A stretch of DNA of 64,000 nucleotides, from positions 27,720,501 to 27,784,500 of the forward strand of contig CM027385.1 in the NCBI GenBank assembly GCA_015680905.1, given 5' to 3'. The notes under the pieces are model-generated. The model made no database searches. It saw only the letters and a program-made list of their open reading frames with translations, and was not told the DNA's origin. Shown piece by piece: positions 1 through 64,000 of the stretch. This DNA is from Coptis chinensis. Taxonomy: Eukaryota; Streptophyta; Magnoliopsida; Ranunculales; Ranunculaceae. How positions within the stretch are numbered: the stretch's first letter is position 1; every line of letters starts with the position of its first letter. A program made the position numbers and the translations under genes.

Positions 1-1042
1 ACAATCAAATCCATTCTCATGGTGAACTAATTGTTTCTAGAATGGAATTGAAATTACGACTATTCTACGCTAATCGAAATCAAGTTTTCATCAAGGATTC
101 TTCAACCCTCTCTAATGGAGGTTTAGCCTAGAGTCATTAAACTATCATTTCCAATTGAATTTATACAAGACATCATATAAAGATTATAACTTTGCTTATT
201 TCAACTCGAATGGATGTCTAAAATTGCTAGATTTAATTGAAACTAACAATGATAAATATTAAATCTATGAATTGAAACTACAATGATGTAATGGAAATAA
301 AACTAGATTATCAAGAACTAAATTACTTTATTAATCTAATGAATAAATAACAATGATTCAATAACTGAATTTAAAAACAAGATAACAAAAACTAATTAAT
401 TAATGTAAAAACTAGATCTAAAACTATTATCTAATGGCTACTTTCTACCCTAGCTAATTCCTGCTTAAGAGCTCAGTCTTGTGTCTTGAAATGGAGGAGA
501 CCAGATCCACATTTTCATGCATGGGCTGAGGAGCCATGTTTTGGGCTAGAAAATTGAGCCCAAAACCCAATATTTTAAGTCCATAGATGCATTATCAACT
601 GGATTTTGCTTCAATAGACTTTTTGTCTACTTCTGCTCCTTTGATTGTATCAAGGTCTAGACAATTGGAAATCTTTTTCCGATCCGGTCGTTTTGACATA
701 AGGTAGGCCCAATTCCGAGGTCTGAGTCCAAAGATACGATCTTCGGAAGTTCTGCTGACTTTGTGCGATGTTTCTGCCCGCGTTGACTTTGACTTTTCAG
801 CTTTGACCGGGCTTTAAAAAGGCTTTTTCTCCTTGAATCTTGGCCTTTAATCACAAAACTTCTTAGCAACCGACCCTTGCTCCTTTATCTCACCAAAGTG
901 ACACATTTCTGCACATAATTGACTCCAATGCCTGAAATACATAAAAGAACGTAATCAGCATTAACTCTTATTTATTACTCGCATAATTGGTCTAAAAGTA
1001 TTATTGTTAAGGGGTTAAAACTACAGTTTTGGGCTCTTATCA
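1..1042 (-). repeat. 3' LTR of element A (partial, left part outside window)
   Basis: It matches the right LTR nearly base for base from about 11229 to 12274 and ends in the same ...gggctcttatca. About 457 bases of the LTR lie left of the window. Short ORFs inside it are not genes, because the same frames recur as broken copies in every LTR copy of the window. Confidence 0.92.
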
Positions 1043-1055
1043 AACCACCCCCAAA
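1043..1055 (-). promoter_or_regulatory. Polypurine tract of element A
   Basis: On the minus strand a G-rich purine run (TTTGGGGGTGGTT) directly abuts the LTR start TGATAAG. This is the expected position of the plus-strand primer. The equivalent site in element C begins at 41862. Confidence 0.8.
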
Positions 1056-2845
1056 CAGCATTTTGCTTGTCCTCAAGCAAATATGAGAAATTAGAATAAG
1101 TGACCAAAAATGGAGTTCTAACTACTCGCCGAGTGCGATTGCATTGACCATATGCAACAAGGCATTAAACCACTAGGAATTCCCTAGTGGACGATTTATA
1201 GCCTCGTGAGAGTTTTCTAGTGAAGGTACTCATAAACTTCATCTATACTACAACGACTAAGAAATAAAACTATTATTTCCTTATTTATACCTCAACTATC
1301 TATACATCTCACTAGCAATGAATACAGAATAATCAAGTCGAAACCTAAGCTAATATATGCATAATAATCAATCATCTACGAATAAGCATATATACAATGA
1401 GTATTACTATGAAATGCACTAGCAGGTCCATTTCTGAAAACTCAGAATAACGTCCTTAAGTAGGTCCTCACATAAATGTCAAGACAAAAACCACTCTGAT
1501 TTTTCTGCTTAAGTTTCGCTACTCCAGTGTGTAGTGGGCACACTTTACCTTACAATCTCAATGATACACAAGGAAGTCGGAGTTGATCAAACACATCTGC
1601 CACTAACTATCACACTAACCTATTCCTAATTGAGCTAGAGGTCTTTATTAGGTGTTGCGGGGATTAGGAGATGGTTTAAGAAGGAAGGAAATGGATATTC
1701 AAGAAGGACAAGTCTGAGATAATAGAGTCTTCATGTTATGTAACTAGAGAAAACCTTGTTCTTTACTTTTGCTTCTACACTTTGTTTCCATCCTTAGCCA
1801 TATTTTTTTCTTTTTTTATTTGGCTTTTGACTCCTTTGATTCTATTTTTAGAGTTCTAACTCTTTATTTTTCTTTTATTTATTTATTTGGATGGAAACTT
1901 TCTTTTCTTATCTGAAGCGACTAACAAATTCTTGATTTCAAAAGTCTTTCTCTTTTCTATTCTTCATCTATATTCTCAGACTTATTTAAAGAATGGGTAG
2001 GCTGATTTTTATTTTTATTTTGTTTTGTAACAAGTTAAAGGATTTGCGGTTTATGGAAGGCTAAAGAAAGGCTCAGAGGGGAGACTAGCGGAAAATAATT
2101 TCATAGGTTTGAATTTTTGGCTATATCGATCCAAAGAGGGCCTAAATTCTCGCTTAGGATATGGTATAGTAATCAAGCAAGTGGACGTGTGATTTCTCTA
2201 TCTGGATTTTACTTCTCCCTTGTGTCATTTCTCAAATGTTTCACTCATATAAGGCTTTAGGCTATATTCTCACAGGATTTGTAGAATAAGTACTCTAGCC
2301 TAGATTTCAGAAACTTACTGCCAACAATCATAAATACCCATGTAATATATTTATAGTTAGATGCAAGGATTATTACCTACATATTAACCTAAGTTTCTAA
2401 AAACTATTCTAATGCAAAAGCTATGTAAGACTTCTAGATTATTGAGAGCATAGAGAAAGAAAACAATACAAATATTCCTAAGTGTATAACATAAACTTTT
2501 TATTTATATTTAAAAAAATTTTGATTTTTTTTTCACTAGAAAACAAGTGCATATTATACATATCTATATCCTAACAGATGCCTTAATTACACATGTTTAT
2601 ATGCCCCCCAAACAAGAATCATGCTTTGTCCTCAATGTATTTAAATAAAAAGGGTAGAGAAATACCATGAAAACGCGTAAATTTTTGGAACATCTGCAAA
2701 ACAAGGTTAAAACATACTAATATAGAAAAAGAAAAACAGACGCAACTCTATATGAGTTCCACCCGTTATGGGGTTAACAAAAATCAAATTGCTTAGGACA
2801 TAAGTAGACACTAACTGAAACTAAAAACTTACTTTAACTCTCGTT
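1056..2845 (-). other. Long non-coding 3' region of element A
   Basis: No ORF is supported on either strand. The stretch is collinear with 41862-43680 of element C and so is a conserved non-coding part of this retrotransposon. It holds T-rich tracts (about 1800-1930) and a second polypurine-like run at 2603-2616. Confidence 0.75.
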
Positions 2846-3690
2846 TAAGCATCATCCTCATCCTCTTCAGTAAATAAATTAGGTTCCTTCACGTCCTGCC
2901 ATGCCATGATAACTTGCCAAGCCCGTCGCCGTGTGTCATCAACTTGTGCTAACCTGTCGAGTGTTACTATGTCTGATGGGGCGTAAGGGGCAAACCAAAT
3001 GAGGCTGCACCTGCCATCCCGGCCAAGTTATAACTCGTAATGAACGAACCACCCAATTGGTGGGTCTCATGACTTCAACTCTTTTCCAATCTATGAACTG
3101 GGTGCAGAATACAGGTAAACAAGCACGCATGATGCTGCAAACCAAAACAGGCATAAAAAGATACTTATGCCTCATACTATGGGCTCTCTTAAGACTAGAT
3201 ACTAATACTCGGGGAATGTCATAGCGGCGACGTCCCTCAACTAAAGCAAGGAAAACTTCACCAGCGGTACTATTTGCAGAAGTAAACTGCCACTCCCCTA
3301 AAATATTCATCATAACGAATAACATGATGGTGCCTACATTCAGGGATAGGCTACCAAGGGCTATGTTATAACGCCCTTGGTCCATTATACGAAACACCCC
3401 TCCCCCATAATACTCATGGAAATATGTATAGTCATAGAGGTAAGCATTATCGGTCATATATCCCCATGTGTGCATAGGGTCAGGCAAGGGCAATCCCGAA
3501 ACTAACGCTAACAAATACTTATTGAATTCTAGTGGCGTGTCATCAACCACGACGGAGAATTCTTGTTCTCCATCCTGGTTACAATAGAACCTAGCATTAC
3601 TGTGAAAATAAGTAGATGCCGCCATCCTAACTGCAAGATCCTATCGCGGAACCAATGTCCATAAGATTCGCTTCCCAACAAGTCTTTGCA
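2846..3690 (-). pseudogene. Athila post-pol ORF, second module
   Basis: A 228-residue open frame (3625-2939) continues in another frame to an acidic C-terminus (EEDEDDA, stop near 2846). The central part contains PDPMHTWGYMTDN and FHEYYGGGVFRIMDQ and is closely matched by 44553-44089 in element C, where the frame starts further upstream. No catalytic motif is visible. It occupies the env-like position of Athila elements, but I see no signal peptide and no convincing membrane anchor, so calling it an envelope protein is not supported. Function unknown. A frameshift near the C-terminal end breaks it. Confidence 0.6.
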
Positions 3691-4560
3691 AGATTTTACT
3701 GGTATGACTTTAGGAGATGTCATCACAAAATTACTCTCTAGAACAACTACAACCGATCCTGGAATAACCCACGAAAAATTGAAATTTTTCTTGTCACGAG
3801 GGTGGGTAAAGGGCGCTTCCATCGATCGAAAAGCGCGCCTCTGGAGAAATTCGACTTACAGTGTTTTTTGCGCGGGTCGTGCTCAAGTTTGGTCTTGGGA
3901 GGGCGTAGTCACGCTCAAGGGAAAATTGGACTTACAGTGATTTGGGCGCGAGTGGCGCTCATCGAGGTGCAAAGGCTCTCGAAAGCAAAAGACTTAGTCT
4001 TTGAAGTGAGAAAGAAAAAGAAGGAAAATTGGGAGTGAAAGGTGAGAGATGGAAGTGAGAGATGTGAGTTTTGTGTGGAGAATAAATGAAGTTTATATAG
4101 GTTTTGAGTTTCCAAAATGAATTGGGAAGTTGCCAAAAAGTTTTAAGGCAATTGCCGGAAACAAAAAATTTCCAAAACCAAAAACGGAAACAACCCATAT
4201 TCTTGATTCTAAAACAAACCCAATATTTTTAGATTGAATTTAGAATTGTAACTTCTAAACTCTTTTAGATTTCATCCTACCACAATATCTAATCATAGGT
4301 ATGCCAATATCAGTAATATTCTCGACAATCACTCCAAAACAGTTTCTAAAATTGAGGGTCATATAAAAATCATGCTTGAATAAATAATATCACCCCCAAA
4401 CAATTCAGGAAGGTGGGATTAACAATAAAATCAACGAACAATTTGAAAAGAACCACATTATATTAAAATTAAAATTCAAATACAATTTAACTCGAATTCA
4501 AATTTAATTACGGAATTCAAAAATTAACATCTGACTAATGAAAACAAATACAAAACAACA
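3691..4560 (-). other. Spacer between the two post-pol ORFs of element A
   Basis: There is no credible coding sequence. It contains GC-rich gcgcgggt/ggcgctc-type motifs at about 3805-3965, unlike the AT-rich surroundings. They resemble motifs in the gag leader (10430-10625). A polypurine-like run lies at 4391-4403 (minus strand). Confidence 0.6.
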
Positions 4561-5686
4561 TCAACTCATTTGATCCCTAAACAACGCGCTGCTTGTAGTG
4601 GATGGCACATGAGAAGGAGATGACTCCTGGGCTCCCCATAGGCCATAACCATCCGTCATGCGGCGACGACGCTCGTGCCTCACAGATGCCTCCTCCTCAG
4701 AAGAACACCCCTGGGGTGGGTAGTGTTCAAGCATATCTGCTTTCGAAACTTTTGCTGAGCTTCCATCTCGGCCTTCATCTCCTCCCATCCATCCCATCCG
4801 GGCGAAGTCTCATAGTTACGATGGATGGCAGCTTGCCGAGTCCAGAGATCTCCACAAATAGTGTTGAGAGAATGCAAGCCACGATGAAGCACCGACAGCG
4901 TTCTACATCAGACTTACACCTCTCCAAGGCATCAGCATCAAAACATGTCGTGTCCTCCCCATCTTCCGAATCATCCTCTTCAACTACCCTTTCTTCAGGC
5001 AACCTCCACATCTTCTGGATACACTCCGTATAGATAGTAAGATTTTGGTGCCTCTTCAGGCAAATCTGATCAAACTTCGGAGTCACTTTCAACCTCATCA
5101 TGATCTTTGTTATCGGAACAGGGAGAGGTGCAATACTCTTCCCAACTCCTCTAATCATCGTAATCAGAAACTCGAGGATACAGAAGTCATACTCCCTCGT
5201 ATGGAGTATCCATAGAACGTGAAGACAATTCAGGCTGATGTCACTGACTTTCTCCTTGCCAATGACATTCCTCCTAATCCACTGAGCTACAGTCAGCTGA
5301 TTGGTTCGCAGGGACGACTGGCGAACACAATGCGAGCTTGCATTGTATTTACCCTCCAAAACCGTCTCATTCATCAAGGCCTTGATCCCAGTAAATTGGG
5401 ATTCCTGCATTGTGGCTACTAGAGTGTGTCCCTCCTCCATGCCGAAGATACGCGCCAACAAATTTCTATCCACTTCTCACCTGACTTTATTCACCTTTAC
5501 AAAAATCTTATTCCCAACCAACTCTCTCGTTCTATAAAACTGTTGGACCAAATCCTCATGATAAAAATCATCAGTCGCATACCACAAGTTATTCTAATCC
5601 CTCCTAATCATCTCGTCACTGTAAAACGGCGCAAAGTGGTCGGCATGAAAAGCTTGTTCCGGCAAAATTCGTCGTCTTTGCGCCAT
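4561..5686 (-). pseudogene. Athila post-pol ORF, first module (resembles 'putative plant transposon protein')
   Basis: It starts at 5686 with MAQRRRILPEQAF; the matching start in element C is 46583 (MALRRRMLPEHAF), which supports this start. A stop follows within about 40 codons. The frame is open again from 5473 to 4775, where the IRRNVIGKEKVSDISL and REYDFCILEFLITMIRG blocks resemble the helical domain called putative plant transposon protein (Transposase_32), common in Athila post-pol ORFs. The family assignment comes from remembered pattern. The role is unknown. The C-terminal part (4797-4561) is frameshifted. Confidence 0.6.
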
Positions 5687-6600
5687 TGAGGTTTTGGAAC
5701 GATTTGAGGGTTTAAAAGCAATGTGGGGATGGAGTTTGAAATCAAACTCACTAAAACTAATGGGAGGAAGCATGGTGGTGGCGGTGGCAGTTCGATTTTT
5801 TGGATATTTTTATGTTTTTGGTGGTTGAATTTGATGGGGATGGTGGTGGGGATATTTTGGAGAAGATTTGGGTTGGGATTGAACTTTGAGCGTGGATGTA
5901 GTTAGGTTTTTTTTTTTTTTTTTTTTTTGGTTAGGGTTTGAAGCTTTGTTAATGCCGGTGGTGAAGGTGAAAACGCACAATCCGTTTTGGTATGAAGGAA
6001 AGGGACGCACGTGCGTGGCACGTGCATACGAGATATTGGGCCCAAGCCCAATTCAAATTTTTTTTTAAATTTGTCCATTTTTCGCGCAACTTCAAAATAA
6101 AATTGCCGCTTCGTTACCGATCCGATTTTTGCGAATGAGCTATGGAAATGATCAGGAGAGAATTTCCAATCCAATGATCCATAAAACACTCTATTCCAAC
6201 TGTGGTTGACATATAAGAAGATGGAAAATGCCTCAAAGTGCGTGCATGACGTAAGTTATGCGAACGAATGAAATCTAAATTCATAGATAATGTCAACCCC
6301 AATCGAAATACGATTAAACGGCCTAAGCAACACAGATGGAAAGTTGAACAATCAAAGACGGAAAAACAAACACCCCACCCCCAAACAAATTTTAGACAAC
6401 AGAGTTTAGAAAATTTGTTTTAAAAGTGGGTCTTTAAAGTCAGATTGCCGAGACTTCGTAAATTACTATGTTTATGATTTTAAATTTTTTTTAGTTTTTT
6501 ATGAGAAATATTTAATTAGAGAAAAACAATAAAGCAATAAATGCATAATTCACACCATAGAGGAACATGAGTCAAAAACCGAGAAAATATGCAAGAGTGG
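5687..6600 (-). other. Non-coding stretch between pol and the post-pol ORFs of element A
   Basis: No supported ORF. It carries a poly-T run (about 5906-5928) and a polypurine-like run at 6371-6389 (minus strand). It is collinear with about 46590-47540 in element C. Confidence 0.65.
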
Positions 6601-6719
6601 AAAACGTGAATTATGTTAAACGTGGACTTAGGATCCGGTACTTACAGCCACACACTCCATAAGGAGGGCCGGTTACATTAATGGTGCACTTACCAATATA
6701 TGGAAATGAAAGGAAGTAC

Positions 6720-7507
6720 AACAACCAACAAAGGTCAGTGAAAGAGTCTCCATAGATAGAAAAGTCATCCATGAATACTTCCATGAAACGCTCTACCATG
6801 TCACTAAATATATGAAGCATACACCGCTGGAAGGTACCAGGAGCATTACAAAAGCCAAAGGGCATTTGTTTATAGGCGTATGTTCCAAAAAGACATGTGA
6901 ATGTAGTCTTTTCTTGGTCATCAATATCAATAATAATTTGGAAATAGCCAGAGTAGCCATCCAAAAAATAGTAAAAAGCATGACCAACTAAACGTTTTAG
7001 CATCTGATCTATAAAGGGTAAAGGAAAATGATCCTTTCGTGTCTTGGCATCTAACCGTCTGTAATCAATACATATCCTCCATTTCATAGGACCATGCATG
7101 GCAACATATTCACCCTTGGCATTACGTACCATGGTAATCCTTGATTTCTTAGGAACCACATGAATGGGACTTACCCATTCGCTATCAGAGATTGGGTATA
7201 TGATGTCAGCATCATGTAATTGTAAGACTTCTTCCCTGGCCACCTCTTTCATGGCAGGGTTCAAGCGACGCTGAGGTTCGCGAGAAGTCTTTGCGTTATC
7301 CTCCAAATGGATACGATGAGTGCAAACATTAGGGTCAATTCTCTTAATGTCGGCTAGGGACCAACCAATCGCAGAACGAGGTTCCCTAATCACCCTAATC
7401 AAACGTGCCTTTTCATCTTTAGATAACATAGAAGATATTATTACCGGGTGACTACCATCCAGATCAACTTGAATGTACTTTAACTCAAAAGGAAGAGGTT
7501 TAAGCAC
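6720..7507 (-). CDS. Reverse transcriptase of element A (truncated pol)
   Basis: This is the RT domain of Ty3/gypsy pol. The frame is open from 7507 with the usual order of motifs: SEWVSPIHVVPKK, RICIDYRRLDAKTRKDHFPLP, FLDGYSGYFQI, FTCLFGTYAYKQMPFGFCNAP and the catalytic FMDDFS at 6761-6775 (about residue 245). The catalytic aspartates are intact. About 10 residues later homology to RT stops and the sequence changes to the post-integrase region of element C, so the thumb, RNase H and integrase are missing. The frame formally runs on to 6611 through non-homologous residues. It is part of a gag-pol polyprotein. Confidence 0.9.
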
Positions 7508-7656
7508 CGGGGTGGTTGGAATGTCGATAAATGCTTCTAGAGGGTCCTCATCCTAAGTAATGAAGACATGCTTAGGCAGCAGGTCTTCAAACTCAGTAGA
7601 TGGAGCAACAGAAGGGTCTACGATAGGTGTAGACTCAAAGATGGTGTTGACTTCCT

Positions 7657-8145
7657 CTAAGTAGGAGTCGTCGGGAAATCTGAACTTCCAAAAGAAAGGA
7701 ATTTATGCATATGGTTTTCTAGAAACGTGTTGTTAAAATAATTTTGAGCTAAGCTCTCGATCATGCTAACCTCCCTATTTACGGACGAATCTGGTAACTG
7801 TTTCATCATTTTAAAAACATTTACCTCAATAGAAAGATGGCCAAAAAATAAGGACATCGAACCATCGCAACAATTTATAAGCACGTTGGCAGTGGCCAAG
7901 AAGGGACGCCCTAAGATGATCGGAACAAAGTCGTTAATGACTTTTGTATCGAGAATCACAAAATTAGCAGGATAGTAGAAATCCTGAACCTTAGCAAGCA
8001 CGTTTTCGACCACACCCTTAGGATACTTAATAGATCGATCCGCTAATTGCAACGTCATTTGAGTAGGTTGCATCTCTTGTAGACCTATTTGTTTGTATAG
8101 CTAATACGGGAGTAAGTTAACACTTGCCCCCAGGTCTAGTAAAGT
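7657..8145 (-). pseudogene. Aspartic protease region of element A
   Basis: The retroviral-type protease active site DLGAS (8122-8136, minus strand) is intact and followed by VNLLPY, but a TAG at 8101-8103 then interrupts the frame. The rest is open (8073-7657) and includes LADRSIKYPKGVVENV and the flap-distal ILGRPFLATA motif typical of Athila/Tat protease. The enzyme would cleave the gag-pol polyprotein. It lies between gag and RT in the normal order. Confidence 0.8.
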
Positions 8146-9120
8146 AGTGGCCGTGTGGGAATCTCCTAAGGTGCATTGTACAGTAGGACGACCAGGGTCC
8201 TTGTACTTAACGATTCTATTATGTTCTGATAAAGTTGGAAACTATTCAGTTAGAAAGGCGTCTTTAGGAATATTTGTCTTACGCCTAGTCGTGCACAACT
8301 CTTTAAGAAACTTAGCGTGGTGAGGTAATTTTTTAATTGCTTCAAGAAAGGGTAGGTTTATCATTAGATTTTTGAAAACTTCCCTAATCTCGTCATAGTT
8401 TGTATCCTTGTTTAACATAGCTAATCTCTAGGGAAATGGTGGTTTCTCTCTATATTTAGCGTATGGATCAACTGGATGTCTAACCTTGGCTTTGTGTTTC
8501 TTAGGTTATGGTTTAACTGGTACCTCTACAGGGGTAGGCTCTTCAGTTTCTATTTCGGTATCTAGTTCAATCTCCGTTGTAGGGACTCTTTGTGGGATAA
8601 CTATAGGCATAGTTACGTTGTTATCAACCACTCTCCCAGAATGGAGAGTGGTGATGGCATTTAGCTCACCTACGTTTGCATTTTCTGTACTAGTATTACC
8701 GTTCAACTCAAAGGCTGTGTTTGTTGTTTTAGGATTAGGTATTGCTTGACCTGGAAACACACCTTTTGGTTGTACTTTTTCTTGTGCTAACTGCTGTAAG
8801 GAAAGTTGGATGGCTTGTAAAATCTGTTGCTGAGATTGCATAAAGGCATTGAAACGATCCGGTTGTGGAGTAGTAGTTGTTACAGGTTGTGTGACAGGAA
8901 CTATGTCACGTTGATTATTCATAGGTGGGTTGTGGTAGTTATTATTATTAACCGGAACGATACCTTTATTAGCATTATAATTATTATTGTTATAATTATT
9001 ATAATTACCCTGACCTTGTCCTTGACCTTGTCCTTGTCGTGGTGGAGCTTGGTTATAATTGTATGCTTGCCTAATATTTTGATTATTAAACCCTAGAGGT
9101 GTTACTTGTTGATTATTTCT
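8146..9120 (-). pseudogene. gag-protease linker of element A (low complexity)
   Basis: A 138-residue Gln/Thr/Pro-rich frame (8922-8506) is flanked by Asn- and Gln/Gly-rich codons (about 8940-9110). Stops and frameshifts separate the pieces. The section joins the nucleocapsid to the protease and has no catalytic motif. Apparent plus-strand ORFs here are antisense shadows of the repetitive codons. Confidence 0.6.
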
Positions 9121-10076
9121 CTAACTGAATTTGGGATGTCTCCAAGGGGCGTTAGGAATAGGATAACTATTAATTGAGCAAACGTTATCTTGTTTTGATG
9201 TTTGTTGTTCATAAGCTAGAGGACAATAGGAGTTAAGATGCTCAGGACTCAAACAGAAATTACATGGATTTGAGTTGACATTCATGATGGGGATAGACTT
9301 TTGTTGAATAGAAATAGCTTCTACCTTTTTAGTGAGAGATTCGATTAAAGTTTTTAGCTCAGGATCGGGTTTCATCTCAAACATACCAGTGGCCTTAACT
9401 GTTGTAGAAGAACTAGCAAAACGGAAGATATCGTCACTACCCACCAGTTATTATTACGCTTTGTTTGATATTCTAAAAATTTATAAGCCTCTGAGGCTCC
9501 TTTACTTAGGAATCTACTCCCATTCATTATGTCAAGCACCTTTTTGTGGTGGTGTAACAATCCCTTGAAAAAGGCACAAACTAACGTGTCTTTCACAAGA
9601 TTATGGTGTGGACACTCTATAAGAAGATCGGTGAAACGATTCCAAGCCTTTGAAAATGATTCATGAGGATTCTGTCGAAAGAAATGAATCTTGGAAAGCA
9701 TTTCATCGGTCTTCAGTGGTGGGTAAAAATGTTCCATAAATAGTTGAACAAGTTTGGCCCACGAGTCCACAGAATTAGGCGTTTGGGCAGTTAACCAAGA
9801 CACCGTCTTATCGGCTAAAGTGAAGGGGAATACCCTCAGTTTAATTTGTTCAGCACCAACTGTAGGATGGTGGAATGTAGTAAAGACTTGGTCAATCCTA
9901 CGCATGTGCTGAGAAGATTTTTCATGGTCTAACCCATGAAAAACGGGTAACAAATTAAATATATTTGGGGGGATTCGGAAATCCCCCACTGGGTTTGATA
10001 GAACGATGCAAGATTTTGGGCTATCGTTCAAGGCTTTGTAAAAGTCAGAGAGAGGTGACTCTCTTTCTTCAGCCAT
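9121..10076 (-). pseudogene. gag (capsid and nucleocapsid) of element A
   Basis: The frame starts at 10076 (MAEERESPLSDF). The Retrotrans_gag-type capsid domain follows, with FRIPPNIFNLLPVFHGL, VSWLTAQ, LFMEHFYPP and FRQNPHESFSKAWNRFTDLL. A frameshift near 9400-9440 moves into a second frame (9444-9121) that ends in a zinc knuckle, CNFCLSPEHLNSYC (C-x2-C-x4-H-x4-C), for RNA binding. The product would form the virus-like particle and package the RNA. Lies about 680 bases downstream of the primer site. Confidence 0.88.
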
Positions 10077-10751
10077 TATTTCAGGTGTTGTGTGTGGTAT
10101 ATTAGCTAGAGGTGTAGTGAGTGGTATACTAGAAAGGCGTATTTGTTAATGTTGCTGCTTGATTACGTTAGGTGTTTTTCTTCTGCCTGACCTTAATCTC
10201 ATGCAAGGCTAAGACCAATCTTAACTAAACACGACAACACTCAAACAATCCTGATATGCTAATATAAACCTCTAACAGGAGATGCGAGGTGTGGAAGAAA
10301 GAAGTACCTGAATGCCTTCTTGCTTCGCTTATGAATATCGTCTTATTTACGCAAGCTCAGTGTATATAACAAGTTAGAAACACTGAATAACTTGAAGAAA
10401 TGGAAGTTTGAACTAACCTACGGAAATCGGGCGGTTCAGAGTAAGGCGAGGGTCGCGCTTTGGTTTAGCCTTCGGAGGGCGCGGGTCGCGCTCCGTATCA
10501 AACTGATGTCCAGTGATTTAGGCGCGGGTGGCGTTCCACTGAGGCGCAGGCATGCTCCGTACTTCACTGATGTCCAGTGATTTAGGCGCGGGTGGCGCTC
10601 CATTGAGGAGCAGGCGCGCTCCATGTAATCCTGTGAGGAAAATTTCAGTTCAGAAATGGACAACCATAGTTAGAATCAAACAAGGGTGGGTGGGTTTAAT
10701 GGGACTTGGGAAAGACTAATTATACTAACGAAAACAATTCTAAAGGGAACT
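10077..10751 (-). other. Untranslated leader of element A with GC-rich tandem repeat
   Basis: No coding sequence. Between about 10500 and 10625 a unit of roughly 63 bases (ctgatgtccagtgatttagg ... gcgctcc) is present twice, and a looser third GC-rich block precedes it at 10430-10500. These GC-rich blocks stand out in an AT-rich element. Confidence 0.65.
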
Positions 10752-10770
10752 AAGATGGTAGCGGCGCCAT
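10752..10770 (-). promoter_or_regulatory. Primer binding site, tRNA-Asp type
   Basis: Just inside the 5' LTR the minus strand reads TGGCGCCGCTACC. This matches the start of the tRNA-Asp 3'-end complement (TGGCGCCG) used by Athila elements, with changes further in. One or two bases separate it from the LTR end. Confidence 0.85.
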
Positions 10771-10771
10771 T

Positions 10772-12274
10772 TGATAAGAATAAAATGAATAGTTTTACCT
10801 ACGAATAAGATTACAATGAAACTCAAATGCAAGTAAAACTAAAACTATTTTCTTGTCCCGGTTTTGTTTATCAAAGATTTCTACTCTCGATTCTATCAAA
10901 ATAGAGTTGGAGTAAAAAATTCGTTCCACTCCTAATTCTTTAGAATTTGCGTTTTCTAAGATTATCGGTCTATCCAAAGTTAATGAGAGTTTTACAAATT
11001 TATACTACGATCCAAATTATACTAATAAGATATGAATTTATACGACTACGTAATACTAAATTAATACTAGATAAAGAATTAGGGGGGATTGATTCCACCT
11101 TAACTCGACTTAATTAACTAGCGAAGATTCGTCGTAATCCGAATTGCAATGCTTTCGCATAGCAATTGGTTCTTCCTAATCCCTAGTTGTTCATGGTAAT
11201 CTGTACCAACTAACATCTAGCATGTGAAACAATCACCCATTCTCATGGTGAACTAATTGTTTCTAGAATGTAATTGAAATTACGACTATTCTACGCTAAT
11301 CGAAATCAAGTTTTCATCAAGCCTTCTTCAACCCCCTCTAATGGAGGTTTAGCCTAGAGTCATTAAACTATCATTTCCAATTGAATTTAAACAAGACATC
11401 ATATAAAGATTATAACTTTGCTTATTTCAACTCGAATGGAAGTCTAAAATTGCTAGATTTAATTGAAACTAATAATGATAAATACTAAATATATGAATTG
11501 AAACTATAATGATTTAATGGAAATGAAACTAGATTATCAAGAACTAAATTACTTTATTAATCTAATGAATAAATAACAATGATTCAATAACTGAATTTAA
11601 AAACAAGATAACAAAAACTAATTAATTAATGTAAAAACTAGATCTAAAACTATTCTCTAATGACTACTTTCTACCCTAGCTAATTCCTTCTTAAGAGCTC
11701 AGTCTTGTGTCTTGAAATGGAGGAGACCAGATCCACATTTTCATGCATGGGCTGAGGAGCCATGTTTTGGGCCGGAAAATCGAGCCCAAAACCCAATTTC
11801 TTTAGTCCATAGAGGCCTTTCCAGCTGGATTTTGCTTCAATAGACTTTTCGTCCTTTTTTGCTCCTCTGATTGGGTCAAGGTTTGAACAATTGGAAAGCT
11901 CTTTCCGATCCGGTCGTTTTGACATAAGGTAGGCCTAATTCTGAGGTCTGAGTCCAAAGATACGGTCTTCGAAAGTTCTGCTGACTTTTGTGCGCTGTTT
12001 CTGCCTATATTGACTTTGACTTTTCAGCTTTGACCGGGCATTAAAAATGCTTTTTTTTCTTGAATCTTGGCCTTTAATCACAAAACTTCTTAGTAACAAA
12101 ACAAACCTTTGCTCCTTTATCTCGCCAAAGTGACACATTTCTGCACATAATTGACTCCAATGCCTGAAATACATAATAGCACATAATCAGCATTAACTCT
12201 TATTTATTACTCGCATAATTGGTCTAAAAATATTATTGTTAAGGAGTTAAAACTACAGTTTTGGGCTCTTATCA
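10772..12274 (-). repeat. 5' LTR of element A (complete, 1503 bp)
   Basis: It begins TGATAAG and ends CTTATCA, an inverted repeat of 7 bp. It matches the left LTR (1-1042), the solo LTR (30696-32123) and the LTR of element C (40382-41861). Transcription of the element should start within it on the minus strand, but I could not fix a promoter by eye. Confidence 0.93.
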
Positions 12275-13370
12275 ACAGACGTAATAAACTTTTTCCTAAG
12301 GCAAAATTAGATATATACAAATTCAGTTATGCATTTTCTTTTCATTGTACAATAATGATAGTCTTCTATGTATTTTCAAATTCCAAAAAAAATGTATTTG
12401 TTCTAGAACTAAATGCATCAGAAGAAAGCATGTCGGCTACCTCAGAACCCCTTGCTTCTGCATGGTTAAGCAGCAGTTTCATTATATCAATGCCATTTTC
12501 AAAGGTGGGAGGGGTTGTGCAAGATATTTTGGTGAAGAAGAATGACCATCAACACCAGTACTATTGGGCCATGTACCTGTCTTGAATGACGACTCACTTA
12601 CTCAAACCCAGACTTAGTTTGTGTTATGTTTTAAAACATATTTTGCAACCTAAACATTTGGTCTCAGTACACTTGGTTTCATCTTTTTGGATACATTCAA
12701 ATTTTCTTGCTCTCGCGAATATCCTACTCAGGTACAGGAATTCAACTTTTTATGGTATATCTTATACAAAAAAAAACTGTTCTTTGTTGTTTATTTAGTA
12801 ACTTAGTCAATCTTCTACATTTTTACTCTTATTGTTTTTATTCAAAAAGCACCAATTGAATTGTATTCATGTATCTATCTTCATAAACTTTGACTCATTA
12901 TAAATCGCAATTTTAAGTTGGCAATACTATATTGGTTAATGGAAATTAAATTTTCAACTAGTTTCATGTCATTAACTTTTAAATGCCATTGGTTGTCATT
13001 GTTTCAATTTGCTATTGCTGCTAGTTACTTCGTGTTCTGGTTATTTGGAAATCTACTAAAGCACAGAAAGGATGCTCTTCTAACGAACGTTGGAAATATA
13101 TTTGAAAGGAATTTATGAATTTTCTAGATCTAGATATATCAATTCCGTTTCAAAGTTTTATGATTATGCTATTCAGAGCTTTGAGCGTGGCATTGCTGCT
13201 CAAAATGGTGGTTCTTTTGCATAGGAGGTAGCCCCATTGAGACTTCAATTATTATTTTGGATGGTCATGATTAGTATACTTTTATTAATATTCTTGAAAA
13301 AGATCTGTAAATGTTTTTTGAAACTTATCAATGATAAGTTGTTGATTAACCATTATTACATTGTGAATAT

Positions 13371-13499
13371 TTCGATCCAAGAATTTGTAGTGGATTTGGA
13401 AACAAGATTTTTGCTTTATGGACCTCCTGGTTGTGGTAAAACACTTATTACCAAGCAGATGGCAAACGATGCTGGGGACAATTTCATACATATTAAGGT
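13371..13499 (+). pseudogene. AAA-ATPase exon fragment, CDC48C/NVL-like
   Basis: The frame reads VVDLETRFLLYGPPGCGKTL followed by ITKQMANDAGDNFIHIK, ending just before a GT that could be a splice donor (about 13498). GPPGCGKT is a Walker A motif. The surrounding residues resemble the second AAA domain of plant CDC48 homolog C/NVL-type ATPases, which remodel pre-ribosomal complexes. The normally conserved AKAVANEAG has become TKQMANDAG, and I could not find the next exon, so this is a decayed remnant. Assignment to CDC48C rather than another AAA protein is an inference. Confidence 0.65.
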
Positions 13500-14483
13500 C
13501 TATCTCTTTGGTTTACACAGTTTAGGATATAATTTGAGGATAAAACTCAGCCATTCAACTAATGATTTAGGATCTAATGGATTGGCTATGAGTTTATGGT
13601 GTTAGTCCAAAAAGTCACATTATATGGAAGACCTTGGTAACTTCTACACCACTAAGTTTTCAGTTCTTCTTTTCTATTTGATTCAATAATGTATCATTGA
13701 TGTGAATTGAACGACTGCTGCCACTTTGGTTTCTTACATTGTTATATTTTAAGTTGAGCACTACTGTTGTTTGGTTTTTTACTATACTTACTTGGTTCCA
13801 TGTTAAGGAACTTCTTATCCCAATTCATCTATTCTCATGCATGCATCTCGATCTGTCTGGGGTCAAGTGTTTTGTGCGTTACTTGCTCAACTTTTTTGCT
13901 TGGTTGCAAGCATTTTGTTCTTACTTCGCTTGCTTATGTTTTTCGCCATAAGGGCTGTCACAATAGTTCATAATTGTTTTTTTCTTTCTTTTTTGTTAGC
14001 TGTTTTTCTATGGTTTGGTTTTCCGAATCTTGACAAAGGGTCCTTCGAGGTACTTTGTCTTGCTTTTTTGCCCCTACTTAGCAACTAAATTTTAGATAGT
14101 TCGTAGTATCTATTGCAATTCCATAGTGCAATTCAATGGATAAACTCATATATCTCAGTTTATTGTGTATGGATTTTGTTTAGTTGTTTAGTTGTACGCC
14201 ATAAAAATATATTCCGATTGATTTGTAATGCAAAGTCCATAGCTCCGTTTTGTTTCTATATCTTTCGATTCAAACATTCTCTTTGTGATAATTTCTTTCC
14301 ATAGCACCATTCCGGTTCTATATCTTTTGAAAAAAAAATGCCCTCAAGCGTTATATGGTTGCTTTACTTTGTATTAGCAACTTGAGTGTTTTACACAAAC
14401 TATACATTGTACTAGCAATCAGTACATGGTTTCTATGGTAATGTCTTACACGGGGTTATTTAAAGATTAAATGTTCCCATGGC

Positions 14484-14486
14484 CAT
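14484..14486. repeat. Target site duplication CAT, left copy
   Basis: CAT directly precedes CACTACACC. The partner is CAT at 27443-27445, directly after the other terminus. Confidence 0.85.
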
Positions 14487-14840
14487 CACTACACCATAAC
14501 ATCCTATATGTAACGGATATACATCCGTTACAAAAAATATTAGTAACAGTTATCTTGCGTTGACACAAAAGTGTGACTAATATTAGTAAAAGATATTTGT
14601 AACACTTATTATCCGTTACAAAATTTACCAACGGTTATAAAGTGTTAATGAAATTAATTTCAGTAACGGATACGTAACCGTTAGAATTTATTAATAACAG
14701 TTACCAAATTTGTTTATTAACGAATATAAGCGTCACTTTGATTTTCTGTTGCTAACGGTTACGTATCAGTTACTAACGAATTATGGGCTTTTCTTAATGG
14801 GGTCTGATTTTAGGGTGACTTGTAGTGAAATAACGTAAGT
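14487..14840. repeat. Left terminal and subterminal region of the CACTA element
   Basis: Short AACGGTT/TAACGGATA motifs occur in both orientations, for example at about 14512-14540, 14628-14690 and 14750-14780. Such arrays are where the TnpA-type protein of En/Spm elements binds. The LINE interrupts this region. Confidence 0.7.
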
Positions 14841-14993
14841 TGCCCGAGTGATCCAGTGCCTCTTTTCTTACTCAATATAGGAAAAAATATTAGGTAGCGA
14901 CTTCTTATCCGTTCCCCTCTTCAAGTTTCTTGCCCTTTCTGGTAAAATCCTCCATTGTTGATAGTGTGAGTTCAGAAGGGAGAGAAAGCAAGG

Positions 14994-16506
14994 ATGAATC
15001 TTTACGAGATGGAAAACCCTTCAGGAGGTAGAAACACAACAGAGAAGGGAGTTACCTCAAGCCTCTCCTATGTGGATATAGCAAAGAAAGCAGTTCACCA
15101 AGCGAGTGGAACTCAAGGAGCTCCCTGAGCCAGATATAATGGGGGAGTATCCAGCAATTACAGTTCCAGAACAAGCGTATGAACGAGGATTAAACTATTG
15201 CAAACACTGCTTGATTGGGCGTATTGATTTGTTCAAAGTGCCCATTGACAAAGTTCGCGAAATAGCAAAGGAGAAATGGACCCTCTCGGGGGAGTGGAGG
15301 ATCACACCGATAGGAAAAGGTTACCTTTTTATTCGCTTCTCCAATGCCGAAGATCTCAACAGAGTTTGGTCTCATGGGTCCTGGAATTTCGGGAAAGCTT
15401 TGCTTAGATTAAGCCCTTGGAGCCCAAACTTCTGCCCAGACAACCAACGACTTTCTCATGCTCTTGTCTGGATACGATTACCTGGGTTGGGACAAGAATA
15501 TTGGGAGCAAGAATCCCTAATGTCAATAGCAAGAGGTGTGGGATATCCGATGCACATAGATGAGAAAACTTTGAGTAGAGAATATGGCTACTACGCCAAT
15601 ATCCTGGTTGATGTGGACATGTCCAAACCGATCCCAGATCAAATCTATGTTAGAACTAAGAAAGTTCAATTCTGGCAAACGGTGGAAGTGGGGAAATTGC
15701 CCAAAATGTGTAATCACTGTAAGGCCGTCGGGCATTTGGTCACAGAATGCAGGAAACTTAAAGGGGTTATCACTATGCAAAACAAGAACAAAGAGGTGGT
15801 GGTGGACACTACTCCCGTACCTCAGATGGAAGAAGGGGTTAACAAGAGAAAAAAGAAAAGAAATAGAAACAACAAGGAGAAAGCAAAGAAGGTATGGCAG
15901 GAAAAACGGGGACTAGACACGAAATGGAGGAAAGAAACAGATTTGGAGTGCTTGCGCGAAGAGGATGCCACCAATGAGCATGAACCCGACAAGGACATGG
16001 ATAAGGTAGTGGAAGCACGTTTGTGGAGAACCATAGACAAGAGAATGATACATCCGGTGATAGCAATAGAGAGGAAACGACACCCTTGATGAGGAAGGGG
16101 TTTTGTAGATTTGAAGCGGGATGGGGAGATTCAAGCGTAAGGTTTGACAAGAGTGGAAGGGTCGAGGGTGGTCTCGAGGATCAACACGACATGAGTAATG
16201 GCGGGCTCGGAGGATAACAATGCACAACACCAAATGGTTGTGCACGAAATATTACAGGAGTCAGACATGTGTGGTGAACCAGAAATGGTTCTACAAATGT
16301 TGAATCATAGGGACAAGAAAGAGGAAGCTCTTGGCATAGGTTGGATCGGTGAGTCACCTAGGAATGCTAGCTGGGCAGATATGACAGATGATGAAATAGA
16401 GGATAGGCCAAAAGAAGCACCTCCTTACAAGCCTCAGTGGAAACTACAGATTGCCACACCACCTACCACCAAAGCCAAAGCTGGTGTTGGGACTTCAAAG
16501 AAGTGA
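14994..16506 (+). pseudogene. LINE ORF1 protein (DUF4283, CCHC zinc knuckle)
   Basis: The likely start is ATG at 14994 (MNLYEMENPSGG). A frameshift between about 15079 and 15126 leads into the long frame ending at 16089. DUF4283 covers about 15190-15700 (FKVPIDKVREIAKEKWTL, GYLFIRFSNAEDLNRVW, GLGQEYWEQESLMSIARGVG). The zinc knuckle CNHCKAVGHLVTEC lies at about 15709-15750, and a Lys/Arg-rich tail follows. A further shifted piece (16198-16506) is the C-terminal tail. The protein would bind LINE RNA. Confidence 0.82.
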
Positions 16507-17412
16507 TTCGTCACTCAACAGAAAGAAAGTTACGAATTTTTTCTCAATGAGGTGCCTGTATTGGAACATCAAAGGAATTGGTAACTATAAGTCGCAGCAG
16601 AGGTTAGCTAAGCTAGTACAGAAGGAGAACCCAGACTTCATAGGCATAGCTGAACCAAAGATAAAACCTACAGACATTCCCCTTAGTTACCTACAATCAA
16701 TGGGAATGAGTACGACTTTTCTTTTCAATCAGAATAACAATAAAGTTCCTAACCTATGGTGCATATGGAAAAAGGAACTGCCATCCCCACTCGATTCACA
16801 TCACAAGCCGACAAATACTTGGTGGAACTACTGTGGCAACATAATTACAATAGTGCATGCTCATTCATTGTACACTTACGCATTCGAGCTCTATGGGAGG
16901 ATCTAGCTATTTTGAATGCACTAAGCATGCCTTGGCTTGTAGCATGACTTTCAATGCTTACCTAAGCATAACAGAGAAGAAAGGGGCTTGAGACCTAATT
17001 AACCGCTGCCATGGAAGACTTTAGAAATGTGTCCACACTAATCTTCTTATGGAAGCACCTCAAACAGGTTGAAGTTTACTTGGTGGAATATGCACATTTC
17101 GGAAGGATGAAAATATTAGGCAAGTTGGATAGAGCTTTCTTCAATGAGAGAATAGGCTAATACACATATAGGCTGGAATTACAAAGTGGGAGTAAGGCGT
17201 GCTTTCGGACCACTCACCACTCACCGGTGGTATCAAAATGTCCCAAGGCCAAAAATGTCCCCTTTTTTTTTTCAACATGTGGGCATCACACCCGTGATTT
17301 CTTGAAGGTAGTGGAGGAAAGTTGGAATGTACAAATGGAAGGAAACTCAATCTTTGTTCTCAGGCAGAAACTTAAGATACTCAAAGGTAAACTCAAGTAG
17401 TGGAACAAAACG
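16451..17412 (+). pseudogene. LINE ORF2, endonuclease part
   Basis: The endonuclease N-terminus reads MRCLYWNIKGIGNYKSQQRL and PDFIGIAEPKIKP (about 16545-16670), typical of the AP endonuclease of plant L1 elements, which nicks target DNA. The frame breaks at 16906 and the remainder up to 17412 is heavily decayed with stops in all frames. Confidence 0.7.
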
Positions 17413-19452
17413 GTGTTTGGCAATATAAAGTACAAGCTAGAGGAAGAAACCCGGAAGCTTGAGCAATTACAAAGTCGTTTTGAACAAGATGGGGACAATG
17501 AGAGTATTACTCTAGAACTGGTGGAGCAAGAGTCGATGGTGGATGAACTGCTGCAGCAGGAACAAAGCTTCTGGAAACAAAAATCGAAAAACAATTGGGA
17601 TAACGACATGGATAGAAGCACTAAGTTCTTTCATGCACTTGTCAATTTGAAAAAGAGCAAAAACATGATCACTGAGCTGAAGAACAATGATGGAATCATT
17701 ATGCGAAATCAGAACGACATAAGGGATTACATGGTGAATCACTACAAAGAAAAATTCACCAAAGTGCTGCACGAGCCAGATGATGACTTGATAGACTTGA
17801 TGCCAGTAGTAATTGAGGAAGAGGATAATAACACACTTTGCAAGATGCCTGATAAAGAAGAAATAAGGAATGCAGTGTTTAGCTTGAACAAGGACAGCTC
17901 TCCTGGGCCGGATAGGTTCAATGGTTTTTTCTTCCAGCATTGTTGGGCTATAGTGGGGTATGATATGACTCAAGCAGTGCTGTATTTCTTCAAGTACTCT
18001 AGACTACCCAAGGGCTTCAACTCCAGTTTCTTGGTTTTGATACATAAAGAGAAGAATGCAAAACACCTTAGCAAATATAGGCCCATATGCTTATCGAATT
18101 TTGCATACAAAGTCATCACCAAGGTCATGGCTACAAGGTTGGGTCCTATAGCCGGAGAGAGGTGATTACACGGGGAGCAATATGGCTTCATAGCCCACCG
18201 AAACTCACAGCAAGCTATTGCCTTAGCTTCTGAACTAGTCAACGACCTACGGGTTACTCGACATGGGGGAAGCATCGGAATAAAGCTTGACATTGCACAA
18301 GCCTTTGACACTATTGATTGGCAGTTTCTATGGGCAGTTATGACTAGACTTGGATTTGGGAATAGATGGATACAGTGGATACAAGCAGCCATATCAAGCA
18401 ATTCAATGTCTATTATGCTTAACGGAGATTAATCGGCTTCTTCGGAAACAAAAGAGGGTTGAGGCGGGGAGACCCACTCTCCTCTTCTCTTTGCACTTGC
18501 GTAAGATTGCTTTTGAGAGGAATCCATCACCGATGCAGAGGGAAAAAGCCGCAACATATGATTCTAAACTCGAAATACTCTAGTCCATCCCATCTTATGT
18601 TTGCCGGCGACTTATTTCTTTTTCGCAATGCCAACTGGAGAGGCCTCAAGAATCTAGTCAAGCTCCTGAATAGGTACCAGGACTCCTTGGGACAAATGTT
18701 TAACAAAGACAAGTGCAAAATCTTCTTGAGCCCTATGACAAAAAGAAGAAAGGCAAAGATTAAAGAAGTGATGGGAATGAACGGGCGAAGTTACCGAGAG
18801 ATACCTTGGAGTACCTCTATTCACGGGAAAGCCTACCAAAGCAATGTTGGCTTCACTAGTGGATAAAATCAGGAAAAAGGCTGCTGGATGGGCAGGACAC
18901 ATGTTATCGTTTCAAGGAAGGGTGGTGTTGGCCAAACACGTTATAAATAGTATACCAGTGCACAATATGTCAGTTTATAAATGGCCACAATCTATCATTA
19001 AAGAAGGCGAGGCAATCATTTGCAATTTCATATGGACTGGTGATCCATCGACAAGGAAAGCTACTACAGTTGCATGGGATAAGACTTGCAGGCCGCATGA
19101 AGAAGGAGGGCAGGGTATAAAGAAGCTAAAGGACATTAACTTGGCCATGCTCATTAAACTAGCTTGGGCTCTCCTGACAAAAGACTCACATTGGGCACAG
19201 TTCATGAAAGCCAAGTACACCAACAGAGCTGGAAGTTGGTCGGAATCCAAAACTTCCACAGTATGGCTTGGCATCAAATGGGCTCTAAAAGAGATGGGAT
19301 CGCATATTGGATGGGTGATAGGAAATGGGAAATCAATAAACATTTGGAGAGAGAACTGGTCCTTGTCAAAGCCAATCTGCGATTATTTCAAGGAAGAAAG
19401 AAAAGACATTGTCAAGCTCAAAGCCCACACTTCAAAGCCGCATACAAGGTAA
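17413..19452 (+). pseudogene. LINE ORF2, reverse transcriptase part
   Basis: Open from 17413 to 18165 with MDRSTKFFHALVNLKKSKN, SLNKDSSPGPDRFNGFFFQH and HLSKYRPICLSNFAYKVITK, then broken pieces and a last open frame 18844-19452 (DKIRKKAAGWAGHMLSFQGR, SVYKWPQSIIKEGE, TTVAWDKTC). The catalytic YADD/FADD box reads FAGD at 18600-18611, so the first catalytic aspartate is replaced by glycine. With at least two frameshifts in the palm, this RT is dead. Confidence 0.85.
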
Positions 19453-19599
19453 CCAATGGATTTTCAAAGAACTCCATGTTGCGATCCTAGCACGAGTGGG
19501 TATCGATCCCGAAACCTTGCAAACAGCCAAAGCCATTCATCGAAGATAGAAGAATTTGGATCTCATCTCCCACCGGTCAATTCACAAATGGCGTGGAGC

Positions 19600-20640
19600 C
19601 TATGAGGATATCGAGGTAAAGCACAAAAACGGGATGGTCTAAATTTCTTTGGCACTCATTTGTCTCACCAAAAATAAAAGGAACCGGATGGAAAATATTT
19701 CATGGAGCAATGCACACTGATGATAGAGTTAGAGAGAAAATGAAGAACAAGCTCGCGATCAAGATGTGGAGTCCGTAAGTGCAATGAAGCGGAAGCACAC
19801 TTGTTTTTCAATGCCCCATGGTGGTCGTGAGAGCTTGGACCATGATAACAAATCTGTTTAGCTTAGCGTGGGTACCTCAGGCAACAAATGATATTCTTTA
19901 GCAATGCAAGCATTTTAGTTCTCTGGTGCTGGATATGTGGAGAGCTGCATGCATTACTTGCTGGTGAGTATTTGGAAGAACAGAAATAGAGTAATATTTG
20001 AGGAGAAAGTCAGAACTTCAAGTACATAAGCCAACAGATAATCGAAGAGAGATGGCCGGAGCACATGGGAAATCAAAAGGGCACATGGCAAACAAAGATA
20101 CAAGACTTGAGGTTACTTCACGACCTTCATCTAAAAGCATAAGGTACGAAGCGGTACCGAGGATTTTTGAATGCTTTTGGTCATTGCCAACAAAGAAACA
20201 CCCTCAAGATAAACACCGATGGTCGCTTCACCGGGGAATCCAGTCGATCGGGGGTGGGGCAATGTATTTCGAGATGATAAAGGCAAAGTGTTGGGTGTAG
20301 GCTGGCGGAGGACCGGGTATAACGACAAATAATTTGGCGAGGAAGCTAAAGAATCATGGAAGGGATCAAGAAAGCACTTTCGAGATGGGTCGGACATCTT
20401 TATGGGTGGAAACAGACTCTAAGGTTGTAAGCTAAGACTTTTCATAAGAATACGGTTCATCGGGTCCATGAGGGATGCGTGGGAACAACTAAAGCGAAGC
20501 TAGATGGATCAACATCACGCATACATGGAGAGAAACTAATTTTGCTGCAGACAGCATGTCTAAGTATGGTGCGACACTAGATGCAGGAGCCAAAATATGG
20601 TGGAATGGACGTCCAGACTTTCTAAGGGTGGAAGATCCAT
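19600..20640 (+). pseudogene. LINE ORF2 tail: zf-RVT and RNase H remnants
   Basis: A zf-RVT-like stretch is readable at about 19645-19740 (FWHSFVSPKIKGTGWKIFHG). Remnants of RNase H (INTDGRFTG) occur at about 20210-20240. Frames change many times. The assignment rests on order and short motifs, compared with the better preserved copies at 28.8-29.9 kb and 34-35 kb. Confidence 0.6.
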
Positions 20641-20757
20641 ATACTACCTACTTTCGCTTTGTAACTTAATGTTATCTTCTTATTTTCCTCTTGTAACCAA
20701 AGTGTAGAGCTGTAACCTTATTTTATTCATTAATCAATCACCTTTAAGCAAAAAAAA

Positions 20758-20840
20758 TTTCATTGTATAAAAAAAAATTATGTTGCTAACGGTTGATTAC
20801 GTATCCGTTACTAACAAATTTTCATTGTATAAAAAAAATG
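20758..20840. repeat. Direct repeat around CACTA subterminal sequence at LINE 3' end
   Basis: TTTCATTGTATAAAAAAAA occurs at about 20758 and again at about 20820. Between the copies lies a gctaacggtt...gttactaac segment like the one at 14750-14785. Confidence 0.6.
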
Positions 20841-21500
20841 ATTTCTCTGACCCTTTTATATGTGGGCCACCTGTACTGGTGCACGTACCCATACCTGCAC
20901 CTTTTTTTACTCCACAATGTATCACTTATCACTTGGAACAATTGATAGTCAAACAACACTTCATTAAATAATTACAACTCAAGTCTAGAACTTCAAAGTA
21001 TCATATAAACAACTTAAGAAAATAAAACTTAAGTATAAATAAATCCGCACCACCTAAGTACAAGCTAAATAACTATTTTAAGTACAATTTTTACAACACC
21101 CTGCCTATCCAAGAATGTTGTAATCATTGAAACTTTCTCGACCAGAGGTAGAGGCTTCCTCCATATCTTCTTCATCCATATCACTTCTGAAATACGACAG
21201 AAGTATAATTGAATTTGGCATCCATGGCAAGACTTTAGAGTAAAACGTATACGAATAAATTATCAGAATCTACCCTTCAAAACCCACTTATAAAAAATCA
21301 TAGAGCTTTGCTCTAAAAATCCAACAGTCTTTAAATAGAACCAAAACAATAAATAGATCATAAAAATTTGTGGCACCAAGGATTTAAATGGAACAACTTT
21401 CCAATCCTTATGAACTAAAACAAGAAAAGATCGTGAAGTTTTGCCAAAGCAAGGATTGAAAAACGAAACTCTTCAATCCTTATCGTTTACTGTTACATTA
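20841..21500. other. CACTA internal sequence without recognised gene
   Basis: AT-rich, no coherent ORF. It lies downstream (minus strand) of the captured CCCH gene and may include its 3' flank. Confidence 0.4.
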
Positions 21501-23509
21501 TTACCTGACATGGGTGTTGTTGTCGCCATGCTTGGAGTTCTCCTCCGTATCATTGTCCCCGTGATCTAACTCGGCTTGAGGCTTTGAGACGTTATCAGCA
21601 ATAGTGGATAAGGATAAGGAAGTTGCACAGCTTACTGCACAATTATCTGCAAGTAAACAAGATGGCATCAGAAAAAAAAAATGTAACATGTGCTCCTACC
21701 TACAGGAGTTTGTAGAACCTTAATTGTTGTTCATGCTTACCTAATTGCGTCATAGGACTACTCTGACCAGGTGAAGATGTCAGAATCGTGAAATTCTGAT
21801 TGACATAGGTGTGGGAGTGAATTGGGGAGGGAACAGAGCCAGTTCCAGTAGAAAGATTGCGACGATGGTGCTTATTACCATAAAAAAGGTGCAGGCCCAT
21901 CAGTTTCCTACTATGAAGCTCCATTGCTTGCTGCAATTCAGCCTGCTCCAACTTTCTTCTCATAAGCAGTTCATTGGTATTGTAAAACATCCTCGGACTG
22001 CTTTCCATTTGCATACTGAGCTAAAGGTCAAAGGGGTCCCGGTGATCATGGCCAGTAATACCAGATGGTGAGAAATCTCCCAACTCCATCATTGGTTGTT
22101 GTTATTTCCTGTTTATTGGGAAGAGGTGGTAAATGTATTTGACGCATAAAACAAAGATCGAAATTATGAAATTGGAATGTGGAGTGCATGTAGCTATCCG
22201 GGACTTTCCCTTTCTCTTTGTAGGGCTTAACAAGCACACGAGCATCGCAGAAAAAGTGTGGGTTGCCTTTAGCGAGTATGAGCTTCACAGTCTCATAATA
22301 AATACTTGGAAAAGAAACAAGAAGTACACTTCAATCCCCAAGTCTTTAAATTGCAGAAACAATAGCAAAAAATAGGAAAAAAATCTTCACTCAGGTAGAG
22401 ATGAGGAGTAAGGAGAAACCTGAAGTAATTGGAGACGTCTTCTTCTCTGAAAGTGCTGTCAGCTGGGAAAGTCAAGTATATCTGCCTGGATGCAGAGTTA
22501 GCCATTCCTCCGGGGATGCTTAAAAAGTCACTTCTCTCAATTCGAGACTGACCATAATGGTGCAAATCGTCCCCATCCAACATTAACCCAGCTGCTGCCC
22601 TGAAAAAACCAATACCTAATCAAAACAAATCAATGAAACAAAATGAACCAATCCTCAAAATAGAGCTCTATGCTAGTGAAAACAAGAATAGTAATAATAA
22701 ACAGCACACTGCACCTCAATTCTGCTGCTGTTGCAACAAGAAATTTGAGCATTTGCTGCTAGTGTAAGGGAAAGAACCAGAAGCAAGTATCTGGGAGACA
22801 TTGGTCAATCTGCTGTTGATGTTGACAATGTTTCAGACTTCTGGATCTAAGAAGCTCGCGACACTGTTCCATGACATCAAATTCACCACCAAATGTGGTT
22901 GAATCAGTAGAATCATGGAGGAAACGACAGCTTGTCCCATTCTTACAGTAGCCTCTAGCATAGTAAAGGCATGGCTTCCACCCGAAAGGATCCGAGCCGA
23001 TATCTGTGACGGAGTGGCTGCGTCGGTGTTGCTCATTGTTGACACCCCAATTAGGAGGAGGGGAATTGAAGAACATAGCATCAGTGTCGGTGGCAAAGTC
23101 GGATGAGGGGAAAAACAAGTCGGGGTCTTTTGGGCCTTCATCGAGGAAAGGCAAGTGGTCTTGGAGATGAAATTCATCAATGTGGTTGTTTTTGACATTG
23201 TGGTGGAAGCCATTGGGGCTCAAAACATTAAAATCGGTGGAAGCAGAAGAGTGAGAGTGGAGTGGAGTAATCTGGAAGAATTCAGCCTGGAAAGTGGGAA
23301 GAATGGAGAGGCCGTGGGAGAGAGACCTAGTTCATTACAGGCTTTGAGGATGAGAGAGGGACAAGGGATTCAGGTCCAAAAGCAAGGTGGATCATTTCTT
23401 TGTCGCCATGATCTTGGATCAAGAGAAACCCCATGATCTTAGCCGCATTCTCTGGGTCTATGCTTTGAATCCTTGAAAAAACTATTCTTGTTGCTTAATA
23501 AGCATCCAT
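21501..23509 (-). pseudogene. Captured CCCH zinc-finger/RRM gene (C3H53-like), with introns
   Basis: Exons are readable on the minus strand. The start at 23507-23509 is followed by DAY, a TAA stop as fifth codon, then [20 protein letters not shown] and [15 protein letters not shown], the N-terminus of the plant CCCH-53/55 family. A frameshift lies near 23365. The long exon 23223-22759 holds the CCCH finger PCLYYARGYCKNGTSCRFLH (C-x7-C-x5-C-x3-H). An RRM begins at about 22480 ([20 protein letters not shown]) and continues after an intron with [20 protein letters not shown] (22285-22225). Next come MFYNTNELLMRRKLEQAELQ (about 21990-21930) and a last exon ending near 21501. Introns are retained, so the copy came from genomic DNA and not from mRNA. 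The nonsense codon and frameshift mean no normal protein. Such proteins bind RNA. Confidence 0.85.
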
Positions 23510-23605
23510 GATTTGGATTTTCTTTCGGTGTTGGGCAAAAGATGATGGTTTTGGACTTGAAAAACAAAAAAGTACACTCCAACCTCTAAAATAAATAAAT
23601 GACGT

Positions 23606-23627
23606 ACTCACTCACTCACTCACTCAG
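23606..23627. repeat. Microsatellite (CTCA)n
   Basis: About five tandem CTCA units lie upstream of the captured CCCH gene start. Confidence 0.8.
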
Positions 23628-23812
23628 AGTAATCCTTTATCTTCAATTCTCCTACGACTTTTCCTTTTCTTGCCTCACTGCTGCTGTTCTGCAAAAAGAT
23701 ATAAATGAACCAAAAAGAAGAAAGTTAGATTTTTTTTGAGAGGCTCAAAGTAAGTCTCTTAATTTTTCTCTGACTACTACTCTAAATACTAAATCCCTCT
23801 CATGTTTATGTT

Positions 23813-23899
23813 TAAAAAAAAAAAAAAAAAAAAAAAAGGTTAGATTTGGGTATCTAAAAAAAGCTAGGAAAAATATGATATCCTACTACTACAGTACTA

Positions 23900-23936
<37 letters not shown>

Positions 23937-24006
23937 TTAGATTTGGGTATCTAAAAAAAGCTAGGAAAAATATGGTATCCTACTACTACTACAGTACTAC
24001 TGCTAC

Positions 24007-24051
<45 letters not shown>

Positions 24052-24465
24052 TTAGATTTGGGTATCTAAAAAAAGCTAGGAAAAATATGATATCCTACTA
24101 CTACTACTACAGTACTACTGCTACAAACAAAAAAAAGGTTAGATTTGGGTATCTAAAAAAAGCTAGGAAAAATATGATATCTTACTACTACTACAGTACT
24201 ACTGCTACAAACAAAAAAAAGGTTAGATTTGGGTATCTAAAAAAAGCTAGGAAAAATATGGTATCCTACTACTGCTACAAAAAAAAAAAAGGTTAGATTT
24301 GGGTATCTAAAAAAAGCTAGGAAAAATATGATATCCTACTACTACTACAGTACTACTGCTACAAAAAAAAAATAAAAAAAAAAAAAATAAAAATAAAAAT
24401 CTGGGTATCTAAAAAAAGCTAGGAAAAATATGATATCCTACTACTACTACAGTACTACTGCTACT
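23813..24465. repeat. Poly(A)-containing minisatellite, seven copies
   Basis: A unit of about 66-115 bp is repeated in tandem. Each has an A run of varying length, then ggttagatttgggtatct, an A7 block, gctaggaaaaatatg, tatcc and a (TAC)n block ending in gtactactgctac. The core tctaaaaaaagctagg occurs seven times (near 23854, 23951, 24062, 24152, 24236, 24302, 24407). Copies differ mainly in A-run length (about 9 to 43) and TAC number, so slippage adds to unit duplication. It separates the two captured genes. Confidence 0.92.
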
Positions 24466-24512
24466 TAGTAGTTACCTACCATGTAAGTCTGGACTCTCTG
24501 AATCCAACATCT

Positions 24513-25321
24513 TTAAGAGTTTATAACTAAACACTCCACTATAGACTTAAAATTTAAAAATTCGAGAATCTGTTGTTCAAGTGCCCGGATATCAGTATTA
24601 GGATGCAGTCCAAGAACTACCATGCTCTCAAACAGCCTCGAAGGCTCTTTTACAGATCTGTGACCATGCAGAACATAGATAATCGAGTCGTCAAATACAC
24701 CGAGACTACATAAGAAACACAAAAGTAAATGAATTTTACGTTTTGCAACAAATGAACTCTCTGGAAGGCACCTTTGCATATTCATTTTTCTGACTAAAGT
24801 GCTACTCTTTTTAAGAGATTGATAAATAGTATTTCCATCAAATATGTCGGGAGTTTCCATAAAGAAGATTCACACTTTGATATTTAAGTTCTAATTTCAT
24901 TAACAGAAACGATTATCAATGATTGATTCTGCTGTACTACAGAGTGTAATAAGTGAAAATTTAAGCAGAATTCACGTCAACTACTTGATCAGAAGAAGAA
25001 CAAAGAAAGAGATTAGCATACCATGGCATGCAATCAAACCTTGCCTTGGCGACGCCGGGCTAGTCAAAACTTCAGATTATATATTTGCTTTCTTGACTTC
25101 GAAAGCAGAAGGTGAGGAGCCTTTTAATACCCTTGTGAACTGGCATTGAAATTTCTGAAATTGGCTATTGTCATCTTAATTGAAAATACAGCAGAAGGAC
25201 GTGGGGAACGAGGCGCTACTGCCACAACAGCTTTCGCAACATCCTCAATAGTCCGCATAAAATATGCAACACTCCATCCAAGACTACCAGAATCTTCAAT
25301 CTTAGTCATCTCTCTTAACAA
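24513..25321 (-). pseudogene. Captured DENN (AEX-3) domain gene fragment, N-terminal part
   Basis: On the minus strand a first exon (about 25305-25060) reads MTKIEDSGSLGWSVAYFMRT and IEDVAKAVVAVAPRSPRPSA; after a small frameshift near 25170 it continues with QFTRVLKGSSPSAFEVKKAN. A second piece (about 24670-24560) reads HGHRSVKEPSRLFESMVVLG and LHPNTDIRALEQQ. This order of blocks matches the N-terminus of plant DENN domain proteins as I remember them; DENN proteins act as exchange factors for Rab GTPases. The copy stops before most of the DENN domain. Family assignment is from memory of conserved blocks. Confidence 0.68.
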
Positions 25322-25329
25322 TTACACCA

Positions 25330-27100
25330 GATAAAAATTCTGATCCTTCTGAAAAAAGTATGTCATAGCCATAAGTTAGTTACTCCCTCACAACTGAAGT
25401 ATGTAATGCACAAAAAAACTTGTGTGCCATAAATCATAAGAAATGAAAAAAAAAACACAAATCATACATCAAAGAGATGAAAAATTCACACACATGAAGT
25501 TTAATGAACATGGGCATGGCATGATGCAAGTTATATGAAAAAAGAATACAAATTTAACAATACTCAACAGATAATTTTACAGAAAAAGTGACAACGGTTA
25601 TTTAATTTACTCTCTTTTTTCACATTATAAACATTTTGAGTAACAACGGTTCCAACACGCAAACACTTGTCTTTCTCCTGCATAAGATAAAATGGTACAA
25701 CTGCTCCCCAAACACTTGTCTTTCTCCTGCATAACAAAATTAAAAGCACTAAACAAATATGGGAAGGATTTGACCAACCATCACGAACTTCAATTAGTTT
25801 CTAATAAGAATGCATGAAAAGAAATTGAATCAGGCTACAATAATTGGAATTACAATCCCACTCCAGCAAAACTTTTGATACCAAGATTAAGATTTAATGA
25901 CAATTATAACATGGTACAAGACTACAAAAAAGCACTTGTGTAACCTGAAACAAATGAATGACAACACAAGATGGATAATAACTGATATTAAATCTCTTAA
26001 GGAAATTCTATATTAGTTGAATATGCAAAAGAATTACCTGAATGACAAACATGAAAAGCTCAAATAAGCTAATTAAGTAGCACTACATAAGTATACATAA
26101 CTGAACAAGCTGTGAGATTTCTACAAAAACATCTTGCTGTGAAGACTCGTATGTAAAGACTTTATCAAAAGTAAAATGGTGTTTTTGCCCTGCAGACAAT
26201 AAAATATGACATGTTCATACAAAGTTTCAATCACGATAAGACCCCATTCAATAAACATACAGTGTAGTTGAACTTCCCATCTAACAAAAAATGAGTGTAA
26301 TTTTGAATTACCTAACTCGTCGATGAGGTCTGTGAACACAAAGTGTAACATACAGAGTCCATTTTTATTGAAGGTTGGGAGGTTTTAGAAGTTCAGCAGA
26401 GTGTGAAATAGAGAGTCCATTTTTATTCACCCAAGATTTTCATTTTAGTCATATTTAACTTGACAAACGAAAATACTACACTAGTTAAACATTTAGCAGA
26501 TTGAACACTTAGTAAGAAGAGACAACATTAACAACAGCAGGCACCTCAAAATCTCAAAATATTGAACCCCATATCATAAATTCGACAAAGAACGATTAAA
26601 AGTAAACCATTGGTTCAAACCAAACTATTAAAAAATCATAAAATAACAGTAAAAAAAAGGTAATCAATACTTTATGAGCAGAGAAATCATAAAGCTCTCA
26701 GCTTGATTGATATCTGAATTAGATCCATTAGAAATAGAGATAAACTTGTTAATTAGAAAACTCAGAAATCATTCTTTAGCAAATTTACCATCAAAATCCA
26801 CTCTTTTACATATTAAAAACAATCTTGTACTGATCCATTGAAAATCAGCATAATAAACAACAATCGACTAATAAAATTAAATATGTTCAGCAGATAATGA
26901 AAACCCTAAACATCAACTACTCACCTCGGTTAAAGAGAATCTTTTCTTCAGTAGATCGAAAAAATGAAAATCTCGAAACCCTAGACATACAAAACCAAAA
27001 CCAAAATCAAAACCTTAAATAATTTGTAGGAGGAAGAAGAGAAGGCGAAAAAGAAGGAAGACGAGGATAGAGCAACTCACCGAGTGAAGAAGAAGTCCAC
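25330..27100 (-). other. Intron-like and 5'-UTR-like sequence upstream of the DENN fragment
   Basis: No ORF is convincing. On the minus strand two good splice donors are visible, GGTGAGT at about 27077 and GAGGTGAGT at about 26928. They follow short blocks that look like untranslated first exons. They may be the 5' end of the captured DENN gene, giving a captured block of about 2.5 kb. This is an inference. Confidence 0.4.
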
Positions 27101-27279
27101 GACAGCAGTGGCAGCACCACTCGTCGAAGCTTTAGTTTATCTGTTTCCCCTTTTTTTTTCTATTGTTTTTTTTAGATGAGCGCCAGAAGTGAAATACTCC
27201 CGCTTCAGTTTATCTATTTTTTCCCATGTAATATTCTTTTTCTTGTTTTTTTTTTCTTAGTTTCTAACGTATGAGTAAA

Positions 27280-27442
27280 CTTTGCTAAATATCTAAAGAA
27301 ATGTTACGTAATAATTCAACTATTTAAGCAATGGTTGATTGCATTGCCAACGGATAGTATATGTGACTAATTTTCTAACGGCTGTATAAGTGTTACAAAT
27401 GAAAAATCCCAATTGTTGCAAATTCACCAAAATGGTGTAGTG
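27280..27442. repeat. Right subterminal and terminal region of the CACTA element
   Basis: It contains gccaacggatag, ctaacggctg and the terminus caccaaaatggtgtagtg. The last 18 bases can also form a short hairpin (caccaaaatggtg). Confidence 0.75.
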
Positions 27443-27445
27443 CAT
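27443..27445. repeat. Target site duplication CAT, right copy
   Basis: It matches CAT at 14484-14486 next to the other CACTA terminus. Confidence 0.85.
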
Positions 27446-28062
27446 GTCCTATATTGGGTTATTAAGAGGCTACTAGACCCACCGTTTCCATGTACACATT
27501 AGATATTGCAACCATATCAATAATTTGCAATAGCAATCACTTTTAAAGCATCAGATAGTTTTGTTCAAGGGGTTCCTATTTGGTGCTTTTAATCGTAAGA
27601 ATATCAAATATACATTTTACAGGGAACTGTGAGTGAGTTATCGGTGGCATTACTTAAAGGACATGTTTATCGATTGGGTTGATGTTTGCAGGTCCTCTAC
27701 GTGAGTAATGGTCATCACCTTAAGAATGTGAGCATCAGTAGGTAATGCCCATTTTAACTCCTTTTCTCTTTAGAATATATGGCATGCAAGATTTTTGTTT
27801 ATGGAGGCTAGCTTACTGTATTGGTTTAGCACTTTAGATCAACACGTTGAAATTCTAATGAGTAAAGCATATGAACTTCTAGGTTCCTTGAAAAATGGTG
27901 ATTGAGTTTTCTGTCATTATTCTATTATTCTAATGTGCTCTATTTCATTCTTGGTAGTTGTTGTATTGGGTTTATTAGTGCTTGATTGTTTGATTATTTG
28001 TGAATTTATTGTTTGTTTTTGGGTGTTTAGGGATTCATGTCATTTGAGGAAACTGATAGGAT
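27446..28062. other. Flanking DNA between CACTA element and LINE
   Basis: It continues the pre-insertion sequence that ends at 14486. No gene is readable. The last 15 bases (28048-28062) are the left LINE target duplication. Confidence 0.5.
28048..28062. repeat. LINE target site duplication, left copy
   Basis: GGAAACTGATAGGAT is repeated exactly at 30105-30119, directly after the LINE A-rich tail. Confidence 0.92.
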
Positions 28063-28726
28063 GTTTCTAGGTGGTATGACTCAAGAAAGGCAAGATCATC
28101 TCCATCAAATGTTGAACATTCAAATAGGTGCTTTACCTGAAAAGTACTTGGGTGTGCCTTTGATAGTAGGTAGAATCACTAGGGCAGCAGTGACTCCTTT
28201 ACTAGACAAAATCAGGAAAAGGATTACTGCGTGGAAAGACAAGCTTCTCTCCTTTCAAGGGAGATGCGTGCTTATACAGTCGGTTTTTTCTAGCATCCCA
28301 ATATACAATATGGGGGTTTACAAGTGGCCATCTAGCGTCATTAAAGAAGTAGAGTCAATACGCAGAAACTTTCTATGGTCGGGTAATCCTGCGATCAAGA
28401 AATGTGTAACAGTCTCTTGGGATAAAGTTTGCAAACCGAAGGAGGAAGGGGGGTTGGGCATGAGAAGGTTATGGGAGCTCAATCTGGCATTGTTGATGAA
28501 GTTGGCTTGGCATGTCAAATACAAGGAAGATGATTTTGCTGTGTTTATGCTAAGTGAATACTTTACTAGAGACAATGAACCCATCGAATACTACACAAAG
28601 TCATCTCTATGGCCAGGTATCGGATGGGCTCTACACGAAGTTACTTCAAGATCTCAACGGCTTATAGGTGATGGGAACAAAGTGGACCTATGGAGAGATG
28701 TCTGGGTTGGTGAGCAATCGATCTAA
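28063..28726 (+). pseudogene. LINE RT C-terminal part
   Basis: It holds LPEKYLGVPLIVGRITRAAV, DKIRKRITAWKDKLLSFQGR, RRNFLWSGNPAIKKCVTVSW and KPKEEGGLGMRRLWELNLAL, the region after the catalytic palm of plant L1 RT. The frame ends in a TAA at 28724. The catalytic palm was never copied into this insertion. Confidence 0.88.
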
Positions 28727-28822
28727 CAGGCTTTATAGCTTTCTACAACCCAGCTGAAGAATTGCAGGGCAAAACTCAGTTCGATAATTCATAATGGTGT
28801 ATGGAACATACCTCCTCCACTT

Positions 28823-29180
28823 TTGGTGTTGTTGCAACATATGGGAGTGGACACAGAGAACCTTCCGGTCATAAGGCAAGATGAAAGGGATTGTAGTGTC
28901 TGGAAGGAGGACCTTAAGGGAAATTTTTCAGTCTCTGCAGCATTTCAAGTCATTCGAAGAAAAAACACGAAAGTGGATTGGCAGCAACAAGTGTGGAATG
29001 AGTATGTGCATCCTCGAACTACAGGTATTGCTTGGAAACTTTGCCGAAAGTGTGCGGCAACAGACGCTGCCATGCAACGCAGAGGCCTTCAGATGGCGTC
29101 CAAATGTTACTTGGGTTGTCAGGTAGAAGAAAATCTCTAGCACATCATATGGGACTGCAGTTTCGCAAAGGAAATATGGG
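28823..29180 (+). pseudogene. LINE zf-RVT region
   Basis: The open frame holds VWNEYVHPRTTGIAWKLCRK and CYLGCQVEENL. A TAG follows where related elements read through, and HIIWDCSFAKEIW continues in the same frame up to about 29180. This is the zinc-binding RT-associated region between RT and RNase H. Confidence 0.8.
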
Positions 29181-29185
29181 AGTGG

Positions 29186-29925
29186 GTGGCATGGCAGTTT
29201 GGATTCCGATGCTTTACAAATTTAAAGGAGGAAATATCGAGATGTAATCACAGAAGTACAATCATTGTACATTTGTGGACTACAGCCGTAATGGAAGGAA
29301 TGGTTCTCCTTTGGAAGCACAGGAACCTAGTAGTCTTTGACAACAAACGACCACACTTAATGCAGTGCAAGATAAAGCTCCAAACCCTTATACACAATGC
29401 CTACTTCCTCTCTAAAGGAAGTATGCATGGTGTGTCAGATATGAGGATTCTAGAAAAATGGGGTTTACAAGCAAGACATCCGAGAGCCCAAAAAATTAGA
29501 AACTGTAAGTGGTACCCACCTGATCTCGGCATCATTAAGATCAACACAGATGGTGCATCCAAAGGAAATCCCGGTGAAGCAAGTTATGGTGCAATCTTTA
29601 GGAATTTGAATTGTAAAATCATACAAGTTCTGTGCAAAAATATTGGTTTTAACACTTACTACATAGCTGAAATCCGGGGTATTCTTGAGGGTATTGAGGA
29701 GGTAGTAAGCAAGGGGTGGAATAAAGTATGGGCCGGGTGAAATCAGACTCTACAGCAGCAGTACCATGGCCTTTGGAGAGGACCAACTTCCATGGTTCTT
29801 AAAACAAAGGTGGAAGAGAGTTCAAAGAAGTTTGTCTCATTGCCAGATTACAAGCATTTGGCGGGAAGCAAACTTTGCAGCTGATTTAGCCGCAAATCAT
29901 GCACTTTCACTCAATTGCACAGATT
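29186..29925 (+). pseudogene. LINE RNase H domain
   Basis: It contains KINTDGASKGNPGEASYGAI (catalytic Asp in TDG), AEIRGILEGIEE (catalytic Glu), a shift near 29740, then SDSTAA (catalytic Asp) and WREANFAADLAANHAL. This is the plant L1 C-terminal RNase H (RVT_3 type) that removes RNA from the hybrid. Catalytic residues are present, but the domain is split by a frameshift. Confidence 0.85.
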
Positions 29926-30104
29926 AAGTTTTGTATGAGGGAAGACCCGACTGGCTTACTAGATGGGAATCTCCCTCGGTGACCTACTATAGGTTTGTTT
30001 AATGGTGGTTAGGGATTGTACAAACCCAAACCAACTACTACAATGTAACTTGTACCTCCTTTTACCATACTAATACAATTTTGCTAACTTAGGGAAAAAA
30101 AAAG

Positions 30105-30119
30105 GGAAACTGATAGGAT
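30105..30119. repeat. LINE target site duplication, right copy
   Basis: An exact match of the 15 bases at 28048-28062. Confidence 0.92.
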
Positions 30120-30690
30120 TGGATGAACATATGCTGTTAATTAAAATTGAACATTACATGTGCATGTCCTGTTAAAGAAAACTTTGGAATTAGACTTTTT
30201 GTGCAGGGGAATCCTTTATTGCATTTGTTATGAAAGGTATATCTAGATCTCAGGGAAAGTGAGTATATATCAGTTGGGAAAGAAGGGTACATACTAAACT
30301 AACAAAAAGATTTTGTACTTCTTGCTAGCATTGCGCAATCCGTAATAATTTATTTATACATACGTTTTTGGTGATTATTGTGAATATTGTTGAGCACCTT
30401 ATACAAAAATAACTATTAAACCATCTTCTTAAAGTTCTAGCCTTCTTAATATTGAGTTAAGAAAGAAAGCTTGCCCCTAACGAGGCTAATACTTTTATAG
30501 TAGTTGTAATTATGCTATAACTCTAACTTAATTACTTTGCTTTACCAATGTAATTTAATTTATTGTGCAGTGTTATTCTTTTTTTTCTGTGTAGAGGTGT
30601 GTTGGTGCTAGCCTCTAGGCATTAGCCCAGTTCCGGCACTCGAAGTTCATTCATCCACATAGCATTCCAACTTGCAATCTAAAAATCATG
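30120..30690. other. Flanking DNA between LINE and solo LTR
   Basis: AT-rich with no gene recognised. It is continuous with the sequence left of the LINE insertion. Confidence 0.5.
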
Positions 30691-30695
30691 TTGCG
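30691..30695. repeat. Target site duplication TTGCG, left of solo LTR
   Basis: Identical to 32124-32128 on the other side. Confidence 0.92.
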
Positions 30696-32123
30696 TGATA
30701 TAAGTAAAAAGATAGTTTTACCTGCGCATAAGCTACGAAACTCAAACGCGAGTAAAACTAGAACTATTTTCTTGCTTAATGTTATCAAAGTTTTCTACTC
30801 TCGATGCTATTGCAATAGAGTTGGAATAGAAAATTCGTTCCACTCTTAGTTCTTTAGAAATCTAAGTTAACTACGATTATCAATCTATCAAATCAATGAG
30901 AGTAATGATGGAAATTTTACTACTATGACAATTAAAATACTAAGGTTCGAATCTAGATAAAGAATTAGGGGAATTTGATTCCACCTTGAATTCAACTTAA
31001 TAAACTAGCATAGATTGTTGTAATCCAATTCTTCTGTTCTTACGATAAGAATTGGTCGTTCTAATCCCTAATCATTCATAGCAATCTCTACCAAATAATG
31101 ACTAGCATGTGAGGAAGTTCAACCCATTCTCATGGCGAATCAACTACTTTCTAGAATGGAATAGAATCTTACAACTATTTCTACACTACACAATCAAGTT
31201 TTCATCAAGGCTTCCTCAAACCCCTCTAATGGAGGTTTAGCCTTGATTCATAAAACTATCATTTATATAGGAATTAAAACAAGACATGATATAAAGACTA
31301 TAAATTTGCTATATTGATCTACTCAAGAATTCAAAACTGAATTAACAATTAAGAAATGATTAATAACTAAAGAATTGAATTTAGATCTAAGTGATTTAAT
31401 AAACTAAAACTAAATTTATGAATAACTAACTACTTTTATTGATCTAATGAATAATAACAATACTGATTCAAAACTGAATTTAAAACAAAGTAATTAAAAC
31501 TAATTAATGGAGTCTATGCTAATTTATTTTCTAATCTAGGTCTAGCTAATGAGTCTCCTCTTTCCTCCCTTCAAGAAGAGAAAGAGATCCCCAATTTCGT
31601 GCATGGGCCTGGAGCCATGTTTTGGGCCGGAAAATCGAGCCCAAAACCCAATTTCTTCAGTCCACAGAGCCCTTTTCAGCTAGATTTGACTTCAATAGAC
31701 TTTTCGTCCACTTCTGCTCTTCTGATTAGGTTAAGATTTGGACCATTGGAACGCTCTTTCCAAGATGGTCGTTTTGACATAAGGTAGGCCCAATTCCGAG
31801 GTCTGAGTCCAAAGATACAGTCATCGGAAGTTCTGCTAATATTTGTGCGCTGTTTCTGCCCGTGTGGACTTGACTTTTCAGCTTTGACCGGGCTTTAAAA
31901 AGGCTTTTTCTCCTTGAATCTTGGCCTTTAATCATAGAACTTCTTAGCAACCAACCCTTGCTAATTTATCTTGCAAAAGTGACACATTTCTGTACATAAT
32001 CGACTCCAATGCCTGAAATATATAAAAGCACGTAATCAGCATTAACTCTTATTTATTACTCGCATAATTGGTCTAAAAGTATTATTGTTAAGGGGTTAAA
32101 ACTACAGTTTTGGGCTCTTATCA
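30696..32123 (-). mobile_element. Solo LTR of the Athila family
   Basis: It begins TGATATAAG and ends GGGCTCTTATCA like the LTRs of elements A and C. Neither a primer site nor a polypurine tract follows. The 5-bp direct repeat TTGCG flanks it exactly (30691-30695 and 32124-32128). A complete element therefore inserted here and was reduced to one LTR by recombination between its two LTRs. Confidence 0.94.
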
Positions 32124-32128
32124 TTGCG
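32124..32128. repeat. Target site duplication TTGCG, right of solo LTR
   Basis: Identical to 30691-30695. Confidence 0.92.
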
Positions 32129-32244
32129 TCTACGCCCTATCCGGCCTACTTCTCCAACTGATTCATGTGACTTCTAATTCTGGATGACGAGGTTGGTTTT
32201 GCGTATATAACCAGCATGAAGCACGTAAATTGTCGGATCATCAA

Positions 32245-32246
<2 letters not shown>

Positions 32247-32285
<39 letters not shown>
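32247..32285. repeat. Poly-T run (39 bp)
   Basis: An uninterrupted T run. It could be the tail of a minus-strand retroposon, but I see no matching body or target duplication. Confidence 0.9.
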
Positions 32286-32963
32286 CTACTTTTCTTTCAT
32301 TTTGTTTCGCATCTTGGTTTTGTGAAACTTATGATAAACTTTGGCTCTTTAACCACATGATAGATTTTGTAAGATTATTTCAGTCGTTAGCCTGTAAACA
32401 AGTTGATTATATCTAAAAGTTTCTATACGCAATTTTTTTTTGTTATCATGATGGTGTCCTTTCAATTCATAAAGTTTTAGCATGTAAATTTCAAAGGCTG
32501 TATGTATGCTTACATAATTTTAGGAAATAATTTTATAAACTGAACCTCTGTTCATAAGCTCATTAATGAGCTTTCTTTGTTAGCCACGTGGTACACACGT
32601 ATAAATGGAATTTTATATTGGACAATTACAGTAGGATGCCTGAATATCCAATGTGTCAAAATGGAAATTCAATCAACATCACCAACTAAATGAAGCGAGA
32701 TGATATACTCTGCGTATGGAGGCCAAATTTGTAACTTTTCTTTCAATTATCTATAGCCCTATCTTATGTACTGTGATAAAGTCCTAAACATGTATTAGGC
32801 AAACTACAAGCTGGAGTATGTGAGTGCATGGTTTCGAGTTTCGTTTAGTTCGCTGCAGTATGTGAGTTCATGGTTTTGAGTTTTGTTTAGTTTCGCACTT
32901 TAACAAGCTTTTATGGGACAAAATTTTAGAAGAACCGTGCCTTCTGTAGCACTGATCAATTTG

Positions 32964-32991
32964 ACGCCCAAAGGGCGTGCACATTTGCTAG
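32964..32991 (+). mobile_element. Helitron-like 3' terminus
   Basis: A perfect 6-bp stem (acgccc/gggcgt, loop aaa, 32964-32978) is followed nine bases later by CTAG (32988-32991) and then T. This is the Helitron 3' signature: a hairpin about 10 bases before CTRR, inserted before T. The matching 5' TC end was not identified, so the extent of the element is unknown. Confidence 0.6.
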
Positions 32992-33963
32992 TTAATATAA
33001 AGCAAATATGTTATTATATCGTACATGTTAAAACAATGTTATATTAGAAAGTTGGGGTTTTTTTACTTAACCCCCACGGATGTACTCCCTTTTGCGATAA
33101 TCCCCCATTTTGAAAATCATTACTGATTGCCTCCACTCCGTCTGTTTTGTGAGTACTGTTAGTTGATATTTTCCATTGTTTCCTTCAAGTGTTCTACATA
33201 TATCAGCAAAAGTTGGCGAGACATATATTTTCTGGAGCTATCTCTATCCTTCCCTGCAAATTAGATAATCAAGAGACAAGAGTCAGATAAAAAAAAATTA
33301 TATAAGATACATGACATGATTCAAAACAAATGTTACCGGATGATTAGAAATGATTTGGTGCTTTATCCTCCCAGAGGCCATATCTGAACAACAATTTTGA
33401 GTATTAATTAACTTTTTCATATCTAACTGTTACGGACAACATCCGGACCTCCAGATGATGGATAAGACTAGCAATTGGATTTGATATTGCTGAATACCTA
33501 ACCTGAAAATAAGATACAACTGTAATCAGCTAATGGAAGATGAGGAAAAAGCAATTAGTCAGGATTCACCAGGGTATGGACCTGTATCAGACAAGGACGA
33601 GTTCGGACCACAAACAACAACTATTGGCATCTCGATCAATCACCTAGACAAACACATAACCAATGAATTTGAGGTTTTACATGTGAAGAAGTGAGAAAAT
33701 GCATCAATGATATAAGAAATGTACTAATTATTATTTGATATCCATTTTAACTAGTTAGAAAGAAAGATTGAGATAATGATCGAGTAGATCTAACACTAAA
33801 ATGAAGATTAGATTCAAAAACGAAAAAAAATTATTAAATGAGTTTTTTCATAGCATGCGCTCGAATGGAGAATGATGGAGTTGTTCAATACTTTAATGTT
33901 CAACAAAAAATCTTACTTATATATACTATTTTTTTTTTTTTTGATGTAACAGTAAAACTTTTA

Positions 33964-34623
33964 TTAAACAAAACGAGATTTGCATATGCCCAAGACATCA
34001 TAAAGGACTTGCATATTTACAACTATTGGCGCCTGATGCCACCATACAGACGAAAATGGCGGAAGGAAAGACAAGTCTCGAACAGGCCCAGTTGAAAAGT
34101 GTACATTTGATTGCCGTAACAATCTAGAATTCTTTACTTGAGCCACCGCATGTGAGGCTAGCGCGTCTGCAACCCCATTTGCTTCACGATAAACCCAGCT
34201 GAAGTGCACTTCTTGGAAGTTACTCAGCACTATCTTAATCTGAGTAACAATTCTATCTAATAACCAATGATAGTTCAAGTTATCCTTCGTTAAAACCTTA
34301 AACAACAATTGAGAATCTGTTTCTACCTCAACCTTCATATATCCAGTTGCTTCCATAATTTGAAGTCCGTATAATAGAGCAACAAATTCCGCTTCATTGT
34401 TGGTTGCGAAAAAAATTGGAATCGATGCTCCCATTATGAAATGACCTGCTGAATCCCTGAGAATACATCCTCCCCCTGCATATCCTGGATTCCCAATAGA
34501 AGCCCCATCTGTATTCAGTTTAACCAGGCCTTCTTTGGGTGGGAACCATTTAATATAAACTAGCATTTTTCCCCCTATCGTGCGGCGGGACATGACTTCC
34601 ATAACCATCAGTATGTGTTTCAA
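33964..34623 (-). CDS. LINE RNase H domain (ORF2 C-terminus)
   Basis: An open frame of 219 residues. KLNTDGASIGNPGYAGGGCI carries the first Asp, NNEAEFVALLYGLQIME the Glu, VETDSQLLFKVL the second Asp, and VYREANGVADALASHA the end of the fold. All catalytic positions expected of the RVT_3/RNase H family are present. This is the best preserved RNase H of the three LINEs. A stop or frame change separates it from zf-RVT upstream. Confidence 0.9.
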   Translation of the reverse strand: MKHILMVMEVMSRRTIGGKMLVYIKWFPPKEGLVKLNTDGASIGNPGYAGGGCILRDSAGHFIMGASIPIFFATNNEAEFVALLYGLQIMEATGYMKVEVETDSQLLFKVLTKDNLNYHWLLDRIVTQIKIVLSNFQEVHFSWVYREANGVADALASHAVAQVKNSRLLRQSNVHFSTGPVRDLSFLPPFSSVWWHQAPIVVNMQVLYDVLGICKSRFV

Positions 34624-34722
34624 GACTCGCTAATGTATCGAGATGGATGTGGACGCTTACCTTGAAACCTTGTTTCATTTTCATGTCCAAATAATCCACA
34701 AGACCCCAACAAAGTAGCAGCA

Positions 34723-35131
34723 CTACACTTCACCATTTTGCATTGTCCTTATATATTTTAACAAGCACAATAACTGCTCCTTAAAACTGCCAATATTCAT
34801 ATTCCTCCGATCAACAAGGCCGCTCAAATTTGTTCCACACCAAATAGCTCTAGAAAAGGAACACTCAAAGAAAACATGAGTTTGTGTTTTGAAAGCTCTC
34901 ACACATGGTGCATTCTGGATAAACCTGAAAATGATGAGATGCCAAAATATCCGCTGTTGGGACGACACCTTGCAAGCATTGCCATACGAAAAATCTTTGT
35001 TTGAATGAGACTTTCATCTTCCAAACATGTTTGTAAACATTGTTATCCCGAACCAAAGTATTCATTCTTGTAATCAACTGAATGCAACCATTATAAGCGG
35101 ACTTCTCGAGTATTCTCCATTGTCCTCCCAT
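34723..35131 (-). pseudogene. LINE zf-RVT region
   Basis: Two overlapping frames (35131-34865 and 34968-34723). They contain WKMKVSFKQRFFVWQCLQGV and PTADILASHHF, then a cysteine-bearing stretch (CTMCESFQNTNSCFL in one frame, HVFFECSFSRAIW in the other). One frameshift lies in the overlap. This is the typical zinc-binding reverse transcriptase-associated region. Confidence 0.82.
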
Positions 35132-35151
35132 TTCGGATCAAAGTATCCTCC

Positions 35152-36071
35152 TCATTTGGTGTAATAGGTATCGAAACAATTCTCTCCACATATTCTACCG
35201 GCCAAAATTTCATTTGACCTATCCCAATCCTGTGTATTGGTATCCATGTCAATGAAGTCAGAAACAAGGTGAAAAGGATGATCTATTGGTTTCCCAAGAA
35301 GTTGACCAAATCCTCGAATGTGGAATCCATTTTTCATCCCATGCATTAATAGAAGTACCATTCCCAAGCTTCGGACCGATCCAAAGATTGATAATTTTTC
35401 GGTGTTTCACAAATCCTTTTCCACATAACTGATGAAGTAGATTTTACTTCCGCCTTCAAGAAACTGGAGTTGTGAAAGTACCTCTGTTTCATTTGATGAG
35501 CCCATAATGATGTTAGATTTAGTAGATCCCAACCTTTCTTTGCCAACAAAACATAATTTTGTAACTGCAGTTCCTTTATGCCCAGCCCTCCATTATTCTT
35601 TGACATACATGCTAACTTCCACGGGAAATAATGAAGTTTCCTTGTTGATGGTGTATGGCCCCATAAAAAAGATCTTCTGATAGTCTCCATTCGATCTAGT
35701 ATCTGTGCAGGTAAAATTGTAAAGGACATAGCATGAGTAGGCAGCGAAGATAAAACTGAATTAACCAGAGTGAGTCGGCCTGCCTTAGATAAACAATTAG
35801 CTTTCCATCCTGCCAGTTTCCTTTGAAATCTTTCCAAAAGAGGACTAAACTTCTGAACTCTTCCCTTCCCTGTTAAATTTGGCACTCCCAAGTACATTGG
35901 CAGGACAGAAGTAGACGGCATCATGAAACTTCTTCTCAAAAAGTACACAAACCTTCTATGCAATTTGGGGTGATGAATAATTTGCGACTTGGTTCTGTTG
36001 ATAGTCTGACCTGACACTCTACAATACTCCTTTAGCAGATTGTTCAAATGATCTTCGTTCCTCGAATCCAC
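35152..36071 (-). pseudogene. LINE RT, C-terminal half
   Basis: An open frame 36071-35346 with NNLLKEYCRVSGQTINRTKS, VLPMYLGVPNLTGKGRVQKF, ERFQRKLAGWKANCLSKAGR and FPWKLACMSKNNGGLGIKEL. It continues, shifted, to 35152. It follows the catalytic box, from which a frameshift separates it (36072-36100). Confidence 0.87.
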
Positions 36072-36095
36072 ACTTACCCAAAGACTAAAAGATCA

Positions 36096-38135
36096 TCAAA
36101 GATACATTAAATGAGACACCGGTTGACAAAATCTCCCCAATTTGCAACCATGTATAAGCCATTCTCTGTTCAGTTTCAAGAAATTCAAAGACAGAAGCTC
36201 TGAACATAAAATAAAAAGGTAGGGCGAAAGGGGATCACCCTGTCTTAGTCCTCGAGATGGCTTAAAAAAACCATGTGCAGCACCATTTAGTAACACAGAG
36301 TAAGAAACATTCTGAACACAAAACATTATCTTGTTAATCCAGTCCACCGGAAACTCAAACTTGGTCAGCATCGCTCTCAGAAACCCCCATTCGATTTTAT
36401 CATAAGCTTTCTGCATATCAATCTTTAGAGCAAAATATTTAGCTTTTCTATTCCCATGCCCTCTTATCTTATGATAAAATTCATTTGCAAGCAAAACATT
36501 GTCATGAATACTTCTCTTGGGTAAGAAGGAAGTCTGAAACGGACCAATAATCCTCTGCAGGATAGGTCTCAATCGATTGACACTAATCTTGGAGATAATT
36601 TTGTAAACCACATTTGTCAGACTGATTGGTCGAAAATGTTTCGGGAGTGAAGGATTCATGATTTTTGGAATTAAAGCAATGAAGGAATGATTTAGCTGCA
36701 GGGAGAAAGAGCCAGAAAGGAAAAAAGACTTTACTGTCGCACTTACTTGATCCCCCACCAAATTCGAGAAATGCTGGAAAAAAAATGCCTGATATCCATC
36801 CGGTCCTGGAGATTTAAAGGGCTTCATATGCTTCAGAGCAATGATAATCTCATCAGTATAAACTCCTCTTAACAAGTTGAATTTTTCACCTTCATCAAGA
36901 TATGGGGCTTGAACATTGAAAATCTGTGACATAAGATCAGGTTCCGAAGTAGTCATTGTCTCCTCAAAAAATTCACTGAGCCTATCACCTATCTTTCTCC
37001 TTTCAGTTAAAATTCCACCATTTCTATCTCTGATTGAGTGTATATAATTCCTTTGTCTTCGGCAGTTTACCATGTTATGATAGAACCTTGTATTCTGCTC
37101 CCCAAATTGGAACCAATCTAGACAAGCTTTCTGCCCCCAATGATTTGCTTGCTGTACTAGGATATCATTATGTTCCAGTATCAATTCATTCTCCACCTTG
37201 AATAACTTTTCTGTCTCATTGTCATTCTCTATTAAACTTTGAATCTCACTAAGCCTCTGTAAAACACATTCCAACTTATGTTCCACCTCGCCAAACACAT
37301 GCTTATTCCACCATTTTAAATTTTTTTGATAGGTTTGCAGCTTCTTACATAAGACAAAAGAAGGAGAACCCCGCAACTCATTTTGAAAAGCATATCTTAT
37401 CTGTTCCTGACAGCCATCATGTTGCGCCCACATTATTTCAAACCTGAAAGGCCGTCTAACCGTTACCCTGTCTTGTAACAACTTTAAAATCAGAAACTTA
37501 TGATTAGAACTGGTGGCCAACTCATGATGAACTCTACAGCCAGAGAATCTTGACCGCCAACCTTCATTTGCCATCATTCTATCAATTCGTTCCCATAATC
37601 TGTGCCTCCCATTCTGTCTATTTGTCCAGGTGTAAATACTACCCACAAAACCCAAATCAAACAACTCACACTCATCAATCATATCCAAGAAAATTCTAAC
37701 TTTGGAATAATTAAACAGTTTTCCCCCACATTTTTCTTCTGGACATGTTATTTCATTAAAATCTCCCATGAGCAACCATGATTCATCATTTGTGGGTTTA
37801 AACATAGTAAGAACAGGCCACTGTAATCTCCTAATGCAAGACTTAGAGTTTCCATAGACACATGACAAATAGAAGCATTCATGTACTCCATTCACTTTTG
37901 CTGAGATTTTACAGTGAATGAACCAAGAGTCGGACATCATTACTTCAACACCCACACTTCTTTCCCAAAAGATCCACAAGCCACCAGACAACCCGTGGCT
38001 TGGAACTACAAAAAACTCGAAATCCCCTAATCTTTTAATTAAACTGACTCCTTTATTTACAGAACACTTAGTTTCCATAACAAACATAAATATAGGCCTG
38101 ACTTCCTTGATTTTTTGTTTCAGCTCCTCCATCAT
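36096..38135 (-). pseudogene. LINE ORF2: endonuclease and RT N-terminal half
   Basis: A long open frame of 679 residues. The endonuclease spans about residues 1-220 (VMETKC, LLMGDFNEI, YTWTNRQNGRHRLWERIDR). The last catalytic block, normally SDH, reads SNHKFL (about 37500-37508), which loses a catalytic Asp. The RT part holds KSPGPDGYQAFFFQHF, HFRPISLTNVVYKIISK and GLRQGDPLSPYLFIL. The frame ends at the YADD box (SHLMY, about 36100) through a one-base shift. Upstream, an in-frame TGA (38142-38144) cuts off the conserved N-terminal block. The protein would nick DNA and reverse transcribe LINE RNA, but this copy cannot. Confidence 0.92.
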
Positions 38136-38176
38136 CGAAGGTCAGCCACTCCCTCGACTGGTCCAAGCTAGTAGAC

Positions 38177-39944
38177 TCATGGAATCTTTGGGGTCTGCTT
38201 ACGGCCAGAACCCTTAACCGACTGATGTTTTTTTCCTTTCCCCACTGAATTCTTCTGCAGTATGTTAGGATGCACAGCAGCCACCTCACAGTCATTATGA
38301 ATAGGAGTTTTCCTTCTAGCTTCTCGATCCTCCTCAAAGAAACTTTCAACCAGTTCATTGACATTCTCACTGTCTTGTTTCATAGCATCTTTAGCTGGTA
38401 CCCCTTGCGATATTTCTTGCCTTTTATAAGAGTAATCCTCCTGATGAACAGCCTGATCATGTAGCTGAGCCAAATCAATGAAATGGAGCTTCTTAGGATC
38501 AGTTGATATCTGAGCAAATCCAGGCGGGCATTCCAGTTCATGTAAGGGATGAAAATTATGGAAATCCATTTGAGTTGAAAACCCAGCTGTCCAGGGTTGT
38601 GCGCTCCCACTGTTATAGGTAGGTGATCATGTGGATTTTGCCATCCAAGGGCATTGCTAGGACCATCAGCCGCATGCAGTTGAGGTGACAAAATGTCAAT
38701 GATCATGGGTCCTTTTAAAGGTTCAGCAGTTGTGTTCATGCGCTTTGAATTAACCGAGGAGTCAGCTACATTTGTAATCATCGGAAGAAAAGGTTGGTTA
38801 AGATCAGTGCTAAACAACAAGGAGAACCCAGATACAATTCGGTCTCCAAAGGGTTTTGGAACAATGCGAGTTTTGGAACAGTAAAACTGAAACCTTTGTC
38901 CTCCTGGTGAAACTCGAACTTCATTCCCATGACTTTCTTCAGTTACATTACAAGCTGCAAAGTGATGTCCGATGAAGCCACACTTAAAATAGAAAACTGG
39001 CAGATATTCAAAGACAAAAGATATCCAATCGACTCCATCAATGGATTCCGGTATGAGAAAGCCAGGTGGAATTGGTTCGTGAACATCAAGTAACACTTTA
39101 ACTCGAACACAACTAGGCTATGTTTCAGTCTTAGGATACAACTCCAGAAATTTGAGATCAGACATATCAAAATAACCAGATTCAACCAAGTTCCCCTCAA
39201 TAATCTCCTTGTCCAAATAAACCTCAGGATAGTTATGTAAATGTATCCACACATAAAACTTTGAGAAATTTAACTCCTTGGTTTCATAGAAGTCCACCCA
39301 TGGTATAATCTTAAAAATGTGTTGAGCTACAATCCAAGGCTGCCCGGTGAAGTCGCGACCACTGCTCGATTTCTGAGACTCCATCCTGATTTGATATATT
39401 TCACCTTTGTACAAAACCATGTCTTCAATCTTAAAAGGGACCATGCTTTTTCAAGAGCTGATTTGATAGTGCTCATATTCAGCCTTCCATCCAGAACACG
39501 ACCAAACAGAGTCATCTTATTATAGCCTACATATATACTCTTCATTTTCTCAGAGCTGGTTATCATTGGAGGATCTGTATAAGGCATCTTCATCTTGGCA
39601 GCAAAATCCATAATTAGAAGTTCAACAGAATTTGGGTGCTTAGAGGGAGACAGAAACTTGTTTGTGTTAGGGCTCATGTAAAGAAGGAATTGATAAAACT
39701 CGATTTTAAGAAATGTGAAGAACCACGAAGCTACCAATAACCTTTTATACAGCCCAAATTCACCAGCATTCCCTCCATATTCAAGAAGTCTCAACTCCAC
39801 CTCATTTCTTACCCATTCATACAAGTCCATCTGTTTGCAGAAAACCCCATAATCTATCCATAATCTCCTTTGTATAGAACTAATCTGCCAAATGGCTTCC
39901 TCTTTACTCATACCATCATTACCCATTGATCTCTTAACCCACAC
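38177..39944 (-). pseudogene. LINE ORF1 protein (DUF4283, zinc knuckle), three frames
   Basis: The frames 39944-39327, 39444-39118, 39096-38380 and 38569-38177 follow one another with frameshifts at their joins. The N-terminal part reads MWVKRSMGNDGMSKEEAIWQ. The DUF4283 core includes GRVLDGRLNMSTIKSALEKAW and PWVDFYETKELNFSKFYVWI. The zinc-knuckle remnant FKCGFIGHHFAAC lies at about 38985-38947; its first cysteine seems to be replaced (YFKC), so it is incomplete. An acidic and Lys-rich tail ends near 38177. Confidence 0.78.
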
Positions 39945-40381
39945 TAAGACAGAAAAGAGTCTAGGTTAATGCACTCATCATAACATGTAAACTCTGCAAA
40001 ATCCTGTTTAGACCTTATAAAGATTTGAAACCCAACTCTGCAGAAAGCACGATACCCAGGAAAAAAAAATCTCCACACAAAACAGCGTGTATTATACGTC
40101 AAGTATCACCGAGAGAAGAACAGAAGCAAGGTTTCTAAAATGAAATAAACCCCTAATGAAAGTTCTGACAGTTCTGAACCCACATGCAGAAAATGATATG
40201 TTTGAGATAGAGAGCACGAGACTTAATCCATATCCACAGCAAGCCAATCTAGAGCAGATGTTATAACAGCCAATAAGATGCGTTATTTCCTGAACTAACA
40301 ATACTACTACTTTGTTTCCTAAAATACCCCCATTTATATTCAAAACTTACCATATCAGATACAGGATCCCCATTTGCCTTC
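39945..40381 (-). other. LINE 5' UTR and possible flank
   Basis: No coding evidence. It probably belongs to the LINE 5' UTR. It is cut at 40381 by the LTR of element C; the five bases before the LTR (ccttc, 40377-40381) should be its target duplication. Confidence 0.5.
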
Positions 40382-41861
40382 TGATAACTATAAAATGAAT
40401 AGTTTACCTACGAAATGAACGATGAATTCAATCCGTAAGTAAACTAAAACTAGCCTTTTACTATCTCAATTATCAAAGCTTCTACTCTCGATGCGAATTG
40501 CACTAAGTGGAGTAGGAAGTTCGTTCCACTCCTAGTTCCCTAGCATGGATTGTCTTCTAAGTCTAAGAAATCAGTCTTTAAGTCAATGAGAGCTTTTTTA
40601 AAATGTTATGCTAACAAGGCGTTAATAATTTAAATAACAAGATATAATATAAACTAAAGTTAATCTATGAAAGCTACGGGAATACGATTGTTTGACTCTA
40701 GATAAAGAAATAGAGGGGAATTAAATCCACCTCGAATCCAACTTAATAACCTAGTATAGATTGTCGTATCTCGATTCTTACGTTTTCACGGCAAGAATTT
40801 CTAGTCTAATCCCTAGTGTTCATGGCATTCCTACCAGATACTAACTAGCATGTGAGGTCGTCCACCCATTCTCATGGCGAAACACGACCTTCTAGAGTGG
40901 AATAGATTCTACAACCAATTCTATACTAACCACTAAGTTTTCATCAAGGCTTCATCAACCCCTCTAATGGAGGTTTAGCCTTGAGTCATCAAACTAACAT
41001 TTTCCATTGAATCTAAACTAAACATAATGTAAGAAATTGAGATTTACTTAATTAAACAATAATGAATCTAATTTAATGGCTGGAATGGAATAAGAACAAG
41101 AATTTAAATTAGATCTAGAATGGAAATGACAAGAACGAAATTGAATAATAACTATTTTATTTATCTAATCAATCAAGAACAATCATTCAAGAATTTAATC
41201 TAAAACAAGAATTGTAATGGAACTAAAACTTAATTAATTAATTAAAACGGATCTAGAATTCTATATATTAATTTAGGTCTAACTAGCTACCATTAACAAA
41301 GAGTGAAGCTTTTGTTTTATACATCCAGATCCAAAATCGTGCATGGGCTTGGAGCCATGTTTTGGGCCAGAGAATCAGGCCCAAAACCCAATTCTTTCGG
41401 TCCAAAAAGGCCTCTTCAGCTGCAGTTCGCTTCAACAGACTTTTCGTCCACTTCTGCTCCTCTGATTGGGTCAAGGCTTGGACCATTGGAAAGCTCTTTC
41501 CGAGCCGGTCGTTTCGACATAAGGTAGGCCCAATTCTGAGGTCTGAGTCTAAAGATATGGTCTTCGGAAGTTCTATTGACTTTGTAATCTTTGTTTACCG
41601 CGTGGACTTTGACTTTTCATCTTTTGACCAGGCTTTACAAAGGCTTCGTCTTCTTGAATCTTGGCCTTTAATCACCGAACTCCTTAGTAACCAATCATTG
41701 CTCCTTTATCTCATCAAAGTGGCACATTCCTGCACATAATTGACCTTGAAGCCTGAAATACATAAAACACGAATCAAGATTAACTCTTACTTATTACTCA
41801 CATAATTGGTCTAAAAGTATGATTATTAAGGGGTTAAAACTACAGTTTTGGGCTCTTATCA
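40382..41861 (-). repeat. 3' LTR of element C
   Basis: It begins TGATAAC and ends CTTATCA. It is similar to the LTRs of element A and the solo LTR but more diverged from A than A's two LTRs are from each other. Confidence 0.92.
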
Positions 41862-43684
41862 AACCACCCCAAACAGCATTTTGCTTGTCCTCAAGCAAAG
41901 ATGAGAAATTAGAATAAGTGACCAAAAATGGAGTTCTAACTACTCTCGTTTATTTGAGTCGCGATTGCATTGACCATATGCAACAAGGCCTTTAAACCAC
42001 TAGGAATTCCCTAGTGGACGAAGTTATAGCCTCGTGAGAGTTTTCAGTGAAGGTACTCACAAACTTCATCTATACTACTGGCGACTAAGAAATAAAACTA
42101 TTGTTTTCTCCTTCATGTCTCAACTATCTATACATCTCACTAGCAAATACATAAGAATAACCCGTCGTCGGAACCCTAAGCTAATATATGCATAATAATC
42201 AATCATCTAAAATAAACATATAACAATGAGTAATACTATGAAATGTAATAGCAGGTCCGTTTTCAAAACTTCGAATAAGCGTCCTTAAGTAGGTCCTCAC
42301 ATAAATGTCAAGACAAAACCACTCGATTTTTCCACTCAAGTTTATTTTGCTCCGATTAATGCGATGCACACTTTACCTTACAATCTCAATGACAACAAGG
42401 AAGCTGGAGTCGATCAAACACATCTGCCACTTACGATCACACTAACCTATTCCTAATTGAGCTAGAGGTCTTTATTAGGTGTTGCGGGGATTAGGAGATG
42501 GTTTAAGAAGGAAGGAAATGGATATACAAAAGGACAAGTCTGAGATAATAGAGTCTTCATATTATGTAACTAGAGAAAGCTTGTTATTTACTTTTGCTTC
42601 TACACTTTGTTTCCATCCTTAGCCATATTTTTCTTTTTCTTTTCTTTGGCTTTTGACTCCCTTTATTCTATTTTTGGAGTTTTGATTTATTTCTATTTTT
42701 TTTCTTTTTCTTTGGATGGAAACTTCTTTTCTTTATTTCCTGAAGCAACTAACTAATTTTTGTTTACACAGGTTTTTCTCTTTTTCTTTCTTCCTCATTC
42801 TATTCTCGGACTTATTCTAAAATGGGTAGGTTGATTTATTTTTTTTTTTTTTTTATTTTGTTTTGTTTTTTTTAACAGGGGTAAAGGAATTGTGGTTTAT
42901 GGAAGGCTAAAAAGGAAGGCTCGGAGGGGCGACTAGCGGAAAATAATTCATAGGTTTGAATTTCGGCTATATCGATCCAAAGAGGGGCCTAAATTCTCGC
43001 TTAGGATCGGCATAGTGATCAAGCAAGTGGGCGTGTGATTTCTCTATCCGGATTTTACTTCTCCCTTGTGTCATTTCTCAAATGTTTTGGCTCATATAAA
43101 GGTTTTAGGCTATATTCTCACAGGATTTATAGAATAAGTACTCTAGCCTAGATTTTGAAACTTACTGCTAACAATCATAGATACTCATGTAATATATTTA
43201 TAGATAGATGCAAAGATTATTACCTACATATTAACCTAAGTTTCTACCAATTATTACGATGCAAAAGCTACATTGAGACTTCTAGATTGTTAAGAGCATA
43301 GAGAAAGAAAACAATACCAATATTCCTAAGTGTATAGCATAAACTTATTTATTTATATTTTTGAAATTTTTAACTTGAAAACAATATGCATATTATATAT
43401 ATCTATATCCTAACGGATGCCTTAATTACACGTGTTTCTATGCCCCCCCAAACAAGAAGCATGCTTTGTCCTCAAAGCATTTAAATAAAAGAGGGTAGGA
43501 AAAATACCATTGAAGCGTGAAATTCGGGGAACATCGCAAAACAAAGGTTAAAACATACAAATATAGTAATATAAAAACTGACGTAACTCTATAAGAGTTC
43601 CACCCATTATGGGGTTAGCAGAATTAAATTGCTTGGGACATAGCGGACACTAACTTAACTAAAAACTTACCCGCACCCCGGCAT
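41862..43684 (-). other. Polypurine tract and long non-coding 3' region of element C
   Basis: The polypurine run (minus strand, 41862-41873) touches the LTR. The rest is collinear with 1056-2845 of element A, including the second polypurine-like run at 43442-43457. No ORF is supported. Confidence 0.7.
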
Positions 43685-44553
43685 TTACTCGTCATCCTCC
43701 TCTTCTATATGAGGTTCTTTCGCATCTGCCATGCCATAACAACTTGCCGCCTTCCGCCGTGTATCATCAACTAGTGCTAACCTCTCTAGTGTTATTTGGT
43801 CCGATGGGGTGTAAGGGGCAACCAAATGTGGTTGCACTTGCCATCCCGCCAAGTCATGGCTCGGAATGATCTTACCACGCGATTGGTGGGTCTCATGGTT
43901 TCGACCCTTTCCCAATCGGTAATGCGTATTATGAGAATATGGGTAGGCTAAGCCAAGATAATCGGCAAAACCAAGGCAGGCATAAGAAGGTACTTATGCC
44001 TCAAGGGTATGGCCTCGCTTCAGAGTAGCAACTAAAACTTCGGGGAATGTCATACCGACGGCGTCCTTCCTAAAGCAAAGAAAAAGCGTCACCCAGCGAT
44101 ATTATTGGCAGAAGTAAACTGCCGTTCCCCTAGAATGTTCATCATGATGAACAACATGGTTGTGCCTACATTCAGCGATAGGCTACTCAGGGCGATGTTA
44201 TATTGGTCTTGGTCCATGATACGAAACACCCCTCCCCCATAATACTCATGGAAATAGGCATATTCATATAGGTATGAGTTATCTGTCATATATCCCCACG
44301 TGTGCATAGGGTCAGGTAATGGCAAACCCGAAACCAAAGCTATCAATTGCTTATTGAATTTCATAGTCGTGCCATCAATAGCAAGGGAAAATTTTTGTTC
44401 TCCTTCTTGGGTACAATAAAAAGTAATATTATTATAGAAGAATTCAGTTAGCTTAGGTGAAAAAGAATCGTCATCACTCACGGAAGGTGCCGCCATCCTA
44501 ATCGCGACGATCCGGCTCGCGAACGATGCTCCATAGGTATCGGTTCCCATCAA
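43685..44553 (-). pseudogene. Athila post-pol ORF, second module (element C)
   Basis: The frame 44553-44089 starts MMGTDTYGASFASRIVAIRM and shares PDPMHTWGYMTDN and FHEYYGGGVFRIMDQ with 3625-2939 of element A. Frameshifts follow, and the acidic C-terminus (HIEEEDDE) lies at 43685-43710. Function unknown. Conservation between two separate insertions shows that it was a real coding region of the family. Confidence 0.6.
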
Positions 44554-45340
44554 GTCTTCAAATGACTGTCGGGAATCACTATAGGAGGTGTCATCTCAAA
44601 ACTACTCGTAGAACAGCTGCGAAAAACGGAAGAAACCTCGAGAAAATCGGAATTTCGCGGTGCTAGCGGGGAGGAGGGCGCTGGCGCATTATATAAGGCG
44701 GTGGTCGCTCGTAGGTTTTGGAATTCTGGTGTTTGGCTGGTCGGCTTCTGCTTCCGCTGGCGTGGCGCTCTTGAGTTTTTTTCGATTCACGGTGTTTTAG
44801 GGCGAAGTCGCTCTGCTTGGCTTGGTGGGCGCTCGACAAAAAAAAATTTATGGCGGTGTATAGGCGCAGCGCTCTCTACCGAGAATCTGCGCTTCGTAAG
44901 TTGAAACGAGTTTACAAGAAAAACAAGCTGAAAAAGCTTGGAGTGAAAGGTGAGAGATGATTGTGGGGTGTAGTGTGGCTTGTGAGTGTAGAATGATGGA
45001 AGTTTAAATAGGTTTTGGGTTTCCAAAACGAATCGGCAAGTTGCCAAATTGTTTTAAGACAATTTCGAGGAAATAGAAATGCCAAACCAAAAAGCGGAAA
45101 CTAACCATAGTTTTGATTTCCTAACAACCCTGGTATCTTTTACTTGGTTTAGAATAGTAACTTCTAAACTCTCCTACATATCATGCTACCACTACAAAAA
45201 ATCATAGATATGCCGATATCGGCCTAATTTTCAATTTTGACTCCAAGACAACCTTACGAAAGATGATCAAAATAAATTATATTAAAATAATATGAAATCC
45301 AAGCAATCTAAAACAAACAACTTAATATTTAAATCTAACT
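44554..45340 (-). other. Spacer between post-pol ORFs of element C
   Basis: GC-rich ggcgct/gcgctc motifs at about 44665-44890 correspond to those in element A at 3805-3965. No gene. The polypurine-like run found in A at 4391-4403 is absent here. Confidence 0.55.
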
Positions 45341-46583
45341 ACTGAAATAAAATTCCACTAACAAAACAATAAAAAAATAAAAACAATGAAATAACAGGGA
45401 CCACAACCGATGGTGAACACCTAGGCGTGTGAAGAAGATGGTCCCACGATGGATGGAGGGTTACGTGGTGAAGGATGGCTTGAGCCATCCGGCTGCGGCG
45501 GCGACGGACGCTCATGCCTCTCGGACTTCGGTGAGACGGACTCATCCACGAAGTGCGATACGTCGTAGCATCTCTATCTGAACAAAGCTGCGGCTTCCAT
45601 CTCGGTCTTGAGTATCGCATCTTGGGCTTGGTGATTCGGTGGATAATCTCCAAGTTAGACAAGATATCTTCGACCCCCTTTCGAGCATTTCAACTCTCGT
45701 CGAAAGTTCGTTTTGCTTATTTGAATTACAATTTGTCTATGTCGGATATCTTCACAGATACGATACCGCGCGATCGAAACCGGTTCGCGGCATTATCATT
45801 CGTTCTAAATTAGAAGTTTGACTATCGAAATTATCCTCAACCAACCATGTCATGTCTTCCCCTTTATTATCGAATCAACTTCATCCTCTACGGACATAAC
45901 GGCCAAGTCTTTTTGATGCATTCCTTATAAATACTTGCATTAGAATGCAATTTGATCTTAATAGGAGCAGATTTAGCGACGACTCTAAATGAGAGCATAA
46001 TCTTAGTGATCAATACGGGGAAGAGAGGCCATGCTCTTTCCCACTCCTCTAATCACATTCAAAATTACATCGAGGATGCAGAAATTACACTCATTCGTTT
46101 GCAAAATCCAGAGACGTCGGAACACTGAAGTCCGATGTCGCTGACTTTGTCTTTGCGAGGGGCGTTCCTACCAATCCACCGAAGCTCTGACCCGGTTGAT
46201 TGGTTCTCGTCGTCTGGCGAACGCAATGAGATATCGTATTGTATTCACCCTCTATGACCGTATCTTTCATCAAAGCAGAACTGCAGATATCTTTGGGATT
46301 CCCTGAATGGTCATTATCTAGGTTGGTTCTGGCGTGATTCCTAATAGCTCGACCAACAACCGCTGTCGTTACTTCCTCCTCGTTCTGCTATCCTAATGAA
46401 AATCCTATTTCCCTCCAATTCTCGTTTCTTATAAAACTGTTCTACCAAATCATAGTGATAGAACTCCTCCGTCGAATACCACAGTCTGTTCCAATCCCTC
46501 TTAATCATATTGGCGTCGTAAAATGGTGCGAAATGGTTGGCCTCAAACGCGTGCTCCGGCAACATTCTTCGTCGTAGTGCCAT
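45341..46583 (-). pseudogene. Athila post-pol ORF, first module (element C)
   Basis: It starts at 46583 (MALRRRMLPEHAFEANHFAP) and aligns with the start at 5686 in element A. NRLWYSTEEFYHYDLVEQFY and KKRELEGN follow before the frame breaks near 46341. Later pieces (46273-46091 and 45662-45339) are shifted. It probably has the same Transposase_32-like domain as element A. Function unknown. Confidence 0.6.
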
Positions 46584-47380
46584 TGAAGTTTCTTAGATAA
46601 CTAATGGTTTTGTAGCCACAATGGGGAGGCGAGTTTGATAAAACAACGAGAAACAATGGTGGTGGCGGTGGTGGTTACGGTGGCAGGTTTGAAAACTTGA
46701 ATTGGTGGGTGTTTTCTTGGTGGAAAGCGGTTGGAGATTGTGTTGGTGTTTTACAAAGGCGTGGGTGGTCTTTCTATTTTGATGTATTCTATTTTTTTTT
46801 TTTATTTTTTTTTATTTTGGTTGCTAGGGTTTGAATTTAAATTTGTGACAAGCGGTTGGAGAAGATGAACTTCGCGATTGGGTTTTGGAAAGGGATGGCT
46901 GGTATTTGTAGGTGGTGAGTTGGGCCCAAGCCCAATTCGATTTTTCGACTTTCGTCGATTTTTTTAGTATAACTTCAAACTAAATTTCCCACCGTTATCG
47001 GTCCGATTTTCTCGAATGAGATATGGAAATGATCAGGAGAGAATTTCCAATCCATTGATCCATAAACTACTCTATTCCGACCGTGGGTGACATATAAGAT
47101 AGTGGAAAACGCCTCGAAGTGCGTGCATGGCGTAAGTTATCGCGAACGAATGAACACTAAATTAGATGGCGTCAACCCCAATGAACTATACTAATGGACC
47201 TAAGCAACACAAATAGAAAGTTCGAGCAATCCGGATGGAAAGACTGATTTCCCACCCCCAAACAAATTTTTAAACACAAAATTTGTTTTAACATGGGTCG
47301 TTTAAAGTCAGATTCCCAAGACTTGTTGGATTGCTAGTTCTATGGGTTTAGATATATATCTATATCTAAAAATGAAAACA

Positions 47381-47448
<68 letters not shown>

Positions 47449-47560
47449 TTTTTTTTAAGCAAAAACATTAAGCAAATAAAGACATAATTCACACCATAGA
47501 GAAACATGACTCAAAAATCCGAGAAAACATGCAAGAGTGGAAAACGTGAAATATGTGAAC
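46584..47560 (-). other. Non-coding region between integrase and post-pol ORFs of element C
   Basis: No ORF. It contains a polypurine-like run at about 47248-47265 (minus strand) and a microsatellite at 47379-47452. Confidence 0.6.
47379..47452. repeat. Compound microsatellite (ATT)n-(TTTA)n
   Basis: About 14 ATT units are followed by about seven TTTA units and a T run. The equivalent place in element A (about 6480) lacks it, so it expanded in this copy. Confidence 0.9.
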
Positions 47561-47741
47561 CGTGGACTTAGGATCCGGTACTTACAGCCACACACTCCAT
47601 AGGGAGGGCCCGGTTACCTTAATGGTGTACTTACCATTAAATGGAAGTGAAAGGAAGTACACCAATGACAAGGGTCCTCATATATAGGGTCTGTAAAAGG
47701 ACTTCCTCTATATCGAGGGGACGAAGTTAAGTGAAAATGTT

Positions 47742-48826
47742 TTAATCGTTGACCGTTAACTTGAAAGATACTTGTTGTCCTTGGGATTTACCAAGGTAAT
47801 TGCCCCGTAAGGGGTGACTTGATAACGAGAAAAGGACCGGACCAACGGGTTTTAGTTTCCACGGGAAAATATGTAGGCGGGAGTTGTAAAAAGCAAAACC
47901 TTTTGTCCGACCACAAACTCTTTGCGCCAAGATATGCTTATCATGAACACGTTTCATGTTAGCTTTATAATCCTTCAGCGAGATCGTAAGAATCATTCGG
48001 ATTTCTTCAAGCTCATTTAATTGTAACTTGCGTTTTGACACCGCCTCATCAATATTGTAGTTAAGGCTTTTTATAGCCCACGAGCCGCGATGCTCTAATT
48101 CAGCGGGCAAATGACATGGTTTCCCAAATACAAGTCTAAAGGGAGACATACCTATAGGAGTTTTGAAAGCAGTTCTATCGCCCATAAGGCATCCGATAGG
48201 CGCCGACCGGTCTTTCCTATCGGGGTTTCTTGTTGTTTCTAAAATCTTTTTGATTTCCCTATTAGAAACTTCTACTTGGCGCTTAGTTTGTGGATGATAA
48301 GGAGTTGCTACTTTGTGTGTAACTCCATACTTTTTCACTAGGGATGCAACAACTCATTTGCAAAATGTGTTCCACCATCACTAATGATGGCTTTAGGAAT
48401 GCCAAACCGACAGAAAATATATTCTTTAATAAAAATACCACGGTCTTATGGTCATTGCTACGGCAAGCTAGGGCCTCTATCCATTTAGACCGTAGTCCAC
48501 GGCAACTAGAATATAAATATAACCGTGGGAAGCAGGGAAAGGGCCCATGAAATCAATACCCCAAACATCAAAAATTTCTACTATCAAGATTGGATTTAAT
48601 GGCATCATATTACGCCGTGATTCGGCGCAAGTTGTTGGCTAAACGAATACCGTCTTGCAATGCACTTGGGCATCCTTAAAAGGGTAGGCCAATAAAATCC
48701 ACATTGAAGAACTTTAGCGGCTGTTTTCATTCCACTAAAGTGGACACCACACTCTTTGTCATGGCGTAAGCGATAGAACTTCATTATATTCCCAATGGGG
48801 AATGCAACGGCGAATAATCGATCCAT
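47742..48826 (-). pseudogene. Integrase of element C
   Basis: The minus-strand order is an HHCC zinc-finger remnant at 48826-48605 (FYRLRHDKECGVHFSGMKTA, GFYWPTLL), the first catalytic Asp in [15 protein letters not shown] (about 48555-48510), the second in IISDGGTHFANE (about 48390-48350), and the last part from 48338 (YGVTHKVATPYHPQTKRQVE, SNREIKKILE with the catalytic Glu). The C-terminal part includes FRLVFGKPCHLPAELEHR. Integrase joins the cDNA to the host genome. At least two frameshifts break it. The N-terminus is cut by CACTA D. Confidence 0.87.
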
Positions 48827-49320
48827 GACTACACCATAACGGGCTATTTGCAGCGGTAAAAACCGTTGCGAATAATTTTCATAGCGCTTTTAAGCGTTGC
48901 AAATAGAAGCGTCGGTAAAGTGTTGGAAATATTTGCAACGGTTTTTGCCGTTGCAAACCAAATTTTCCAACGGTTATTTACCGTTGCAGAGTGACAATTA
49001 CTAACGGTTAAAAAGCGTTGCAAATCAAGCGTTGCAAAGCAAGCGTTGCAAACCAAATTTTCCAACGGTTATTTACCGTTGCAGAGTGACAATTACTAAC
49101 GGTTAAAAAGCGTTGCAAAGCAAGCGTTGCAAAGCAAGCATTGCAAACCAAATTTTCCAACGGTTATTAACCGTTGCAGAGTGACAATTACTAACGGTTA
49201 AAAAGCGTTGCAAAGCAAGCGTTGCAAACCAAATTTTCCAACGGTTATTAACCGTTGCAGAGTGACAATTAGATGCTTTAATTTTTTTGCTTTGCAACGG
49301 TTTAAAACCGTTACTAATGT
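48827..49320. repeat. Subterminal repeat array of CACTA D
   Basis: Palindromic units around gcaacggt/accgttgc recur about 20 times. Between about 48945 and 49270 a longer unit (caaaccaaattttccaacgg...gagtgacaattactaacgg, about 80-95 bp) is repeated four times. Such arrays are the expected binding ground for the TnpA-type protein. They generate false ORFs with repeated KIWFA and NCHSATVNN. Confidence 0.88.
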
Positions 49321-50520
49321 GTTGATATTGTAAAAAAAATTATTTTTATTTTTTTCTTGCCCTAAATTTGAACCTCCTGGTTTCATATAGAAACAAAGAA
49401 AATTACCAATGCTTTTGCAAATAGGACGAAAGGAATTAATCAAAACAGGAGCATTTGTATTATGGTTTGATCCTGATCAAAGATCTACGCATGTTATATA
49501 TTCATGTGTTTCTCCTTCCAATTGCACTTTCCTTCCCTCTCTAAAAGCACTACTACAAAATATTTAGGATTACAATATTTAATATTTAGGATGACATTTT
49601 GAGATAATGGTTTCCTTGACAAATCAATAAAAAAAAGGTGGTCCTTACATGCAAGCTTAGAAGAAAGTCTTTAGAATAATAAAATCAAGATATATTAGAA
49701 ATTAAAAAGAAAACATGTGCTTACTTTTAAGTCGCCGAGGCATTTGCTAGGTTCGCTTTTAGAGCGTTTAGTAACCTTTGTTTGCATGTTTTCTCTCAAT
49801 GGCTCAGTACTGCCTTCTTGTCGAGGCTTTTTCTCGCTAAGTTCCAACGGGGATTAGTAGTCGCATAACAAAAACAAAAATCACTACATATGGTCAATGA
49901 TTGATGGGATTCCACCATTTCCGGATAGAAATTGCACAATCGATTTGGAATATCAAAGGGAGCCAAACAACTAAAGGTTCCAAGGGTCCAAAACATTTGC
50001 ACTCCTATGAGTTTGTGGCATATCCCTCTTCTCAAAGTCGAGTTGTGCTACAGAAAAAGGGCTATGTTAGGTTGTGGAGATAATCTAGACTTGTACATCG
50101 AAATAACCCCTCACGTAGTATTGCGAGGAAACTAAGTTCGATTGTCAAAAAGTCAAGGTGTTTATAATCGGCATACTAATCGCGATAGTGCTCTTGCTAA
50201 GCATGGCAATGGCTATCTTAGACACCATTTGTTTGCCACTAAAAGATATTCTATTTAATATCTTGTACCTTCTTGGGCAATTAGAATCGGTTGATGACCA
50301 AGAGAAACTATTTACCAAGTAAAATGGTTTTACAATTTTATCAATACTTTTGCAAATCCAGTGCTTTTAAAACTTAACTACATTGGTGAAATACATTTGC
50401 TTTTAATAACCACCTCGGTTTGCAAGATGGTCCTTAATTATCAATCCGCTAACAACCTCAACTACAAATCCGAGGCGAGTGCTTTGCTGCTTCCAGTCCT
50501 GAGACCAAAATGACTCTCTA
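49321..50520. other. CACTA D sequence without recognised gene
   Basis: No coherent coding sequence. A CACTACTACAAAA-like string at 49548 resembles a CACTA terminus but has no matching partner with a target duplication. Confidence 0.45.
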
Positions 50521-52613
50521 CTATAACAAAAAAACTGTACAAAGAAAGAATGTAAAAAGAACATGCCGAAAGGGGTTCTTTCGATAATAACTCTCTTCTA
50601 GCTGCTCCAACAACTTGATTTTCTCGTCCAATCCTGATCTGGAAGAAGATTTTGACCTAGCCAAATTCCTGACGACCTCCACCTCATCTGCCAATACAGT
50701 AAACACAACTTATAGGCAACGAATTTTTTTTATAACATTAACTTCATTAGTGAAATAAGCTGCTTTTCATTACTTGGCATTCCTATTCCTGGACAAAAAT
50801 AATATTGCTATACTAAAGGAGAAATGTTAGTATAAATTAATTAGATCCGCAGACAAGCAAAAAAGTTGGAAATGTGAAGATTTCACAAAGAGTAATACTA
50901 CTTCAATAAACAAGATGCTTAAATGTGATACAACAACCCTCGCCAAAGCATTAAGCACCTTATAGCTTTCCCTAAAACTATGAAGGATAAACATTGATCA
51001 CTTAATTACGTTAATTACCATATAACACCATTTCATCGGTCTATAAGAGCGGTAGCCAAACAATTAATCAACATATCAAAGCCCGGAAAAGAAATGAATA
51101 AGCGGTATCATGTACAAATTTGGGATTTAATAGATATACATCTAAGGCATTCCAATTGCAAATTTTTGTTTCTTATTCTACCGGATAATTACGATATATT
51201 ACAGTTTTTATATATATTTTTTCCTTATTTTCTTAGCCAAGTATTTAGCTTTATGCGTAGCGTAGAGATGTTCCTACTAGCAAATGATGAAAGTTGATCT
51301 GAGGCATATATTGGACGGGTTTTTGAAAGTTAAGCAGCTAACTTGAAATGATAAGAGAAGCTTTATGGCCTAATAATGCTACTAACATAGAAATCTAAAG
51401 CAGAACTAAATAAACATAATATGTATTCCACGGTGAACATTTATATAAAATCTCTAGCAGGATCTGATGAAGTACCATCAGAAGCAGATATATCTTCCTC
51501 AGAAAGACTTGCTTCATCTTCACGATTCCAAAACTCAGTAAATTGATCTTGGTATTGCACGAGCTGCTGAAACATAATTCCACAAATCACAATATAGATG
51601 TCAAACAGAACTACACAAAACTGCATATAGATCAATAATTGCTCAAAATTCCAATTAATAAATTACTCGGAAATGTCAATCATTACACAATAATATATGA
51701 ATGTCAACATAATTCCCCTGGTAAAACGAATGTTGTTTTTCTGTCTTCAGATCATAGGACTCAATGACTCATCTTCCAACATATCGGGACCGAAACTATA
51801 GATTACCTGGCGACAAAGATCACGAGATCTTGAGTTTGCCTTGTGTAAATTAGATGCACAAGTAAGTTCCTCGGATACTTAGCAACTAACTTTGGATGCC
51901 GGCAGACATCGCAGGATTTTTGACATAATGATGTAGGAACCTACTTGAAAACGCATATAAACCAACTTGTTTCAATATGGTGAAAGATTTAAGCAATGTA
52001 TATACAAGCAAAATTACAAATAAATTTATTTTTTCAATACCTGTTCACCAAAACTTTCAAGAATCTTTCTCCGACGGCAAAAAGAACCTTCACAGTATTC
52101 CACCATCTGCAGTAGAATGTAACCAGGCTCCAATAGTGTGACAATCATTTATGAAATCCTTTTATAGCATATATATTAACATTTAAGAAGTGAACCTGAT
52201 TGAAATCTTCCAAAGACTTCTTTGACGAGCCACCTTTAGAGTCTGAAGGGTGTAATCTTTTGTTCGCAGGGTTACTGAGAATAAATTCCTGCCACAAGTC
52301 CCTAAATAATTAAAACCTCCAATAGAGCCATAAAATTTGTAGGAAGATCGCAGTATATAAAGATATGCTAAGAACAATTCCTCCCAGCGTGCATAAATGA
52401 TCAAATCTGATTGATGAGAACATCAATCTTTGTTGGATGAGGATTTAAAGATAAGAAATGTACCATTCTTCTGCGATCATCAATGCCATAATATAACAAG
52501 CTTCTTGATGGCAACTGATCACGTCCAGTTCTTCCGGACTCTTGATAGAACGCTTCCATTGACTTTGGTATATTGAAATGGCAAACAGTTCGGACATCCT
52601 TTCTATCTATGCC
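50521..52613 (-). pseudogene. Captured RecQ3-like DNA helicase fragment, with introns
   Basis: Clean exons are visible on the minus strand. Exon 52613-52464 (AG acceptor, GT donor) starts [20 protein letters not shown] and holds helicase motif [22 protein letters not shown]. Exon 52288-52196 reads EFILSNPANKRLHPSDSKGG and SSKKSLEDFNQ. Exon 52106-52041 reads MVEYCEGSFCRRRKILESFG, which carries zinc-site cysteines of the RecQ C-terminal domain. Later exons lie at about 51570-51450 (FTEFWNREDEASLSEEDISA) and 50690-50560 (SGLDEKIKLLEQLEESYY). The order matches the C-terminal half of plant RECQL3, a 3'-5' helicase acting in DNA repair. The helicase core with Walker A is missing. The next zinc-site exon (expected near 51.8 kb) is not readable. 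Confidence 0.85.
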
Positions 52614-55600
52614 CTACAATTTGTTTAAGAAACCATCAGCTCGAATACATTGGGGAAATCAGAACCTATGGTCTTAGTGCAAATTTCTGACAACTAGTGT
52701 ACTTGGTAGCATACCATCCTGAAGAAAAAACAATTATTCCCCAACATCCATGTATGCAGCGGAAGAGCTCCAAATAGAATCCAGCGTGCAAAGAAATGCG
52801 TATACCACAAACTTAAGTCAATTATTGGTTAAAAATGATCATACAAACTCAAGGATGTATTAGCATTTAGCACATGAAAGTGCAATCAAAAGCATATTAG
52901 CCACAACTACTTTTATCCAAAGCTTGTCCCCATGAGTTCAGAAGAATGAGAATCAAAAAACGAGAGAGAGAGAGAGAGCATTTAAAATCAGCAAATCTAA
53001 TTAACAGAATGCCTTCTAGATTTACTTTAAAATCCCAAATTTTGCTTCAATTGTTCGACATAAAAGATCTATGTATGGAAGAAGTGTTTTTGCACCATAT
53101 AATGCTCGAGTGGTATCATTTCCATCATGGCCTAGACCCATATGTGCTTGATAAGGCTATTATAATGCATGCATATGGAATTACAAAATAAGTATTTATT
53201 TTCCCAACAGTTTCTGATCATGTACTTTCCTCACAGATATGTATAGATAGGTATGATCTTATGGACAATAATAGCCCATTCGCGTCGACGAATGGTATTA
53301 ACCACCAAGGAATTCTATTCATAGTTCACTTAATTTAAATATCTTTGTAAGCCTATTGTAGGCATAAAAGGCCAAGTTAAAATATTGTAGATGAGCCAAG
53401 AGTGTAAAGTTAAAAAATACCCAAAGGCCACTTTGTTGCTACAACAACTTGTGATACGGAAGAGAGCCAATCATCCTTCGAATTCGGAAGAGAGCCAAGC
53501 ATAATGACTCCATCACATCCTTACGAACCCATGCGGGAACAACAATCGGGGCATTCATACATTTCAACAAAGAATGCTAAATAATATATCGATTCGGGGA
53601 AACCCAAAATAAAATGCAATAAAATAGAACGGATACCAACTTCCTAAAATCATAACATCCAAATGTATATCTAGAAATCTATCTGATTGGGACCACGGAT
53701 ACCATTGAGACATCATAGTTCTCGAGTAAGTAAATACGCTTCTTGGCGGGGGGAAAGAGCCTTTTTCATAGGATGGTACAAAAGGATTTTCATCAACATA
53801 AAAAAATCATCGATAATTCGGAACAAATTCAAATCCGAGTTTGTCTTGTTTCACAATAGTACTCTTTTGGCGGATTGCAATCCTTTCAACCTTATACTCA
53901 CCCACAACACCACCGGAATATGCATGATCCCAAAACTTCGCATTACATAGAAGCGGTATGCACTATGCAGTAGTTCACAAATTTGTCTCCAAATTAGGTA
54001 AAGAAAAAAAAAGCCGAAAGTGCAATTTCCCAAAGTATAGACAAGCGCAACACATAAAATTTCATATTACGTTGACCCGGTGTAAGCATTTCTCAGGTAA
54101 ACGCATGATAGCAAGTGGTGTCCTTCAATTTGACTTACTTCATAAGGAAAGATTTGGATTTGAAAATACAATAATAAGGACAATAACAGCCGTACTATAC
54201 GACACATTCCAGGAAAAGGACACATCGGAAACTTCACTTGGGAGCGGTAGGTGGTTTCATTAAAGCCAATATTGGCACATCCGGAAGGCGGTTCCTTAGG
54301 GAGGATAGATTCCGATAACTGGGCCTGCATGACATTGATAAAATAGATAGCAATGGTTAGGCAGAAATTTTAAAAAATTGAAGTAAAAGCCTCATTGCAG
54401 ATCTCAGTGTTTTTAAAGACTGAGACGCGGAGCTATTATTTTCTAATGACCTTGAGGAGTTTGCTCTCTGGTTAAGGCATTAAGCAACACAAACACGCTT
54501 ACAATGAGACATGGCTTACAATTTTTCAAAAGATAGAATCATGATTACAAACCTAAAAGTCGTGGCCCCAACTTGAAATGCAATGTGCCTGAAAAATACA
54601 ACCAAAAGGCGAGCTTAATATTTAAACATATATAAGGAAACTAATGTAAAAGACACTTGCATAATATTCATGTTCATACCTCATCTATCGCGAATCAGAT
54701 TCAACAAGCCTCGGTATAAAGCTTTGTTAATTTTGACATAAACCAGGTGTCGCGATCAACTCACGGTGTAACATAGAGTAGCCTTAAAGATGGTTTACGG
54801 AGGAAATATCTTCATGAATCTAATAATAAAAACAAATGCCAACTGTTAGGGATAAAGTTCAATAGTTGACAACATTGGTGAGTTAATCACAAAGCAATCC
54901 AAATGCAGTAACTAGAAATGCTATTCAATAGTAAATCATTCAATTGCAACAAAGTGACTTACCGTGTCTAATGACATGAATTCCAATTGATTGCTCAAAG
55001 CGTTCGAGCTTTGGAACCATTAGCATCATATTGGCTTAATCCTAGCATAAAAAAAAATCAAACATAAACATTAGTCCACAAGTATGAAACAAGATATTTA
55101 TACAGACTAGGCAATGCCAACTTACGCCAGAGTTGCTAAAAACAACAACATTATCACCAAAAACAGATTTACAAGAATCCAAGGGCGATTCCAAAGTTCC
55201 ACCATTCTCCCTCCTCCTTTATCGGGCTTGGGACAAAGAACACTCATTCCAAAGTTCCACCATTCTCCCTCCTCCTTTTATCCGGGCTTGGGACGGCCGG
55301 CAAAAAAGACTTTCATTACTTTGCCTTTATCGGGCGGAGTTAAAACGGGGTTATCTCTTCAACCTGCATAAAACATAAAACTTTCATAATATAACATTCG
55401 GACAATAAACATTCTTATAAACCATCATACCATCATAACAAGCTATAGTGCACAAATTAGTTATGTCATTCTTACATCTTGCAAAAGGCTCTTACCATTA
55501 CTTACAAAAACATACTCAAAAAAACCAAAATAGATGAAGTTTGCATATCCCACACAATAGATTACTCATCTGCAACCTTGATTCAAGCCAAATCAAAGCC

Positions 55601-55720
55601 CCCCTTCAACAAAAATCACTAAGGTCCGAAAGCAGCCAAATTGAGGTCCATCATAAATAGGAGCATTGGGAACCAAGACTTCCTCGATGTAGATCTTTTT
55701 CTCCCCTCTAAGGGCCGGTT
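52614..55720. other. CACTA D sequence, no gene recognised
   Basis: AT-rich. It may hold intron or decayed upstream exon sequence of the captured helicase. A minus-strand frame at 54330-54067 (MQAQLSESILPKEPPSGCAN) looks coding by eye, but I cannot identify it. A GA microsatellite lies at about 52961-52978. Confidence 0.4.
55188..55306. repeat. Tandem duplication, two copies of about 57 bp
   Basis: The segment ttccaaagttccaccattct ... cgggcttgggac is present at about 55188-55243 and again at about 55248-55305 with a few changes. Confidence 0.8.
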
Positions 55721-55729
55721 ACGCCATGG

Positions 55730-57370
55730 CAAATATTAGGGGTGGTTGTCATAACATATCCCCTAGCAACCGAACACCATCTCTACCTAATAGGGTAACC
55801 TTAAGAGGTGGACTCAACATTTCAGCAGGAGGGTTCTGGGCGGGGTTCACGGGAGGGTTCAGGGAGGGAGGGTTCGCAGGAGGGTTCACGGGGGGTTCAC
55901 GGGGAGGGTTCATAGATTCAAACATATTCATTAAATTCTGTTGAGACGGACGGGCGAACCGAGTTGGAGCCAACATCGGTTCGGGTGTTGTATCCCCATG
56001 TGGCGGTTGACTATTCGACATTCCATTGTTGGTTACAAGCTTAAGCATATCGACAAAATGAATGACAAAACTAAGAATTATATATATGATGAAAACAATA
56101 AGTTTTTATTTAAGGCAAACTCACCATCAACACACCCTCAACTCTAGCTATGGAGGACTTCATCTCACTCATTTCACCCTTAAATTCAGAATTTGATGAA
56201 GACCTTGTTTGTGCTAACATCACCTTCGCATAATACTTATGCGCTTTAATTGCTTCTTAGAGAGGTTAGAGCTGATTCCACGAGTCCCTACTCTTTTGTC
56301 CGCTCCTAAGACTTGGTCAATTCGTCATTATCAAAATCAAGATGAGTTGCCTTTGCCCTCTCCACTTGAAGTTGCACTTTTTCTTTTCTTTTGAGCAGCC
56401 TCCACCAATTCCTATAGTGTTTTCCATGGAAATTAGTTCAAAACTAACAAGTTAGTACAAACTTAAGGTAAATCGGTCCAAGAAAAAAATTGTCTATAAT
56501 AACAAAGTAACGAACTAATAGCCCGCACACTAGTTAGTTCGTGCATCATTTACAAAGAGAAATACTATGTCAAAGACTTAACAAAATTATAGTTGGAACT
56601 CAAGTGAAATGCAAACTCACATAACGGGCTCGGCTCTCCAAAACAGTTCCATTACGACGTTCATGTCCCCGCTTTCCAAATTGTCTACCCGTCGTGTATC
56701 TTGTCGATTTTGTTTATTCTACATGTACATTGGTAAACAATTGTTAGCATATCGTGATAAAAATTTAAAAATTTATGGAAAGACACCTACCATTTTATGC
56801 AACGTGTTGGCATACGTATCCCGCCCAAGTGTATGTCGAGAATCATTCAATTTTATATTCTCACCATTCTTCGCATTTCTTGCCATCACCTCAGAAGTGT
56901 TCTCATATATTACAAACTGTTCCCAATGATTTGGATCAATGCCATTTGGGCATCGCGCGATTTGTTCTTCCAAGGTCTCAAACTTATTCAATATATCTTT
57001 TCTCAAGACCCATTTTCCATATCTAAACTTAGTAGAAAAGTTTTTTTCTGCATGTGAACGAGCTAGTGCTTGGTCGACATTTGTAACTTCAAATTCACAC
57101 TGTAAAACACAAGTTATATAGTAATGTGAATGAAGCTAGAACTCAAAATGTCTAGAATGCATTAAAAAAAAAATCAGAGGTAAACCTTACCATTAAGGCA
57201 TTCCAAACCTTATCCTTGAATTCAGAATGTACAAGCCTCCAATCGGTGTAACTAAATCGGGATCTGAGCTCGAATGAGACTACCAAAGACGAGTATTCCA
57301 TCCGGAGGCATTATCACCAACGACAACACCATCAATATCAATCAATATAGGTAACTTCCTAACATTTTCT
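55730..57370 (-). pseudogene. TnpA-like protein of CACTA D (Transposase_24/Ptta family)
   Basis: Minus-strand pieces in order: FELRSRFSYTDWRLVHSEFK at about 57285-57200; the exon 57006-56773 with PNGIDPNHWEQFVIYENTSE, VMARNAKNGENIKLNDSRHT and LGRDTYANTLHKM, which is the Transposase_24 (plant transposase Ptta/En/Spm) signature; a helical stretch (YYAKVMLAQTRSSSNSEFKG, about 56240-56180); and a proline/asparagine-rich C-terminal exon (56048-55749). The En/Spm TnpA protein binds subterminal repeats and brings the ends together. The small frames between suggest introns and some decay. Length and domain order fit the second gene of plant CACTA elements. Confidence 0.75.
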
Positions 57371-57653
57371 GATTCTGCACGTCGCTGAAATTTGAGATGG
57401 ATGTGAAACTGAAGTAGAAGGTGTGATGCATGTGAGGCGAACCGGAAGGTTGAGATGCACTAGGCTGTGGTTGACTGATACCATTTCAAATGAAATCCTA
57501 ACATATATTGCAAAATAGTCTATTAGTAGTGCAGTCTGAAAAATATAATCATGAAAGGTGAGAAAGAAGAATAAATAAAAGCATATACACGATTCAATCC
57601 AAACAAAAGTATTTCATTACATTATCATAGTTTGGAAACTACAACAATTACAA

Positions 57654-58244
57654 TCAGGTTAAGCACTTCATCAAAGGCTTCAAATTAGGTTGGTCCTCAA
57701 GGGTAGATTGGAAAACAGTTGGCACATCTAGTGAGTCAACTCCACACGTCAATCGCCTCGGTGAATGGATGACTACCGACCAATTAGGATTTTTCAAGTC
57801 CTTCGAATAAAACACTTGACTAGCTTCGGAAGCGAGAATGACCGGCTCATCAAAATACTGATCAACACTTTTCATCTTATTAAGATTAACCAACACCAAA
57901 TTAGAGTCTGGACAGAGCTTGCAGCCATTGGTCTTGTCTTCCACCTTCACCCAATTGCAATAAAAGACTACTTGTTGAAAGTCTGTATAGTCCAGCTCTA
58001 ATATTTGTTCAATAACCCCATACCACTTTGTCGATGCATCTACTGGATTTTTGTCTTTCCTACTTGACGTAAACGAAGTGATTGCCTCCATGCAAACACC
58101 ACTATCTTGTGTGACAACTGTTTCGTCATGCGACCTAGTAGAAAAGACAAAACCATTGATGCGATACTTTCTATACGTTTTAGCTTGGTGTAATGGTCCT
58201 TCAACTAATCGCCATAAGTCATTCTTGGTGTCGTTTGCAGCCAA
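57654..58244 (-). CDS. TnpD-like transposase of CACTA D, DUF4216 C-terminal domain
   Basis: An open frame of 196 residues, MAANDTKNDLWRLVEGPLHQ, then YRKYRINGFVFSTRSHDETV (the DUF4216 start), WYGVIEQILELDYTDFQQVV, FYCNWVKVE and VILASEASQVFYSKDLKNPN. DUF4216 is the usual C-terminal domain of CACTA transposases with Transposase_21. It is part of one gene with the pieces up to 61225. The short exons between (58797-58582, KECKNIPSNKRYVEGSIAES) belong to the same protein. Confidence 0.85.
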   Translation of the reverse strand: MAANDTKNDLWRLVEGPLHQAKTYRKYRINGFVFSTRSHDETVVTQDSGVCMEAITSFTSSRKDKNPVDASTKWYGVIEQILELDYTDFQQVVFYCNWVKVEDKTNGCKLCPDSNLVLVNLNKMKSVDQYFDEPVILASEASQVFYSKDLKNPNWSVVIHSPRRLTCGVDSLDVPTVFQSTLEDQPNLKPLMKCLT

Positions 58245-58581
58245 TAACTGTAAAAAGACGATAGTTAGAAAGCTAATATTACTAACTTCAGATTTCCTAT
58301 TTAACTAATGGATGAATTAAACAATACCTTGTTATATAACCAGACAATGAAATCTGTTTGTATCAAGACCGACTTTGCAACCCCCTTTTCCTCTACCGAG
58401 ATTGTAAGGGCGGTATTCACTACAAATCGTTCATGCAACGCATGAGTATTTTCATGTAGAGTACTAGAGTAGGTTTAGAAACCAAATGTGTCAAAAAAAA
58501 ACACACTGTAGTAATCATCAAGCTTTTCGACGTCTAGTCGAAAGCGGACCCATCTACGTATTTGAATCCATTGTTTAACAC

Positions 58582-59092
58582 TTAGAGTCCGCGATCTTTA
58601 CCATCGAGCAAAGGCCCTTCATCACTATACTCGCCATCTTCATCCAGAAAGGCTACACGCTTCGATTTATGATTTCCGTCCCGCGAATTGGGCATATACT
58701 CCATAGCATACCTAACTGACTCAGAAATAATATACGACTCTGCAATGGACCCTTCAACATATCGTTTATTGCTGGGAATATTTTTACACTCTTTCATCGC
58801 CCTATTAGAACAAGAAATTTAAGTATACACTTTCAATTTTTAAAATCCAATTATAGAAAAAGCTAGAGAAGATATTAAGGTAAAAGTAATTTACATACCG
58901 TTCAAATGGAAACATCCACCTTTGATGCACAGTTCCACAAAGTAGCGCTTCATCAGCCAAATGCACCATGAGGTGGATGCTGATATCAAAAAACGATGGT
59001 GGAAAATATTTTTCAAGCATGCACAATGCTTCTGCAACCATGTACTTGGCCTCTTGGATATGTTGCGAACTAAGACTTTTAGAGCACAACAA
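58582..59092 (-). CDS. TnpD-like transposase of CACTA D, DUF4218 region
   Basis: LSSQHIQEAKYMVAEALCML and EKYFPPSFFDISIHLMVHLA with HQRWMFPFERYV are the DUF4218 pattern, which follows Transposase_21 in plant CACTA proteins. The frame ends in an intron-like AT-rich stretch (58860-58800). A linker exon (58797-58582) leads to DUF4216. Confidence 0.82.
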
Positions 59093-59106
59093 GTTGAAGA
59101 ATAAGC

Positions 59107-60857
59107 TTATCGATGAATAGCTCTTCGCAGATCGCGATGTTTAGGAAAAGCATGTTGAAGCAATACAGGTAGCAAATAACACATAATGACATGATAGTCA
59201 TGTGATTTCATTACGAGCAAACCAGGTGGATTTAAAGCGACAATGTTGCTCAGATTTGATGAGAAACCAGAAGGAAGCTTCAAGTCCTTCAAAATTTTGC
59301 AGAAGTTTAACTTCTCGTCTTTAGTTAAGACAAATGGAGCCTTCGGTTTTATTGGTTTTCCGTGGTCGGTCCGATTGCATCCACTGACCACTATGAATTC
59401 GCATCTTCCTCATATCTTCTCGCGCACCTACTGTATCCTTTGACTTGTCTTTCTTGTCTAGGATGTAATTTAGTAGATGTTCCGCAACATTTTTCTCAGT
59501 ATGCATCACATCAACAACATGTCGGGATTTATGAGTGGGCCAATAGGGCATATCCCAAAAAAATAGACCTTTTATACCAAGCCTCGTAACTTGAACATCT
59601 TCATCATCTACACTATCATCCAAATTCACATCGGATGTGCTTCTTTTGCTACTGTTGGGATTTTACCGGCTTATACTTGATATGACTCACCTTCTTTGCA
59701 TAACTTTTTCTCCACTTAACCTTTGTGGAGCAATGTTCAACTCTTGATCTTAAGTCCCAAGTATTTGCGACCCAAAACGGGTGACCTAACGGAAGAAAGG
59801 GCGATAGTTTGTGTAAACAATCTTCTTTGCATGCTCAAGATATATCGATTGAGTGTTATCCGAACAAATCGGACATGCTTTGTAACCATGTGTTATGCAA
59901 CCCGCTAAGTTTCCAAGAGCGGGAAAATCATGAATACCCCACACTAGCATAGCTCTCAAGGTAAAATACTTTTTATGCATGTCATAAGCAGCACCCCTTC
60001 CTTCCACAACTGTTCCAACTCCTCATACAATGGTCAAGAAAACGCCGATATCTTGACCCGGTGCCTTCCGCCCAGGTATCAGCAAACACATCATTTGGAA
60101 CTCTGGCTTCATACATAAAGAAGGGGGGAGATTATAAGGTACCAAGTAAACAGGCCAACAACTGTAGCTAGTGGATTGTATTCCACGGGGATTGAAACCA
60201 TCAGTTGCAATTCCAAGCCAAACATTACCCTTCCTGAGCAAAATCAGGCCAACTCTTTTTACATGTTTTCCACTGGATTGAGTCGATGGGATGTCGCATA
60301 TGATCCCAAGAAGGTGTAGCTCGGTCGTGCCATGTCATTTCGTTCGCTATCCATGGGATAGTGTACAACCTCTTGAGCCTTGGAATCAAGGGAAAATGTC
60401 TCAAAACTTTATTCGGCTCTTTTGTTTCTTTCTTACCCATCTTTCCTTCTTTCACTTTGTATCTGGGTGCTTTACACTGACGACATTCCGTTAACTTAGC
60501 ATCATCTTTCCAGTATAACATACAATTGTTCTCACATGCATGGATACTTGTGGCTTTCATTCCTAGATCTTTCAGCATTGCTTTCATTACAGGGTACTTT
60601 GATGGCAAAGTGATTCCTTCTGGGAACCATATCCTCAAAAGGGACAAAAGTGCAGACACACTAGTTCCCGACCAACCATATTTCTTCTTCAAGTTATGAA
60701 GGTCAACAATTGCCGAAAGTGTTGTAGCGGGGAGCCTCACATGAAGGGTATAGCTTTTGTTACGCCATTTTCTTGTATTCGTTGTACCTCTTCCCCAAAT
60801 CAGGTTCAAGAACAGGTGGTGGTTCAAAATCCCCCATATGATTTTCTTCATCCTCAT
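59107..60857 (-). pseudogene. TnpD-like transposase of CACTA D, Transposase_21 catalytic region
   Basis: Frames 60857-60225, 60241-60023, 60007-59786, 59629-59321 and 59391-59107 follow in order. Recognisable blocks are NVWLGIATDGFNPRG and VYLVPYNLPPSLCMKPEF with LIPGRKAPGQDI (Transposase_21 core), FPALGNLAGCITHGYKACPI (zinc-binding CPIC), FFWDMPYWPTHKSRHVVDVM and LLVMKSHDYHVIMCYLLPVL. The enzyme cuts the element ends. At least three frameshifts interrupt it, including one near 59.6-59.8 kb, so the copy is probably inactive unless these are sequence errors. Confidence 0.85.
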
Positions 60858-61225
60858 TCAAATCACATGCAACTACTTCATGCACTCCATAAGAAGCATC
60901 AACAAAATTCCCCATCCCAAGCCCTTCAGCCTCAGTGTTTTCTTCTTCAATCACTGGCTCCACCACCGGATCCGTACATGGGTTCTCACCATGTAAAACC
61001 CATACACGATAATTCTTATCCATCCCGTACCTAATCAAATGTCTAGAGATTGTATCAAACACAAAGCTTTTTCCATTTCGACATTCTCTACAAGGACAAG
61101 GACACGTGGTCGAGCCGCGGTTGTTCACAAATCGCGAAATTGAATGAAATCAGCCACCCCTTGTTTGTACACATCTCCAAGTCCGTCAATTCATTCATCC
61201 ACTCTTTCCGAATTGGCGAGACATT
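60760..61225 (-). CDS. TnpD-like transposase of CACTA D, N-terminal transposase-associated domain
   Basis: On the minus strand an AG acceptor near 61225 precedes VSPIRKEWMNELTDL. After a small shift there is NNRGSTTCPCPCRECRNGKS, the cysteine cluster of the Transpos_assoc domain, then HLIRYGMDKNYRVWVLHGE and an acidic region. This domain begins plant TnpD-type proteins. It lies upstream of Transposase_21 and is followed by the frame 60857-60225. Confidence 0.82.
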
Positions 61226-64000
61226 CTGCAAAATTAGACATGTGGGGGTTGAACAAGCACATTATTGTGTAATCTATCGATTTGATACAACATAATACAC
61301 AATCAAACCTTGAATATAGACCACAGAGTACTAAGGCTTTTGTGTAAGTCGTTGAATCCTAAACTCGACTTCAACTACATCAAAAAAGTAAGCTCTAAAA
61401 AGTCGGTTCAACAAAGCGGTTTGGCCTAGGTAGCAAGCAAAACACTAGTATTCTCAATTCTAGCTAAGTCTATGATATTAAAGGAATAGCTATAAATAGA
61501 ATTAACAAAGAATATTAACAAAGAAAAATTGATTTAATCTGCCGTAACATTGGGCTATACTACCACCTTAGGCAAGGGCACCGCCCGTCCGAACCCTCGA
61601 TCGACATATACTTCATCATTGTTTCACCATGAACATAAGAAAACTTCAAACAACAAGCATCTATCAATACTCAGTCCAACGTCAAATTGTGATACTTGCT
61701 CGGTTCTTATATAGAGTTGTTATTCGTGGACTGCTTTGTTACTACACAATTCGCGTGAGGTCTTTGCATACGTTATTACGTGGACTCGATAAACCAACAC
61801 CTCAACCTTTTCTAATTTTGTCTAAAATCGTTTCTATCTTAGCTAGTCCACAAAAAAAAATTTGCATTGAGATTGATTGAGACAAACAATTGACACCTCT
61901 GATCATACACAATATTTACGTATCCCAGCAACCGTTACAAGTCACTGTTGATTTAGATCCGAGATTCGTGTGTGCACCAAGATCTGTGTGTGCCGAGATC
62001 CGTAACCTTATCACTGTGGTTCAAGTGTGATACTTGCTCGAGTCTTATATAGAGTGAAATATCAGTATAATATTCATTTAAGTGAGCAGACCACATTGTA
62101 ATTCAAATAAAGCAATATAATGCCAACACTGACCTGATCAAATCCTTTCTTCTTGGCGGATTCTAGAAAAGTGAGCGTAAACTGTTAAGAGAGCGATCAT
62201 CGGGAGAGAAGCCTAGCAAGTCAAAGGCATATACAGATTTCTGCTAGTATTCTAAATAACATACTAGAATAAATGCCAACAAATCAAACCTAATCTACAT
62301 ATTCGAGCACCACGAGAGAAATTATCATATCAAAACCACAACTACATACTAAAAACTAAGCTTGCATATATGTATGAATCAAGTAGTTCTTGCTAATAGA
62401 GAGACTTCAATAAGAAACAGTAGAAGCTAGAAAGGATAAAGGAAAGAGAGAAATTTCAGAAGCTTTAAACTCACGCTTCTTCTAAATCAATAACTTTAAT
62501 AGCAACATCTCTGTTAAGCTCCTTATCAAATCTGAAACCACGAATGTAACAATGCATATTAAGTCAACGTGTAGGAAACCAACAACTCAGGATTTATGTG
62601 AAAATCTTACTTCTCAAATGAATTGAATAAGATATATCCTAGACAGATGTAGCGCTTTTGATATAGACTAAACAAAAACTGCTTAAGTGCAAAAGAGCGT
62701 CTAGGAGTATAGCAAATCGGTCTCGCGTGAACCAAGCGGTAAGTATGAGAACCTCACATTATAATAGTTTTTTTCAATCCATACAAATCTTATTAATACT
62801 TTTTCTCCAAGATGTAACAAACTAGAAAGAAACTGAAAAATTATTACCTCAAACTGCAAGAAATGGATTGTGTCAAAGCGTTGCAAAAGAATTCACAAAT
62901 TCACAAATTTACTTGCAAAAGAATTCCAGAACTTTTCGGGGAAAGAGTTCGATTTCAAACGTTAGGGGGATTAACTTTCATGATCACAAATTCACAACAT
63001 GCTTTTCGACACGGTCATAAGATAGATAATTGTAAATTGTGATTCTGACTAATGAAGAGAAAAGTTTGAGGAGAAAAGAGTGTATGGCTTAATTAGTTTT
63101 GGCCTTCTCTCACACTTGTTTATATAGGAAAAATAGTTGGTTTCTGATAGAAGTGCGCCTATTTAATGTCTCGTCTTAAACACTAACATATAATTAAGGT
63201 AGATATATAGCCAAATATAACATTTGCTACTTACTAAATATCATTGACGATTGTGGTATGGATCACCGGTTAGCATTTACTCAACACTAATATCGATATT
63301 ATCATGTAAGCGTAGTTTGGTTTCTTTAGTCAATTAATAAGTTAATGACCTAATAAATAAGATTTATACATTATATGATTGTAGTCTGTAGTAGTGCGAA
63401 TATGTATTTTCCCCATATTTCCAGGTACCAAAAAGTTTATTAAGAGTTGAAGAGTGTACAAGACTTAGAAACCTTACGTAATAATACAAGAAAAACTCTA
63501 ATACTATGCTCAACCAACTATATGTGAAGTTATCAAACCTGAAGCGCTACACACTTCTAGAATCTAGCAAAAGCACCCCAAAGGTTTTTCATGCTTGCGA
63601 TAATTTGGTCAAGATATGAGAAGTGCTTTTACTTTCTAGTTGTTGTTTCTTTCCAACCAAATTGGGCCAGGACACTGTATGAGGGAGCAATTCCACAAAA
63701 CATACGGCCGAGTTTTGTCAATTTGTTACACATTCTTATTGTACTAGTTACATATTACGCTATTACCTGACTATCTGAGCATATTTATAAATATTTTCAG
63801 CTCTCTATTATACATGAATGAATGAGTAATACGCTTGAGCAGGTGATGCCAAGCCCAGATAAAGCAAATAGCATCATGTTAAGTGAATGGTTGCTCATAG
63901 TTAGTGACAAATCCCAAACCAACTTTATGATCTTACAGTTAATATGTTCATCAGATAGGTGATTGAATTATAATGACCATTATTTATATATTTAAGTTTA
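61226..64000. other. Upstream part of CACTA D, no gene recognised
   Basis: AT-rich with scattered short frames. A segment gtgatacttgctcg...cttatatagag occurs at about 61689 and about 62028. It probably includes the promoter and first intron of the transposase gene, but no promoter can be fixed. The right CACTA terminus was not found. Confidence 0.45.

Follow-up and report, generated by a model that had tools for sequence, protein, structure and literature searches.

A CACTA element of Coptis chinensis with one fused CCCH-DENN-type cargo, found under differing transposon ends

Introduction

How did parts of two unrelated host genes come to lie in the same orientation between transposon-like termini, and what has become of them since? 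The question is raised by a 64,000-nucleotide stretch of Coptis chinensis DNA (contig CM027385.1, labelled C9 in the coordinates below, positions 27,720,501 to 27,784,500), referred to here as the window, which the earlier note, made from its letters, had interpreted as holding a CACTA element with two such parts. Several related cases have been described. The soybean element Tgm-Express1 is a CACTA with five unrelated host gene fragments that yields chimeric RNAs (Zabala and Vodkin 2007, PMC1947982), the coding DNA of maize Pack-TYPE elements often derives from more than one locus, most of all in Pack-CACTAs (PMC8903248, PMC13317346), and CACTAs of Chenopodium carry host gene fragments (Belyayev et al. 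2022, PMC8978399); the gene-carrying CACTA is therefore a kind already known. Hybrids of neighbouring elements have been proposed for Pack-TYPE elements (Gisby and Catoni 2022, PMC8903248; PMC13317346).

The source locus, the copies and the paired ends described below support the interpretation of the earlier note. Taken as a whole, the window element is very probably a non-autonomous CACTA, that is, a Pack-CACTA, whose single fused CCCH-DENN cargo was multiplied and whose ends were later replaced in some lineages.

Boundaries and target site

The limits of the insertion are as follows.

14487-27442: CACTA insertion, with 11-bp terminal inverted repeats (TIRs) at both ends and CAT on either side
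14484-14486: left copy of the target site duplication CAT; unoccupied sites have a single CAT
27443-27445: right copy of the target site duplication CAT, from the unoccupied-site alignment

Exact copies of CACTACACCAT stand at 14487-14497 on the plus strand and at 27432-27442 on the minus strand, with no third exact match in the window; when up to one mismatch is allowed, five matches are found against 0.97 expected, a number reached in 0 of 100 shuffles. The TIR of the window copy starts with CACTA and the duplication, CAT, is 3 bp long, both as expected of the CACTA superfamily. To recover unoccupied sites, both element flanks were joined around one CAT and searched in the genome (936 Mb in 116 contigs, nine of them 85-125 Mb long), giving 18 matches. 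The whole query including the junction was matched at C9:37838122-37838462 (97%) and C5:82806619-82806961 (96%); a third match, at C6:9989709, crosses the junction at 96% but ends at query base 253, C8:54062330 crosses it at 78%, nine further matches span it at 69-73%, and what is left comprises short pieces and both flanks of the window element itself. Once aligned, the junction matches on C9, C5 and C8 each have one CAT and no element, which indicates that the element was inserted into a copy of a repeat whose unoccupied state persists elsewhere. The 11-bp terminal repeat and CAT duplication proposed in the earlier note are borne out by these unoccupied sites, by the two exact TIRs and by the shuffled sequences.

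Terminal regions and their relatives

Both terminal regions belong to a large family, and the left one is split by a later insertion.

14487-14782: CACTA left terminal region with the TIR, 96% identical to the copy at C4:68.38
20755-20927: CACTA left terminal region, continued, common to the left-end loci L003, L006 and L007
20928-21191: stretch between the left end and the CCCH gene, also in the C4:68.38 and C9:33.28 copies
25588-26270: stretch between the DENN-type piece and the right end
26271-27442, minus strand: CACTA right end with the TIR, on the leader side of a tnp2-type transposase gene

A genome search gave 478 left-end and 282 right-end candidates, of which 40 were scored on each side; among the scored matches, left and right ends are paired in the correct order at C4:68379082-68390081 and C1:21151655-21165227. 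Termini occurring independently of each other, which the earlier note had named as an observation against an element, were not what emerged, as pairs are present in the window, at C4:68.38 Mb and at C1:21.15 Mb. Behind the right end shared by L035 and L036 lie frames matching Transpos_assoc (1.4e-18) and Transposase_21 (1.5e-11, 4.6e-10), so that this end corresponds to the 5' side of a tnp2-type transposase gene; same-ended relatives thus contain the transposase that is characteristic of the superfamily, and the window cargo runs in the direction of that gene. In L036, the stretch shared with the window ends 456 bp before the transposase frame.

Apart from the C4:68.38 copy, 18 other right-end loci (L011-L028) share 26271-27442 wholly or partly, from 26271 in three, from about 26594 in most, and over the last 270 bp only in one. 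A reading of 26271-27442 as the 5' sequence of a host gene was rejected, since it is common to right-end loci and precedes transposase frames. No transposase family was matched in the ten ORFs scanned of the 34 listed for the window, and the element is non-autonomous, without a transposase coding region, as a Pack-CACTA should be. By inspection, short self-matches occur within and between the ends and are possible subterminal repeats. As for the stretch before the right end, 25588-25856 also occurs in the C4:47.73 copy and 25681-26104 is 95% identical to C8:17986201-17986627. No match in the window attained the gathering score of an Rfam family, PDB searches gave no useful match, and a phage search gave no match.

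The two captured genes

The cargo consists of the following parts.

21192-24516, minus strand: captured CCCH zinc-finger/RRM gene with its 3' and 5' flanks, matching C9:83949680-83952385
22298-22303, minus strand: place of a 69-bp deletion in the RRM exon, common to six copies
23814-24410: A-rich repeat array in the CCCH 5' flank, with a unit of about 70-115 bp
24517-24564: junction between the CCCH upstream flank and a DENN exon, in mid-exon, the same in five copies
24565-25587, minus strand: 5' piece of a DENN-type gene, with the start codon, the first coding exon, an intron and part of the next exon

The search for parental genes suggested by the earlier note succeeded for the CCCH part, whose nearest source lies at C9:83.95 Mb. 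The interval 21192-24516 is aligned to that locus (C9:83949680-83952385) in two long stretches, at 94% and 88%, with weaker pieces near the repeat array, of which the source has one unit only. Its coding region, read off the sequence at about 21501-23509, keeps its introns, and the captured extent runs from start to stop codon with roughly 300 bp past the stop and 1 kb before the start. Given a complete coding region with introns and flanks, nearly the whole CCCH/RRM gene was captured; the earlier note was right about the minus strand, the introns and the zinc finger (zf-CCCH, E 4e-6), and what it took for a piece is an almost whole gene plus flanks.

The source region contains tandem copies. 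C9:83951367 was rejected as an intact source gene because it carries a frameshift, which is absent from the window copy, while its tandem paralog at C9:83957986 is open in that exon, its first, and matches zf-CCCH (1.4e-6) and, with two exon pieces joined, RRM_1 (3.9e-7). Across 12.5 kb around the source, neither strand has a DENN match, a match to any other part of the element, a CACTACA motif or a CACTA end; hence the contiguous arrangement of both host genes without CACTA ends, which the earlier note had held would, in related species, speak against capture, is not seen in that interval.

The second part, 24565-25587, matches at 84.6% the 5' portion of C3:457516-461535, a gene-like locus, and is cut before the uDENN domain. 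The minus strand and intron reported in the earlier note hold, and its DENN-domain label does not extend to the captured piece, which contains neither a uDENN nor a DENN domain (no Pfam family matched in 24516-24869). In the continuation of the C3 locus, with pieces joined by hand, uDENN is matched at E 0.013 and 16.4 bits, below the cut-off of 22.3; the gene presumably belongs with the plant DENN proteins. The C3 locus at 0.46 Mb, the longest copy, is frameshifted, and a query with the frame of one of its exons gave 18 matches from 32 candidates, matching over the whole length only at the C3 locus itself. The piece was also found at twelve loci without CCCH (among 40 scored of 185 candidates), 83-90% alike in the eleven of the twelve that were compared, and is therefore repeated outside the CCCH cargo too; the captured piece may stem from a copy already repeated rather than directly from a gene. 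The CACTA copies extend further into the 5' side of the DENN-type gene than L040 and L044, the two CCCH-less loci aligned. In the window copy, the piece retains its start codon and inferred splice donor, and its inferred exon-2 acceptor is changed from AG to AT. Host coding DNA thus lies between the ends, as the definition of a Pack-CACTA requires, in the form of the CCCH gene with its source locus and the DENN-type piece.

Copies of the cargo and a single capture

The earlier note had also recommended a search for other copies, and six loci bearing CCCH were found, five of them with both pieces, a multiplicity in keeping with a Pack-CACTA. The count rests on a protein search with 19 matches from 32 candidates. 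The identical CCCH/DENN junction is present in the window, C4:68.38, C9:33.28, C4:47.73 and C4:73.6 copies, and the sixth, C2:34.5, has CCCH without the DENN piece. Four copies in which both ends were seen have different target site duplications (CAT, CAC, GTT, AAT). Among them C4:68379082-68390081 is a sister copy that carries this cargo between its two ends. Mutations have altered the left TIR at C4:68.38, which reads CAATA, and that at C9:33.28.

Counting substitutions, identity to the source locus is 92-96% across the six copies, and all six have lost a 69-bp stretch of the RRM exon still present at the source. In a DENN tree of 17 rows, comprising the C3 locus, the five CCCH-bearing copies and eleven of the twelve CCCH-less loci, the five cluster together with support of 92/90 and in 96% of 200 bootstrap trees. 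The common deletion in six of six copies and the common junction in five establish, at the level of sequence, one capture and fusion that was multiplied later. In the window copy the CCCH part is interrupted by frameshifts and by a stop, the latter at codon 5, and each of the other five has at least one stop inside its protein match; with all six copies damaged, a protein function of the cargo seems unlikely.

Divergence of ends and cargo

The cargoes of the window and C4:47.73 copies are 0.034 apart in K2P (2276 sites), against 0.253 for the left end (205 sites) and 0.303 for the right end (193 sites). When C4:47.73 is set against C2:34.5, left end (0.046) and cargo (0.038) are in agreement and the right end (0.362) stands apart, whereas the window and C4:68.38 agree roughly throughout (left end 0.035, cargo 0.032, right end 0.078). 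Three end combinations therefore surround one cargo, that of the window and C4:68.4, that of C4:47.7 and that of C2:34.5, in a comparison of these four copies, in which both ends were seen. The little-diverged cargo beside far-diverged ends in three combinations indicates that ends were exchanged around it. In a CCCH tree with the source locus outside, the two left-end types fall on separate branches (81/86 and 100/99), and the DENN tree places C9:33.28 among copies of the other end type (85/87) despite its window-like left end. We lean towards regarding the fused cargo, and not the transposon ends, as the lasting unit, passed between at least three end combinations and carried in turn by divergent subfamilies, possibly with different transposases.

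Proposed history and alternatives

The events very probably ran as follows. An ancestral CACTA lost its transposase body and acquired a near-complete CCCH/RRM gene, taken from a locus resembling C9:83.95 Mb, in fusion with 5' exons of a DENN-type gene; the two lie behind the leader, in the transposase direction. Transposition of this composite, with transposase presumably supplied by full-length relatives, produced at least six cargo-bearing copies, and in some lineages the ends were replaced by those of other CACTA subfamilies. Such replacement would be the outcome, we infer, if neighbouring elements had their outer TIRs used together.

Differing ends could also arise if different CACTA subfamilies had picked up both gene parts in several separate events, as might be suggested by the distance between the left ends of the two groups (K 0.23-0.29) and between the right ends seen (0.27-0.34), together with a 247-bp difference in the 3' limit of their CCCH cargo. 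This is contradicted by the 69-bp RRM-exon deletion shared by six copies and by a CCCH/DENN junction common to copies of both left-end types, and repeated capture is very unlikely. A single capture followed by exchange of ends is accordingly preferred, and the remaining alternatives concern what the cargo does.

The pair might act as a putative functional chimeric gene with the transposon as its promoter, both pieces lying in the direction of the transposase leader, the DENN-type piece keeping its start codon and inferred donor, and a soybean CACTA cargo having been described as spliced into chimeric transcripts (PMC1947982). The early stop, frameshifts and RRM loss of the window copy, its altered DENN acceptor and the stop codons in the CCCH match of the five other copies make this very unlikely. 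That putative small RNAs from the cargo copies silence the C9:83.95 Mb source, which has lost its open frame and whose tandem paralog has kept its own, is unlikely as well. The closeness of the six copies to the source (92-96%) would be consistent with silencing, as would a frameshift in the source beside a more distant paralog open in its first exon; in maize, captured sequences have been called siRNA reservoirs in a source that treats Helitrons, Pack-MULEs and Sireviruses (PMC13317346). Nevertheless, one frameshifted member in a tandem pair is nothing unusual.

Relation to known elements

The window element resembles Tgm-Express1 in that several host genes unrelated to one another have contributed exons and introns to the DNA between CACTA ends. 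Tgm-Express1 differs in sitting in a pigment gene and in having demonstrated chimeric RNAs, whereas the window element contains one nearly whole gene and has its cargo repeated under different ends. Compared with the Pack-CACTA and other Pack-TYPE cases considered here, its cargo exceeds 4 kb and ends 0.25-0.30 apart in K surround one cargo. The Chenopodium CACTAs likewise carry host gene fragments, but of other genes (Neprosin and AP2, the AP2 fragment being 80 bp). No published case of one cargo under several divergent CACTA ends was found, judging by titles and the openings of abstracts, which is a weak negative. The locus provides a well-resolved gene transduplication by a CACTA, with a source locus, an unoccupied site, sister copies and an order of events, and with ends and cargo diverged unequally, one lineage offers a test of the neighbouring-element model for cargo capture and the exchange of ends.

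Later insertions

The left terminal region is interrupted by a further element.

14783-20754, plus strand: LINE of about 6 kb with DUF4283, reverse transcriptase and an A-rich end, its frames broken

Profile matches to DUF4283 (1.2e-28) and reverse transcriptase (1.5e-8) identify this LINE, for which no clear target duplication beyond a few bases was found in the window. The C4:68.38 and C9:33.28 sister copies lack it at the same place, so the window copy took up the LINE after the element had formed; the boundaries in the earlier note stand, and its account of the interior had overlooked this insertion. The C4:68.38 copy has an insert of its own, 4 kb long with inverted ends, in the CCCH exon.

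Host gene pieces in a relative of the element and in a further repeat

A family scan of L079 (C1:21151601-21152900), a relative of the window's CACTA element, matched PF00999 (3.8e-11) at L079:679-1206, identifying a piece of a sodium/hydrogen exchanger gene, which sits close to a left end that is the same as that of the window element. This relative is presumably a 13.6-kb element with transposase frames at its right end. The exchanger piece shows that the CACTA family of the window element has taken host genes more than once.

A nearly identical DENN-type piece, lacking the CCCH gene, is carried by a repeat at L040, L041, L044 and further loci, recovered among the 40 scored of 185 search candidates. 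The repeat is at least 3.9 kb long, and these three loci are 94-96% alike.

Other features of the family and the window

Two left ends of the family lie in opposite orientations at C7:11413527 and C7:11415327, with 1.8 kb between their start points. Two further features were recorded:

L029 3620 to 7690: 4-kb insert inside the CCCH exon of the sister copy at C4:68.38, with inverted ends that start TATAACACCCCGTG
Window 57654-60857, minus strand: CACTA-like gene frames separate from the 14487-27442 element (DUF4216, 2.8e-13)

The latter frames also gave a sub-threshold Transposase_21 match (0.023). By eye, more long frames, LINE-like and Ty3-like in look, surround the element at 28031-39965 and 2939-10145 of the window.
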